NCBI GenBank assembly: GCA_963555705.1
Contig: OY743189.1
Span: 7,023,501-7,087,500 of the forward strand
DNA length: 64,000 bases
Origin: Ligustrum vulgare
Taxonomy: Eukaryota > Streptophyta > Magnoliopsida > Lamiales > Oleaceae
Direction: 5' to 3'
The first letter of the stretch is position 1; the number at the start of each line of letters is the position of its first letter. Positions 1-64,000 of the stretch are shown in pieces. The notes below the pieces were generated by a model that was not told the DNA's origin, searched no databases, and worked only from the letters and a program-made list of their open reading frames with translations. The position numbers and the translations under genes were made by a program.

Positions 1-545
1 ATATAAATCCACCTATAACTTTTATTGAATCCTCAATAAAAACTGTTTTAATCAAAATCAAATCTACATTACAATGAATGAAAAAAGCATATAAATAAAC
101 AAAATAAACCTAGCCGCTAATTTACTCAAAATAGAATTCTAATTAAACTAGAATACTAAATTAGGAAAATAACCTAAAAACCAAAAAAGGAAACTAAATA
201 ATTAAAAATCCACAAAATCAGGCCCCTACTCAATTACGGCCGTAAATACCGGGCTTACGATCGTAAGCCCTTCTCTGGTCCAAAATTAATACCGCAGTTA
301 CGGCCATGACGAATTTGATTACGACCGTAAGTCACGTTCTGCCCAAAAATTGCGATAACTGTGTAAGGCAGTAATTCCAACGGTTACGGCCGTAAAAGGC
401 ACTCTGCTTAATTTTCTGGTTCTTTTCGACATGATTTGATCTTCAAAGCTCGTCAAACCTGCTGAATTCTTGTTTTGGCTTGAATATTTAAATTTTCCCG
501 TCAAGCCTGCTATGATTCGTATTATCGAGGTTCTGGATCACATCA
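1..545 (-). repeat. LTR 1 of the tandem array (truncated by window start)
   Basis: Matches the last 545 bp of the 805-bp LTRs further right but has many point differences. It ends GGATCACATCA, followed by the rc purine tract TACCCTCCTTC. It is the 3' LTR (minus-strand sense) of unit 1. Confidence 0.85.
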
Positions 546-557
546 TACCCTCCTTCT

Positions 558-1352
558 TTAAGATGATTCGTCCAGAATTATAGCTTTGTTCATGAATGTA
601 ACTGCTCCCCCTGGATCAAACGGAAAATTTCTCCTGCCATTGCACATGATCAACCAAAAATATTCTGCAACGGGGGTCACGTGAATGGCTTGAAGTTGAA
701 ACACCTCTAGACATTGGTGGTGTTGCCCAAATTTCCACGTACCATTAACCTGCAAGAAAGAATTAAATAGAACGGGGAGGGAAATGTTAGGTTCATGAGG
801 TACAAGGTATGGATCATTGTATTCATGAATTATCACCGTCAATTCCACCTTTTGAACCACGAGGCCCTTCTCTTCACCTCTTTCTCCTTTTGCAACTTCT
901 TGCTCACCCCCCTCTATCTCTTTTCTCTCAAGCTCGGTTACTTCATCTAACTCAAGATTTTCTAGCTCATCCACCTATTCAATTTTTTTTCTTTCAAATT
1001 CAACCACATCTTCTACCTCTACATTCGTATCACCATGTTCGCACACTACCTCATCACTATCCAAATGTTGATCTACCAATTCAAAACCCAAATTTTGAAC
1101 TTCTACCCTAACTTCTAATTCTTCATCAAATTTTGGAGTTTGTTCACCTAACTCCACTTTTTCAATTCCTACCACAAAGTTCGGGGTTTCTTCAACTAAT
1201 TTATGTCTCAAGCCTCTCTCCTTCTTTTCAACTTCCATATCCCGAGGCTCGACATGATTTTCACTCTCTTCTAACCATCTAATTACTGCCTTTCGTTTCT
1301 CCTCCTTCCTTTGTAATTTAGCTAAATATTTTATTTCCTGCCTCCCGTTCAC
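558..1352 (-). pseudogene. Broken acidic ORF of tandem unit 1
   Basis: This minus-strand frame starts MNGRQEIKYLAK and is very rich in Glu, Lys and Val (for example VEVEDVVEFERKKIE). A TAG stop at 975-977 replaces a Glu codon that units 2 and 3 keep. After the stop the frame stays open to 558 and ends with a stretch containing RRNFPFDPGG and then ILDESS. I do not recognise a known gag, protease or polymerase domain. The composition suggests a coiled or charged structural protein. The product is probably a relic of the internal coding region of a Ty3/gypsy-like parent, but no function can be assigned. Confidence 0.6.
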
Positions 1353-2050
1353 ACCTCAATTTTTCCTCATAAATTTCCTTTTGAATCTTCAAAATTGCCT
1401 TAGGATCAATCTCGACTCCTCTCTTAACCCCAATTCCATCTCAAGGTTTAGGATCACGCCTATAATGACTCTCATCACTACGATTTGCTTGAGATCGCCC
1501 CTTTTTAAATTTCCCCTCACTTTCATCTAGTTTATCCAACCTTATCAAAGCATCATTCAAAAATCTCCACATACGATCTTTATCATTATCATTCCCCCTT
1601 CTAGATGGATATTTTTCTTAAAAATTGGACATTATAGAATTTATGTGGAACGGGATGGAAAAGAACAATAAACAAATGATCAAGAAATTCAAGAAAGTGG
1701 TTCTTGAATGGACTCTCTCTTTTTTTTTTCTTTTTGAATTTTGGATGAATTTTCGGAATAAAATAAATAAAAAAAATCTTTTTTTTTATAAATCCGAAAA
1801 TTCGACAACGAACACGACAAAACAAACGGAACTTAATTCTGAAAGAATTAAGCAAAAAAACACTTTTGAAATTTTTTTTGGAACGATTTTCTAGATTAAA
1901 GACTCAACAAACTCAAGAACAAGAAGAACGCAAAAAACTGAAAATAAAACACTCAACAAGATATGAATGATTTTTATGAGACTCGATGATAAACATAAAA
2001 ATCAAACTGGATAGAAAAACTTGAATTCAGAGTCCAGCTTTGATACCTGA

Positions 2051-2855
2051 TGATGAGATTCGAAGCGGGGAAGAAACGTCAGAAAGTTCCGAACTCAGGT
2101 TGTGGTTGGACAGATGAATCATGACCCGATATTCACGACGCGATGGCACGATGATGCGGAATAAAGAACCACAAGTTTCGAAACGCCACAATGATTTGCC
2201 CAATCTCCTTGATAAGTCTTTGATTTGAACGCCACAAATATTCTAGCAAATATTTGATAAGTTCGATATTTGAACGCCACAAGAAATATTCTTGATAAGT
2301 TCGAAAAACATATGAATCCACCTATAACTTTTATTGAATCCTCAACAAAAATTGTTTTAATCAAAATCAAATTTACATTACAATGAATGAAAAAAGCATA
2401 TAAATAAACAAAATAAACTTAGCCGCTAATTTACTCAAAATAGAATTCTAATTAAACTAGAATACTAAATTAGGAAAATAACCTAAAAACCAAAAAAGGA
2501 AACTAAATAATTAAAAATCCACAAAATCAGGCCGCTACTCAATTACGGCCTTAAATATCGGTCTTACGGCCATAAGCCCCTCTCTGGTCCAAAATTAATA
2601 CCGCAGTTACGGCCGTAACGAATTTGATTACGGCCGTAAGTCACGTTCTGCCCAAAAATTACGATAACTGTGTTACGGAAGTAATTCCAACGGTTACGTC
2701 CGTAAAAGGCACTCTGCTTAATTTTCTGGTTCTTTTCGACATGATTTGATCTTCAAAGCTCGTCAAACCTGCTGAATTCTTGTTTTGGCTTGAATATTTA
2801 AATTTTCCAGTCAAGCCTACTATGATTCGTATTATCGGGGTTCTGAATCACATCA
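2051..2855 (-). repeat. LTR 2 of the tandem array
   Basis: 805 bp, TGATGAGATTCG...GAATCACATCA on the plus strand. It serves unit 1 as the 5' LTR and unit 2 as the 3' LTR. It carries a cluster of TTACGGCCGTAA-like palindromes at 2543-2705. Confidence 0.88.
2543..2705. promoter_or_regulatory. Palindrome cluster in the tandem-array LTRs
   Basis: TTACGGCCGTAA-like words start at 2543, 2564, 2607, 2628, 2659, 2673 and 2694, so three pairs are exactly 21 bp apart. Several words are mutated at CpG (for example TTACGGCCATAA). The same cluster recurs in LTRs 3 and 4, and its counterpart is in LTR 1. A binding array for a dimeric protein is an inference. Confidence 0.6.
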
Positions 2856-3023
2856 TACCCTCCTTCTTTAAGATGATTCGTCCAGAATCATAGCTTTGTT
2901 CATGAATGTAACTGCTCCCCCTGGATCAAACGAAAAATTTCTCCTACCATTGCACATGATCAACCAAAAATATTCTGCAACGGGGGTCACGTGAATGGCT
3001 TGAAGTTGAAGCACCTTTGGACA

Positions 3024-3662
3024 TTAGTGGTGTTGTCCAAATTTCCACACACCATTAACCTGCAAGAAAGAATTAAATAGAACGGGGAGGGAAATATTAG
3101 GTTCATGAGATACAAGGTATGGATCCCTGTATTCATGAATTATCACCGTCAATTCAACCTTTTGAACCACGAGGCCCTTCTCTTCACCTCTTTCTCCTTT
3201 TGCAACTTCTTGCTCACCCCCCTCTATCTCTTTTCTCTCAAGCTCGGTTACTTCATCTAACTCAAGATTTTCTAGCTCATCCACCTCTTCAATTTTTTTT
3301 CTTTCAAATTCAACAACATCTTCTACCTCTACATTCGTATCACCATGTTCGCACACTACCTCATCACTATCCAAATGTTGATCTACCAATTCAAAACCCA
3401 AATTTTGAACTTCTACCCTAACTTCTAATTCTTCATCAAATTTTGGAGTTTGTTCACCTAACTCCACTTTTTCAATTCCTACCACAAAGTTCGGGGTCTC
3501 TTCAACTAATTTATGTCTCAAGCCTCTCTCCTTCTTTTCAAATTCCATATCCCGAGGCTCGACATGATTTTCACTCTCTTCTAACCATCTAATTACCGCC
3601 TTTCGTTTCTCCTCCTTCCTTTGTAATTTAGCTAAATATTTTATTTCCTGCCTCCCGTTCAC
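3024..3662 (-). pseudogene. Acidic 212-aa ORF of tandem unit 2
   Basis: Same frame as in unit 1. The first break is repaired (Glu-Glu-Val read through), but a TAA at the 3' end replaces a CAA still present in unit 1, so the FDPGG-containing tail is lost. The sequence is charged, with many Glu-Val/Lys-Glu repeats, and has no signal peptide or membrane segment. Upstream, between 3663 and about 3950, a second minus-strand frame (DALIRLDKLDESEGK) runs towards the ORF but is out of phase and has a stop. The coding region is therefore already decayed. Function is unknown. Confidence 0.55.
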
Positions 3663-4360
3663 ACCTCAATTTTTCCTCATAAATTTCCTTTTGAATCTTC
3701 AAAATTGCCTTAGGATCAATCTCGACTCCTCTCTTAACCCCAATTCCATCTCAGGATTTAGGATCACGCCTATAATGACTCTCATCACTACGATTTGCTT
3801 GAGATCGCCCCTTTTTAAATTTCCCCTCACTTTCATCTAGTTTATCCAACCTTATCAAAGCATCATTCAAAAATCTCCACATACGATCTTTATCATTATC
3901 ATTCCCCCTTCTAGATGGATATTTTTCTTAAAAATTGGACATTATAGAATTTATGTGGAACGGGATGGAAAAGAACAATAAACAAATGATCAAGAAATTC
4001 AAGAAAGTGGTTCTTGAATGGACTCTCTCTTTTTTTTTTCTTTTTGAATTTTGGATGAATTTTCGGAATAAAATAAATAAAAAAAATCTTTTTTTTTATA
4101 AATCCGAAAATTCGACAACGAACACGACAAAACAAACGGAACTTAATTCTGAAAGAATTAAGCAAAAAAACACTTTTGAAATTTTTTTTGGAACGATTTT
4201 CTAGATTAAAGACTCAACAAACTCAAGAACAAGAAGAACGCAAAAAACTGAAAATAAAACACTCAACAAGATATGAATGATTTTTATGAGACTCGATGAT
4301 AAACATAAAAATCAAACTGGATAGAAAAACTTGAATTCAGAGTCCAGCTTTGATACCTGA

Positions 4361-5165
4361 TGATGAGATTCGAAGCGGGGAAGAAACGTCAGAAAGTTCC
4401 GAACTCAGGTTGTGGTTGGACAGATGAATCATGACCCGATATTCACGACGCGATGGCACGATGATGCGGAATAAAGAACCACAAGTTTCGAAACGCCACA
4501 ATGATTTGCCCAATCTCCTTGATAAGTCTTTGATTTGAACGCCACAAATATTCTAGCAAATATTTGATAAGTTCGATATTTGAACGCCACAAGAAATATT
4601 CTTGATAAGTTCGAAAAACATATGAATCCACCTATAACTTTTATTGAATCCTCAACAAAAATTGTTTTAATCAAAATCAAATTTACATTACAATGAATGA
4701 AAAAAGCATATAAATAAACAAAATAAACTTAGCCGCTAATTTACTCAAAATAGAATTCTAATTAAACTAGAATACTAAATTAGGAAAATAACCTAAAAAC
4801 CAAAAAAGGAAACTAAATAATTAAAAATCCACAAAATCAGGCCGCTACTCAATTACGGCCTTAAATATCGGTCTTACGGCCATAAGCCCCTCTCTGGTCC
4901 AAAATTAATACCGCAGTTACGGCCGTAACGAATTTGATTACGGCCGTAAGTCACGTTCTGCCCAAAAATTACGATAACTGTGTTACGGAAGTAATTCCAA
5001 CGGTTACGTCCGTAAAAGGCACTCTGCTTAATTTTCTGGTTCTTTTCGACATGATTTGATCTTCAAAGCTCGTCAAACCTGCTGAATTCTTGTTTTGGCT
5101 TGAATATTTAAATTTTCCAGTCAAGCCTACTATGATTCGTATTATCGGGGTTCTGAATCACATCA
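4361..5165 (-). repeat. LTR 3 of the tandem array
   Basis: 805 bp, no difference from LTR 2 seen by eye, displaced by exactly 2310 bp. The palindrome cluster is at 4853-5015. Confidence 0.88.
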
Positions 5166-5333
5166 TACCCTCCTTCTTTAAGATGATTCGTCCAGAATCA
5201 TAGCTTTGTTCATGAATGTAACTGCTCCCCCTGGATCAAACGAAAAATTTCTCCTACCATTGCACATGATCAACCAAAAATATTCTGCAACGGGGGTCAC
5301 GTGAATGGCTTGAAGTTGAAGCACCTTTGGACA

Positions 5334-5972
5334 TTAGTGGTGTTGTCCAAATTTCCACACACCATTAACCTGCAAGAAAGAATTAAATAGAACGGGGAGG
5401 GAAATATTAGGTTCATGAGATACAAGGTATGGATCCCTGTATTCATGAATTATCACCGTCAATTCAACCTTTTGAACCACGAGGCCCTTCTCTTCACCTC
5501 TTTCTCCTTTTGCAACTTCTTGCTCACCCCCCTCTATCTCTTTTCTCTCAAGCTCGGTTACTTCATCTAACTCAAGATTTTCTAGCTCATCCACCTCTTC
5601 AATTTTTTTTCTTTCAAATTCAACAACATCTTCTACCTCTACATTCGTATCACCATGTTCGCACACTACCTCATCACTATCCAAATGTTGATCTACCAAT
5701 TCAAAACCCAAATTTTGAACTTCTACCCTAACTTCTAATTCTTCATCAAATTTTGGAGTTTGTTCACCTAACTCCACTTTTTCAATTCCTACCACAAAGT
5801 TCGGGGTCTCTTCAACTAATTTATGTCTCAAGCCTCTCTCCTTCTTTTCAAATTCCATATCCCGAGGCTCGACATGATTTTCACTCTCTTCTAACCATCT
5901 AATTACCGCCTTTCGTTTCTCCTCCTTCCTTTGTAATTTAGCTAAATATTTTATTTCCTGCCTCCCGTTCAC
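5334..5972 (-). pseudogene. Acidic 212-aa ORF of tandem unit 3
   Basis: The same 212-residue translation as the ORF of unit 2, displaced by 2310 bp, with the same truncating TAA and the same loss of the FDPGG tail. No independent mutation is visible, so units 2 and 3 separated very recently, or are one unit duplicated in assembly. Confidence 0.55.
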
Positions 5973-6670
5973 ACCTCAATTTTTCCTCATAAATTTCCTT
6001 TTGAATCTTCAAAATTGCCTTAGGATCAATCTCGACTCCTCTCTTAACCCCAATTCCATCTCAGGATTTAGGATCACGCCTATAATGACTCTCATCACTA
6101 CGATTTGCTTGAGATCGCCCCTTTTTAAATTTCCCCTCACTTTCATCTAGTTTATCCAACCTTATCAAAGCATCATTCAAAAATCTCCACATACGATCTT
6201 TATCATTATCATTCCCCCTTCTAGATGGATATTTTTCTTAAAAATTGGACATTATAGAATTTATGTGGAACGGGATGGAAAAGAACAATAAACAAATGAT
6301 CAAGAAATTCAAGAAAGTGGTTCTTGAATGGACTCTCTCTTTTTTTTTTCTTTTTGAATTTTGGATGAATTTTCGGAATAAAATAAATAAAAAAAATCTT
6401 TTTTTTTATAAATCCGAAAATTCGACAACGAACACGACAAAACAAACGGAACTTAATTCTGAAAGAATTAAGCAAAAAAACACTTTTGAAATTTTTTTTG
6501 GAACGATTTTCTAGATTAAAGACTCAACAAACTCAAGAACAAGAAGAACGCAAAAAACTGAAAATAAAACACTCAACAAGATATGAATGATTTTTATGAG
6601 ACTCGATGATAAACATAAAAATCAAACTGGATAGAAAAACTTGAATTCAGAGTCCAGCTTTGATACCTGA

Positions 6671-7475
6671 TGATGAGATTCGAAGCGGGGAAGAAACGTC
6701 AGAAAGTTCCGAACTCAGGTTGTGGTTGGACAGATGAATCATGACCCGATATTCACGACGCGATGGCACGATGATGCGGAATAAAGAACCACAAGTTTCG
6801 AAACGCCACAATGATTTGCCCAATCTCCTTGATAAGTCTTTGATTTGAACGCCACAAATATTCTAGCAAATATTTGATAAGTTCGATATTTGAACGCCAC
6901 AAGAAATATTCTTGATAAGTTCGAAAAACATATGAATCCACCTATAACTTTTATTGAATCCTCAACAAAAATTGTTTTAATCAAAATCAAATTTACATTA
7001 CAATGAATGAAAAAAGCATATAAATAAACAAAATAAACTTAGCCGCTAATTTACTCAAAATAGAATTCTAATTAAACTAGAATACTAAATTAGGAAAATA
7101 ACCTAAAAACCAAAAAAGGAAACTAAATAATTAAAAATCCACAAAATCAGGCCGCTACTCAATTACGGCCTTAAATATCGGTCTTACGGCCATAAGCCCC
7201 TCTCTGGTCCAAAATTAATACCGCAGTTACGGCCGTAACGAATTTGATTACGGCCGTAAGTCACGTTCTGCCCAAAAATTACGATAACTGTGTTACGGAA
7301 GTAATTCCAACGGTTACGTCCGTAAAAGGCACTCTGCTTAATTTTCTGGTTCTTTTCGACATGATTTGATCTTCAAAGCTCGTCAAACCTGCTGAATTCT
7401 TGTTTTGGCTTGAATATTTAAATTTTCCAGTCAAGCCTACTATGATTCGTATTATCGGGGTTCTGAATCACATCA
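6671..7475 (-). repeat. LTR 4, right end of the tandem array
   Basis: 805 bp, again apparently identical to LTRs 2 and 3. It ends CACATCA at 7475 and runs into unique DNA (TATATGCATC). Here no purine tract follows the LTR, so this is the outer 5' LTR in minus-strand sense. The partner target duplication lies outside the window. Confidence 0.87.
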
Positions 7476-8257
7476 TATATGCATCACTTATCTTCTCCAG
7501 CGTATAATATGCAAGAAAACAACCTTATTAAGCTCTAATATCGATGTAAACTATAGTTGCATGCTGCTATCCAGAATTGAAGCATTAAAACTTACTTGAA
7601 CTTGAAGAAATCTAAAATCTTCATGGTTGAATTAGTTGTCTCTGATTACTTGCTTTCCACACTACTTTGTACTCACTTCTTGGTAAGAAATTCGATCACA
7701 ATTGAAGGAATTTGATTGTCACAACCTAAGTGCCTATTTTTGTGAGTCTTCATACTAAAAGTGTGGTTTTAGTGTCTTTCCAATTTATGTATATTTTCAC
7801 ATACGAATTTTTCCCTTTTGTTTCTATCATCATCCTTCATCATGTTCTAAGAACACTATTTTGAGGTTATGAGAATTATTAGAGATGGCAATTTCTCCCG
7901 TGGGGATCGGATGGGAGTTATTAGAGATGACAATTTCCCCTGCAAGACCTGATCCCCTCGGGGACCTGCCCCGAATGGGGCGGGGATGGGAATGAGGTCC
8001 CCGACCCATCCTCGCGCCCGTTTAAAATTTAAAAATTTAAAAATTCAATACATTTTGAAAAATTACGTATTCTTTTAAACCAAGTTAGATGATTAGAACC
8101 TATATTACTAACATAAAGAAATGGGATAATAAGCTCACAGGGCACATCTCCCAGTGGCAAATGGGAGGGATGGAAAAATCTTCAGCGCAGTCGAGTGCAG
8201 GGTTTGAATCCTGAAATAATGGATTTGTGCCCTGTGACAAACGGAAGTTATGACTTT
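7476..8257. other. Intergenic gap with GC-rich repeat fragment
   Basis: No gene is seen. From about 7885 to 8025 lies a GC-rich stretch with GGGGACCTGCCCCG and GAGGTCCCCGACCCA, of the kind common near ends of plant hAT-type elements. A related copy of this phrase is at 12828-12855. Around 8115-8262 is a short segment with a loose tRNA B-box-like word (GGGTTTGAATCCTG), too weak to call a SINE. Confidence 0.4.
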
Positions 8258-8262
8258 CCACA

Positions 8263-9214
8263 TGATGAGATCCCAGTCGGGAAATCTCGTCAAAAACGCG
8301 GAATAAGGAAATTTAAATCCTAGGAAAGATCTAAATCAGATCTGACACAAAAAATAACAAGAACACGAATAAATAAACGGGAATTAAAAGATAGATTCGA
8401 CGATAAAACCTTGACCCAACAATCACGACGCAATTAATGACGATGCGGATTGAAGAACCAAGATTGGTGAACGCCACAAGGGTTGTCAATTCCTTGATAA
8501 GTTCGTTGAGTGAACGCCACAAAGAACGGATCTTTGATAAGCTCGAAACAAAAGGGAAAAACTCAACCTTTAACAAGGGGATCCTCTCTCAATTTAATTC
8601 ATAAACTCAAACTTGTTCCCCTTTTACAATGAATGGAAAGGAATATAAATAAGTAAAATAACCTAGCCTCTAATATACTCAAAATATAATTCTAATTAAG
8701 CTAAAATTCCAAATTATGCAAATAACTTAAAATAAAAAAAGGAAACAAAATAATTGGAAAATTCCCGGAAAATCTGGCGCTGCTTATTTATGGCCGTGAC
8801 GAACCCTTTTACGGTCGTAAAGGCCTTTCTGATCAAAAACTGATTTATTATTTACGGTCGTGACGAATTTCTTACGGCCGTGAAATTCCCCTTTTTTGAA
8901 TGTTACGGCCGTAACTTCCAAGCTTACGGTCGTAAGCCTCGTTCTGTTGAAATTCTCATTTTTTCTTCGCTAATTGATTACGGCCGTGATAACATGATTT
9001 ACGGCCGTGAATATATGGGTTACGGCCGTGAAGGTCCTCTTTTACGGCCGTAATGGAATTTCTGCCCAAATTACTTCGTTTTCTTGATTCGGCTCGATCC
9101 GTCCCTCTTCTCGGCTCGACCCCAACACGGAACTTGCTCTATTTTGCACGTAGATCACTGTCATATTGCCGATGGATCGAATTCGCCCTTCGATGCCTGG
9201 TCCGGATCACATCA
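8263..9214 (-). repeat. 3' LTR of the gag-only element
   Basis: 952 bp, TGATGAGATCCC...GGATCACATCA on the plus strand. It carries ten TTACGGCCGTAA-like palindromes at 8788-9053, many in steps of 21 bp. Confidence 0.9.
8788..9053. promoter_or_regulatory. Palindrome cluster in the gag-only element LTR
   Basis: Ten words of the TTACGGCCGTAA family start at 8788, 8809, 8852, 8872, 8903, 8924, 8978, 8999, 9020 and 9042. Within groups the step is 20-22 bp. The 5' LTR carries the matching cluster at about 12168-12435. Decayed copies mostly show C-to-T or G-to-A at the CpG steps. Confidence 0.65.
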
Positions 9215-9563
9215 TACTCCCTCTCTTGAAAAGGATTCGACCTCGAATCCATTTTTGGTTGGATTTTCGGACTCCTCCTGTTTTTCTGAGCTCGATGATC
9301 ATGTTTAAGCTTTGTAAGATCCTTTAGACTTTTGGCCTGCTCATTTTGGCCAAAGAATTTCTTTCCCGCTTTAAGTTCATGGCTTGATTTATGTCCCTGC
9401 AAATAGATTTAATAGAACTGGGGAGGGATGTGTTAGCAAATGCAAATAAACTCATTTTTGTGGTGGACTCTCTTTTCTTTTTCTTTTCACTCTCAAGCTC
9501 ACCTTTTTCTGAGGTCGTGGCCTCAACTCTCTTGTTTTCAATTTTCACACTCTCTCCTTTTTC

Positions 9564-11313
9564 TTAGGTCGTGGCCTCAACGCTCTTATTTTTCCCCTCA
9601 AACTCACTCTTTATTTTCAATTGGTCCTCTTGGACCTCTTTAGGTGATAGCGGAGCAAGAGTGATCATTTTTCCACCCTTCACGAAAGAATATCGATTTT
9701 TAAACCCGTCATACACTACCCTCCTATCATGTTCCCAAGGTCTCCCCCAACAAGATATGGCCAACATGCATAGGTACCACATCACAAACCACCTCATCCT
9801 TATAACCCCCGATTGTAAAATTGACCCCACCCTGTTTATTTACCTTAATTTCTCCCGACTCGGTCAGCCATTGCAATTTATAAGGGTTCGGATGTTTTAT
9901 CAAGCTCAAACCCAATTTCTCAACCAACGTGGTACTAACCACATTAGTACAACTCCCCCCGTCAATCACCATACCACAAACCTTTTTACCCACTAAGCAC
10001 CTAGTATGGAAGAGATTGTCCCTTTGCTCACCAATTTCATCCACCCTGACCCTAGCACTAAGGACACGCCGATTAACAAGTGAATCTTTAACAACATAGG
10101 TCAGCCCTTCCTCATCACTACTACTACTAGCCCCAACATCCACTAACTTAGGCATTCCCTTAAATTCATCCTCGGAACTAATTTCACCATTATCACGTAA
10201 GATCATTAGCTTCCTATTTGGACACTGGGATGCTATATGACCCATACCCAAGCACTTAAAACATTTAATATTTCTATCCCGAGTAGTTTGAGAATCAGAA
10301 ATATTTTTACCTTTCGTTGTAGGCTCCACCTTCCCTTTCAGGTTATGTTCAACGTTGGATTCCTGCTTCGGTTGTGATGTAGGATAAGATGGTGAGTGTC
10401 TTGCTGCCCCCTTTCGCCTTAGCTGTCTTTCCACCTTCATGGCCATATGCACCATATCATCTAGCTCCACATAATGTTGCAGCTCAATGACATTAGCAAT
10501 GTCTCTATTCAGCCCACTCAGAAACCTAGCCATCGTTACTTCCCGATCCTCCACCACGTTAGCCCGAATCATCGCCACCTCCATATCCTTGTGATAATCC
10601 TCTACACTCCTCGATCTCTGAGTCAAACCCTGCAGCCTCTGGTAAATATCCCTATAATAATGAGTCGGCACAAACCGCTTCCTCATTATGGTTTTTAATT
10701 CACCCCAAGTCTCCATCGGCTCCTCAAGGTTCCTCCTCCTACCCGTAACTAGTTGATCCCACCAAATATTTGCGTAGTCGGTGAATTCAATTACGGCTAA
10801 TTTCACCTTCTTCTTTTCCGAATAATTATTACAATCAAAAAGCCGTTCAACCTTTGTCTCCCAATCCAAGTACGCTTCCGGATCACTCCTACCCTGGAAC
10901 GACGGTATTTTCACTTTAATTTTTCCAAGGTCGTCATCAACATCATCTCTACCCCCACGATGCCTCCTAGCATCACGACACTCCCTATCATGCCTCCTCT
11001 CATACCTATCTCCTCTATCCCTCCTTCGCATACTTCCCAAAGATATACATACACTTTCACTTCACATGCCCTCATCATTCATACTAACCTCACGCCTATT
11101 ACCTCCCCTAACCCGAGAACCATCATGAGATTGATCACGAGGTCTTTGTTCACATTCTGCACCTCGATTCTCCATCTGTACCATAAACATCTCAAATTGT
11201 GCCCTCATTGCTGCAATATCATTGTTACCATGTTCATTCCTTCTATTTACATCCCCGAGTTGTTTTCTGTCTCCAATAGAAGATGAAGATGTGGAAACCT
11301 CTCTATCAGACAT
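9564..11313 (-). pseudogene. Retrotransposon gag-protease, disrupted
   Basis: Starts with ATG at 11313 (MSDREVSTSSSS). A TGA at 11062-11064 interrupts the same frame, which then runs to 9727. Visible domains: a gag capsid core (DPEAYLDWETKVERLF, YANIWWDQLV, RFVPTHYYRDIYQRLQGL), a zinc knuckle CFKCLGMGHIASQC (C-X2-C-X4-H-X4-C), and a protease region with VIDGGSCTNVVS. A one-base gain in a run of five G near 9735-9740 shifts the frame at ILLG. The correct continuation (GRPWEHDRRVVYDG) is read in another frame down to a TAA at 9564. No polymerase follows. The gag is the particle protein. As it stands it cannot be made full length. Confidence 0.9.
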
Positions 11314-11601
11314 TTTTAAAACACAAACAAGGAAATTCAGAATATTTGGGGAATATTTGGGAATTTTCGAATTTTTTTTTTTAATCTGCCAGGGAATTGG
11401 ACTACGAGTATGGCAGAACAAAAGGAACCGGATTTGGACGGAAAAAAAACAAGAAAAACACTTTTGAATTTTTGGGACTGACTCTTATGGATCAAACTGA
11501 AGAAAATTATGACTGACACGAAGAACGCGAAGAACACAAAAAAAATCAAGAAAATTCAAGAAACGCAAGAATCTGAAATAGATCTAAGCTCTGATACCAG
11601 A

Positions 11602-12595
11602 TGATGAGATCCCAGTCGGGGAATCTCGTCGAAAACGAGGAATAACGAAATTTAAATCCTAGGAAAGATCTAAATCAGATCTGACATGAAAAATAACAAG
11701 AACACGAATAAATAAACGGGAATTAAAAGATAGATTCGACGGTAAAACCTTGACCAAACAATCACGACGCAATTAATGACGATGCGGATTGAAGAACCAA
11801 GATTGGTGAACGCCACAAGGGTTGTCAATTCCTTGATAAGTTCGTTGTGTGAACGCTACAAGGGTTGTCAATTCCTTGATAAGTTCGTTGGGTGACCGCC
11901 ACAAAGAACGGATCTTTGATAAGTTCGAAACAAAAGGGAAAAACTCAACCTTTAACAAGAGGATCCTCTCTCAATTTAATTCATAAACTCAAACTTGTTT
12001 CCCTTTTACAATGAATGGAAAGGAATATAAATAAGCAAAATAACATAGCCTCTAATTTACTCAAAATAAAATTTTAATTAAGCTAAAATTCCAAATTATG
12101 CAAATAACTTAAAATAAAAAAAGGAAACAAAATAATTGGAAAATTCCCGGAAAATCTGGCGCTGGTTATTTACGGCCGTAACGAACCCTTTTACGGCTGT
12201 AAAGGCCTTTCTGATCAAAAACTGATTTATTATTTACGGCCGTGACGAATTTCTTACGGCCGTGAAATTCCCCTTTTTTGAATGTTACGGCCGTAACTTC
12301 CAAGCTTACGACCGTAAGCCTCGTTCTGTTGAAATTCTCCTTTTTTCTTCGCTAATTGATTACGGCCATGATAACATGATTTAGGTCGTGATAACATGGG
12401 TTACAGCCGTGAAAGTCCTCTTTTATGGCCGTAATGGAATTTCTGCCCAAATTACTTCGTTTTCTTGATTCGGCTCGATCCGTCCCTCTTCTCGGCTCGA
12501 CCCCAACACGAAACTTGCTCCGTTTTGCACGTAGATCACTGTTATATTGCCGATGGATCGACTTCACCCTTCGATGCCTGGTCCGGATCACAACA
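11602..12595 (-). repeat. 5' LTR of the gag-only element
   Basis: 994 bp. The 42-bp excess over the other LTR is a direct duplication near 11815-11900 containing GTTGTCAATTCCTTGATAAG. The last bases are GATCACAACA instead of GATCACATCA, one change in the terminal CATCA. Confidence 0.9.
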
Positions 12596-12600
12596 CCACA

Positions 12601-15600
12601 CCTTTACCCTGATTCTGGGAGACATAACCTGCGATTTATCTCATTAACCAATAGTCCAAGGCAGGGTTAGTTAGAGTCCTCAAGGTGTGGGCTACACCTC
12701 CCCCCCCCCCCCCCCCCAAGAAATGGGATAATAAATTTTTTTTTTTTTTAAAGGTTGATCCAAAAAAATAATAATAACGAAGATTTAAACGGGAAATTTT
12801 TAACCCCTGCCACATATGTAACGAGGATGGGGATGGAAATGAGATCCCCGACCCATACCCATACCTATACACATCACGTTGTCATCACTAGGAGTTATGT
12901 AGGTTATTGGGAAGTTAATTCAAACACTCCCTCCAACCACCTCCACGTTTGTGGGTTGGGTCACCCTACATGGACGATCCACGGCCCACATTTTCCAACA
13001 ATAGCAATGGAGATTGTGGCAGTGCTAGTAAACGGTGATGTCATTGATGTTAATGGTGGTAGTGGGTGATGGGGGTGATATGAGCTTAGTTAATTAAAAG
13101 TATCATTAAAAAAAAATGAAAAAGTACCATAAAAAAAATAAAAAGTATCATAAAAATTTGAAAAGAATTATAAAATTTGGGAAGTATCATAAAAATGAAA
13201 AAATATCAAGGAGTCATACTAAAAGATTTGAAAAGTATCATAAAAATTTTAAAAAATAAAATAAAATTTGTGGTACTTTTAATGAAATAGACTCTTTTCG
13301 GTAACATTGTAGTAATTATAAACTGGTTTATTTACAATTTTGAAGTAAAATGTTTAGTTAAAATATGGAGAGAGAATGCGTGTGGTTAAAAAAATTTGAA
13401 AATTTATATTATTTATTAATTAATTTATAAATTGTAATGATTGCAATAAAGAATATAAAGGCAAATTTAAGTTACAATACCCAAACCTATTTGTGCGGTC
13501 AGTCCTATTATATTGATTGTTAACTAAGATGTTGTATTTTAGACAAAAATGTCCATTGTTATTAGAGGACATATTATATTTGTCCAAGGTGTTGATTAGA
13601 CAAAAAATGTCGATTGTTATTAGAAGGTTTTTTTATTTTTAATGATATCATTGTATGTTATTAGTACAAATTTTTACATTCTTTATAATTCTTGAAAAAA
13701 AAAATTATGATTGACACTTGAATTTTCACGACAACCTCAATGTTGCCATAGAGTGGCGCGGCTACGACAACAATTAGTGCGTGTTACAAAAGGCCTTCAA
13801 TAAATAGATTTTTTTTTTCTTTTTAAACCCTTCAATGAGTGTTGCAAAATTACTTCTGCAACATTCATTGAAGTTGCACAAACATAATTTTTTTAAACGC
13901 TCAATGAATATTGTTAATAAACTTTTTGCAACAATTTTTGAAGCTTGCCTTCGCTTAGAGCATCTCCAATCAAAATCTAATTAGCGTCTCCAAAATCATT
14001 TTTACATCTCAATTTACACCCATGTGGATCTATATAAAAATTTTGCTCTAAATGATAGATGTATGTTATACGAGTTAAATTTAGTTTTTGAACAATTTTT
14101 TAACTCATAAATTATATGTTAATCTATTTTTCTTATTTGTGCATATATTATAAGTATTATGAATAAATCGACCTAAAAAATTGGCAATTAGGTTAAGAAA
14201 ATAAAAATATTAAAGACGTACAAATTAATATAAGAATTTTAAATTGTAATGTAAATTAATATAATAGATGTGAATATTTATCTCTCTATTTTGCTACATA
14301 CTGTTGCACGTTGCCTTTTTCAACCTTTAAAAAGAAGTTATTACATATATTGTTATATTTACGCATATTATTTCACATAAATAAAACTCATTCCACAATA
14401 GTCGTTAAAATTTGTTTATATAATAACAATGAGAAATAAATCCAATGAAGTCGAAGCACATAAAAAACAAGGTAGCAAAAACCATTAAAGTATTCAATAA
14501 TTACCAATACAAAAAAAGGTAAACAGTACAAATGGTCTTCAATCTTTGGATTTCTTGCGAAAATGGTTTTCAACGTTTATATTTTGGCATTTATACCCTC
14601 ATAATCACCAAACATTGCGAAAATGGTTCTTACCGTTAGATTCTGTTAGTTTCAACCGTTAAAAACGTGTAAATTGCACAAATGGTCCATACCCTTTGAG
14701 TTTTTTACGATAATAGTCTCTAATATATTAAGATCATATTTAACATATTTAGTTTGTAACCTCCAAACGTTTAGCTTATTTAGTCCCTAACATATTAAGC
14801 CCATATACATTTGGGATATTTAGTTTCTAACATATTAAACTCTTATTTGAGACCAATTATTTCAAATAATATGGTTTGTAATTGTAATTTTTTGAAGAAT
14901 TTTTGGTTAAAAAGTAAAAAATAAAAAATTGAATTTATTTGTAAATTATTTTATTGATAGAATGTGTGGTTGAAAACGAAGTTTAAAAAAATAAATTTTA
15001 TTCTGAATTTCTAAAGTGCACAATAAAATATTTAATAAAAATTCATCGCATTAACATTTCAACCTATTGGTAAAAAAAAAAAATCATAAATTTATGGAAT
15101 ATAAACAAACAAATATATTGGACATTATTTTAGGTATTGAAGAGATAAAATATACTACTTGTGCATGTTAATTAACATAAAGGTTGACAAGTAGATGACG
15201 TGAATGAGTTGTGGTTGTTGATTAACAGATGGTGTGATTTTTGAAAAAACAAGATTGCATCACATGTGTCTTAATGTCAACATGTATGTGAATTAACATA
15301 TACATGTAGCAAGATTAATTTATAAACTGATTTTCCAAACGGATGCCAAATTAAAAGTTATGTTACATGTACATTAAGATTGACAAGAAGTTTGACATAA
15401 TGTAATATGGCACAAGCCACTGTTTGACGGCTGGTGGGAATTTAAAACCCAGTTTTTTCACATTTTTCGAGAAAAATGGATAGGTAGAAAATGGAGAAAG
15501 AAAATTTGTATGATTGAAGATTGATTTGAGAAATTGTGTAGTTTAAAATTTGGTTTATAAATCCAAAAAATCTCAAGATCCGAACACAGGCTTAATAATC

Positions 15601-15924
15601 CACACATCACATCAACAAAATATGGTGAAATAATTTGGCATCTCTATTATTAATCACTTGTTTAGCCCCATTATAAACATAACCCATTTTCTTTATTTTT
15701 TTAACCTCATATTTAACAATAAAACAATATTACACATAAATTAATTAAAGATTTCCTATTTTTAACCACACATTTTCCTAAATATCATTATTCAAACACT
15801 TATTATTATTTTTTTTCAAATAAACTCTTTTAAGGCTAAATAATTAAAAACATATGGTTTACTAAATCTATGGTTTTAACATTCAGAATTGATTGAATAA
15901 TTTATTTTTTGTTTTTCGAAGTTT
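12601..15924. other. AT-rich intergenic DNA, no gene seen
   Basis: Holds a run of about 18 C (12700-12717), a GC-rich hAT-like fragment at about 12820-12870, and long AT-rich stretches. Around 14520-14900 there are phrases such as GCGAAAATGG and CAAATGGTC that recur, of the kind seen near the ends of decayed DNA transposons. The reading frames here are short and lack recognisable protein features. Confidence 0.5.
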
Positions 15925-16404
15925 TTAGCTCGTATTTTGTTTTATGTTTTTATTTTCGAAAATATTTTTTATTTTCTATTTTCAATTTATGTTTTTGAAT
16001 TTGCTGAAAATACGTTCTGTTTGCCTTGAAATTTATTTTTTAAAATGAAAAACTAAAACATATGTTCTGTTTGAAAATTTTTAGAATACTAATATTCAAC
16101 TCAACCCTTCAATTTAATAGAGGGCCAGTTTGAAACTTTTTTAAAAATTAAAAGATGCTTCTAAAATAAACTATATTTGAACATTTTTGAAATTTTTTGA
16201 AAATATATTATTTTATTTTATGAGAAGATTTTATAGAAAGCTGACTTAAGATAATTTAATCATGAACCTTTATTACGTGAAGCATAAATAAAAGAAAAAA
16301 AAATCCTACCATAATTAACCCTTAACAATTTTGTCACTGTGACGTATCATGAATAAATTACACTACCATTTTAAAATATATTAAATAGTTGAGAAATGTT
16401 TTAG

Positions 16405-16523
16405 TGCACATCCAACGTGCACCATATGATGCACGTCCAGTGCACTGCCCCCAACACCCCATAGGGGGGAGGGATGATTTTTTTGCACGTGGAAGTGCAC
16501 CGTATTGTACATGTCTACGTGTA
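16405..16523. repeat. Dyad-rich segment of GTGCAC words
   Basis: GTGCAC and TGCACGT words recur in both orientations. GTGCACATCCAACGTGCA is followed after 8 bp by TGCACGTCCAGTGCAC, and a third block GCACGTGGAAGTGCAC comes after a short C-rich/G-rich pair (CCCC...GGGGGG). It could fold as two imperfect hairpins. Its role is unknown. Confidence 0.4.
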
Positions 16524-16892
16524 CTATAATATTTCTATTAAATAGTTTAAATTATTAAAGAATAATATAGCTTATTAATTAATATATATTAGGGTCAACT
16601 AAAAAAAACATGCACGAGGAGCGTATTGCTAAAATTAAGCATATATAATATAATACTAAGTATAAATATTTTGTTTAAAAAAAAAAAAAATCCAATAGTA
16701 TGTTGTCCTTTGCCCTTTGGTTAGCTATCTCAAATTTCAGGTGTAATGCCCTGACTTTGAATCTCCTTTGTTTCCATTTTAATTAAAAAGTTCCGAATTG
16801 TATATCTTAAGAAAAAAATATTATTATTTCTACCAATTTCGTTAAAAGTGGGTTCAAACCTATGACCTACCATAACATTCACGTCCCAACTA

Positions 16893-17130
16893 GTGTTGAC
16901 AACGGGGAGGATCGGAACCGATCCGTCCAACCCCGATTTTTTTTAGGTGATCCCAATCTGCCAATTTTCGGAGCGGGACGGATTGGGTTCGGGGTCAGGA
17001 TGGATCGGTCCGCCAACAATTTTTTTATTTTTTTTAAAGTATAATTTAAATTAAATCTTAAAAAATATTTTTTATTAATTTTTCTTTTCTTTTTTTAAGT
17101 AAACGGAGCGGATCGGGTCTCCAGATTGAC
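16893..17130. repeat. hAT-like terminal fragment
   Basis: GTGTTGACAACGGGGAGGAT opens a stretch alternating GATCGG, CCGATCC and GGTTCGGGG words, ending near CGGAGCGGATCGGGTC. This style of sequence is typical of short non-autonomous hAT elements of plants. No transposase and no clear 8-bp target duplication could be defined. Confidence 0.3.
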
Positions 17131-17372
17131 GGGGCAAATTGGATTTTTTTACCATATGTAGTCCAAACTAATTGATCTACAATCAGTTTTGTGATTTCTA
17201 CCCTTTGTAACTGAAAAATGCTAAAAATGAGTTTTCATTTTCTTTTCAAAATTTTGTTTCTTTTTCAAAATGTATTTTTGAAATTGGAGAAGGGAACGCA
17301 TTTTCGATATTTCGAAAAATGAAAACAGAAAATGACCTGAAAACAGAAGAAAAAAAACAAGGTCTTGACTTT

Positions 17373-18639
17373 TTGCCGAATTTAACCGTTATTATTATTA
17401 TAAATGGAAACAATCACGTATTCACGGTGTTAATGTGTCCAACATCGATGAGATGTTGATACGTGTTCAGTGTTTTAAGATTTTTGAACATGTGTCAGCA
17501 TTACAACCAAGTGGTGGACACATTAATACTTATTCATCGTGCGCAGGTGATCGAAACTAATAAATAAACATGCACTGGCAGATGAATCTATCTATATATA
17601 AAAACAAAGTAGCAATCACAAAAAATACCCACACACTTTTCCGTCGAAATTACTTGTAAATTTGAAAAGTTTTTGCAAAAAAAAAAAAGAAAAAGAGAGA
17701 GAGAATTATTAAAAAAAAAAAAAAGATCCATTAAAGTGCATCGAGAATTAGAACCATTTCAAAATGTAATAATGGTTGAACAATCCAAACTCCAAAGTAT
17801 AATAATTGTAAATTTGAATTATACTTTTGAGCACTACATACATTTGTTTGCAAAATAAAATAAAATAAAAGTTTTGAGCATTATAAAATTATATAAAAAA
17901 TAATGGTAGTTAAATTAAAAAAAAAAAAAAAACAAAGAATGTAATATTTTCAAGGTAAAAAATAGTTGTTGAAATGTGGAGAGAAAAATATGTGTGATTA
18001 AAAAGTAGTTTTAAAATGTGTTGCTTAAAAACATTTTGTCAAATAGAGCGCTTCGTTCCAACTCCAAAAAATGACAATTTGAATTTTTTTTTTTATTTTT
18101 ATGAAAAAAAAATGTATTTTTAATTGTTAAACATAGTTGCTTCATTTTTTATTTTTATTTTTTGTGAAAAAAGTGAAAAAATTACATCAAAGGCATCATA
18201 TCTAATTTAAATAAAAAATAGATCATTTCAATTGTTATAATAAAGAATTCAAAATGCATAATTTAGAATTTTTTAAATTTATTTAAAAATATTCTGTATA
18301 ATCATAGTGTAACTAATTTGGTAATGTAATATTAAATTATTTCTAGAGATATATAAAATGTATTGAAAAGTATTTAAATAACCCGAAAATGTTTTAGTTT
18401 AAAGAATTTAAGAACATTCCTTATATTGTGTATTTTTATAAGTTTTCCAATTAGATTATATAAAAAAATAAATGAATAATCCATAAATTTCCTCTCAAAT
18501 CAAATAATCTCATACTTGATTGAATATAATTTTCTTTCAAATCGAATAATTTCTTACTTTATTATATATATTTTTTTATTTTTCCTTAATATCTCATTCA
18601 TTTTAAATTATATCATTTAAGTTATATAATGCTCAATAT
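17373..18639. other. AT-rich intergenic DNA, no gene seen
   Basis: Long A and T runs, with scattered short frames that have no protein character. Nothing further can be supported. Confidence 0.5.
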
Positions 18640-19290
18640 TCAGAAAATCTAAAATTAGTTCGATCCGAACAAGGCAACATGTCTATGATCGAAGGTTGAA
18701 TCAGGTAGAACCGAGTTGAAACCGATTTTAATTAAAAAATTAATAATTATTTCAAACATTGCAAGATTTTATTAAAAAATAGAAAAGTTATTTTAAAATA
18801 AAACATTTACTCATTTGGAGATAAAATTAAATACAAAAAATATATAATAACAATATTCTTTAATTTCAAAATTACCAATTCATAACAAATATAGATTTAT
18901 GGTAGTTGATTTTATTTATTATATTATATTATATTATATTATATTATATTATATTTCAAAATAAAATAATTTAACTTATAAAAAAGAAGATAAAAATTTA
19001 GAAGAAGAAAGTCCAACAAACAAACAAATAATAAATAAAAATAATTTTAAAAAGAAAAAAAGAAAAATCCTATAAATATCGGGATTTCCTAATTTTGATT
19101 TGTAGTTCATGTTGCATTTCTTATTTTGATTAGTTTTGTCTTTTTCAAAGTTTTGAATTCGATAATATTTTGTATTAAAATATTATTGTACTATGTCTTT
19201 ATTTGATATGATTGTATAATTAATATATTTTTATATATTTTAATCGAAATCACTATTACAAACATATTTTCGTGCATCGTACGGTTGAAA
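18640..19290. repeat. Dispersed repeat copy A
   Basis: GAACCGAGTTGAAACCG, then TTTAATTAAAAAATTAATAA, then ATTTCAAAATTACCAATTC and a TTATT-rich part. The same order of landmarks occurs at 20795-21330, so both are diverged copies of one non-coding repeat. It includes the (ATTAT)n tract at 18916-18954. Confidence 0.45.
18916..18954. repeat. (TATTA)n microsatellite
   Basis: About seven repeats of a 5-bp ATTAT unit. Confidence 0.85.
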
Positions 19291-19941
19291 ATACTAGTAA
19301 GTAAGTAGAAAAAGAGAAACGTGAATGATTATACAAAATTAGAATAAGTAAACATGCACTTGCACAAGAATAAGTAAACGACACGACTCACGAGTTCTAT
19401 AAGAGTTTTGATGGTTAAGATTTGTTAAGCATCGTGACTCAGCAAGATTTATATTCCTAATACATGATTGATGTTATTATATTCTTATTCTTATTTATTA
19501 TTTAGATTAGAAAATTAAAAGACATCTAGACAATAGAATTGGTTGCAGATAAAATATATTGGAAATCAAATTTAAGTTTGAGTCCATTCATTAAACAACA
19601 AACATTTCCATTTACAATTACACGCCCCTTATAAATGACAATTCGATGAATGCATTGAACATGCTCTAACTCTCTACCACGAAGAGTTATTACTTATTAT
19701 AATATAGTTAATAATGATAATGGTAAGTACTTTGAGGGGAAAAAAATTGATAATTATTTTTATCTCTACTCAAACTAGAGTGTTGTCTTCGTAAATGGAT
19801 AGTTGTAAAATCGTCAATGTAAACATACATAAAAGGATAGACTTAATTATTAGAAATGATGTCTTGCAATATAAATTAAAAACTATATACAATTGAATTC
19901 TCGATATTTAAAAAATCAATAAACAATTTAAATATTCAATG

Positions 19942-19973
<32 letters not shown>

Positions 19974-20794
19974 GACAAACAATTTTCAAAATTCTGAAGA
20001 ATCACTTCAAAATGATTCTGAAACTTTTCAAAATACAAATGAACTTCAAATTTATCAAATTGAACAATTATTGCATAATTGGACAATTCCTAAGGTAGAC
20101 AAAGGATCTATCTATGAAATTGGTCGATTTGATTTTTCTCAAAATTACATCATCAAAACACACATATGGATATGGAGACGTGGATGATGCGAATTCAAGA
20201 AATTATTACTACATTTTTATTAATTTAATGAATAAAAAGAGAAGAAGAGTGTTAGTAACAAGAAACCAAAAACCATTATGGAAATGGCACATTAACCTTT
20301 AAAACGTTAAGAACTTTTCGTTAATCCGAAGTATAAAAATTTTACATTTATATCTACATCTATCTACATTTACATCTACATCTACATCTACATACATATA
20401 TATTATTATATTATATCTTAAAATGTGTGGATGAGTGGAAATCTTTTAATTTCTCATTTTATCCTCAAATTCTTTTCTCTTTCTTAATAATACACTTAAT
20501 TCATTTATTGAAGTTTATTTTACATTTATTTTAATTTTTATTTCAAAAATATTAATTTAGTGTCGTTGCTTTTTAATTTACTTTCAAAATATTATCTCAT
20601 CAAATTTCATTTCTCGTGATAACTCCATTGAACAATTAAAAGAGTGCGTTTATGCGTTTAATATTTTTTTTTAATTGAAACAATTATCTTTTAACTTGTT
20701 GGGCAATACTATTTCATTTATATACTCTTTGAACAATTCATAGAACATGTTTATGCTTTTAATGACTTTTTTCTATACTTAATTCAAACAATTA
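19291..20794. other. AT-rich intergenic DNA with microsatellites
   Basis: Contains a short (AT)n at about 19951-19973 and an (ACATCT)n-like tract at about 20343-20398. No gene is recognised. The 62-aa frame at 20114-20302 has no supporting feature. Confidence 0.5.
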
Positions 20795-21330
20795 TCAATG
20801 TTGAGAAAATCGAAAATCGGTTCCATTCAGAAAAGACACGGGTCAAGGGTTAGAAGGTTGAACCGAGATCGAACCGGTTTCAATTAAATAATTAAATAAT
20901 TATTCCAAAAATCGATTTGTAATATTATTTTAATTAGTTTTAAGGTTTTAATTAGATTTTAATATAAAAAATATATTTTTTACAATGTGTTCGACACTTT
21001 TGATTATAATCATTCCAATTTTCAATAAAAATTTTTAACCACACATCTTTTCTCTGTCTAATTTTTAACCATTTATTTACCCCGAGATTTGAAAAAGCAA
21101 ATGTTTATAATTAAATCCCTAGCCGCATAAATCACTTTAATTTCGAAATTACTAATTCAAAGAAAATATAAATTTATGTTTGTTAATTTTATTTATTATA
21201 CTACAATTTATTTCAAAATATTCAAAATATTGTAACCCATAAAAAATAAGATAGAAATTAGAAATAATATTTAAATAACTTATAAACAACAATTCCAAAT
21301 ATTTTACTTATTGTGATATGAATTCTTTGT
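20795..21330. repeat. Dispersed repeat copy B
   Basis: GAACCGAGATCGAACCGG, then CAATTAAATAATTAAATAA, then TTTCGAAATTACTAATTC. It parallels copy A at 18640-19290. Similar CCGGTT-rich phrases appear at 33630-33785 and, in reverse orientation, at 44735-45150. Confidence 0.45.
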
Positions 21331-21416
21331 AATTTCAATTTAAGAAGAAAAAAAAATTAACAAACAAGTCTTTATTTTTTTATTTTTTTTTGAAAAATGA
21401 ATAACACCAATCCCAA

Positions 21417-21540
21417 TTCCCACATCGGAAATTAACGTGGGATTGGTTTTAAAAAAGACCTATAGAGGGTCGTTGCAGTTGGATAAAGGAAATTTCAATG
21501 ACGGTGGATTAAGCCGCCCCCTGCATCAGGATTTTTTTTT
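21417..21540 (+). promoter_or_regulatory. Candidate snRNA-type promoter (USE) followed by a short transcript-like segment
   Basis: TTCCCACATCG at 21417-21427 matches the upstream sequence element of plant snRNA genes. TTTTAAAA follows at 21447-21454 after 19 bp, near the short spacing typical of Pol III-type snRNA promoters. About 75 bp further down, a run of T (from about 21532) could end a transcript. The RNA body (GTTGCAGTTGGATAAAGG... GCCGCCCCCTGCATC) does not match U1-U6, U6atac, U3 or 7SL as I know them. TTCCCACATCGG also occurs in ordinary plant repeats, so this is only a candidate. Confidence 0.22.
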
Positions 21541-21839
21541 TAATAGGGTTAAATAAGGAAATAATAATTAATTAATTATATTAAAATAATTGTTTTTCGT
21601 ATAAAAATTGGACCGGGTTAATAGGGTGGCGGCGGTTTAATCGATAAAAAAAAGGGAAAATTACATAAAACCTTGTGTTCCAAAGATACAATTCAAAAAT
21701 CATGTGAATGAAATCTTTTTTTTTTTAAATTCAGGTATTAATTCATTTAGTTAGGTGTTTAATAATTAAAAATAAATATAATGATATATATAAGATAAAC
21801 ATAATTATCTACTATATATTATATTAAAACTAATATAAT

Positions 21840-23557
21840 ATTAAATCAAAATTTCAAATTTTGACGTCTCACCTACCACCACCCCACCCCACCCTGCCCA
21901 TGCCCCGCCCACCACCCACCCCACCCACCCACCCCCACCCCAAAAATAATTTTTATTTTTTTCCTTTCGATGTTTTCATATCATTCCCCATCTCACCCTC
22001 ATCCCAACCCCAACCCCACTCGACCCTACCCAACCTCATTGTAAAGTGACAAATTCATATCACCCTAACCACATCCCCCGACCCCACCCACTCCAAAAAT
22101 AAGTTTATTTTTATTTTCTCTCGATATTTTCTTACACTTCCCCATCCCACTCCACCCAACCCAATCATACTCGACCCCACCCCACCGCAAAGTGACAAAT
22201 TGATCTCACACTCACCACATCCCCAGACTCCACCCACCCACCCTGCCCACCCACACCGCCCACCCACACCATCTCACCACCTATATCCTACCTCCCCAAA
22301 AATAAGTTTATTTTTATTTTTTTCCCAATGTTTTCTTACACTTCTCCATCCCACCCCACCCACCCCAACCCCAATCCACTCGACCCTACCGTACCCTACC
22401 TTATCGCAAAGTGACAAATTGATCTTATCCCAGCCACAGACCACCACCCTACCCCACCCAACCCTACATCAAAAATAATTTTTTATTTTTTTCATTTCGA
22501 TATTTTCCTATCATTCCCCATCCCACCCACCCTACCCCACCTCATCTTAAAGTGACAAATTAATCTCACCCTAACCACATCCTCCGACCCCACCACCCAC
22601 CCCCGCCTCACCATCCATATCCAACCCACCCCACCCCAAAAATAAGTTTATTTTTATTTTCTCTCGATATTTTCCTACACTTCCCCAACCCAACCCACCC
22701 CACCCCACCCCACCCCGACCTAACCCCACTTGACCCTATCCTACCCCACCTCATCGCAAAGTGACAAATTGATCTCACCCTAGCCACATCCCCCGACCCC
22801 ACCCACCAACCCAACCTCACCACCCATATCATATCCCACCCCAAAAATAAGTTTATTTTTATATTCTCCCGATATTTTCCTACACTTCCCCATCCCATCC
22901 CACCTCAACCCAACCCAACCCCACTCAACTCGACCCTACACTACTTCATCGCAAAGTGACAAAAATATTTTTTTTTCTTTCTACTTTTCCACCTACCACC
23001 ACCCAGCCCGACACCACCCTACCGATCCCACCCCCATCCCAAAAATGATTTTTTTCCATCTACTTTTTCACGCCCCCACCAACCCCACCCCAACACCACC
23101 CTGTCCACCCTACAAAATGAATTTTTTTTATCTCTCCATGTTTTCTCACCCTATCCTGCCACCCACCCCACCCAAAAATGATTTTTTTCTTCTAATTTTC
23201 TACACTCATCCCGCCCCTACCAGCTACCCACCCAGCCAATCGACTGGGCCCCACCCAAAAATGATTTTTTTTTCTTCCACTTTTTCACACCCCACCAAGA
23301 CCCTACCCTTGCACCCTCCCCACCATACCCACTCATCCCATTCCTACTCATCCCCCAGAAATGATTTTTTTCTTCAATTTTTCACACCCCCCCCACCTCG
23401 CTCCCGACCCTACCCCGCCACCCACCCAACCAACTGACCCCACCCAAAAATGATTTTTTTCCTACTTTTTCACACTCCATCCCGACCCTAAGCCCGTCAC
23501 CCAACAACCCCGCCACTACACACCCCACCAAAAATAATTTTTTTTCTTTTAAACACC
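21840..23557. repeat. C-rich minisatellite, left foldback arm
   Basis: Two unit types. From about 21880 to 22965 the units are about 140-220 bp and carry AAAGTGACAAATT (at 22043, 22189, 22408, 22549, 22758, 22952), CCCACCCC runs and AAAAATAAGTTTATTTTTA. From 22965 to 23557 shorter units of about 60-100 bp carry AAAAATGATTTTTTTC. All frames through it are composed of Pro/His/Thr-rich junk and are not genes. Confidence 0.8.
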
Positions 23558-23562
23558 CCGTC

Positions 23563-24407
23563 TGATGAGGACCGGAGTGGTATAAGTGGCACAACGAGTA
23601 AGGATCCGTTGCATATACCCGTGGGACCAGTAACGAGGCTGAGGACTAAGAAGATCAGGAAAGCAATGCAGGGGTTTATGCAAGCTTGGGTGGATGAATA
23701 TTCAAGTGCAAGGTCGAAGACTCCATTTTCAATGCATGACAAGTTGGAAGATGAGCCAAAACCGTTACAATGCATTTGGATCAAAGAACAAGGAGAAAAT
23801 AGTGCAGAAGGCCTTTTACGGCCGTAAGTTCTGGAATTACGGCCGTAACTTTGTTATCCCACGGCCGTAACTATCATTTTTCACAACCGTAATGGAGTTA
23901 TGCAATTTTTATTCAGAAGGTGACTTACGGCCGTATGAACACTTGTCACGGCCGTAAGAGTTAAGACAGTTTTGGACCCGAGGGTCAATTACGGCCGTAA
24001 GAATGATATTCACGGCCGTAAAATTGCGCCGAGTTTTATTTTTGGAATTTTTCAGCTAGGGTTATTTTGGACGCGATTTGGCACTATATTAGGTTTTCTT
24101 GGTCATTATAAAACTACAACTTTTATGATTAATAAGATTGATTGAATTAGGTGAGTTTATCCCTATTCTTCTTCGTTCTTGATTGAACCCCTTGAACTTA
24201 TCAAATGATTTGACAACCTTTGTGACGTTCACCCCTTTATGGTTCTTCATTCCGCATCTTAACGGGTCTTGGATTTGATACATCCTTGGTTCTTGAGTCG
24301 TGAGTGTCGGGTCATATTGTTATCGTCAATTAATCTGGATTTGGAACTTTCCAAGTGTTTATACAATTTCCGCGAGATCCCGTGATTCCCCAACAGGAAT
24401 CACATCA
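23563..24407 (+). repeat. 5' LTR of the gypsy element
   Basis: 845 bp, TGATGAGGACCGG...GGAATCACATCA. It contains the copy of the pol 3' tail (frame 23609-23827, ending LLRP) and the eight-palindrome cluster at 23816-24021. Confidence 0.96.
23816..24021. promoter_or_regulatory. Phased palindrome cluster, gypsy 5' LTR
   Basis: Eight words of the T(T/C)ACGGCCGTAA family start at 23816, 23837, 23859, 23881, 23925, 23946, 23989 and 24010: steps of 21, 22, 22, 44, 21, 43 and 21 bp. This places all sites on one helical face (two turns per step). One copy is decayed (TCACAACCGTAA). Confidence 0.75.
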
Positions 24408-24409
24408 TT

Positions 24410-24420
24410 TGGTATCAGAG
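24410..24420 (+). other. Primer binding site
   Basis: TGGTATCAGAG, two bases after the LTR end, complementary to the 3' end of initiator tRNA-Met as in many plant LTR elements. Confidence 0.85.
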
Positions 24421-25037
24421 ATTGGCTCTAAATCCAGGTTTTGGTATAATTCTTGTTTTGTCTAATTTTTTTCTTCATTAGATTTCATTGTTCTTGAGCC
24501 ATCATTGAATCGATAATAGATTCCTGGGTTTCTTGAAATTCTTCACTATTTCAAGATTGGTCGTAGTTTCAATTTTGTTATTATTGATTGTTCTTGATTA
24601 GTCAAAAAAAAAAAGTACGAAATTCAGATTAAAAAAAAAAGTGATTATTATTGAAGAGCACGATCAAGAACACAATTCCATATTCAAGAAGACCTTTCTT
24701 GATATCTTTTATTTTTCCCACATTCTTAGTAGTTTTCGTCATCCATCACTACTTTCAAATTCTTTCAATTCCAGTTACATCAATTTTCTTGAGTCCAATA
24801 TTCCATCAAATCTTCTTTTCATCTGTTTGTGTCTTGCACCTTGGGTTAATTCCACAAGGACCAAGTCCGTGACTAGTTTGGTGGGTTCTTTGAGAACTTA
24901 AGAAAAGGGATAGAGAGGAAAAAGGCAGAGTGGTGAGATCAATAGAGGGAAAAAGTCAAATAGAGTGAAAACACGAATGCTAAACACGTGAGGATATATT
25001 TTCTTGAAAATTATTTCTTTTCTTTTGATCACTAACC
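24421..25037 (+). other. Untranslated leader of the gypsy element
   Basis: About 0.6 kb between primer site and the gag ATG, AT-rich, with short frames without domain content. A packaging signal is expected here from retroelement biology but cannot be located by eye. Confidence 0.5.
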
Positions 25038-28000
25038 ATGTCACAGAAGGACGCATCATCGACAGGGGAGGATAACCAATAGTTCCACTTCCTTGCAATG
25101 CTGGAAAAACGATTCGAGAGGTGGGATGCGAAGTTGGAGGAGATTAAAAACTCCGTGGACACGCATAGTGCAGCAATTGCCCAACTACGAAGAGAGCAAC
25201 TGCATACGACTCCTAATATCCGGAGGCCGCAAAGGTATGAAAATAATCCTAGGAATAGAGTTTGGGATGATGATGATGTTGAGACAGGAGATAGTGTTGA
25301 CGATGATAGTGAAAGTGTATCAGTGGCTAGCTTGGGTAGGAGAAGAGGTCGTGGTGGTCGGCGTGGAAGAGGGAATAGGCGTGAAAATAAGGATGATGAT
25401 GGGATGGATAGAAGCTTAGGAAACATTAAAATGACCATACCAGCTTTCCAAGGGAAAAGTGATCCGGAGGTGTACTTTGAGTGGGAGAAGAAGGTAGAAC
25501 TGATTTTTGAGTGCCATAACTACTCAGAGGGGAAAAAGGTGAAGTTGGCGGTTATAAAATTCACAGACTATGCACTTGTGTGGTGGGATCAATTAGTGAC
25601 AAGTAGGAGGAGGAACCGTGAACAACCGATTGAGACCTGGAACGAGTTGAAGGGTTCGATGAGAAAAAGGTTTGTGCCCAACCATTACTATAGGGACTTG
25701 TACCAGAAACTCTAAACTTTGTCTCAGGGTTCGAAGAGTGTAGAAGAATACCATAAGGAGATGGAGATCGCTATGATTAGAGCAAATATTGAGGAGGATC
25801 CGGAGGCCACAATGGCCAGGTTTTTGAGTGGTTTGAACAGAAACATTGCAAATGTTATAGAACTGCAACATTATGTTGAGTTGGAGGAGATGTTGCACAT
25901 GGCGATGAAGGTGGAAAGGCAACTGAAAAGGAAAGGGACAGCAAAATACTCTTCGGGATCTACTCCTTGGAAACCTACGTGGAGTGGAAATAACAAAAAT
26001 GAAGGAGCTGCTCCAAAGGGAAAACCAGAACCACCGAAGGCTCGAGAGGAATCTACCAATAAAGGTAACCCCTCTTCTAACTCTCAACCTCCTAGAAGTA
26101 GGGACATCAAGTGTTTTAGGTGTATGGGAATCGGACACATTGCATCACAATGCCCGAACAAAAAAATAATGCTTGTGCAAAATGGGGTGGTTGTATCGGA
26201 GGATGAGGTTGAGGATGATGATGAGTTTAAGGATATGCCTGCCTTAGAAGAAGCTAGTGATTGTGACGATGGAGATTATGTTGTAGCTCAGTCCCTTATT
26301 ACTAGGCGTGCTCCTAGTACCCAAATTAAGGTGGAGGAGTCGGGTGAGCAAAGGGAAAACATATTCCATACTAGATGCTTTGTTAATAATAAAGCGTGTA
26401 GTTTGATAATTGATGGGGGGAATTGTACCAACGTGGTTAGTACCACTCTTGTTGAGAAATTGTGTTTACCCATAATCAAACACCCTAGGCCTTATAAATT
26501 ACAATGGCTGAATGAGTCTGGTGAGATCAAAGTGAATAAGCAGGTGTTGATCAACCTTTCTATCGGGAAGTATGAGGATGAGTTAATTTGTGATGTGGTT
26601 CCAATGCATGCTGGACACATCCTGTTGGGTCGGCCATGGCAATATGACAGGAGGGTGGTACATGACGGGTACAAAAATAGGTACAGTTTTACAAAGGATG
26701 GAAAAAGTACCAGACTTATGCCATTAACTCCGCAACAAGTTTACGAAGATCAGTTGAAATTAAAGAGTGAGGAAGAGAAGACAAAGAGAGTTGGGACCCC
26801 GATCCCAGAAAAAGGAGAGCTGAGTGTTCAAATGAGAGTTGGGAACACGATCCTAGAAAAATGTGAGCTGAGAGAAAAACAGAGAGTTGGGGGTTCCGCC
26901 CCAGAAAAAAGAGAGGGAGTGACGAGTGCCAGAAAAGAAAGAGGAGAGAAAACCAAAGTGAGCTTCCTTGTCAAAAAGTGTGAAATCAAAAGAGCTGTCC
27001 TTGACCACCAACCGATCGTCTTATTAATGTACAAGGAATCCTTCCTTGCAATCGATGACACTAACTCTTCCCTCCCCCGTTTAGCTGTTTCTCTTTTACA
27101 GGAATTTGAAGATGTATTCCCAGACGACATACCTAGTGGGCTGCCACCAATTCGGGGCATCGAGCACCAGATTGATCTTGTTCCAGGTGCTGTTATTCCA
27201 AATAGGCCTTCATATAGGAGCAATCCGGAAGAAACAAGGGAGCTTCGGCAAGTCGAGGAGTTGTTGAGCAAGGGCTATGTTCGAGAAAGCATGAGCCCAT
27301 GTACTGTGCCGGTCTTATTGGTGCCCAAGAAGGATGGAACCTGGAGGATGTGCATGGATTGTAGAGCTATCAACAATATCACGGTAAAGTATCGTCATCC
27401 CATACCTAGGTTAGACGACATGCTTGATGAATTATATGGTTCATGTGTCTTTAGTAAAATTGACCTTAAAAGTGGGTATCACCAAATACGCATGAAAGAG
27501 GGGGACGAATGGAAAACTGCATTCAAGACCAAATATGGGCTTTATGAATGGTTAGTTATACCGTTTGGTCTCACTAATGCACCTAGTACATTCATGAGGT
27601 TGATGAACCATGTCTTACGGGCTTTCATTAGAAAATTTGTGGTCGTGTATTTTGATGACATTTTAGTTTATAGTAAAAATGTAGATGAGCATGTTGATCA
27701 TTTAAGGTTGGTACTTGAGGTTTTACGCACTAAGAAATTGTTTGCTAACTTTAAAAACTGTACTTTTTGCATAGATAAGGTCATATTCCTTGGTTATGTT
27801 GTTAGTAAGGATGGTATTGAGGTTGACGAGGAAAAAATCCGAGCTATTAGAGAATGGCCTGTGCCTAAGAGTGTAACTGAGGTAAGGAGTTTTCATGGGT
27901 TAGCAAGTTTTTATAGGAGGTTTGTGAAAGATTTCAGTACAATAGTCACACCACTCACTAAGGTAATTAACAAGAGTGTGGGTTTCCATTGGGGGGATGC

Positions 28001-29981
28001 ACAGGAAAATGCCTTCAAATTGCTTAAAGATAGGCTATGTTCTGCACCAGTCTTAGCATTACCTAATTTTAACCAGACTTTTGAGGTTGAATGTGATGCA
28101 TCAGGAATAGGAATTGGAGCCGTTCTTATGCAGGAAAAGAGGCCGATAGCTTATTTCAGTGAAAAGCTGAGCGGGGCAGCGTTGAACTATCCAACGTATG
28201 ATAAGGAGCTTTATGCTCTTGTCAAGGCATTGGAAACTTGACAGCATTACCTCTGGCCAAAAGAATTTGTCATCCACATGGATCACGAGTCATTAAAGCA
28301 CCTCAAGGGGCAAGGTAAGTTGAACAAAAGACATGCCCGATGGATGGAGTTTGTGGAGACTTTTCCTTATGTCATTCAATACAAACACGGTAAGGAAAAT
28401 ATAGTTGCAGATGCGTTGTCAAGAAGGTATGTGCTCCTTAATTCATTGAATGCTAAATTGTTGGGATTTGAATATGTTCGACACTTCTATGCTAACGATC
28501 ATGATTTCTCCACTATTTATGTCTCATGCGAAAAGGGATCATTTGATAAATTTTACAGGCACGATGGTTATTTGTTTAAGGAAAACAAATTGTGTGTGCC
28601 TAACTGTTCTATGCGTGAGTTGTTAGTACGTGAAGCTCACGGTGGGGGTTTGATGGGTCATTTTGGTGTTTTTAAAACATTGGAAACATTAAGGGAACAT
28701 TTTTATTGGCCTGGGATGAAACGGGATGTTCACCAAATTTTTGATAAATGCATAACTTGTAAACAGGCTAAGTCTAAGGTTTTGCCACATGGTTTGTATA
28801 CCCCTTTACCTGTTCCTAGTGAACCTTGGGTAGATATATCCATGGATTTTGTTTTAGGATTGCCTAGGACAAACAAAGGTCGGGATTCCATATTTGTGGT
28901 GGTGGATAGGTTTAGTAAAATGGCACACTTCATTCCTTGCCATAAAACTGATGATGCCGTGAACATAGCAGACTTATTCTTTAGGGAAGTTGTCAGACTA
29001 CATGGGGTGCCTAGGAGTATAGTATCTGACAGAGATGTCAAATTCCTTAGTTACTTCTGGAAGGTTCTGTGGGGGAAAATGGGTACTAAACTATTGTTTT
29101 CCACTACATGCCATCCTCAAACGGATGACCAAACAGAAGTAGTCAATAGGACGTTAACACAACTCTTGCGTGTTGTCATAAATAAAAATTTGAAGCATTG
29201 GGAGGAATGTTTACCATTTGTGGAATTTGCTTATAACAGGGCTATACATTCTACTACTACTTACTCTCCGTTTGAAATTGTGTATGGTTTCAATCCGCTA
29301 ACCCCTATGGATCTAATTCCTTTGCCTGTAGATGACAGGAACAGTTTAGATGGCAAGAAGAAAGCCGAGCTTGTGAAGTCACTCCATGAAAAGGTCAGGC
29401 TACAAATAGAAAGGAAGAATGAGCATTATGCGTCCCATGCGAATAAGGGCAGAAAGCAGGTGATTTTTGAACCAGGCGATTGGGTGTGGGTTCACTTGCG
29501 AAAGGAATGATTTCCAACACAACAAAAATCTAAGCTGCAGCCTAGAGGAGATGGGCCGTTTCAAGTCATTGAAAGAGTCAATGACAATGCTTATAAGTTA
29601 GATCTCCCAGGTGAGTATAATATATCTGCTACTTTCAACATTGCTGATCTCTCCTTGTTTGATGCAGGTGATGATTCGAGGACGAATCATTTTCAACAGG
29701 GAGGGAATGATGAGGACCGGAGTGGCATAAGTGGCATAAGTGGCACAACGAGTAAGGATCCGTTGCATGTACCGGTGGGACCAATAACGAGGCTGAGGAC
29801 TAAGAAGATCAGACAAGCAATGCAGGGATTTATGCAAGCTTGGGTGGATGAATATTCAAGTGCAAGGTCGAAGACTCCATTTTCAATGCATGACAAGTTG
29901 GAAGATGAGCCAAAACCGTTACAACACATTTGGATCAAAGAACAAGGAGAAAAGAGTGCAGAAGGCCTTTTACGGCCGTAA
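25038..29981 (+). pseudogene. Gypsy gag-pol polyprotein, one frame with four internal stops
   Basis: A single frame from ATG 25038 to TAA 29979-29981 (1647 codons), with stops TAG 25080, TAA 25713, TGA 28239 and TGA 29508 but no frameshift. Each stop is one transition away from the expected codon (CAG, CAA, TGG, CGA). Domains: gag capsid core (YALVWWDQLV, RFVPNHYYRDLYQKL), zinc knuckle [14 protein letters not shown] at 26112-26153, protease [12 protein letters not shown] near 26406, RT with [10 protein letters not shown] at 27648, RNase H ([14 protein letters not shown] to VADALSRR), integrase HHCC zinc region (HGGGLMGHF to CITCKQAK) and catalytic D 28845, D 29028, E 29136 in D-D-35-E spacing. 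The tail GPITRLRTKKIRQAM extends into the 3' LTR. The element copies itself through RNA. This copy cannot make a full polyprotein. Confidence 0.95.
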
Positions 29982-30561
29982 GTTCTGGAATTACGGCCGT
30001 AACTTCGTTATCGTACGGCCGTAACTATCATTTTTCACGGCCGTAATGGAGTTATGCAATTTTTATTCAGAAGGTGACTTACGGCCGTAAGAACACTTGT
30101 CACGGCCGTAAGAGTTAAGACAGTTTTGGACCCGAGGGTCAATTACGGCCATAAGAATGATATTCACGGCCGTAAAATTGCGCTGAGTTTTATATTTGGA
30201 ATTTTGCAGGTATGGTTATTTTGGACGCGATTTGGCACTATATTAGGTTTTCTTGGTCATTGTAAAACTACAACTTTTATGATTAATAAGATTGATTGAA
30301 TTAGGTGAGTTTATCCCTATTCTTCTTCGTTCTTGATTGAACCTCTTGAACTTATCAAAGGATTTGACAACCTTTGTGGCGTTCACCCCTTTATGGTTCT
30401 TCATTCCGCATCTTAACGGGTCTTGGATTTGATACATCCTTGGTTCTTGAGTCGTGAGTGTCGGGTCATATTGTTATCGTCAATTAATCTGGATTTGGAA
30501 CTTTCCAAGTGTTTATACAATTTTTGCGAGATCCTGTGATTCCCCAACAGGAATCACATCA
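29708..30561 (+). repeat. 3' LTR of the gypsy element
   Basis: 854 bp. The 9 extra bases against the 5' LTR are a local duplication of GCATAAGTG near 29725. The last 274 bp of the gag-pol frame lie inside it. Confidence 0.96.
29970..30175. promoter_or_regulatory. Phased palindrome cluster, gypsy 3' LTR
   Basis: The same eight sites at 29970, 29991, 30013, 30035, 30079, 30100, 30143 and 30164 with the same 21/22-bp phasing. The decayed copy is a different one here (TTACGGCCATAA at 30143). The first palindrome supplies the gag-pol stop codon. Confidence 0.75.
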
Positions 30562-31231
30562 CCGTCTCAACCCTATACCCGTCACCCACCAACCCCACCC
30601 CTACCCAAAAATGATTTTTCTTCTTTTAATTTTCCACACCCCGTCCCTACCCCGCCACCCACCCAACAAACCGACCCCACCCAAAAATGATTTTTTTCTA
30701 TACTTTTCCTCGTTCAATGGTCACAAAAAGTTATAGTTTGTCACATATTATTTATTTATTTCGTCACAACTTGTTTTTTTTCATGATTAGTTAATATTTT
30801 TTGTCATAATTACCTAATAATTGGTCACATTCCCTACTCGTCATAAGTCACACAAAGTCACATTTAATCGACATTTTAGTTACACTAACCTAATAATTTG
30901 ATCACCCGACCCTACCCGACCCTACCCTACCCTACCCCACCCCCACATGCAAAGTCACAATATGTCACACAATTGGTCACACAATGTCACATTACAAATT
31001 TAGTTGAAAAACCTCACCCACCTCCCCACACATTCCTAATGTCACAGTTGATTACACAAGGTCATAGTTTGATCACACAAGGTCATAGTTTGGTCGCGCG
31101 AGGTCACAGTTAGATCACAATTGGTTTAGTTGCAAAATTCGATCACACAAAGTCACAATTCGATCATATAAAGTCACAGTTGGTCACACAAAGGCACGGT
31201 TCGATCACACAAGGTCATAGTTTGGTAACAC
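30562..31231. repeat. Left foldback arm, inner part after the gypsy insertion
   Basis: Starts with the second copy of the CCGTC duplication, continues the CCCACCC/AAAAATGATTTTT minisatellite to about 30710, then changes to repeats of GTCACA, TGGTCACACAA and GGTCATAGTTTG up to the centre. Confidence 0.75.
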
Positions 31232-31248
31232 ATGTGACCAAACTATGA
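31215..31248. repeat. Central hairpin of the foldback element
   Basis: TCATAGTTTGGT at 31215-31226 is exactly complementary to ACCAAACTATGA at 31237-31248, with a 10-base loop (AACACATGTG). The orientation of the surrounding GTCAC repeats reverses here. Confidence 0.85.
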
Positions 31249-33430
31249 CATCGTGTGATTGAACTATGACCTTGTATGACCGAATTGAGACTTTTTGTGA
31301 TCGAACTGTGACCTTGTATGTTCAAATCGTGACTTTGTGTGATCAAGTACGGGATGTGACCAAAATATTTACTAATTGTGACTTGTGAGAAATGGGGGAT
31401 GTGACCAAGAAAACTAAGAATACGGAATGTAACCAAATATTATGTAATTGTAACAAAAATGTTAACTAATTGTGATTGAGGAAATATGTTAATTATGACC
31501 AATAAATAAATAATACGTACCAACTATATGATAATTTTGATCAATTGTAGGTAAATGTGATCAAAATATTGACAAATTGTGAGTTTGTGCGACTTATGAT
31601 AAGTGGGGATGTGATCAAGAAAAACAAGTAAGTTTTGATCAATCAATAAATAAATTGTGATCAATTATTGATGACTATGACCAATTATTAGGTAACTATG
31701 ACCACTAAATAAATAATATGTAATCAATTATGGATCATTGTGACCAATTATATAGATTGTGACCAACTGTGACTTGGTGTGACCATTGGACGAGGACGTG
31801 ATGTGACCTACAATTGTGTCAAATATAACTATGTGTGACTGAATGGTGACTTTGTAAGAACGAAGCGTGACTTTATGTGATCGACCTTTGACCTAGTGTG
31901 ATCTAACCATGACCTCGTTTGACCTAATTGTGACCTAACTGTGACCTCGTTTGACCAAAATGTGACTTTGTGTGATCGAATTTTGACCTTGTGTGACCAA
32001 CTGTGACTTTGGAGGGGTGGGATTTTACAACTAAATGTGTAATTGTGACTCTGTATGACCTTGTGTGACTTAATTGCGATATCGGGTCAACTTACGTTAT
32101 TGATTGTGATTTTGGGGTTGGGGATAGTGGGGTAGAGGTCGGGTGGGGCTAGAAAAAGTAGAAGAAATCATTTTTTATGGTGATGTAGGGTCGGAGTTGG
32201 AAAAGTAGAAAAAAAAAAATCATTTTTTTGGGTGGGTAGGGGTAGGTAGGGTGGGGTGGGTCAGGGTGGGGAAAAGTAGAAGAAAAAAATAATTTTTTGG
32301 AGTGGGGTGGGTGGGTAGGGTGGGGTCGAGATCGGGTTGGAGGTTGGAAAAAGTAAGAAAAAAATTATTTTTTGCGTTGGTGGGTGCGTGCGTGGGGTGG
32401 GGTGGGTTGAGATGAGGTGGTTGGTGTGAAGTGTGAAAAAATAGAAGAAAAATAATTTTTTGATGGGGTATAGTTGGTGGCGGGGTGCGGTGGGATGGGG
32501 TGGGGTGGTTGGGGAGAAGTGTGAAAAAATAAAAGAAAAATCATTTTTTGATGGGGGGTAGGGTGGGTGGGTGGGTAGGGTGCAATGGGATAGGATGGGG
32601 CGATTGAGATGAAGTGTGAAAAAATAGAAGAAAAATCATTTTTGGGTGGGGAGGGTTGTGGTGGGGTTGCTAGGGTGGGGTGTAGTGGGGTTGTTAGAGT
32701 GGGGTGTGAAAATATAGAAGAAAAATCATATTGGGGTGGGGTGGGTGGCGAGGTAGGGTCGGGGAGAGGTGGGTAGGGGTGTGAAAATATAGAAGAAAAA
32801 TCATATTGGGGTGGGGTGGGTGGCGAGGTAGGGTCGGGGAGAGGTGGGTAGGGGTGTGAAAAATTAAAAGAAAAAAATTAATTTTGGGTGGGGTGGGGTT
32901 GGGGATGGGTGGCGTGGCAGGGTCTGGGCGAGTCGTAAAAAAGTAGTAAAAAAAATCATTTTGGATGAGGTGTGTTGGGGTAGGGTATGGGGCGACGCTG
33001 GTGGGGGAGTCGAATATTAGAAGAAAAAAATTAATTTTGGGTGGGGTAGGATATGGTAGGTCTGGGCGAATTGTGGAAAAGTAGTAAAAAAAATTCATTG
33101 TTGGTGAGGTGAGGTGGGGGGGTAGGGTATGGTCGGGTGGGGTGGGAAGGGTGGAAAAATATCTCAAAAAAAAAACTTATTTTTGGGGTGGGGTGGGTGG
33201 GGTGAGAAAAAAATAAAAGTAAAATCATTCTTGTGGTGTGGTGGGTTGGGTTGGGGAGGAGTGGGGTGGGGTGGGTAAGGTGGTGTTGGGCGTGGGGGTG
33301 AGTGGGGAAAAGTAGAAATAAAAAATTATTTTATGGGCTGGGTGGGGGTGGGGTCGGGGAGGGTTGGGTGGGGGGGGTGGGTTGTCGGGGTGGGTGGGGT
33401 GAGTGCGGGGTTGGATTGGGATGAAGTTGT
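31232..33430. repeat. Right foldback arm: GTGAC repeat then G-rich minisatellite
   Basis: From 31237 to about 32090 the words TGTGACC, TTGTGTGATCGAA and CTGTGACTTTG dominate, the reverse complement of the left inner arm. From about 32100 to 33430 units of about 60-110 bp combine GGGTGGGGTGGG with AAAAAGTAGAAGAAAAATCATTTTT. The plus strand has dozens of closely spaced G-tracts. Confidence 0.8.
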
Positions 33431-33629
33431 TGTGGATAATGTATTGTTTTGATTTTATTATTTAATATTAGTCTTTGTTTGGCAACTCATTATTATAATT
33501 ATTATAATATTATATTAATTAATTAACTAATTAATACCTTATTTAAAAAAAAAAATATTAAGTTTGTTATGTTTAAAAAGTGAAAGTTTTAGTTGTATAA
33601 TTATGTACTTTTCCCTAAAAAAAATCTGT

Positions 33630-33785
33630 TTATGGGCCGATTTTGTAATAGCCGGTTTTAAGGTTGTTCCGAACCAATTTCCCGACCAGTTGAACTGGTC
33701 GGTCTGGTTCAATTTTCTAAATACTGGTTTTAAGGTTATTTCGGAACGACCAGTCCGGTCCGATTTTCTAAACATTGACAATTAT
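33630..33785. repeat. CCGGTT-rich dispersed repeat with internal duplication
   Basis: ACTGGTTTTAAGGTTATTTC and GCCGGTTTTAAGGTTGTTCC are two rows of an approximately 68-bp direct repeat, each ending in CGATTTTCTAAA-like words. It is related in wording to the repeats at 18640, 20795 and 44735. Confidence 0.5.
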
Positions 33786-36147
33786 GTTTTGGTTATCGAT
33801 AAAAATAGTTTTTTTTTTTTTTTTCAAAGTCGGGAGAGTTTGAAACTTTTTATTTTTAAATCCACTTAAATTCTTATCAAAACAATCAATTAATTTATAT
33901 AAAAAGAAAAATAATTTTTTTTAACTATTTTCTAATTAAGAATATAAAATATATAATTTCAAAAACTATTTGGCAAAGAAAAAAAATCAAAAATGAAATT
34001 TTATTTAAATTTATATAGTCATTGTGTGGTGATGATTAAAATTAAATTTTTAATATATTTTAATATAAATTAAAAAAATGTGATTGAAAAGTTGTGGGTT
34101 CATTGAAATATATGGTTAAAATTAATTGTTACTTTGCTTTGGATTAAAATCTTCTTTTAATTTCTCTCAAATAGAAGCATAATATTAAAACAAATTTATT
34201 ATAAAAACATGATCATAAATTAATTTAATTTATCTATGCACAATTTTTTCACGACTTATAATAAATATTTTATAAAGCAAATATTGATTTGCCTAATTTT
34301 TTATGATATTACATTAATTTTTAATATATCACACACGATTTATTTATTAAGTTGATATATTAAATAATTTTCTAATTATATTCCTAAGAACTAGACGAAA
34401 ATTTTCAATAAAATATTAATATGTTAAGAATTGAAGTCAATTTACAATTTACAATTTTCCTCTAACAATATCAATTACGTCAATTACTTTAAAAAATAGT
34501 ATTAGTACTTAAATGCGTCACTTTAACATTCATTATATATATAAAACGTGTAACGCACATGCTTATTACTAATTAAAAGAAAAACTCAAATTGGGTCCGG
34601 GGTGAAGTGCAAGGGGTAGGTTTTAATCAACAACGGTCACTGATTTTATCCCTTACAGATTCCTTTGTTTGATAATACTATTTGGTTTATAAACTAATTT
34701 ACTTATGATTTTGAAGTAAAAAGTAATTATTGAATATTGAAGAGAGAAAATATATCAAATTAAAAAAATAATTTGAAAAATTGTGTAATTTATAAACTAT
34801 TTATAAACAAAAAAAGTACGTACCAAGCGGAGGGAAAAAAATATCTTGTCGTTGATCTTCACCTTGAATATCTTGCCCCCTCCATCACTTTTCTTCGATA
34901 ACTTCTTTCTATTATCTCACTCACAGTTTTGTTACCCTCCCGAGAGGGTAACTATGGGGTGGGTGGCAGTATGGGGGCCCGCGCCCTTTCTGAGGGGCAG
35001 GAAAATTTGTTTCTCTCCCTGGTGCGAGGAGGGGAATAAATTTTTTATCTCACTCATACCCTCACATGATTTGTAGTTTAATTTTCATTAAAATCTTTTT
35101 ATTTTTATACAGTATTCAATTTGAATCATCAAAGTCAAGTCCACAATATTTAATTTTTCAATTAAGTTTCAACCATCTATTGTTTTAAAAATTACTATTC
35201 ATTAAAAAAAAACCATAGCATAGAGTCATTGTTTGATTGGAAAATGCTACTTTGTCATCCAATAATTCCACCTTGGATGATCGAATTTTTGTGAGATATT
35301 AATTTTGATGACAATGTGATGGATAAAAATAGATGATTGACGTTTGTATTGGTATAAAACTTTATATGAAATTTTAGAATCTTGGAACATACTGTTGTTT
35401 GATTTCTCGGATCGATTGTCTTTTTTCGTACTAGTCATTTACACGTACATTGCACACCTCTCCATTGGTAGGAAGTCTCTAAAACAAGTTTTTTAATTTC
35501 AAATTATTTTTTAATCGCACATATTTTCTCTCTCTATTTTTCAACCACACATTTTATCTCGAAAATATAAAAAAATATATTTTTAAACAAAAAGTTTTTA
35601 ACAAACAGAGACACGTAGCCCCAACAGACTCTTTCTATCTTTATTCATCGTACGTTCTCTCTGTAAATCGGATTTTTTTTTTTTTTTCTGTAAGTTATTG
35701 TTTACGTATGTTTTTGTTCTTTGTTTGGATGTTAAAAATGCCATTGAAAACATCGTCCTTTTTGTCGTTTTATGGGGACACATTCTGGTCTCGTTCCTTT
35801 TTTTTTTTTTTTCCTGTTTTTTTGTTTTTTGTATTTTTTTTTTCAGATTTTTTCTGTGCAATCGCATGAATGATTAACCCATATATGGTGAAAGAAAATT
35901 AGAAAAAAAAAGTTTTCTAATCAATAATTTGGAAGCAAAGCGTAGAATGTGTATGGGCTCTTCACTTTTATGAACAAGTTCTTAACTTTTTTATCTGTTA
36001 TAATTCAAGAATTGAATTGATTGTTTTTTTCTTTTTTACTCCCCACCCCAAAAAAAAAAAAAAAAAAAAAATCAATCATATTTGGGGCTAATTCGAGTAG
36101 GGAATCTCGATAGGTGGATGGTGGATCTTGAAGTTTTTGGATTTCCT
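33786..36147. other. AT-rich intergenic DNA, no gene seen
   Basis: Homopolymer-rich. One perfect small hairpin, GTTACCCTC-CCGA-GAGGGTAAC, lies at 34932-34953 beside a short GC-rich patch. Frames in this stretch show no domain or conserved motif. Confidence 0.5.
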
Positions 36148-36150
36148 TTA

Positions 36151-36672
36151 GGCTACGTTTGATTCGCCATATTTTTTTTTTGGAAAATATGATTTTTCAC
36201 GTGATTTTCCAACTTTGCGCTGTTTGATTGTCTAAGTTTTTCATGGAATTCATTTTTCCATTTGTTTCGAAATCCGGTATTTTCCTTGTTTTGGATGAAT
36301 TCGTTTTCCAAGGGGGAGGAGGTTTTATTTTTTATGGAAAATCTTATACCATTTTTGTTACATTTGATCATTTTTATTATTGTTAATTGATTTTTTTTTT
36401 CCCAAAAATTAACATTATTATTACTAAGTACAAACTTGTTAAAAAATGAAAATAAAAAATATTATAATAGCTAAATTTTACTTTATTTTCTATGGAAAAT
36501 AATATCAATCAAACAACAAAAGTTGGAAAATTCTTCACTTTTTCTACCTAGAAAATTAAACTAATCAAAAACATTAAACTTTCAATTCTCAAGAATTTAA
36601 TTCTCTAAAATTCAATTCCCTAAAATTTATTTTTTTTCCGCTCAAACTTCATCCACGCTATCAAACGCATCC
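36151..36672. mobile_element. PIF/Harbinger (Tourist-like) MITE
   Basis: 522 bp, left end GGCTACGTTTGAT, right end ATCAAACGCATCC (rc GGATGCGTTTGAT), flanked by TTA on both sides (36148-36150 and 36673-36675). A TTA/TAA 3-bp duplication and G-rich terminal inverted repeats are the marks of Tourist-like MITEs. There is no coding capacity. It lies about 360 bp upstream of the MUR4-like start codon. Confidence 0.75.
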
Positions 36673-37035
36673 TTATATCCTTTCTATGTCTTGTCCTTTC
36701 TCTTTTCTGTCTGTTCTTCTCCTTGTCAAGCTGGTGTGTAATTCTGCAATTTATTAAAACTTTTTGGGGTCAAAATTTAGGTTTCTCAGGATGTGTAATT
36801 TTGTTCAATACACATGACACAATTTTAGTTTCAATTGTTAGCATTATTAGCATTATTATTTGTTATTTTACTGACCAGACCATTGATTATTTTTCTTTTT
36901 TTTTTTTTCGTAGTGGAAGCAAAGTTGCAGAACTGCCCATCTACTTTGTAGGAAGGGATTCAATTGGCCATTGATGTCCAAGACTTGGACATTTTAGTGA
37001 ATTCTTTCATTGATACAGAATAACGTAATTCTCAA

Positions 37036-40000
37036 ATGCTGAGCTCTGCTAGGCCAAGAACTCAGCAGAGATCTAATAGATCTATCCCTTTAGGAGGTGA
37101 GATTTTATTGTTTCCATTTAAAGTCACGAAATTGTTCAGTACTTGGTCACCGGTATTTTGCTGTTGATCTGCTTGATATATGGTACGTTTTTAATTAGTA
37201 ATCACGTGACTGTTCCTCAACCATTTATTTTACCCTATTTGCAGGCATGGATTATGCCGACCCGAAGAAGAAGAGCAATATAGTAGGAAAAATTTTAATG
37301 GCCGCTACTCTCACAGCAATGTGTATTCTTATGCTCAAGCAATCCCCTAATTTTAGTTCTCCTAGCCAAGTAACTCTCTAACTCTTGTCATTTTCTATGT
37401 TTTGGTTTGATGTTAAGCTTGCTCAAGAAGGAAAAAGCTAAAGAAGAAAATTTGAACTATGTTTTCCTTATACCTGTTATTACTATACATTGTTTGAAAA
37501 AACTTTGAGGCTTGCGCCTGAAATCCAGCCTCCCATGGGGCTATCGCAAAACGCCTCAAAAACGGCAACTTGAATGTCATTTGTGAGGCTTATTTTCTAT
37601 CTTCTTGATCTATTTAACTTTGTTTGCAATTTAGACTTCTATTTTGTTGGTTGGTTTTATTATGATTTTTTTTTTGGGTATGTTAGTGTTCTTTTGAATT
37701 CTTTTATTGTTCTATCTGGAAGCTTACGCCTCTCCTCATGGAGATTAAACGCCTCAGGACTAAATTAAACCTTTTCAAACACAGTTACTATGTTTATTCA
37801 TCTTTACTTTTTACCTTTTTTATGTGTTTAATTATGTTGCCCTTTTTTGGAGTTTGGGGTTAATCTAAGACTTCAAAGTCAACAATTCAAGCAAGTATTA
37901 TTGTGTTAAAAAAAACCTAAAGAGTACAGGTTCATAGTCCCAGCGTGGTATATAAGTACACTTTGCTGTGAGCTTGTCTTCAGATTCAGTGCAGCATAGT
38001 AGAACTTAAGTGTGTTAAGATTAGACATAGTGGTTATCCAAATAGTACAAAAAGAACAGAATTTTAATTAACTTTGTTTGCACTGTTAAGAAATTATATT
38101 AGATTAGAAGATATCTTTACATATCAATCCCCTTTCCTCAATGAGATTCAGCTTTATAGGAAGGAAATAGAAAAAAAAGGAAGGAAATAGAAGAAAAATG
38201 GATTCATATTCTCAACCTTTGGCTCGTAATTGTCTCTTTTTCAAATTTAACATGACTCTTTTTGCTATTCCCTCGTCTACGTCTTTGTACAGTTTTCACG
38301 TCATGAACCAGGCGTTGTTCATGTCTTAATTACTGGAGGTGCTGGCTACATTGGTTCACATGCAACATTGCGACTTCTTAAGGACTCATATCGCGTGACA
38401 GTAGTGGTATTTTTCTGACATGAATAGTTCATTTCTGTGATCGTTATACTGCCCATTAATTTAACATGGCACCTTGAGAAGAGACAATATTGCCGTTTTA
38501 CAGGATAATCTCTCAAGGGGAAATCTTGGTGCCATCAAGGTCCTACAGCTGTTATTTCCAGAACCTGGAACACTTCAATTTATATATGCTGACCTGGGTG
38601 ACGCGAAAGCAGTATCCTTATTCAGCATTTATTTTTATAATACTTTTTTGTAGTGCAGGTTAAATATGGATTTCAAATTGTTACCTTGATCAATATGTTC
38701 AGGTGCATAAAATTTTTTCAGAAAATGCATTTGACGCCGTGATGCATTTTGCAGCCGTAGCATATGTTGGAGAAAGCACCCTCGATCCTCTCAAGTGAGT
38801 GCCTTTTGATCTTATAGTATGCCTTTGTAAATAATAGTAGTTCCGATATAAAAGATGCCTCAAAGCAGGTTTTCCCTGATCAACTGGCCTCCCGAGTAGT
38901 TGCTTATAGGTCGACACATCATGAAAGTTATGCAATTTCATGTATGTCCACAATTTGGTTGTGTGTGTCTTGCTCACTGTTTACAGATGACTAATACAAA
39001 AAATTAGGCGGCGTTCTGTTTGTATTTTATTTTGTATTTTCATTTTCGAAAATGTTTAGTATTTCCTATTTTTGTTTTTGTTTTCAAATTTGCTGAAAAC
39101 GCGTTCGGTTTGTCATTTCTGAAAACTGTTTTTGAAAATGAAAAGCTGAAAAAAAACGTTTTGTTTGAAATTTTGCAGAATACTACTAAACTATTTTTAA
39201 TTAATTTTCATTGAATTATTTTTGTAATGTTGATATTGAATTCAATAAAACTTTATTTAAGCTTAGTTCCAAATTAGGATAATTCTAAAAAAAAAAAAAA
39301 AAAAAAATCTTCATTTAGGCTTAGTTCCAAGTTAGGATAATTCTCCAAAAAAATAAAAAAATAAAATAAATAAATAAAAATCCCAAACCCATTTTCAGCA
39401 TTTTGAACATTTTTTATTGAAATACACACAAAATGCCCAAAACGAGATCTTAGGCGTTTTGTGTACAAATTTTTTTTTTATTTTCCAAAATGCGTTTTCG
39501 AAAATGGTAAAGAGAACGCATTTTTAGTGTTTTCTAAAATAAAAACAGAAAACGACCTCAAAACAACAAAGAGAACAGGGCCTTATTTTTCGCTTTCTAT
39601 CATAAAGAATATAGTTAAAATGTGCATGTATTTGAAGTTTTTGTTGTTACTGACGGTTGACGCTGAGCTTTTCCTTTTCCATCCCATACCCAGCAATTGG
39701 CATAGGTATTTCATTGGCAGGGGCCTCTATTCATTCCCCTTTATGGTTTGTTTTATTAAAATATTGGCATAATATGGTTAAACTTTGCAAAAGTGATAGA
39801 TGTAAACGTGTGTAGTTATATGACCTTTTAAATTTAGATTGAGCCGTTCTAAATTGCAGTTCCTGTTAAATATTATTATTTTAATGATAAACGTGTTTTC
39901 AATGCAGGTATTATCACAATATCACGTCAAATACTGTTGTTGTATTAGAAGCTATGGCAGCCTATGGAGTGAAGACTTTGATATATTCTAGTACATGTGC

Positions 40001-41080
40001 AACATATGGGGAGCCCAAAAAAATGCCAATTACAGAAGTAACTCCTCAGGTAAGGGTTGTGAAAGGCAGTAGTTACTTATATGTTTAAATTTTAATTTCA
40101 GTATAAGATAGAATTTCTCGTTGTGACATTGTTGGTTTGGAGTTGTATTACAAAACAACTTACTTTATTTTGCATCGAGCAGCATCCAATAAATCCATAT
40201 GGAAAAGCCAAGAAAATGGCAGAGGATATAATTCTTGACTTTCATAAAAATTCAGACATGGCTGTCATGATTTTAAGGTATGAGCTTTAATATTTATGTT
40301 ATTTTTCCATCTTACAACAATGTATGAACTTAAAACTATGTTAGTAAACTATTTATTTTACTTTCTTTATTCAATTTTAATTTCAGATACTTCAATGTGA
40401 TTGGTTCTGACCCTGAGGGAAGACTAGGAGAAGCTCCCCGTCCAGAACTACGTGAGCATGGACGAATATCTGGTGCTTGTTTTGATGCGGCACGTGGTAT
40501 CATCTCCGGGCTTAAGGTGTGCTTATCTTTGCTATACCTATACCTTCAAAAAGAGAAATTTATTTATAGTATGATAACTGATAATATTATCTTATCTACT
40601 CTTGTGTTGTGGTGCAGGTTAGAGGAACAGATTATAAGACTCCAGATGGCACATGCATAAGGGATTATATTGATGTCACCGATCTTGTTGATGCTCATGT
40701 GAAAGCTCTGGAAAAGGCAAAACCAGGGCATGTAGGCATATACAACGTTGGTACAGGAAGAGGTACCTTATTTTTCTCCAAATGTTTGTCTTCAACTGCT
40801 AAAGATTATTGTTATTGAAACTCTCTCTTCTTATTCAGGTCGATCTGTCAATGAGTTTGTGGAGGCTTGTAAGAAGGCAACTGGGGTGCCCATCAAAGTC
40901 GACTTTCTTCCACGTAGACCTGGTGATTATGCAGAAGTATACAGTGATCCGACCAAGATCAGGGACGAGTTGAACTGGACAGCAAAACACAGCGATCTTC
41001 GGAAGAGTTTGCAGATTGCATGGAGATGGCAGAAGGCACATCTCAATGGATACGGAACTCCTCAGGTGATGTCAGCATAA
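37036..41080 (+). CDS. MUR4: UDP-arabinose 4-epimerase (MUR4/UXE type)
   Basis: Interconverts UDP-xylose and UDP-arabinose in the Golgi lumen, feeding cell-wall arabinan and glycoprotein synthesis. Exons: 37036-37096, 37245-37369, 38293-38406, 38504-38611, 38703-38794, 39908-40049, 40183-40277, 40387-40516, 40618-40762, 40839-41080. They sum to 1254 nt (417 aa plus stop) with GT-AG borders, and the Arabidopsis enzyme is close in length. Residues 1-32 are basic and cytosolic, and 33-51 ([19 protein letters not shown]) form a type II membrane anchor. GGAGYIG at 77-83 binds [12 protein letters not shown] is at 193-201, and the catalytic YxxxK is Y220-K224 (YGKAK). The start is the first ATG after a likely 5'-UTR intron and leaves a normal N-terminus. 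The last two of these introns are short, and intron 5 (1.1 kb) carries a MITE. The gene is convergent with the gamma-SNAP gene. No defect seen. Confidence 0.95.
39007..39582. mobile_element. PIF/Harbinger-like MITE in intron 5 of the MUR4-like gene
   Basis: 576 bp between TTA duplications (39004-39006, 39583-39585). Ends are GGCGGCGTTCTGTTTGT and ACAAAGAGAACAGGGCC, an imperfect inverted repeat. Further inside, TTTTCGAAAATG-type words occur at both ends. Relatives lie at 15925-17372 and 41561-41740, so the family has moved more than once nearby. Confidence 0.7.
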
Positions 41081-41560
41081 ATGTTTATGCTGACATTGTG
41101 GACGACTAACGTGAGACCTCCATTTTATTTTACCGACTATTTTTGCCCAGTTCTCTATTAGCGCTTAGGGAAGGGGATTCAGGGCAGGGATTTGATATTT
41201 ATTCTTTTAACTATCTCTATATCAAGTGCAACCATATGGCTCTTAGAGTTTGTAGGAAGCAGCCATATTCAAAACGTATATTTAGGCAGTATTATTTGCT
41301 AGTGAGGTATTATTGATTTGTTATTGTATCCTCAATTTTGTCCAAGGAAGTTTGAATCAGGAGGTGCTGATTCAGGGCAAAGCTACTACTGTGTTGGGAC
41401 ATTTTAGCTACAAAATCTGTCTGCAGATTGCACAGAATTGGCAATAGATTCACTTGAAAGGATCTTGTTAATTAATATTGTTAAACAAGTTAAATTTATG
41501 AAGTGCCTGTATGAAGTGCCTGTTTGGTATAGGAAATTTTGGGAATTTTGGGAAATCTTA
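41081..41560 (+). other. 3' region of the MUR4-like gene
   Basis: Non-coding, presumably 3' UTR plus flank. No certain poly(A) site can be assigned from sequence alone. Confidence 0.5.
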
Positions 41561-41740
41561 GGGCCGTTTTCTCTGTGTTTCGATTTTGAATTTTGAGTTT
41601 TAGATTTTGTTTTGAATTTTGGATTTTGGTTGTTTATTTTTGGATTTCTGAATACGTGTTCTCTTTATAATTTTAGAAAACTGAAAAATACGTTTACTTT
41701 GTAATTTTTTGATATATTTATTTTGTGATATTTTATATGT
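41561..41740. repeat. Left-end fragment of the PIF/Harbinger-like MITE family
   Basis: TTA followed by GGGCCGTTTTCTCTGTGTTT fits the end of the MITE at 39007-39582 (its right end rc is GGCCCTGTTCTCTTTG). Then come TTTTG-rich words and ACGTGTTCTCTTT. The right end is missing, apparently replaced by the following minisatellite. Confidence 0.45.
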
Positions 41741-41870
41741 CAAAAATGGTTGATTTGTTGAATTACATTAATCTTAATTTTAATAAATTAGTTAGTTCTC
41801 TATGGTAATAAATTCATCATTAATATTGTTTCAGCAAAACAAAAATTTAATCTCATACCAAAATTTTTTT

Positions 41871-42212
41871 AATATGGATCTATATATAATGGCAAAATAA
41901 TATAAGAATTTCAAGTGAAGGAAGTGTCTCACATTTACTAAAAGATAAAAAAAAAAAAAAAAAAAACAAAAATTACGAAAGAAAAAATCTTAACATGAAT
42001 CTATATATAATGACAAAATAATATAAAAATTTTAAATGAAGAAAGTGTTTCACATTTACAAAATAATAATAATAATAAAAATAAATTACAAAAAAAAAAA
42101 AAAAAATTCTTAATATGGATCTATATAATGGCAAAATAATATAAGAATTTCAAGTGAAAGAAATGTCTCACTTTTACAAAAAAAAAAAAAATTAATAATA
42201 ATAAACAAATAC

Positions 42213-42243
<31 letters not shown>

Positions 42244-42436
42244 AAAAGTATCTATATATAATGGCAAAATAATATAAGAACTTCAAGTGAATGAAGTGTC
42301 TCACTTTTATCAAAAATAAAATAAAAGAAATTTACAAAAAAAATAAAAAATAAAAAATAATCTTAACATTGATCTATATATAAATTTATAATGACAAAAT
42401 AACATAAGAACTTCAAGTGAAGGAAGTGTCAAAGAC
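41871..42436. repeat. Minisatellite of five ~120-bp units between two convergent genes
   Basis: Units start at 41871, 41992, 42112, 42243 and 42364 (steps 121, 120, 131, 121). Each has ATCTATATATAATGGCAAAA, then AAGAATTTCAAGTGAAGGAA, then TGTCTCAC(A/T)TTTAC and a long A-rich tail that varies most in length. The fifth unit is cut after AAGTGTC. Confidence 0.9.
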
Positions 42437-42657
42437 ATCTGTGCGCCGGCATGTCACAGAATAATAAAGAAATCAGGAAAACTCAATAATAATTCACAGA
42501 AATTACCAGTAGCACACAATCAATATTTTCTTTCTAGGGAAACATATGGTACCAAAGACATCTTCATCCAGTAAATTTCATTTAATGTTGCGTCCCTCAA
42601 AAATATGTAGACATGATCCCGTGGGCTCTTTTACGATAAATTGACTTAGATGTAGGT

Positions 42658-45600
42658 TTAGGTAAGATCATCTTCATCCAAGGGATCTTCTTGATCCTCT
42701 GCATCCATCTTCAATGCACTGACATCACCTGTAGGCAATTTCCTTGCAAGCTTGACGATCTGCAGAAAACTTACCTTGGCTAAATATTTCCATTATCAAA
42801 TATCAGAATTGAAGATAATGAAACAACAAAAAGGATAAAAAGAAAAACTACTAAAAATTTTCATTTGCCAATTTGTTTGAATTCGTTGGTAAAACCTTAC
42901 AAATATGGGAGACTTTAGAATCTAAAAGCGTTTCCACTTGACATTTCTTTATGAGATGTACAAAGAGGGGAGTGCTTGAATACTACTGCATACATCCATA
43001 AGTAAATAGATGTAGTAATTCCTTGCACAATCATTAATAGCATAATTTTTTAATTAGGAAGATACGAAGTCTGCAACTAAAAACTTCCAATAACTCCCGA
43101 CATGTTTAAACCACGAAGTATCAATAAGCATATTTTCACCAGATAAGTTGGTTTATTTTCCAGAGAGAAATAAGTTTATCTGGATCCAAAATGACAATAG
43201 ACAACATTTAAACAGCTTGGAACATTTACCACGTGATCAAGATTGGAGATGATGCTTGATTGAGCTGCACGTTTGATTTCTTCTACATCACCTTCACTGT
43301 ATGCAGAAAGGAGTCTACTGGCAGCACGATTTTGATCGCTGTTCAAGAAAGCTTCAACCCTGCCAAGAAACAAGCAGGGAAAAAATTGCCATAGTTAGCA
43401 AATAATAGTTAGGTAGATTTCCTATAATAACTATGACCCAAAAAACAAATATCAGCAAGACAGTTGGATAGAATAAAAAGTACACTGACAAGGTCTTATA
43501 TTTAAATGCTTATGCAAGCATAGAAGAAATCCTTAGTGAAGGACAGAGGAAGAAATTCCAAAATGCTCACCTTTCTAGCAATGTAAAATACAGGAAGACC
43601 AAGAGTTCAGCAAAACACTGACTAAAAGAGATCCATATTAGAAGTTCAACATCTTTCCCATTTAATGATAACTCTTGGGAGTTTGACCCCCGTAAATGAA
43701 AAGGGAAACTACCCTGGAATCCCCTAAATTGTCCAAACATGATTTTATTCCTTCAACTTCTTTTAAATCAATTTAGCCCTTCAGTTCAAATTATAAATTG
43801 TCATATCACATAGGCCATGAAGGGGTGAAAAGCAAATTCTGGTTTAAAAAGTTAAAAACAATTTATAAGAGAATACAAAGGTGAAAATAATGGCTTTGTC
43901 CCTCTCATCCCGTACAGTTTAGAAACATCATTTCACATTATATAGGCCATCTAGAGAAGTCCTCATATCCTTCGTTCCTAGAATGGAACCAATATTCTTG
44001 TCAGGTCCATCTTAGGTCCATTTCTTCATCTTTTTAACCCATCAAGATGTAAAGGATGTGAAAGCTACAGTAAAGCTGCCTAACCATGAGCATGCATGTG
44101 TGGATAATACCAATGCACACCATTTATTACTTTTAATTCTTATCAGCGACGGGAGGCATCATTTTAAGAGTGCCAACTTAGTAAAATGTAAAAGCCACAA
44201 AAAGCTCAACTTACTGACTACAATCGTTGTAACACTTCTCCGCTTGCTGGAAATCATGAGCGTAAAGATACACAATGATAGCACTGAGATAAGCCTACAT
44301 CCAAAGACGTTAAGCTCATAATTCCAGAACATGAAAAGGACGTCTGGACTTCGAATATAATTTGCATTATTACAATTGTATTTTTGTTTCTAAAGACAGA
44401 TTTTCTTATGTATTATGATTATAATGTTTCGAGTGCATATAAAAGCATATTCAATGATTGATCATTAAGATATCAATCAATGATCATCCTGCGAAATTTG
44501 TGTATATTTAGGTATATTGCTTGTTCGCAATTTTAATTTCAAAAATTCTACTTGAAAAGTTGTCCAAGTGTTTGTTCAAAATGATTGTTCAAGTAGCAAG
44601 GTTCTTTTAATTTACTGATTGCCAAGGTAGAATGATCTATTCAGAGCCACTAATTTATTCCCCAAACCACCTAAATTTTATTTTCATAATCCTTAAACCC
44701 AAAAAATTACTGTAACAGCTTCATAAAAAACCAATGTTTAAAAAACCGAACCGTTCTGGTTGGTTCAACCAGGAAAATCGGAAACCGGTCTAAAAATCGG
44801 ACTGGTCCGGCCTAAAAAAGGCCAGAAAAACTGGCAAGAAAACTATGTTATTTACCGGTTCAACCAGGAAAATAGGGAACCGACTGGTTTTTAAACACGA
44901 TTTTCAGATCTTTTTCCTCTAGCTGTTTTAAGCTACTTTTGTATATGATTTTATTTTCTAAATGAATAAATATTAGTTTATTTGTAAAATAACTTGTTTT
45001 TTAGAAAATTTTGTGATTTTTGAAATAATTTTTAATTTTTTTAATTGAAACCGGTTCGACCCGATCGGACCTTTCAACCCGATTGGACCTTTCGACCCTT
45101 AACCTGTTGCCTTTTTCGGTTTGAATCAGTTTCCAATTTTATAAACACTGTAAAAAACAAAAGAAATTGGAAAATGAGAAAATCTGGGAATAAATTAATA
45201 TCTGTGATGTGATATTGTGGTTACCCCTCATAAATAATAGACTAGACTCATTAAAACCTACTCAACGTAATTATCTTACTTCTGTATATGTCAATTCATA
45301 AAATGGAATAATACAAACATAGAATTAAAAAACAGTATGTCACGCTAGCTGTAGGAAGGGAAAATTGCATAAAGAAAGGCTTTGAAAACATGGAACCAAA
45401 CTGACAAGCTTTCGCACCTTGCATTGGCTATGGGTGGCATTGCACTTATCAGCTGCTAAGGCCCATCTTAAAAGAAAAGTTGCAGCATCTGCATACCTGT
45501 ATAGGCAACAAAACCAAGCAGATAAGACATCAAAACTTTCTTTAATAGAAACAGAAATGATGCACATTGGCAAAAAATTCCATCAAGGTATATATCGGCC

Positions 45601-45839
45601 ATTAAATGGATGCTAAGAACGATACCCCATGTCAAATCCACAAGCTGTTAATGGGATAACTAATTGCAACATATACAAAGTTCGAGAATGTCAGTGATAC
45701 AATCATGGATAGTAAATTTATTTTTTTAAGAAACTATACCTTTTCAACGGAAAACATTAGTGAGCACCAGAAAGGATAAGTGCAAATTCACATGATATGT
45801 GCACAAAATATATGTACACTTACAACCAATGTCATTCCC

Positions 45840-45908
<69 letters not shown>

Positions 45909-47580
45909 AATTGCAAACTTGGCATAAACGAATGATGATCAATAGAGAGAGGAGTAAATTTTAGCAAAAACGGATGTCTGGAAAATAATTTAGAATAGTC
46001 ATCACAAGAGCAAATGAGAGAGGGATTCTGGTTCATTTGTATTGAGGAACATGTGAAGTTCAGTTTTGATTTTTCGAGAAAAAAGTGCAATGTGAAACTT
46101 AAAATAAGAGCACCATCATTTCAACCTTACACAATGCTAAGAAGTCAGAGTACAAAGCAATTAATAAAGAATCTTACTTCTCAAGCTTTATATAGACACT
46201 TGTAGCAGCACGATATAGATCAAAGGCCATTTGTTCCTTTCCATCCTCTTCAAGAGCATCACAAGCATCGGTGTAAAGCTGAATAGCTTCCTCAGGTGCA
46301 ATATCTTCTAAAGCACTTTAAGAAACACAGCAGTTTTATGAAAATCAACTATTACAAATAGAGAATTGAACTTAATGTAGATATTAAGTAAAAAGGTTAG
46401 AACATATAGAGAAGTAGCGGCAAAAAAGATTGAAATTCAAGTATTTCACTCTCAAAATATTACAACATGCACTTAATTGATGTTTCAAAACATCAAACAT
46501 CATTATAACATTGTCTTTACCAGATCAAGCAATCTGCAATTTTGCACAACTTAAAAATCATAATGTCTAATTAATATACAGTCATACGACATATATATAT
46601 GACAAAGAATAATTATAACAAATTGTCTATCAAATGAAGGAATTCCTCAAAATGTAATATTGCAGGCATAAATACTACTACGACCAGAAGAGAGCATAGC
46701 ATTTCATACCGAGCACCCTTTGCAAGTGCGTCTGATGCAGGTTGTGACCTTCCACACTCAGTATACAATTCAGATGCATGTCGAGAAAATTCAGACACTT
46801 CTTTCCAGTTGCCTACTTCCTTTGCAAGAACAGCTGCAGATTCCATATGCTTCGCGGCATCCCAAGGCCTGACTCGCTCGTCAAGGTTTCCAACATTATA
46901 CAACAAGATAGTATATAAATCCATTAGATTACTTGTATTAATTGAAGGATAAAAAACTTGGATACGAAGAGAGCATTTCTTGTCCTCTCGCAGCTTTCTC
47001 AAATGCCTCTTTTGCTTTCTCATATTTTTTCGCCAGCCTATAAGCATTTGCTGCCACATAAGAATGAAACACATTTGAACTAATAAAAAAAATCGCATAC
47101 ATAAAATTGCTCCAAATATAATTCCTTTTCTTTAACCTCATATACGTTACATCAAACATACCCGCCTGCTCATACAGAACTGTGGCACCCTTCCAATCTG
47201 CAGTCCATCTTGTCATACTGAGTTTTGTTCTATAAAATTAAATGGAAAAAATACAAGGAAAAAAAGAAAGAATTTTTAACATAATTAGTCTACTATTTGA
47301 CTTAAGGAAACGATCATATTGAACATAAAACTGACACTGGTTTCTACTCGGATTTAGATCAATTATTTGATTGATTGCCTCATATAACAATATTTTAGGA
47401 TATTGAAGCCCCCGAACAACATAATCATCCAGCGTAATGCAGTTATTATATAAAATTAATCAATATAAACTCGATAAAAAGTTCAGATTAACTGTAAATT
47501 ATATCTAATAAAATAGAAAAGAGTAAAACTGACAGTTTATCGGCTTTGGCGATCAACTTGTCTGGATTGGAATTGGCCAT
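42658..47580 (-). CDS. GSNAP: Gamma-soluble NSF attachment protein (gamma-SNAP)
   Basis: Adaptor that links NSF ATPase to SNARE complexes for disassembly after membrane fusion. It is cytosolic and membrane-peripheral. Exons on the minus strand: 47580-47534, 47229-47162, 47050-46966, 46868-46710, 46315-46178, 45496-45418, 44294-44215, 43359-43230, 42759-42658. They total 888 nt (295 aa plus stop), all with GT-AG borders and consistent phase. It starts MANSNPDKLIAKADKL and continues through TPR-like helical repeats (GATVLYEQA, SPWDAAKHMESAAVLAKE, YTECGRSQPASDALAKGARA, CKAYLSAIIVYLYAHDFQQA). It ends with the acidic LDEDDLT tail known for SNAP proteins to contact NSF. Length and wording fit plant gamma-SNAP rather than alpha-SNAP. 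Introns hold a (GA)n tract and a CCGGTT-rich repeat. No defect seen. Confidence 0.95.
44735..45150. repeat. CCGGTT-rich dispersed repeat in gamma-SNAP intron 6
   Basis: Repeated GGTTCAACCAGGAAAAT and AACCGGTTCGACC words, in the opposite orientation to copies at 18640 and 20795. It lies wholly within an intron. Confidence 0.5.
45842..45902. repeat. (GA)n microsatellite in gamma-SNAP intron 5
   Basis: About 30 uninterrupted GA dinucleotides on the plus strand, hence (TC)n in the transcript of the minus-strand gene. Confidence 0.97.
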
Positions 47581-47897
47581 GGCTCATAGACTGATGAAGT
47601 CCTTCTTGGGTCGAAGCTTCTTTCTTTGCGTTTAGGTACTCCAATTGCAATCCTCGCCAAGAAGAAACAACTTTTAAGAAATGAGAAAACTTGCGCCCTT
47701 GGTCCCCAATCTATTGTTCTATCTGGGACGAGGTCCCTAACTATTAAAAAGAAACAAGTTGGTATTAGTACTAGTCTCAAGTATCTATTTTGGGGCTAAA
47801 AATTACGCCAATGGATTCTGAAGTCTTAAGTAACTATATCAACGGGCACCGACTTTATTTTCTTATTATAGTAGTATAGTTAAGTTTATAATAACTA

Positions 47898-48178
47898 CTC
47901 CATCTGTCCTATAATGAGAGTCCTTTGCCCATTAAGAAATGTCAATTAATGATGTTAAAAAAATAAGTTTTACAATTCATTTTTCTAATATACCCTTAAT
48001 AAATTTTGTAGTTTCCCACAAAATTGAAAGAGTATAAATTAATTTAGACTAATAAAAAAATATTAAATAAAGATAAAATGGGACATAAAATATTAACTTC
48101 ACTCTAAAAAAAAAGTGAATTATCTTTTTGAGACGGACGAAAAAGAAAAAGTAGATCATCTTTGTGGGACGGAGGGAG
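47898..48178. mobile_element. Stowaway-like MITE (Tc1/mariner)
   Basis: 281 bp flanked by TA (47896-47897 and 48179-48180). Ends are CTCCATCTGTCCTATAA and rc CTCCCTCCGTCCCACAA, matching the Stowaway terminal consensus CTCCCTCCGT. It sits about 320 bp upstream of the gamma-SNAP start codon, in the likely promoter region. It has no coding capacity. Confidence 0.88.
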
Positions 48179-48243
48179 TATTTCACTTAGGCATGAACAA
48201 ACGGCCATGTTGGGTCGGTTTTGGCCCAAGCCGGACCCGAAAC

Positions 48244-48360
48244 CAGGGACGGAGCCAGAAATTAATGTCAGTGCGGGCAAAAAAATTTCGAGGTAGAAGG
48301 GGGCTGAATGGGGTTCGAGGGCAACGCCCTCGAAAACTTTTTTCATGGGAAAAAAATTAA
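48244..48360 (+). mobile_element. Tip100-like hAT terminal fragment
   Basis: CAGGGACGGAGCCAGAA is the characteristic Tip100-group hAT end (CAGGGGCGGAGCCAG), followed by a GGGGTTCGAGGGC stretch typical of these ends. No opposite end or transposase was found before 48585, so it is a remnant. Confidence 0.6.
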
Positions 48361-49695
48361 AATAAAGAGGAGTTTAATTTCATAAATGATAAGTAAACAA
48401 ATTTTAACTTACAAGTAACATATAAAACTTCAATTTCTCAAAAGATGAGTATCAAGAAATTAACTTCACAAACTACAAATCTCAAATTAAATCAATTGAA
48501 GTCAAATAATTTTGAAATTTTTTTGGACCAAATTATTTGAACTGAGAAATGGACAGGCCCAAATGTGTGAACTCAATTTTTTTTTGGGGATTTCGCACTG
48601 ATACCCATGAATGAAACTCTATTTATGGAGAATATTAGTATCAAGAATTACTTTGATTAAATACCATCTTACCTTTAAAATATTTGTAAATATATCATCC
48701 AGTATCTCGTGTTAAAGAAATTGCAATAATTTAATATTTATTTATTAATTAGTTACAACATTAGACTGATCAAATTGTAACCGTCAAACATTATCCTGTA
48801 ATCCCACTAATTTCGTTACCATGGGTCCTCCATCATCGCTGCACTTAGTTGGGACAGAATATTCAGATTTCACAGCAGACTGTAACATTCATTTTCATCC
48901 CTGCAAACCATGATAAGCTCAGATTTTGTATTATACGGTCTGTGAACTTTATCCTATAGTCAATGATCAAATAACTTGCCTGGTGAATTCATCCAAGATT
49001 ATTGTTTGAGAATTGAATAAAGAAGCCTGCAAACTCCGTAACTGATTATTCATAATCATTCGTTGCCGTTGAAAAGCTCAAATGCATAACCGCTAAAAGA
49101 ACGCGATGCTTTTCAGTTATATTGAGCGAGTGAATCTTCATCAAAGTACACAATACATTCTGCTACATCATGCTATCACAGGCTGTGTTCAAATATTGAA
49201 GTTAAAAAATAACACTGCCTTTGTACTGTTGAAACGTGAGAATATCGAATTGATTTTTGCTGGGGGAGTAATTGTCATATCAATAGTTTCTTTCCATTGT
49301 TACAGGTATGCTTATTACCATTAATAGTCGATGGATTAGATTGACGTTATCGTGTGGTAAACTGGTTATACATTGATGCCTGATTTTGCATTGTAAGTAG
49401 CGTACACAGTCCTGTAAATAATTTTGTTTTATTGAACTGAAACTTGACACCAAATTATTTTACTATATGTATGGAATTTAATATTTGATAAAAGAACATG
49501 TAGTCCGTGTCTTTGTTTAAACATCATCTTGCCTTCAATATAGTTACAGTGATCTGTGTTATGAAACTTACTCCATTGACAGTGTTGTTACATATTTGGG
49601 TCGCAAGTATATGAGATCTTCACACTTGAATCCAGTAAATATGTTATACGAAGAGTACATAAGCTAATTGTAATTAATATGTAATGATCCAGGAA
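48361..49695. other. Upstream region of the Mutator transposase pseudogene
   Basis: Non-coding. From 48586 (GGGGATTTCGCACTG after nine T) it has the look of a MULE terminus. A word at 48677-48702 resembles, in reverse orientation, one near 60016-60045. The TIRs are not resolved, so element limits are uncertain. Confidence 0.3.
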
Positions 49696-52131
49696 ATGGC
49701 TGGTTTGATGGTTTTCATGTACTTTGGAGGTGTATGGGATGACTCCAATAATTATAAAGACTACTATGTGCGTGGCCTTATAGTGCCCATGGACTGCTCG
49801 CATGACAAGTTAGTGGAGTTAATAGCTGCGCAGCTTCGACAAGAAGCTTTTAGGAATCGCTTCTTATTAAACTATCAGGTATTTGAACAGGGTCCTCTCA
49901 TACCAATTTCAGATGATACATCACTGGATTTTTATATTCAATTGAAGAGGGGAGAAAATGATAAGAGAACCTATCCTATATGTGTTGATATTTTACCTAA
50001 TGAAGAAATGGAGTATTGTGATACCACATTGTCAGATGCAATAACCGTGGATAGGAACGCTGGTGTAGTACATCACAACATAGATAACGAGTATGATGAA
50101 TTGGCATATGAGTGGGACCAAAGAAACCCTAGTATTGAAGAAATGGGAATGGAGTTATCTGAATATATAAATATACAGGTGGATGAATCAGATGAATTGA
50201 TGTCTCAAGTAATTTCGACCCCTAATATTGAAGAGGTTAGGAAAGGATCTATTTTCAAGAGCAAGGAGATACTTATCGCTACTATCTCGATGCTGGCAAT
50301 ACGGAATAGATTCCAATATAAAGTACTGAAGTCGGACTGCAAGTTTTATTGGCTAAAGTGCCATGAAGAAGGGTGTGATTGGTTATTCAAGTCATCAAGA
50401 ACAGACTCGAGAGGAAATTTTAAGATAAGAGAAATGAATAACATACATACGTGCTCTATGGACTCTGCCTTGGGCTATCATAGGCAGGCTACTAGTTTCG
50501 TGATTACTGTTTTTATAAAGCACAAGTTTCTCTCTTCGAGAAGAATTTATACTCCCATCGACATAGTAGATGACATGAAGCATTCATATGGTATCAATGT
50601 TAGTTACGACAAGGCTTGGAGAGCACGTGAGCGTGCGATAAGGATTATTAGAGGTGATTCAGACGAGTCATATGGAAACCTTCCAGCCTATATGCATAGG
50701 TTGGAAGTTGTTAATCCTGGTTCTTATACTAGAATTGAAATTGATGCTAAAGGGCGGTTTTTGTTTAGTTTTGTGGCGTTGGGGGCCTCTATAGCTGGGT
50801 GGAAGCATTGCAAACCTGTAATCGTAGTTGATGGTACATTCTTAACGAGTCGAAATGGTGGTACTCTTTTCACAGCATCCACACAGGATGCGAATAATAA
50901 CATATTCATTCTTGCTTTTGGAGTAGGTGATGCTAAAAACAACAATGCTTGGGAGTGGTTCATGTTAAGATTAAAAGAAGCATATGGCGATCGAGATGAT
51001 CTGTGCATTGTGTCTGATCGGCATGGTAGTAATGCTCACGCAGTTGATACTATATACCCAAATGCTCTTCATGGAGCTTGTACTTACCACTTGTTACAAG
51101 ATTTGAAGAAGGAGTTTGGGAAGAGGGGTAAAGGGATGAGAGTACCATTTAATGCTGCATCGAGAGCATACACAATACCTGAATTTCATGAGAACATGAT
51201 TAAGTTGGATTCAATTCACAAAGGAATCAGAGGATACTTGGTATGACTATTTACTATGTAAATTGTATTATCTTAGTAATAATTTGAAAATATTTGTTAT
51301 GACTTTAATATATACCTGCAGGAGGCAATAGGTTTTGAGAGGTGGTCCAAAGCGCATATGACTAAGAATAGGTTCTCTACTATGACATCCAACATCGCAT
51401 AATCTGTGAACTCTGCCATTAAACATGCGAAGAATTACCCCATCGAAGCACTATATGAGTGCTTAAGGTGTACATTTCAAAGATGGTTTTTTCAAAATCT
51501 ATGTGATGCTAAATCTACGTTCACAATTCTTGCAACACGTTACGATAAAATGTTGAAGGATAGAATCAGATTGTCGAGACGATATCGGGTAAAAAAATGC
51601 AAATTTTGAAATACGACCAGCTTAATGAATATTGTTATAATAAAATTATTCTTGCAGGTGCAGCCTTCGAGCGACAAGGTATACCAAGTGATTGATGAAA
51701 CATCATCATATGTTGTGGATATTGAGAATAGGTCTTGTACTTGTCGTCGATTTCAGTTGGACTAAATACCATGTCCACATGCAGTACCAGTCATCGCTAG
51801 CCGAAACTTCAAGTTATCCGATTATTGCTCAAAATATTTCAGTAAAGAAGCTTACCTTGCTGCATATTCGGGTAATGTGTATCCTCTTGGAAACAAAGAG
51901 GAATGGATCACACCAATTGAGATTAAGCAACAAACAGTGCTTCCACCGATTTGCAAGCGTAGCCCTGGAAGACCAAAAGAGAGTAGGTTCAAATCTTGTT
52001 TGGAGTACAAGAAGAGTTCTCGTTGTGGGAGGTGCAATGCACTTGGTCACAACACCAGGACTTGCCGTAATTCCAACGGTGATAGCCATAGTAAAAGTAA
52101 CAAAAGAAAGAGGCCTCCAATAGGGAAATAA
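49696..52131 (+). pseudogene. Mutator-like (MURA) transposase, two internal stops
   Basis: Three exons, 49696-51240, 51322-51588 and 51658-52131, joined by GT-AG introns in phase. N-terminal part (MAGLMVFMYFGGVWDD), a MuDR-type DNA-binding region with HTC (about residues 190-260), and a MULE transposase core with catalytic D379 (VVDGTFL) and D441 (IVSDRHGS) and a CTYHLL motif. Then SWIM zinc finger CTCRRFQLD...PCPHA, C-terminal knuckle CGRCNALGHNTRTC, and basic end KSNKRKRPPIGK. A TAA at 51400-51402 interrupts SNIA-SVNSAIK. Another at 51763-51765 falls between the SWIM Cys and His ligands. Start chosen at the ATG after a likely 5'-UTR acceptor (CCAG). It would cut and paste MULEs, but this copy is inactive unless read through. 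The Ulp1-like gene faces it tail to tail. Confidence 0.88.
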
Positions 52132-53778
52132 GAGGTATAATAATTAAATGTATTTATTAACTACCATTACATGTGTTTGAATTTCTAAATTTCCTGAGCA
52201 CGTGCTTGATGTGTAAACAGGTGATTGGATTCATTGAGATTGGGAAAAGATGCCAACGATTTCATCCATTTTGAACCGCTTTGACCTCGTGGGTAGCATC
52301 CGTACATAAATAAAGATCTTCCCTAAAAAGCTAAATAAATGATGACTTGTGTTTTATAATGTCGATTTGGGTTTTCCATATTTTACTTTAGTCGTGGTTT
52401 ATTTTTTTTCTTTTGCTATGTTTTGTTGTGACGATACAAGTTCATCATGAATTAGTTTCAGTCTACATACTATGGGATTCCGGAATAAATATGAAAAAAT
52501 TCTTGGATGATATTTCCTAAATGAAATGTGGTTCTATTTTATTTTTAAAAATTTTTTGTAACAGTTGATCTGTTAGTGTGAATAATTGTTATTTAATATT
52601 TTGTACATATACATTCTACTATTTATATATCTATATAGCACACTGTTTCCAGTGGAATAGTGCATCAAGGCATCAAGAATTCTGGTGGAAATGTATTATC
52701 ATTAACGTGAATGGGAAAAAATGGGCACCAGTTTATCCCATTAACATTTGAAATTTGGAATTGATTTAATTGTTAAGTCATGTTGCAATTGATTTCATTG
52801 TTTGAGTGCATCAATGTAATGTAAGCCTTCAAAAACTGAATTATAGTGCAATCTATAATAAAACAATGAAAGCAAATGTACCACAAAAATGTTGTAATGT
52901 ATAATTGCATTGTTGGTGTTTTATGAAGTTCAGAAAAATGGGTGCTGAATCCATTTTGTTTGTATGAAGTTATGTAAAACTTCTATGGTGCTGTAAATAA
53001 TACGATAGTGCGTACATATCTCGAATAAAGAATAGTTACATAATGGAATATGAATTGAAAACTATCAAACTGGAGTAATCTACAATAGCTTCTATATTCA
53101 TTTACAATTAGACATTTTTTTTAAAAAAATTGTTTATGGCCTCCATAACTTGTATTGTTCCAGTCATCAGATGATCACCAATTGGTTGCAAGATTTGCAA
53201 ATTATGGCTTGTTACATTTCATTTTATGTTTTTTTTTTTTTTGAAAATGTAAGAGCGTTACTGCTTAAATTCTGTTGCAATCTGAATGCTTCACTGTAAT
53301 GCACTTATACTATTTCTAGTGGTTGCATTAGAAAGCAACTGAAGTTGCATAATCACATTCCTGTGCAAATAATCATGTCATCCCACTATAAAGTTGGGAT
53401 CTTGTGACATATGTAATCCTTAAAAATTGTCTACATTACATCACACGCCCATTCCTATTAAAATATAACACAATTAATGTTGACAAGTAGAATTTCAGAG
53501 ACAAGAGTTATCATGTGCAATTGAATACATACAGAAATCATTCTCAACAATTCTGGTTCAAATTTAAATGGCATGGAAGGAAAATTATTTGAATGAATTT
53601 AAATATGGTCGGCTTTATTCATCGTGAAAAGTTATTGCATACATTGAATATCAAAAGAAATTAAGGACAGATCTAATGACCGATGATGGTCAATGATATA
53701 TACATAAATGATGATGATTGGATAGCACTTATTTATGAATTATTTTACACTTCCATAACCAGAATGTAAAAACTGTAA
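52132..53778. other. Spacer between the convergent transposase and Ulp1-like pseudogenes
   Basis: AT-rich, no frame with domain content. It probably holds the 3' UTRs of both genes. Confidence 0.5.
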
Positions 53779-56700
53779 CTAGCTCCTCAGGGACTTGGCT
53801 CCTTTGCCATTAAACCATATGATGTCGGGCTCCTCCACCATATATTTGTAAAGTTGAGTAGCAATTTGTGACCGGGCAATAGCGGTGTCAAACACCATTG
53901 GCATTTCATGCATCTTATCCTCAATTATGAACTCCGCATATTTTATAACAAATATTCCACAATCTCCGCTCCATACATATATGGAGAAGTAATTAGACAT
54001 GCATAATTGCATACCCCAAAACTAAAAAAGTTAGAATATATTAAACTCTATTTTTGGTGTAGCTTACCCGTTTGCTTGTTGAGGACATCTATCAATAAAT
54101 CGACACTCAAGTGGCTTGGTGGGAAATGTCCGGACACCTGAATTCAATGATCTCGCTAGTATGGGGATGGAAACAAGCATAGCACGAATAGATGAGAAGA
54201 CAAGATTGTTTTTTATTATTCATGTATATGAATTGTAAATTTCAAGTCTCCATTTAACCATGTCAAAATGTGCTAGTATCCAATGCCTAGAGGACTTCAT
54301 CCACATTGGAACAAGTACATGATCTACTTGTGACCATGGAGTGTTAAATGCAATCTTTCTACCCTTGGTGTATGCGAACAACGATTCATGCTTTTGCAAT
54401 TCCTGAGTGGCATTCATAAGATCGTTGGAGATCCCTCTGATTTTGACGTCAAAGTTACAGTCGGTAGTTGTGGCTCGAAATTCGGAACCACTCCTCAGTT
54501 TCAGCAGCATTCAGATGAAGTAAAAGGCAGCATCAATATGCTACAGACAATTCAGTGAAATATATAGATTATTGTCATTTAACGGTTGAAGACTTCATTT
54601 ACAAATAATGATGTGTAAGTGCATAATGGTTACCGAGTCATTCAGAGGCCGAGCAACTTCACATAGGTCATGCCACCACATATTGGAGTATATTGTTATT
54701 GGGCCTAACTTTGTCTCTTCGTTAATCTCAATGACCTTAGTGTTAAGTTCCATCTTCCTAAATGGACAAACACACCGAATTGTGAGTCATGACGTAAATA
54801 AATTCTAATGTTTTATTAAGACATGTAATGTGGATACACACACGCATGGTGGATGTAAATGGATATAGAACTAGTTACCCATTACTATGTTTGAGACAGT
54901 TACGGTAGAAGATGTCGAATTTGGTAATGTCTGCATCTGATGGAGGGTCCAGGCATGTCTTATATGAAAAACAACAATCATTGCCTTGCGTCAGTTTGAC
55001 ATCGCATGCTTCAGTGTTCATATATGCATTAGGTGGTTTGATGGATCTTACTTCTGGGCTAAAACCTTCTTCTAAGTGAAATTGAATTGGAGAAATCTGC
55101 TATCATATATAGGATTATTGAGATAACCATCTGAGAAGCAAATGTATTAATGGCATTAGTATCAAAACATAAAGACGTGGCTAATTTATTACCTGCCTAA
55201 CTTTGACAGGATCTGGTCTCAAATTTTTAAATGGTGTGATCCCAACTGTTGAATTTGTACCATTATCATTTTTAGTTTTTGTAGTGAATCGATGATCAGC
55301 CGAATGAAAACCATTAGTGTGTTGCTGCTCAGACTCAAGGCTGCGTTTATTTGTATGCATCTCACTGAAGCTCATTTTCTCGGGATTGCTTTTACTTGAT
55401 AGCTGGGGATGAAAAGTACAAAGAGAAAATCAGCACAATCATCTTTTTGATGGACATGTGTATATGTTATGCAATGGTTATGTTTGGGGGAAAATAATTC
55501 ACAAGTGCAAAAGCAAAAACCTTTTCAAATGCTAGATCATCCATATCCTTTAAAAATCTACTGGTTAGCACTAGCCCGTCGTCTAAAATGACAGCATCAT
55601 CTTCGATGGAAAACTCAGGTCCAAGGTCAAAAGAGGGTGACGGGATGGGGGAATTATAGGATTCATATAAGTTTGGAGTACTGTGAACAATATTTGGCCA
55701 AGTTGAGCTTCCAACAGATCCCTGATCCACAACACATCAGGCCAGATTGAGCTAAATGATTCCTCTTTCAATTATTTGAATAATTTCAAGCAAGCATATA
55801 AACAGTAAAAAAAATCGTTGAAATAATAATTTAAAGCAATTAGTTAACTGTGGGTCAACATCTTCATGATGTACCTTGTGAAATGAAGTGGAGTGTTCTA
55901 ACGACAGACTATGTATATCTGCTTTTCTGGAGGATTCACTGCTAGGAGCCTTTATCCGTGCTGAATCAGGTGTATGCAACTAACCATGCAGAATCAATGA
56001 TGAATTGAATGGGGAAGATGTGAACGATAGATGTAGGGTTGAAAAATTAAACTTGAAAAAATATTCCAGAATGCTCCTACATAAATCAGGGCATGTAATT
56101 ATGCTTATGCTGAAAAATTTATGTGCGTGTAATTAGAACTTCTAAATACCTTATTGTAAGATGAGACATCAGGTGACTGGCCTATATTCTTGCTGTTGCA
56201 GTCATAAGGAACTGCATTATCTGTTTGGTCCAATGGATTCCTGTTGATGCCCATTTTTTCCTCACTCACGTTAATGCCTAACTCTTTTCCACAAGAATTT
56301 ATGATGCTTTCATGTACTATTCCACTGGCAGCAGTGTGCTGCATAGATATATAAATATAGAATGTAAATGTACAATTATTAAGAACGTGTTACTTAAAGG
56401 GTGTATAATGGAAAATGACACCTACTTGGAATGTGTAAAAATTGTTCTTCCCTACATGACATTGCCCTGTTTTTATGTTTGCCTTGTTATCTGGTGTTGA
56501 TGTATGTCCAGTTTCAAATGATTTTACCTGATTGCTAAATACCTGTGAAGACCTGGAACTCCACAACTGTGCACAAAACAATTGCATTAGAAAGACCTTA
56601 CCATGTAAATGAATAATTTAGTGTATATATTTCATGGTAAAACCTTTGTTGAAGATTTTATCTCATCCTGATGCTTGTTCATATTGTTGCTATATCTCTG

Positions 56701-58941
56701 AATCATTCTAGATTCACATGCCTACAAAAAATTCAAACAATGATTATATATGTATGAAATGCGTAGATGAACCATGTAAAAAAATTAAAGCTGGAATTAT
56801 GAATATATGAATCAATATAGACTTATAGTATACATTTTCCTTGGTCTCGATATTTGTACGGCGCATAGTCACAGGTTTGGTTGCACACGTGGCTTTTATG
56901 CCCTCAAGTATCTGTGCAATTTGGCTATGGAGATATTTTTGTAATTGCTCGACTTCCATCCTTACAATGAAGTTTTCACAAGCTAATTTCGAGTGTTCCC
57001 GTGCAAGGATGTCTAGCTTGGAAACATATTTAGAAGTACTACTTGCGGGACCCTGAAATGATGCATCCATGTGGGCAAGTCATTAATAAAATACTGCATT
57101 TACGAAGTACAGTGAATGAATGCATAATTAAAAATCAAAACACATTAACATGGCTAAGTGGAACAGGTAAGGTATTAGTTACAGCTGGTGAGTCAGACTT
57201 TGATCCATTTGATGATGGACGGTCTGGTACATCAGTGCAGCCAAATAAAAAATCTGATGAGTTAGTGTCACGAGTGTGGGACGATTCTCCTGGGAACTGA
57301 TGATGCATGACAGCTGGGTGTTCATTCACAATCCAATCTTCATCATCATCATTTGAGTCCAGATCATACACTATATCTTTCCCTTTTCGCGAATCTTGAT
57401 CGGTATTGGAGTTGGCTCGTTGAATGTGGTCACGTATGACAATGGATCCTGATTTATTGCTGGGAATATGATTTTTAGCAACATCGTTGTTTATAACATG
57501 TTCATTGAAGCGAGGAACAGGTGGTATTGTACTGTGAGAACTCTGTGATTAAGTTTTGGATAGGAAGGAGGAGGCATTACGAAGTCATCATCATCAACAT
57601 GTATGCAATGTGGTGCCATTTTTTTGGAGTTACATTTTTTAGCAGCCAACTCTTGCTTCAGTGACACATAATAGGAATCTAATGCTTCTGCCACTTGAGG
57701 TGCTAGCTTCACAACTCGTAACTGTGCAGAGAAAATATGAATAAATAGATGTTTCAGACATGATTATGAAAAGTGATACTGTCAACTTTGTCACGTCATG
57801 ACATGGCTGAGCATAATGAAAAAGACATATATAAATGTATGTACTCACGTTGGGATGGAGAAAAATATCGGTTGCCATGTTTAGAGGAGGAACATCGTTA
57901 TCGACTTCTGAAGACCAATTGAGGATCCTCGATCTCCTACTGGAAACTTGCAGCAGATCTTGCCTTCAAGAATTGGAAGGACTTCATAGATCCAAACTTG
58001 AAAAGCGATGACAAACCCATTCAATCTATAACTCATTGTAGGCTTTCCTTCACCTTCGATTGTAGTCTGCTTGTTCCTTAATGCTGACTTGAGTGATGAG
58101 AGTGTCCGTTTGAATATGTCCTTACCCCATGGATATTGTTTTATGTCAATGAAGTCGACTAGGACAAGTAACCTTTCATCCACACACCTCTCATAAGCTG
58201 TGTTAAACATTAAATGTGTTAGTAGGAACAATATCCCAACTATAACGACATCCCGAGTGTTACAATCCGACATGGTATTGAACAACTCAAACACATCGTC
58301 ATTTGTAATATAAGGTAGGTGGCTGAAGTACTCCACCCTCAGTCTGCAATACTTATGATTGTGGTGTGCTCGATTGTCATCCCCAAAGCATCGAAGACCA
58401 GTAATCAAGTAAAAGTCATCAATTCCGAACTTGACAATATCATTGCCAATGGAAAACCAGATCTCGTCGTCGTTTGGTTGGTTAACCTCCCTCAATAAAA
58501 CTTGGTGAATCAACTGAGGATTCACTGCAATTTCTTGCATGTCGAGGAAAGATCCAAAACAAGTTGACCTGAACATTCGCTCCTGTTCATCCGTGAATCG
58601 TCGCTTAAGAGTTCGAGCTATGAGATCGACGGCTTCACATTGACTTTTCCTCCAAACCAGTCCTTGGGGTCAACCTTGAGCTTCCATTGCTGTATGAAGG
58701 TCATTAATGGCATATAAAATTCACCATAGATATGACTGAGAATATGGATTTATCGGTTAGTTATTTAGCAAAAAAAAAAAAAAACCAATACCTGGCTTTG
58801 AAGAGGGACTATCTTAGAGGTTTTGCACCTACGAGACGTACGAGGACCTTTATTATGTTTCCTCAAGATATTAAAAGACGATGGTTTCTTGGGAACTTTG
58901 GACGCAGACGATTTTTTTTCCTCTGATCGATAGTTTCCCAT
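53779..58941 (-). pseudogene. DUF1985-Ulp1 (C48) protease gene of a KI-type MULE, disrupted
   Basis: Multi-exon minus-strand gene. Exon 58941-58792 starts MGNYRSEEKKSSA and is basic. Exon 58689-57849 holds a DUF1985 domain (RSTCFGSFLD, QPNDDEIWFSIG, FYLITGLRC). Exons from 57721 on form a long acidic and coiled linker (DDDDFVMPPP, DLDSNDDDEDW, REHSKLACENFIVRMEVEQLQ). The C-terminal exons at 54530-54070 and about 53995-53779 give a Ulp1 peptidase (SSRHWILAHFDMVKWRLEIYNS, then WSGDCGIFVIKYAEFI). Lesions: frameshifts near 58620, 57930 and 57548, and TGA stops at 54511-54513 and 54220-54222. The residue 17 after the catalytic His, Asp in active Ulp1, is Asn here. Such proteases remove SUMO. Plant MULEs of the Kaonashi group carry captured Ulp1 genes. 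Linker exon borders are uncertain. Confidence 0.75.
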
Positions 58942-60370
58942 AAGGCAAGATTTTGTACTGTATGCTGTTGATGATGTGCAGAATATATTCCAGCCTAAAA
59001 TAAAATTGTAGTAGTTCAAAAAAACATCAATGTATTGATCACCACTTCATTATCTTAAAACACATAGCAGTATGAAATTTGGTTAATCATTTTGATTGTA
59101 TGCCAAGGCAAGAAATACCCCTGGAAATCAAATACAATTAGCACACATTTCAGTTGCTTAAGCATCTCTCAAAATGCACTTGATGTTTTCTCAGATGATT
59201 CCCAAACAAAGGAAACCAAGTGGATGCAACCTGAGAATGTAAATGCAACTCCTAATCTACGTGTTAGTTCTACTTTCAAATTTATTCATTTACACAAGTT
59301 TATCAGAATCCGATTTCTATATTATACCAATGCTTACACATTATTCAATGGCATCAACACTAAAACATTCTTAATGAGCAGGACAGAAGGAAACTAGGAA
59401 AAGCAAGGCTCGTTTGAATTGATTCATAAGGGAAAATGCACAGCATCAATCTTGATTTCACGAATATATATTTCAAAAATGCAACCACTCATAAAAAATG
59501 CACTGGTCCCAATACCTCCTGATCAACTACAGTGATGTCACTAATATATTGTTCGAGAATAATAAATTGAAAAATTAAACATACTAAACTCATATGTTGA
59601 CGTTCTCAAAAAAACTGCCCCAGATCAGGAACTTCGGATACTTGGCATTCAAACCCAAGCCCTCTTAGGAATTAAAGGGAAACGAATTAACAAAGATGAG
59701 ATGGATTGATCCAAATATTTGATCAAGAACGGAAATGATTAACAGACTCTCTGCTGATCCGGTATTTGTAGTGATAAGAGCAGTGGAATTACTGTAACCG
59801 ATTTCTGTTCAGCAGCAAAGATTTTTTACTGCTTTTGTTTTGACCTGTGGAATTAAATCACAGACAACTCCGAATTTTGAATTAGTGTGATAATGATGTT
59901 TTTTGAAAATCACAGCAAAGATGGGGAAGGTGAGTGTAATCAGGAGCCGTTACGATATCGCGCTAATTTCTAGGCATCCGTTTCATTCAAATAATAGGGA
60001 AATATTCGGAATGTTGACTGGTGTCATTTTACAAATATCTTTCATTCAGAGTGTTAAAATATATATACTTTAGTTACAGATGTCATAATTCAAAAGACTG
60101 ATATTTTTAGTGGGCTCCTGCCTAATTACCACTTCTTTTTTTTTCAGTGGGATCCAAGGACCCCACTGGGCCTTGAGTAAATCTGTCCCAGCCCGAAACA
60201 CTGATATTTCTACTAGTTTGAACTCGACGGGTTGATTTGGGTCGGTTCTGGTAAATGAGCCCATTGTCCAATCTTAATTTTAACGTTAGAAATAGGTACC
60301 ATATTACACACGTCCAAATCAGAAGAACACTTAAAAATTCAAAACACACCATCAAGTTCAAATAATCTAT
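58942..60370. other. Intergenic region, probable right flank of the KI-type MULE
   Basis: No gene is seen. The right end of the MULE may lie around 60000-60140. A run of nine T at 60136-60144 mirrors nine T at 48577-48585, but without a matching terminal inverted repeat. The words around 60160-60260 (AACTCGACGGGTTGATTTGG) look like remnants of another repeat. Confidence 0.35.
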
Positions 60371-60570
60371 TTAATTACTAATAGTACCAACGATGGGATA
60401 CTTAGCCTCGAGTTTCTTCTCCCAATCATTAAGGACATCCATTTCTAGTGACTGTGAGGCCATTGAGGGAAGCAGTCACGTCTTCCTCGTTTTTACAACC
60501 CTTTACTGCAATATATATGGGCTTCGATGGGTCGTTGGAATCTTATTGTTTCAGCTGTTGTAGTGTGAGC
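60371..60570 (-). pseudogene. Fragment of a MAPR-type (cytochrome-b5-like) heme/steroid-binding protein gene
   Basis: On the minus strand, next to the copia LTR, the frame reads LTLQQLKQ, a stop, then DPSKPIYIAVKG. It jumps directly to CKNEEDVTASLNGLT and, after a frame change, continues MDVLNDWEKKLEAKYPIVG and ends at TAA 60371-60373. This is the start and the end of the small MAPR (membrane-associated progesterone-binding) proteins, about 100 aa. Roughly 35 residues of the middle of the domain (the heme-pocket part) are absent. The start codon is lost where the copia LTR begins. The TAA stands where Tyr is expected. It is a pseudogene, and whether it is retro-copied or a broken resident gene cannot be told here. 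Confidence 0.7.
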
Positions 60571-60879
60571 TGTAGGGAAATAGTTATCGAATCTGATTCA
60601 CAAAAGAACAAACAATAATTTGGAACACAATAATATAAATATTAATGAAAATCAGAACTGTAAATTCGAGCAGAATCTAGAATCGAGGTCTGTGCAAGCA
60701 CAATTTCCTTAAAACAGATTCCCCCCCTCACCGATCTGTGCTTGAGGTTTGTCTGAGCGTCTGTGTCCCAGGATACAACGGAGGTTGAGCAGTTAACTCA
60801 ACTCAAAGTTACAACTCCAGTGAACCGAACTCATGTATGAACTATTGAACTCTAATTTCTCATTCACATTTTTCCAACA
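60571..60879 (-). repeat. 3' LTR of the copia element
   Basis: 309 bp. In minus-strand sense it starts TGTTGGAAAAATG and ends TTTCCCTACA, an imperfect TGTTGG/CCTACA terminal repeat. The MAPR fragment abuts its outer end directly. Confidence 0.75.
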
Positions 60880-61464
60880 ATCCCCCCACATGAATGAAAA
60901 TTGCAAGAGGCATAAAAACAAAAGACACAAAAACTGGGTGATATAGTTCAACGGTTGAAACCTGCATAGGATATGTAGGTATTACCCTTTGAACCCGTTC
61001 TTGTGAATGTATGTTTACTTTACATGCTGACTAGTAGATATGATGTCCTTGAACTATTCTATATTTTGTGTAAACGATGATATACCTCACACGGAATTCT
61101 TCCTTACATAGCTCAGTTATAATGGTTATGTTCATTAGGCCATGAACATTCGCCTAGTTCTATGAGAGTTTCTAAGAACTTAGCCCGACACAATTCCTTT
61201 AGAAGCGGCCCCACTTCTCTTTCACATAGGTGATCTCTTAATTAAGAATAGCCCGCTCTGCTCTGCTCGAATTCCCGATGCATAAGAATAATTAAAAGCA
61301 TATTGCTTATCCTTCATCTTACGGGCATCACTGTTACATCATAGGAATCGACAAGTGATGTTAACTCTTACAGTGATTCAATTCAGTCTTTACAATTAGG
61401 TTGTCCCTTTGAACCTAAATCTCGGGATCTCCAGTCAACTAGGTTGAGTTTCCATTGTATTAAC
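60880..61464 (-). other. 3' untranslated region of the copia element
   Basis: Between the pol stop codon (TGA, 61465-61467) and the purine tract. No coding signal. Confidence 0.6.
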
Positions 61465-61552
61465 TCATTCGTTTAAAGGCTTAAGTCTCATTGCTCTTGA
61501 TGACTTTGCAACTAACTCTCTATTTAACCCTTTGGTTAGCGGATCCATAAGG

Positions 61553-61776
61553 ACCTAATCGAAAGAAATCAAAAGGTTGGGGACTCAATTGCAACATCTC
61601 AGAAAGTTGGAGGACTAAATATGCAAATAATTCAAGGGCATATTTATAATAAAATTCAAAATTCGAGGACTAAATTGAAGAAGACCAGAAGACGAAGGAC
61701 TTGATGTGCAATTAGTTTAAAGAAAAAGAAAAAAAAGGAAAAAGACAAAATTAGAAAAAGACAAAAATAATAAAAT

Positions 61777-61836
<60 letters not shown>

Positions 61837-63106
61837 CAATTTGCTGGGCTTGGGAATGGGCGCTAGCCTGAGCGCCCATATTTTTCAACAGATTCTTAAT
61901 CTGTTGTCCACGCGATCGTGTGGGTTTATTCCACGCGATCACGTGGGCAATTTTCGACCCAATTCCGATTTTAATTTTCATTTTTTGTTATTTTAAATTA
62001 AGGGCATGTTTAGCTATAATTGTACGCGTTTTCTGGGACTTTTTAGGTCTAATTTATGGGAGTATTTATACTCCCATTTCTTAACACCCAAAAAACAATT
62101 TTTTCCTCACAAAATCCTAGCCTTTTTTTCTCTCTTTTCTTCTTCTTTCTTTTTCTTTTCTTTTCTTTGTTTTTGTTTTGTTTGTAAATTAGTTGTAGTT
62201 TATTTTTGATTTCAAGTTGGTAGTCTCCATTGGATCAAAGAAGCAAAAAGTGAGGTGAAGATTCAAAACATTGTTGAAGGAATTTTGGGGCAAAAATCAA
62301 GGGAAGTGATTTATTTCATTATCTTGTATTTTTAATCTTTGATTTCTATATTTTGTGATGTATTTTTGTAAACCTCAACTTTTGTGCAATATTTATATAA
62401 TGGGCTAGTTATTTTATGTTGGAATGATTGATGTAGCTTAACTTAGTTTAAGTAATTTAATGTTTGTTTATTAATGTTGAGCTTATTTCATGTGTGTTTG
62501 TTATTGAGATTATTCCATGTGTTTGATTGATCACCAAATATGTGTTTTGTGAAGTGTATGATAATCGAGAGATATTATGCATTTTAGACCAAATAACAAA
62601 TGCTCTAGGTTCTTGTTAAGGATAGAGATATACCTTAAACCCTAGATGATCCATTGAGCTATTTTCACAAAGAGTTAATGCAATTGATTGGGCTTTAATC
62701 GACATAGAGATATAGTAGGTTAAACCAATTGATTATGGTTAATTTCACTCTAGAGAGGTAATTAGCTAAGCTTGGAAAATCGGGTCTAACATTGTAAATG
62801 AGTAATTTATTAATTTGCATGTGTTGAGAAATTACTTAAGCAAGAGTTAAGTGAAATCATGAACTCAACTATTTTATCTTTCATTTTCCTTATTTTAATT
62901 CGGTTTATAATTATTTTCTTTAATTTAGAATTTACAAAAATCCAACTTTTAATTGTGTGTTTCTTTTTATTGTTAGAATTAAATTAATTAAAGTTATATA
63001 ATTTAAAGTAAACATTCCTCGTGGGATCGACAACTCGGACTCAAAAAGTCCACTTTATTACTTGTACGTGACCCGTGCGCTTGCGGTACACTATTTTGAG
63101 CGAACA
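61553..63106 (+). repeat. LTR-like insertion (about 1.55 kb) inside the copia pol
   Basis: It separates the adjacent codons of KSKDN and LMDPLTKGL. Its right part has the wording usual at the 3' end of long plant gypsy LTRs: CTCGTGGGATCGACAACTCG, GACCCGTGCGCTTGCGG and the end GAGCGAACA. Other landmarks are GGGAGTATTTATACTCCC at 62058-62075, a T-rich tract, and a long (AT)n. No tRNA primer site or coding region follows, so it is probably a solo LTR. A clean 5-bp duplication and a TG start were not found. Confidence 0.6.
61778..61835. repeat. (AT)n microsatellite
   Basis: About 28 AT dinucleotides inside the insertion at 61553-63106. Confidence 0.97.
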
Positions 63107-64000
63107 GTTATCTTTTGACTTTACATAGTCAAAGAGATTACTCCAGTTGAGAGTAGTTATCTTATGATATTATGTCTGTGACGTATATGTCCAGACTTAC
63201 CATTATACATATTTCTTTGTACCCATCCAATTTCTGATTGAATATCGCAATGTATACAAATTACTAGCACAAGCTTCAACTGTCTAGAAATGTCCTCTAA
63301 GAATTGGCATAGCCATTCAACCTATTTACCACACTTGTCAAGGGCAATAACTCAGATTCCATGGTAGACTTAGTTATAACTGTTCGTTTAGAGGATTTTC
63401 ATGATATCGCTGCACCTCCCAATGTGAATACAAATCCACTTATCGACTTTAAGTATTTAATATCAGATATCCATTTAGCATCAATATGTCCTTCAATAAC
63501 TGCAGGATATCTAGTATAGCGCAGTCCATATATCTCAAGTATCTTAGTACTCTTACTATTTATTTCTAGTTTTCAAAACTAGGATTACTCCTAGATCTAC
63601 TCAGCTTTCTAACCGCATAAGCTATATTTAGACTTGTACAACTCATTTAGTACATAAGACTTTCAATTATTCTAGAGTACTCAACTTGAGAAGTATTGTT
63701 GTCTCTATTTTTTGATAGATGTTGACTTGTATCTATCAGGGTTCTAGCTACTACAAAATCATCCTTGTTAAATTTCTCGAGAATCTTGTCCATATAATGT
63801 GACTTGACTTAGAACAAGCCCATTTGAGATTTTAATTCCAATGATAACATCGGCTAAACCCATATCTTTCATGTCTAATCTTGAGTTCAACATGTCTTTT
63901 GTGGATTTAATCATCTTATCATTATCGCCAATGATAAGCATATTATCAACTAAAGATATAAAGTGATATAGCCATTTTTAGTGTCTTTGATATACAAAAT

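Follow-up and report, generated by a model that had tools for sequence, protein, structure and literature searches.

The foldback element and its parts

The window analysed here, a 64,000-nt stretch of contig OY743189.1 in the Ligustrum vulgare assembly GCA_963555705.1 in whose own coordinates all positions are given, contains at 21654–33615 a foldback element bounded by an exact 9-bp duplication. The left end reads GGGAAAATTACATAA, from 21654, and the right end, read inward from 33615, reads GGGAAAAGTACATAA; these agree at 14 of 15 bases, and beyond them the terminal domains align only poorly with each other. Once the nested LTR retrotransposon at 23563–30561 is subtracted, the element measures 4,958 bp. 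The initial annotation had put it at about 4.96 kb, and had taken its matching ends and the repeat outside them to define one element; both claims hold. The parts are as follows.

21645..21653, left target site duplication TAAAAAAAA (9 bp), read directly
21654..21880, + strand, left terminal domain, AT-rich, starting GGGAAAATTACATAA, read directly and from comparison of copies
21881..22953, + strand, outer left arm, a C-rich array of ~150–205-bp units with few strong inverted partners on the right
22954..23562, + strand, inner left arm, part 1, a C-rich array of ~80-bp units, related in inverted orientation to the right arm
23558..23562, CCGTC, the nested LTR element’s own 5-bp duplication, left copy
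23563..30561, + strand, nested gypsy-type LTR retrotransposon, foreign to the foldback element; its LTRs measure 845 and 854 bp and differ by 29 mismatches
30562..30566, CCGTC, right copy of that 5-bp duplication
30567..30707, + strand, inner left arm, resumed past the nested insertion
30708..31232, + strand, left half of the centre, GTCAC repeats with a ~21-bp period
31229..31236, dyad CACATGTG, axis at 31232/31233
31233..32117, + strand, right half of the centre, GTGAC repeats broken by an AT-rich stretch (~31380–31800)
32118..33437, + strand, right arm, a G-rich array of ~75–95-bp units with G-quadruplex-type motifs
33438..33615, + strand, right terminal domain, AT-rich, finishing TTATGTACTTTTCCC
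33616..33624, right target site duplication TAAAAAAAA, read directly

Outside the LTR element, the window copy has a single open frame of at least 150 aa, a low-complexity one of 157 aa in the right arm.

Symmetry about the dyad

The long inverted repeats of the element are made largely of tandem repeats, and those of the centre change strand at the dyad, as had been proposed: GTCAC occurs 16 times to the left and never to the right, GTGAC 21 times to the right and never to the left. The innermost inverted arms are separated by 2 nt—the near-zero spacer of the earlier description—and so little or no unique DNA lies between the arms. Inverted matches at E<=1e-4 cover 4,228 of the 4,958 positions (block-shuffled controls: none in nine of ten shuffles, 69 in the other). 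In calling the element ‘almost wholly a hairpin’ the initial annotation overstated its symmetry: at E<=1e-10 the outer left array finds an inverted partner for only 163 of its 1,073 bases, and the terminal domains find none; and since the longer arm alignments reach only ~65–75% identity, in many registers, the phrase is true only loosely. The predicted fold of the DNA has an energy of −969 kcal/mol, against −536 to −598 in four composition-keeping shuffles, and the centre folds with a z of −8.7. Rfam returned no match.

Of the 27 elements available, 21 were examined for the dyad; L016, L017, L021, L022, L023 and L024 were omitted, here and in the arm-to-arm and inverted-match comparisons. The dyad region is preserved in 18 of the 21, and where its position was measured it lies no more than 3% from the midpoint in 10 of 13 elements. 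Two ways in which such symmetry might be maintained were considered, and neither is supported. Homogenisation of a copy’s two arms finds no favour among 12 copies, in which arms score the same on average whether they come from one copy or from two: means of 67.3 and 68.4, respectively, near the dyad, and of 105.4 and 102.9 in the arms. A copy’s own arm partner ranked top in only one of the 12 near the dyad and three in the arms, the others being scattered down to rank 12. Selection on the hairpin of the centre through compensatory change fares no better: only one of 97 predicted pairs has a kept two-sided change, and the covariation term is unfavourable.

A family of copies with 9-bp duplications

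The initial annotation had set as its test beforehand that other copies with the same ends and 9-bp duplications should exist in the genome, and they do. The left end was matched at all 40 places scored (39 besides the window) with 89–100% identity, figures that are biased upward, as is intactness, because these places are the best-scoring left ends, drawn from 1,356 first-look candidates. Both ends are present in 25 elements (24 of the 26 copies fetched, plus the window), and the ends and domain order are common to copies elsewhere in the genome. Exact 9-bp duplications flank 15 of the 25, and in 19 the two flanks agree at 8 or 9 positions; mispaired flanks reach at least 8 of 9 positions in only 2 of 342 cases. 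Within a subset of 19 copies, 12 duplications are exact at 9 bp, and none of the 19 is exact at 6–8 or at 10–13 bp. The A-rich duplication at the window copy is weak evidence by itself, as was conceded at the outset, but duplications of greater complexity, AATCTATAA and TTACAATTA for instance, flank other copies. Seventeen of the duplications average 9.8% GC, against 32% in the flanks. The six elements that lack a match at 8 or 9 positions are L017, whose right end is cut, L021, L022, L026, L030 and L032; if the element start is shifted two bases earlier, and only then, the duplication becomes exact in L022 and matches at 7 of 9 positions in L026.

L026 is informative in another way. It is inserted in the right end of another member of the family, with a 9-bp repeat of which 7 of 9 positions are kept, and the site of its insertion is uninterrupted at 22 other loci, the window included, where the match runs across the join—a paralogous empty site. 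What we have here, it seems, is a very large near-palindrome able to jump and multiply.

Copies vary in length from 3,356 to 8,923 bp (19 copies), the longest of them through LTR-type insertion, and the larger gap fractions between copies are located in the arms. Over the first 200 bp of the left terminal domain, mean pairwise identity among 10 full copies is 94–97%. The right terminal domain, at 0.90–0.91, shows conservation no higher than that of the arms, and is thus not favoured as a strong binding site. A comparison of terminal domains with arms for a shared motif resembling a binding site gave only matches of 10–19 bases (best E 0.009). The tree of copies is star-like, with terminal branches of 0.309 against internal branches of 0.026 and a mean K2P of 0.050, and its shape suggests a burst of amplification, after which the hairpins appear to decay. 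Coding content in other copies was assessed from frames in unmatched inserts only; in the long copies L016, L021, L022 and L024 the longest of these (up to four each) look LTR-type by eye, and none resembles a MULE transposase.

Probable assignment to Mutator, and how the element might move

The element is real, and it is an unusually large variant of a kind already known, the foldback MULE. Among superfamilies common in plants, only Mutator, to our knowledge, usually makes 9-bp duplications, and the target site duplications of MULEs range from 8 to 11 bp. Ours has a duplication of ~9 bp and terminal inverted repeats (the outer 15 bases, at 14/15), together with inverted repeats built of tandem repeats, a minimal spacer, and variation from copy to copy in repeat number and length. 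A foldback shape with such a duplication fits the Mutator superfamily, though the link is indirect and takes as its basis the length of the duplication and the ends; the initial reading of a foldback MULE with a Mutator-type duplication gains further from the duplications of the copies and the paralogous empty site. The size of MULE duplications is also given in passages of PMC3169594.

We think it likely that this 4,958-bp element of inverted repeat arrays, set in its 9-bp duplication, was moved in trans by a Mutator-type transposase. The enzyme, from an autonomous relative, would bind the terminal domains, and possibly also sites repeated in the arms; it would cut the element out, or copy it, and the join would be made at a staggered cut of 9 bp in AT-rich targets, with T preferred at position 1 and A at position 9. 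The arms would change in length in both directions, probably by slippage and unequal exchange; the palindromic centre had probably become fixed ahead of the burst and was inherited whole. Each copy would then decay separately, by point changes, by deletion of its inner left arm or its centre, and by LTR insertions. A bolder suggestion, and to our minds a doubtful one, is that the zero-spacer palindrome of ~5 kb, in each strand of which a C-rich arm faces a quadruplex-prone G-rich arm, is itself the motor of amplification: on replication or excision it would extrude or fold, its arrays would load many transposases and hold the ends together, and the non-coding giant would outcompete ordinary copies in a burst.

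The window encodes a MULE transposase of its own, at 49684–51246, and it was considered as the partner. This finds no support: no recognised pair of family ends surrounds the gene. An end-like match with one mismatch lies at 45358, 4.3 kb before it, and no inverted partner was found for this. In all, the window holds nine end-like matches at <=3 mismatches, among them both ends of the element itself and four that sit within a single tandem array; the chance mean is 3.6, and nine was reached in 1 of 100 shuffles.

Could another superfamily—of the hAT, P or Merlin type, for example—be responsible, with a staggered cut near 9 bp? We consider this unlikely, in that the 12 exact duplications are all of 9 bp, the length usual for Mutator as noted above, and the tests at 8 and 10 bp gave 0 of 19. 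In its favour, no transposase gene with the family’s ends was found, and the foldback shape has arisen in different transposase lineages: Galileo, with its long repetitive inverted repeats, belongs to the P superfamily, according to PMC3688188 and PMC4079207. Less probable still is that the palindrome was kept for the hairpin RNA its transcript would form, as a source for small-RNA silencing, so that silencing rather than movement explains the shape. The centre is predicted to fold strongly, and Mu killer, in maize, is proposed to act through a ~4-kb hairpin RNA (PMC3440606); however, the single kept two-sided change among 97 predicted pairs of the centre, and arms that are no more alike within one copy than between copies, argue against it. 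That a rearrangement accidentally joined two opposed minisatellites or solo ends, the A-rich repeat outside them being coincidental, can be dismissed: the low complexity of the window copy’s TAAAAAAAA would allow it, but copies elsewhere share both ends and domain order, 19 of 25 elements show duplications that agree at 8 or 9 positions, and the paralogous empty site exists.

It is the general view that a long palindrome with no spacer does not replicate stably. Despite this presumed instability, the Ligustrum palindrome, with sides of ~2.4–2.6 kb, has apparently both moved and multiplied with its axis retained. With many members of similar age, the family might serve to measure the rate at which such a palindrome is lost, it allows one to ask whether G-rich tandem arrays in a transposon act as docking sites for transposase, and its deleted derivatives are natural test pieces.

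Comparison with known systems

FARE of Arabidopsis, Tnr8 of rice and SoFT of tomato are plant foldback elements, to which ours is likened by kind and not by sequence. FARE1 is classed with MULEs in a passage of PMC4486113. A literature search for foldback and G-quadruplex together found nothing, and a search mostly of open-access papers gave no publication that we recognised as describing this family.

The passages of PMC4486113 on MuTAnT, of Medicago truncatula, describe a plant MULE that also has the foldback shape and a hairpin fold, in 218 copies; in contrast to ours, 90% of these are 200–300 bp, the targets are TA microsatellites, and a putative autonomous partner with a mudrA-like transposase is known. 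The tandem-TIR MULEs of tomato, Arabidopsis, rice and maize resemble ours in having duplicated terminal repeats and in amplifying, and differ in that they carry external and internal copies of the TIR, the amplified ones being ~1.3–1.4 kb; the passages of PMC3310237 that describe them contain neither arrays nor a palindrome. Galileo, of Drosophila, offers a likeness to our model: PMC3688188 reports one transposase binding site footprinted near its end, and further sites identified in the tandem repeats inside its long inverted repeats. It is a member of the P superfamily, and arm binding in the Ligustrum element is by analogy only.

Tm1, a Mutator/Foldback family of root-knot nematodes, has an animal host, units of 13–15 bp, two inverted repeats per element that average 93% identity, and one element that encodes a MULE-type transposase; a pairing of a C-rich with a G-rich arm, as in the Ligustrum element, does not appear where passages of PMC3169594 describe Tm1. 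Tetris, of Drosophila virilis, as described in passages of PMC4079207, differs in its ~220-bp units, in its three structurally complete copies, and in that its arms are separated by a variable middle domain where ours has two bases. Yet like ours it has long inverted repeats (up to 1,735 bp), each a flanking domain followed by tandem repeats and an inner domain; its duplications are of 8–10 bp, no transposase is known for it in that account, and its placement in Mutator, too, was indirect, with the same grounds as ours.

Architecture of the element

The element runs from 21654, where it opens with GGGAAAATTACATAA, to 33615, where it closes with the inverse of GGGAAAAGTACATAA. An exact 9-bp duplication, TAAAAAAAA, adjoins it on both outer sides; the shared ends and flanking duplication proposed in the initial annotation can both be read in the window. 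Without its nested LTR retrotransposon the element measures 4,958 bp, in line with the ~4.96 kb proposed. Its parts, from left to right, are:

Left terminal domain (outermost left), 227 bp, AT-rich
Outer left array, 1.07 kb, C-rich units of ~150–205 bp each
Inner left array, 0.75 kb, C-rich units of ~80 bp each, split by the LTR element
Nested gypsy-type LTR retrotransposon, 23563–30561, 5-bp duplication CCGTC
Centre, ~21-bp units, GTCAC to the left and GTGAC to the right of the dyad CACATGTG (axis 31232/31233)
Right G-rich array, 1.3 kb, units of 75–95 bp
Right terminal domain (outermost right), 178 bp, AT-rich

The order first proposed—C-rich arm, GTCAC repeats, centre, GTGAC repeats, G-rich arm—matches these domains and the motif counts in the centre: all 16 copies of GTCAC lie left of the axis, and all 21 of GTGAC lie right of it. 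The two sides measure ~2.57 kb (left) and ~2.38 kb (right).

In all 15 elements tabulated, each strand has one C-rich and one G-rich arm. The left arm has a C fraction of ~0.4 in most of its twelfths, and the G fraction of the right arm is mostly 0.35–0.5, with a maximum of 0.60. Putative G-quadruplex-type motifs number 9–19 in the right arm and 5–20 on the complementary strand of the left arm; shuffles, which break G runs, average 0.8–5.3.

The two LTRs of the nested retrotransposon show 29 differences over 845 aligned bases, plus one 9-bp gap, and this divergence of 3.4% is consistent with a later insertion. Palindromes of the type TTACGGCCGTAA recur within the LTRs, and the window has a related repeat at 8978–9032.

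Foldback symmetry

Within the window element, 4,228 of the 4,958 positions have an inverted partner (E≤1e-4). When two-letter words were shuffled within 200-bp blocks, nine of ten shuffles had no such positions and the tenth had 69; the foldback exceeds what composition provides. Folded as DNA, the whole element reaches −969 kcal/mol. Four composition-keeping shuffles reach −536 to −598, and merely reversing the right half gives −714; by these energies, much of the pairing is due to composition alone. Around the axis, 301 bp fold at −65 against a shuffle mean of −35 (z −8.7; 0 of 100 shuffles).

This symmetry differs from part to part. With the threshold set at E≤1e-10, every position of the inner left array has an inverted partner, as do 1,139 of 1,320 in the right arm and 875 of 1,410 in the centre; in the outer left array only 163 of 1,073 do, and in the terminal domains none. 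The description ‘almost wholly a hairpin’ therefore holds only loosely.

A family of copies

As the initial annotation had suggested, the element's end was used to search the same genome (1.385 Gb, 51 contigs), with success. The best 40 of 1,356 first-look candidates were scored against the first 301 bases, and all 40 match, the 39 besides the window at 89–94%; one of these places also gives a 41st row, for a second and partial match. The family thus has at least 40 members, drawn from the best-scoring end of the candidate list.

Twenty-six of the 39 other places, numbered here with an L, were examined in batches of 20 and 6, and 24 have a right-end match within the stretch examined. Of the two others, L023 passes into other DNA after 429 bases, and for L034 the stretch ends before any right end. 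Lengths range from 3,356 to 8,923 bp over 19 copies. Four copies (L016, L021, L022 and L024) have long unmatched stretches, with frames that, by eye, resemble LTR-retrotransposon proteins. In L030 (101–463), bases 156–227 of the left terminal domain are repeated ~60 bp further inward, which looks like an end beginning to duplicate.

Target duplications and an empty site

Twenty-five elements—24 copies and the window element—have both ends. Fifteen carry an exact 9-bp duplication directly outside them (12 from the first batch, of 19, two from the second, and the window), and four more match at 8 of 9 positions. The six below this are L017, whose right end is cut off, L021, L022, L026, L030 and L032; with the start shifted two bases outward (GAGAAAA), L022 becomes exact and L026 reaches 7 of 9. 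Among 342 mispaired flank combinations, two match at 8 of 9 and none at 9, and exact duplications of 6–8 or 10–13 bp occur in none of 19 copies. Seventeen duplications, including L022 in its corrected register, are 9.8% GC, compared with 32% for the flanks; 12 of them begin with T and 13 end in A.

L026 is inserted in the right end of another family member, 32 bases in and in the opposite orientation (oriented 367–7421). When its flanks are joined, 22 other loci (21 copies and the window) match across the join with their right ends; nine of these were compared letter by letter. L026's own right end matches as well. The duplicated 9 bases of L026 show two differences. The uninterrupted sequence at these loci is a paralogous empty site. 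The other 18 elements gave no spanning match among the family loci examined, as expected, since the comparison sequence consisted of those loci only.

Divergence and decay

In 100-bp blocks, ten full copies share 85–97% identity. The first 200 bp and the centre are generally the best conserved; the arms align less closely and have the larger gap fractions, and the right terminal domain, at 0.90–0.91, does not exceed them. Thirteen copies, compared over 1,637 columns of left terminal domain and centre, form a star tree (terminal branches summing to 0.309, internal ones to 0.026), which fits a burst followed by independent decay. Usual plant substitution rates are 0.7–1.3 × 10^-8; with the mean K2P of 0.050 among ten copies, they would date the burst to some 2–3.5 million years ago.

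One set of 15 elements has the dyad in 13, and in 10 of these it lies no more than 3% from the midpoint; another set of six has it in five, the two sets covering 21 of the 27 elements. Ten copies of 4.7–5.1 kb have 2,927–4,026 inverted-partner positions (E≤1e-10, here and below), L019 has 2,382 and L015 1,804. The shortened copies L009, L018 and L026 have lost the inner left arm, two of the three the dyad also, and with them most of the foldback (577, 153 and 143 positions, respectively); they fold at −0.16 to −0.18 per base, compared with −0.19 to −0.21 for longer copies. A copy's own arms are as similar to each other as to those of different copies, and a change on both sides is seen in only one of the 97 pairs predicted for the centre. 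The copies do not keep their arms matched.

Other features of the window

About 163–7107, tandem array, period ~2,310 bp
46613–47098, minus strand, exon-like frame resembling gamma-SNAP by eye
49684–51246, plus strand, MuDR-type transposase frame (PF10551 and PF03108)
57881–58576, minus strand, DUF1985 frame

The transposase and DUF1985 frames are perhaps one larger MULE, for which clear terminal repeats were sought in the window and none found. Among the 65 matches listed for the transposase frame, 19 carry an olive name (33–58% identity), and the other named matches are plants. Within the tandem array, the 212-aa frames at 3024 and 5334 are identical, and one 16-base word recurs at 163, 2472, 4782 and 7092. 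The gamma-SNAP-like frame has no Pfam match; a 31-copy GA microsatellite lies nearby, at 45842–45903.

Mechanism and relation to known elements

Its ends, the length of its duplication, the empty site and the absence of a long coding frame all suggest that the element is non-autonomous and would have been moved in trans. For MULE transposases, 9-bp duplications are described as usual (PMC3169594), and Mutator as the placement of most foldback elements (PMC4079207). The element has the structural foldback features and the two Mutator features tested for, and is by its structure a probable member of Mutator. For Galileo, an account reports one transposase site footprinted and further ones identified in tandem repeats (PMC3688188); the arrays here may carry transposase sites in the same way.

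Compared by description, so far as the accounts consulted go, with Tm1, Tetris, MuTAnT and the tandem-TIR MULEs, the element is set apart by its size, its axis with only two bases between the arms, its C-rich arrays facing G-rich ones and a copy number notable for so large a palindrome.
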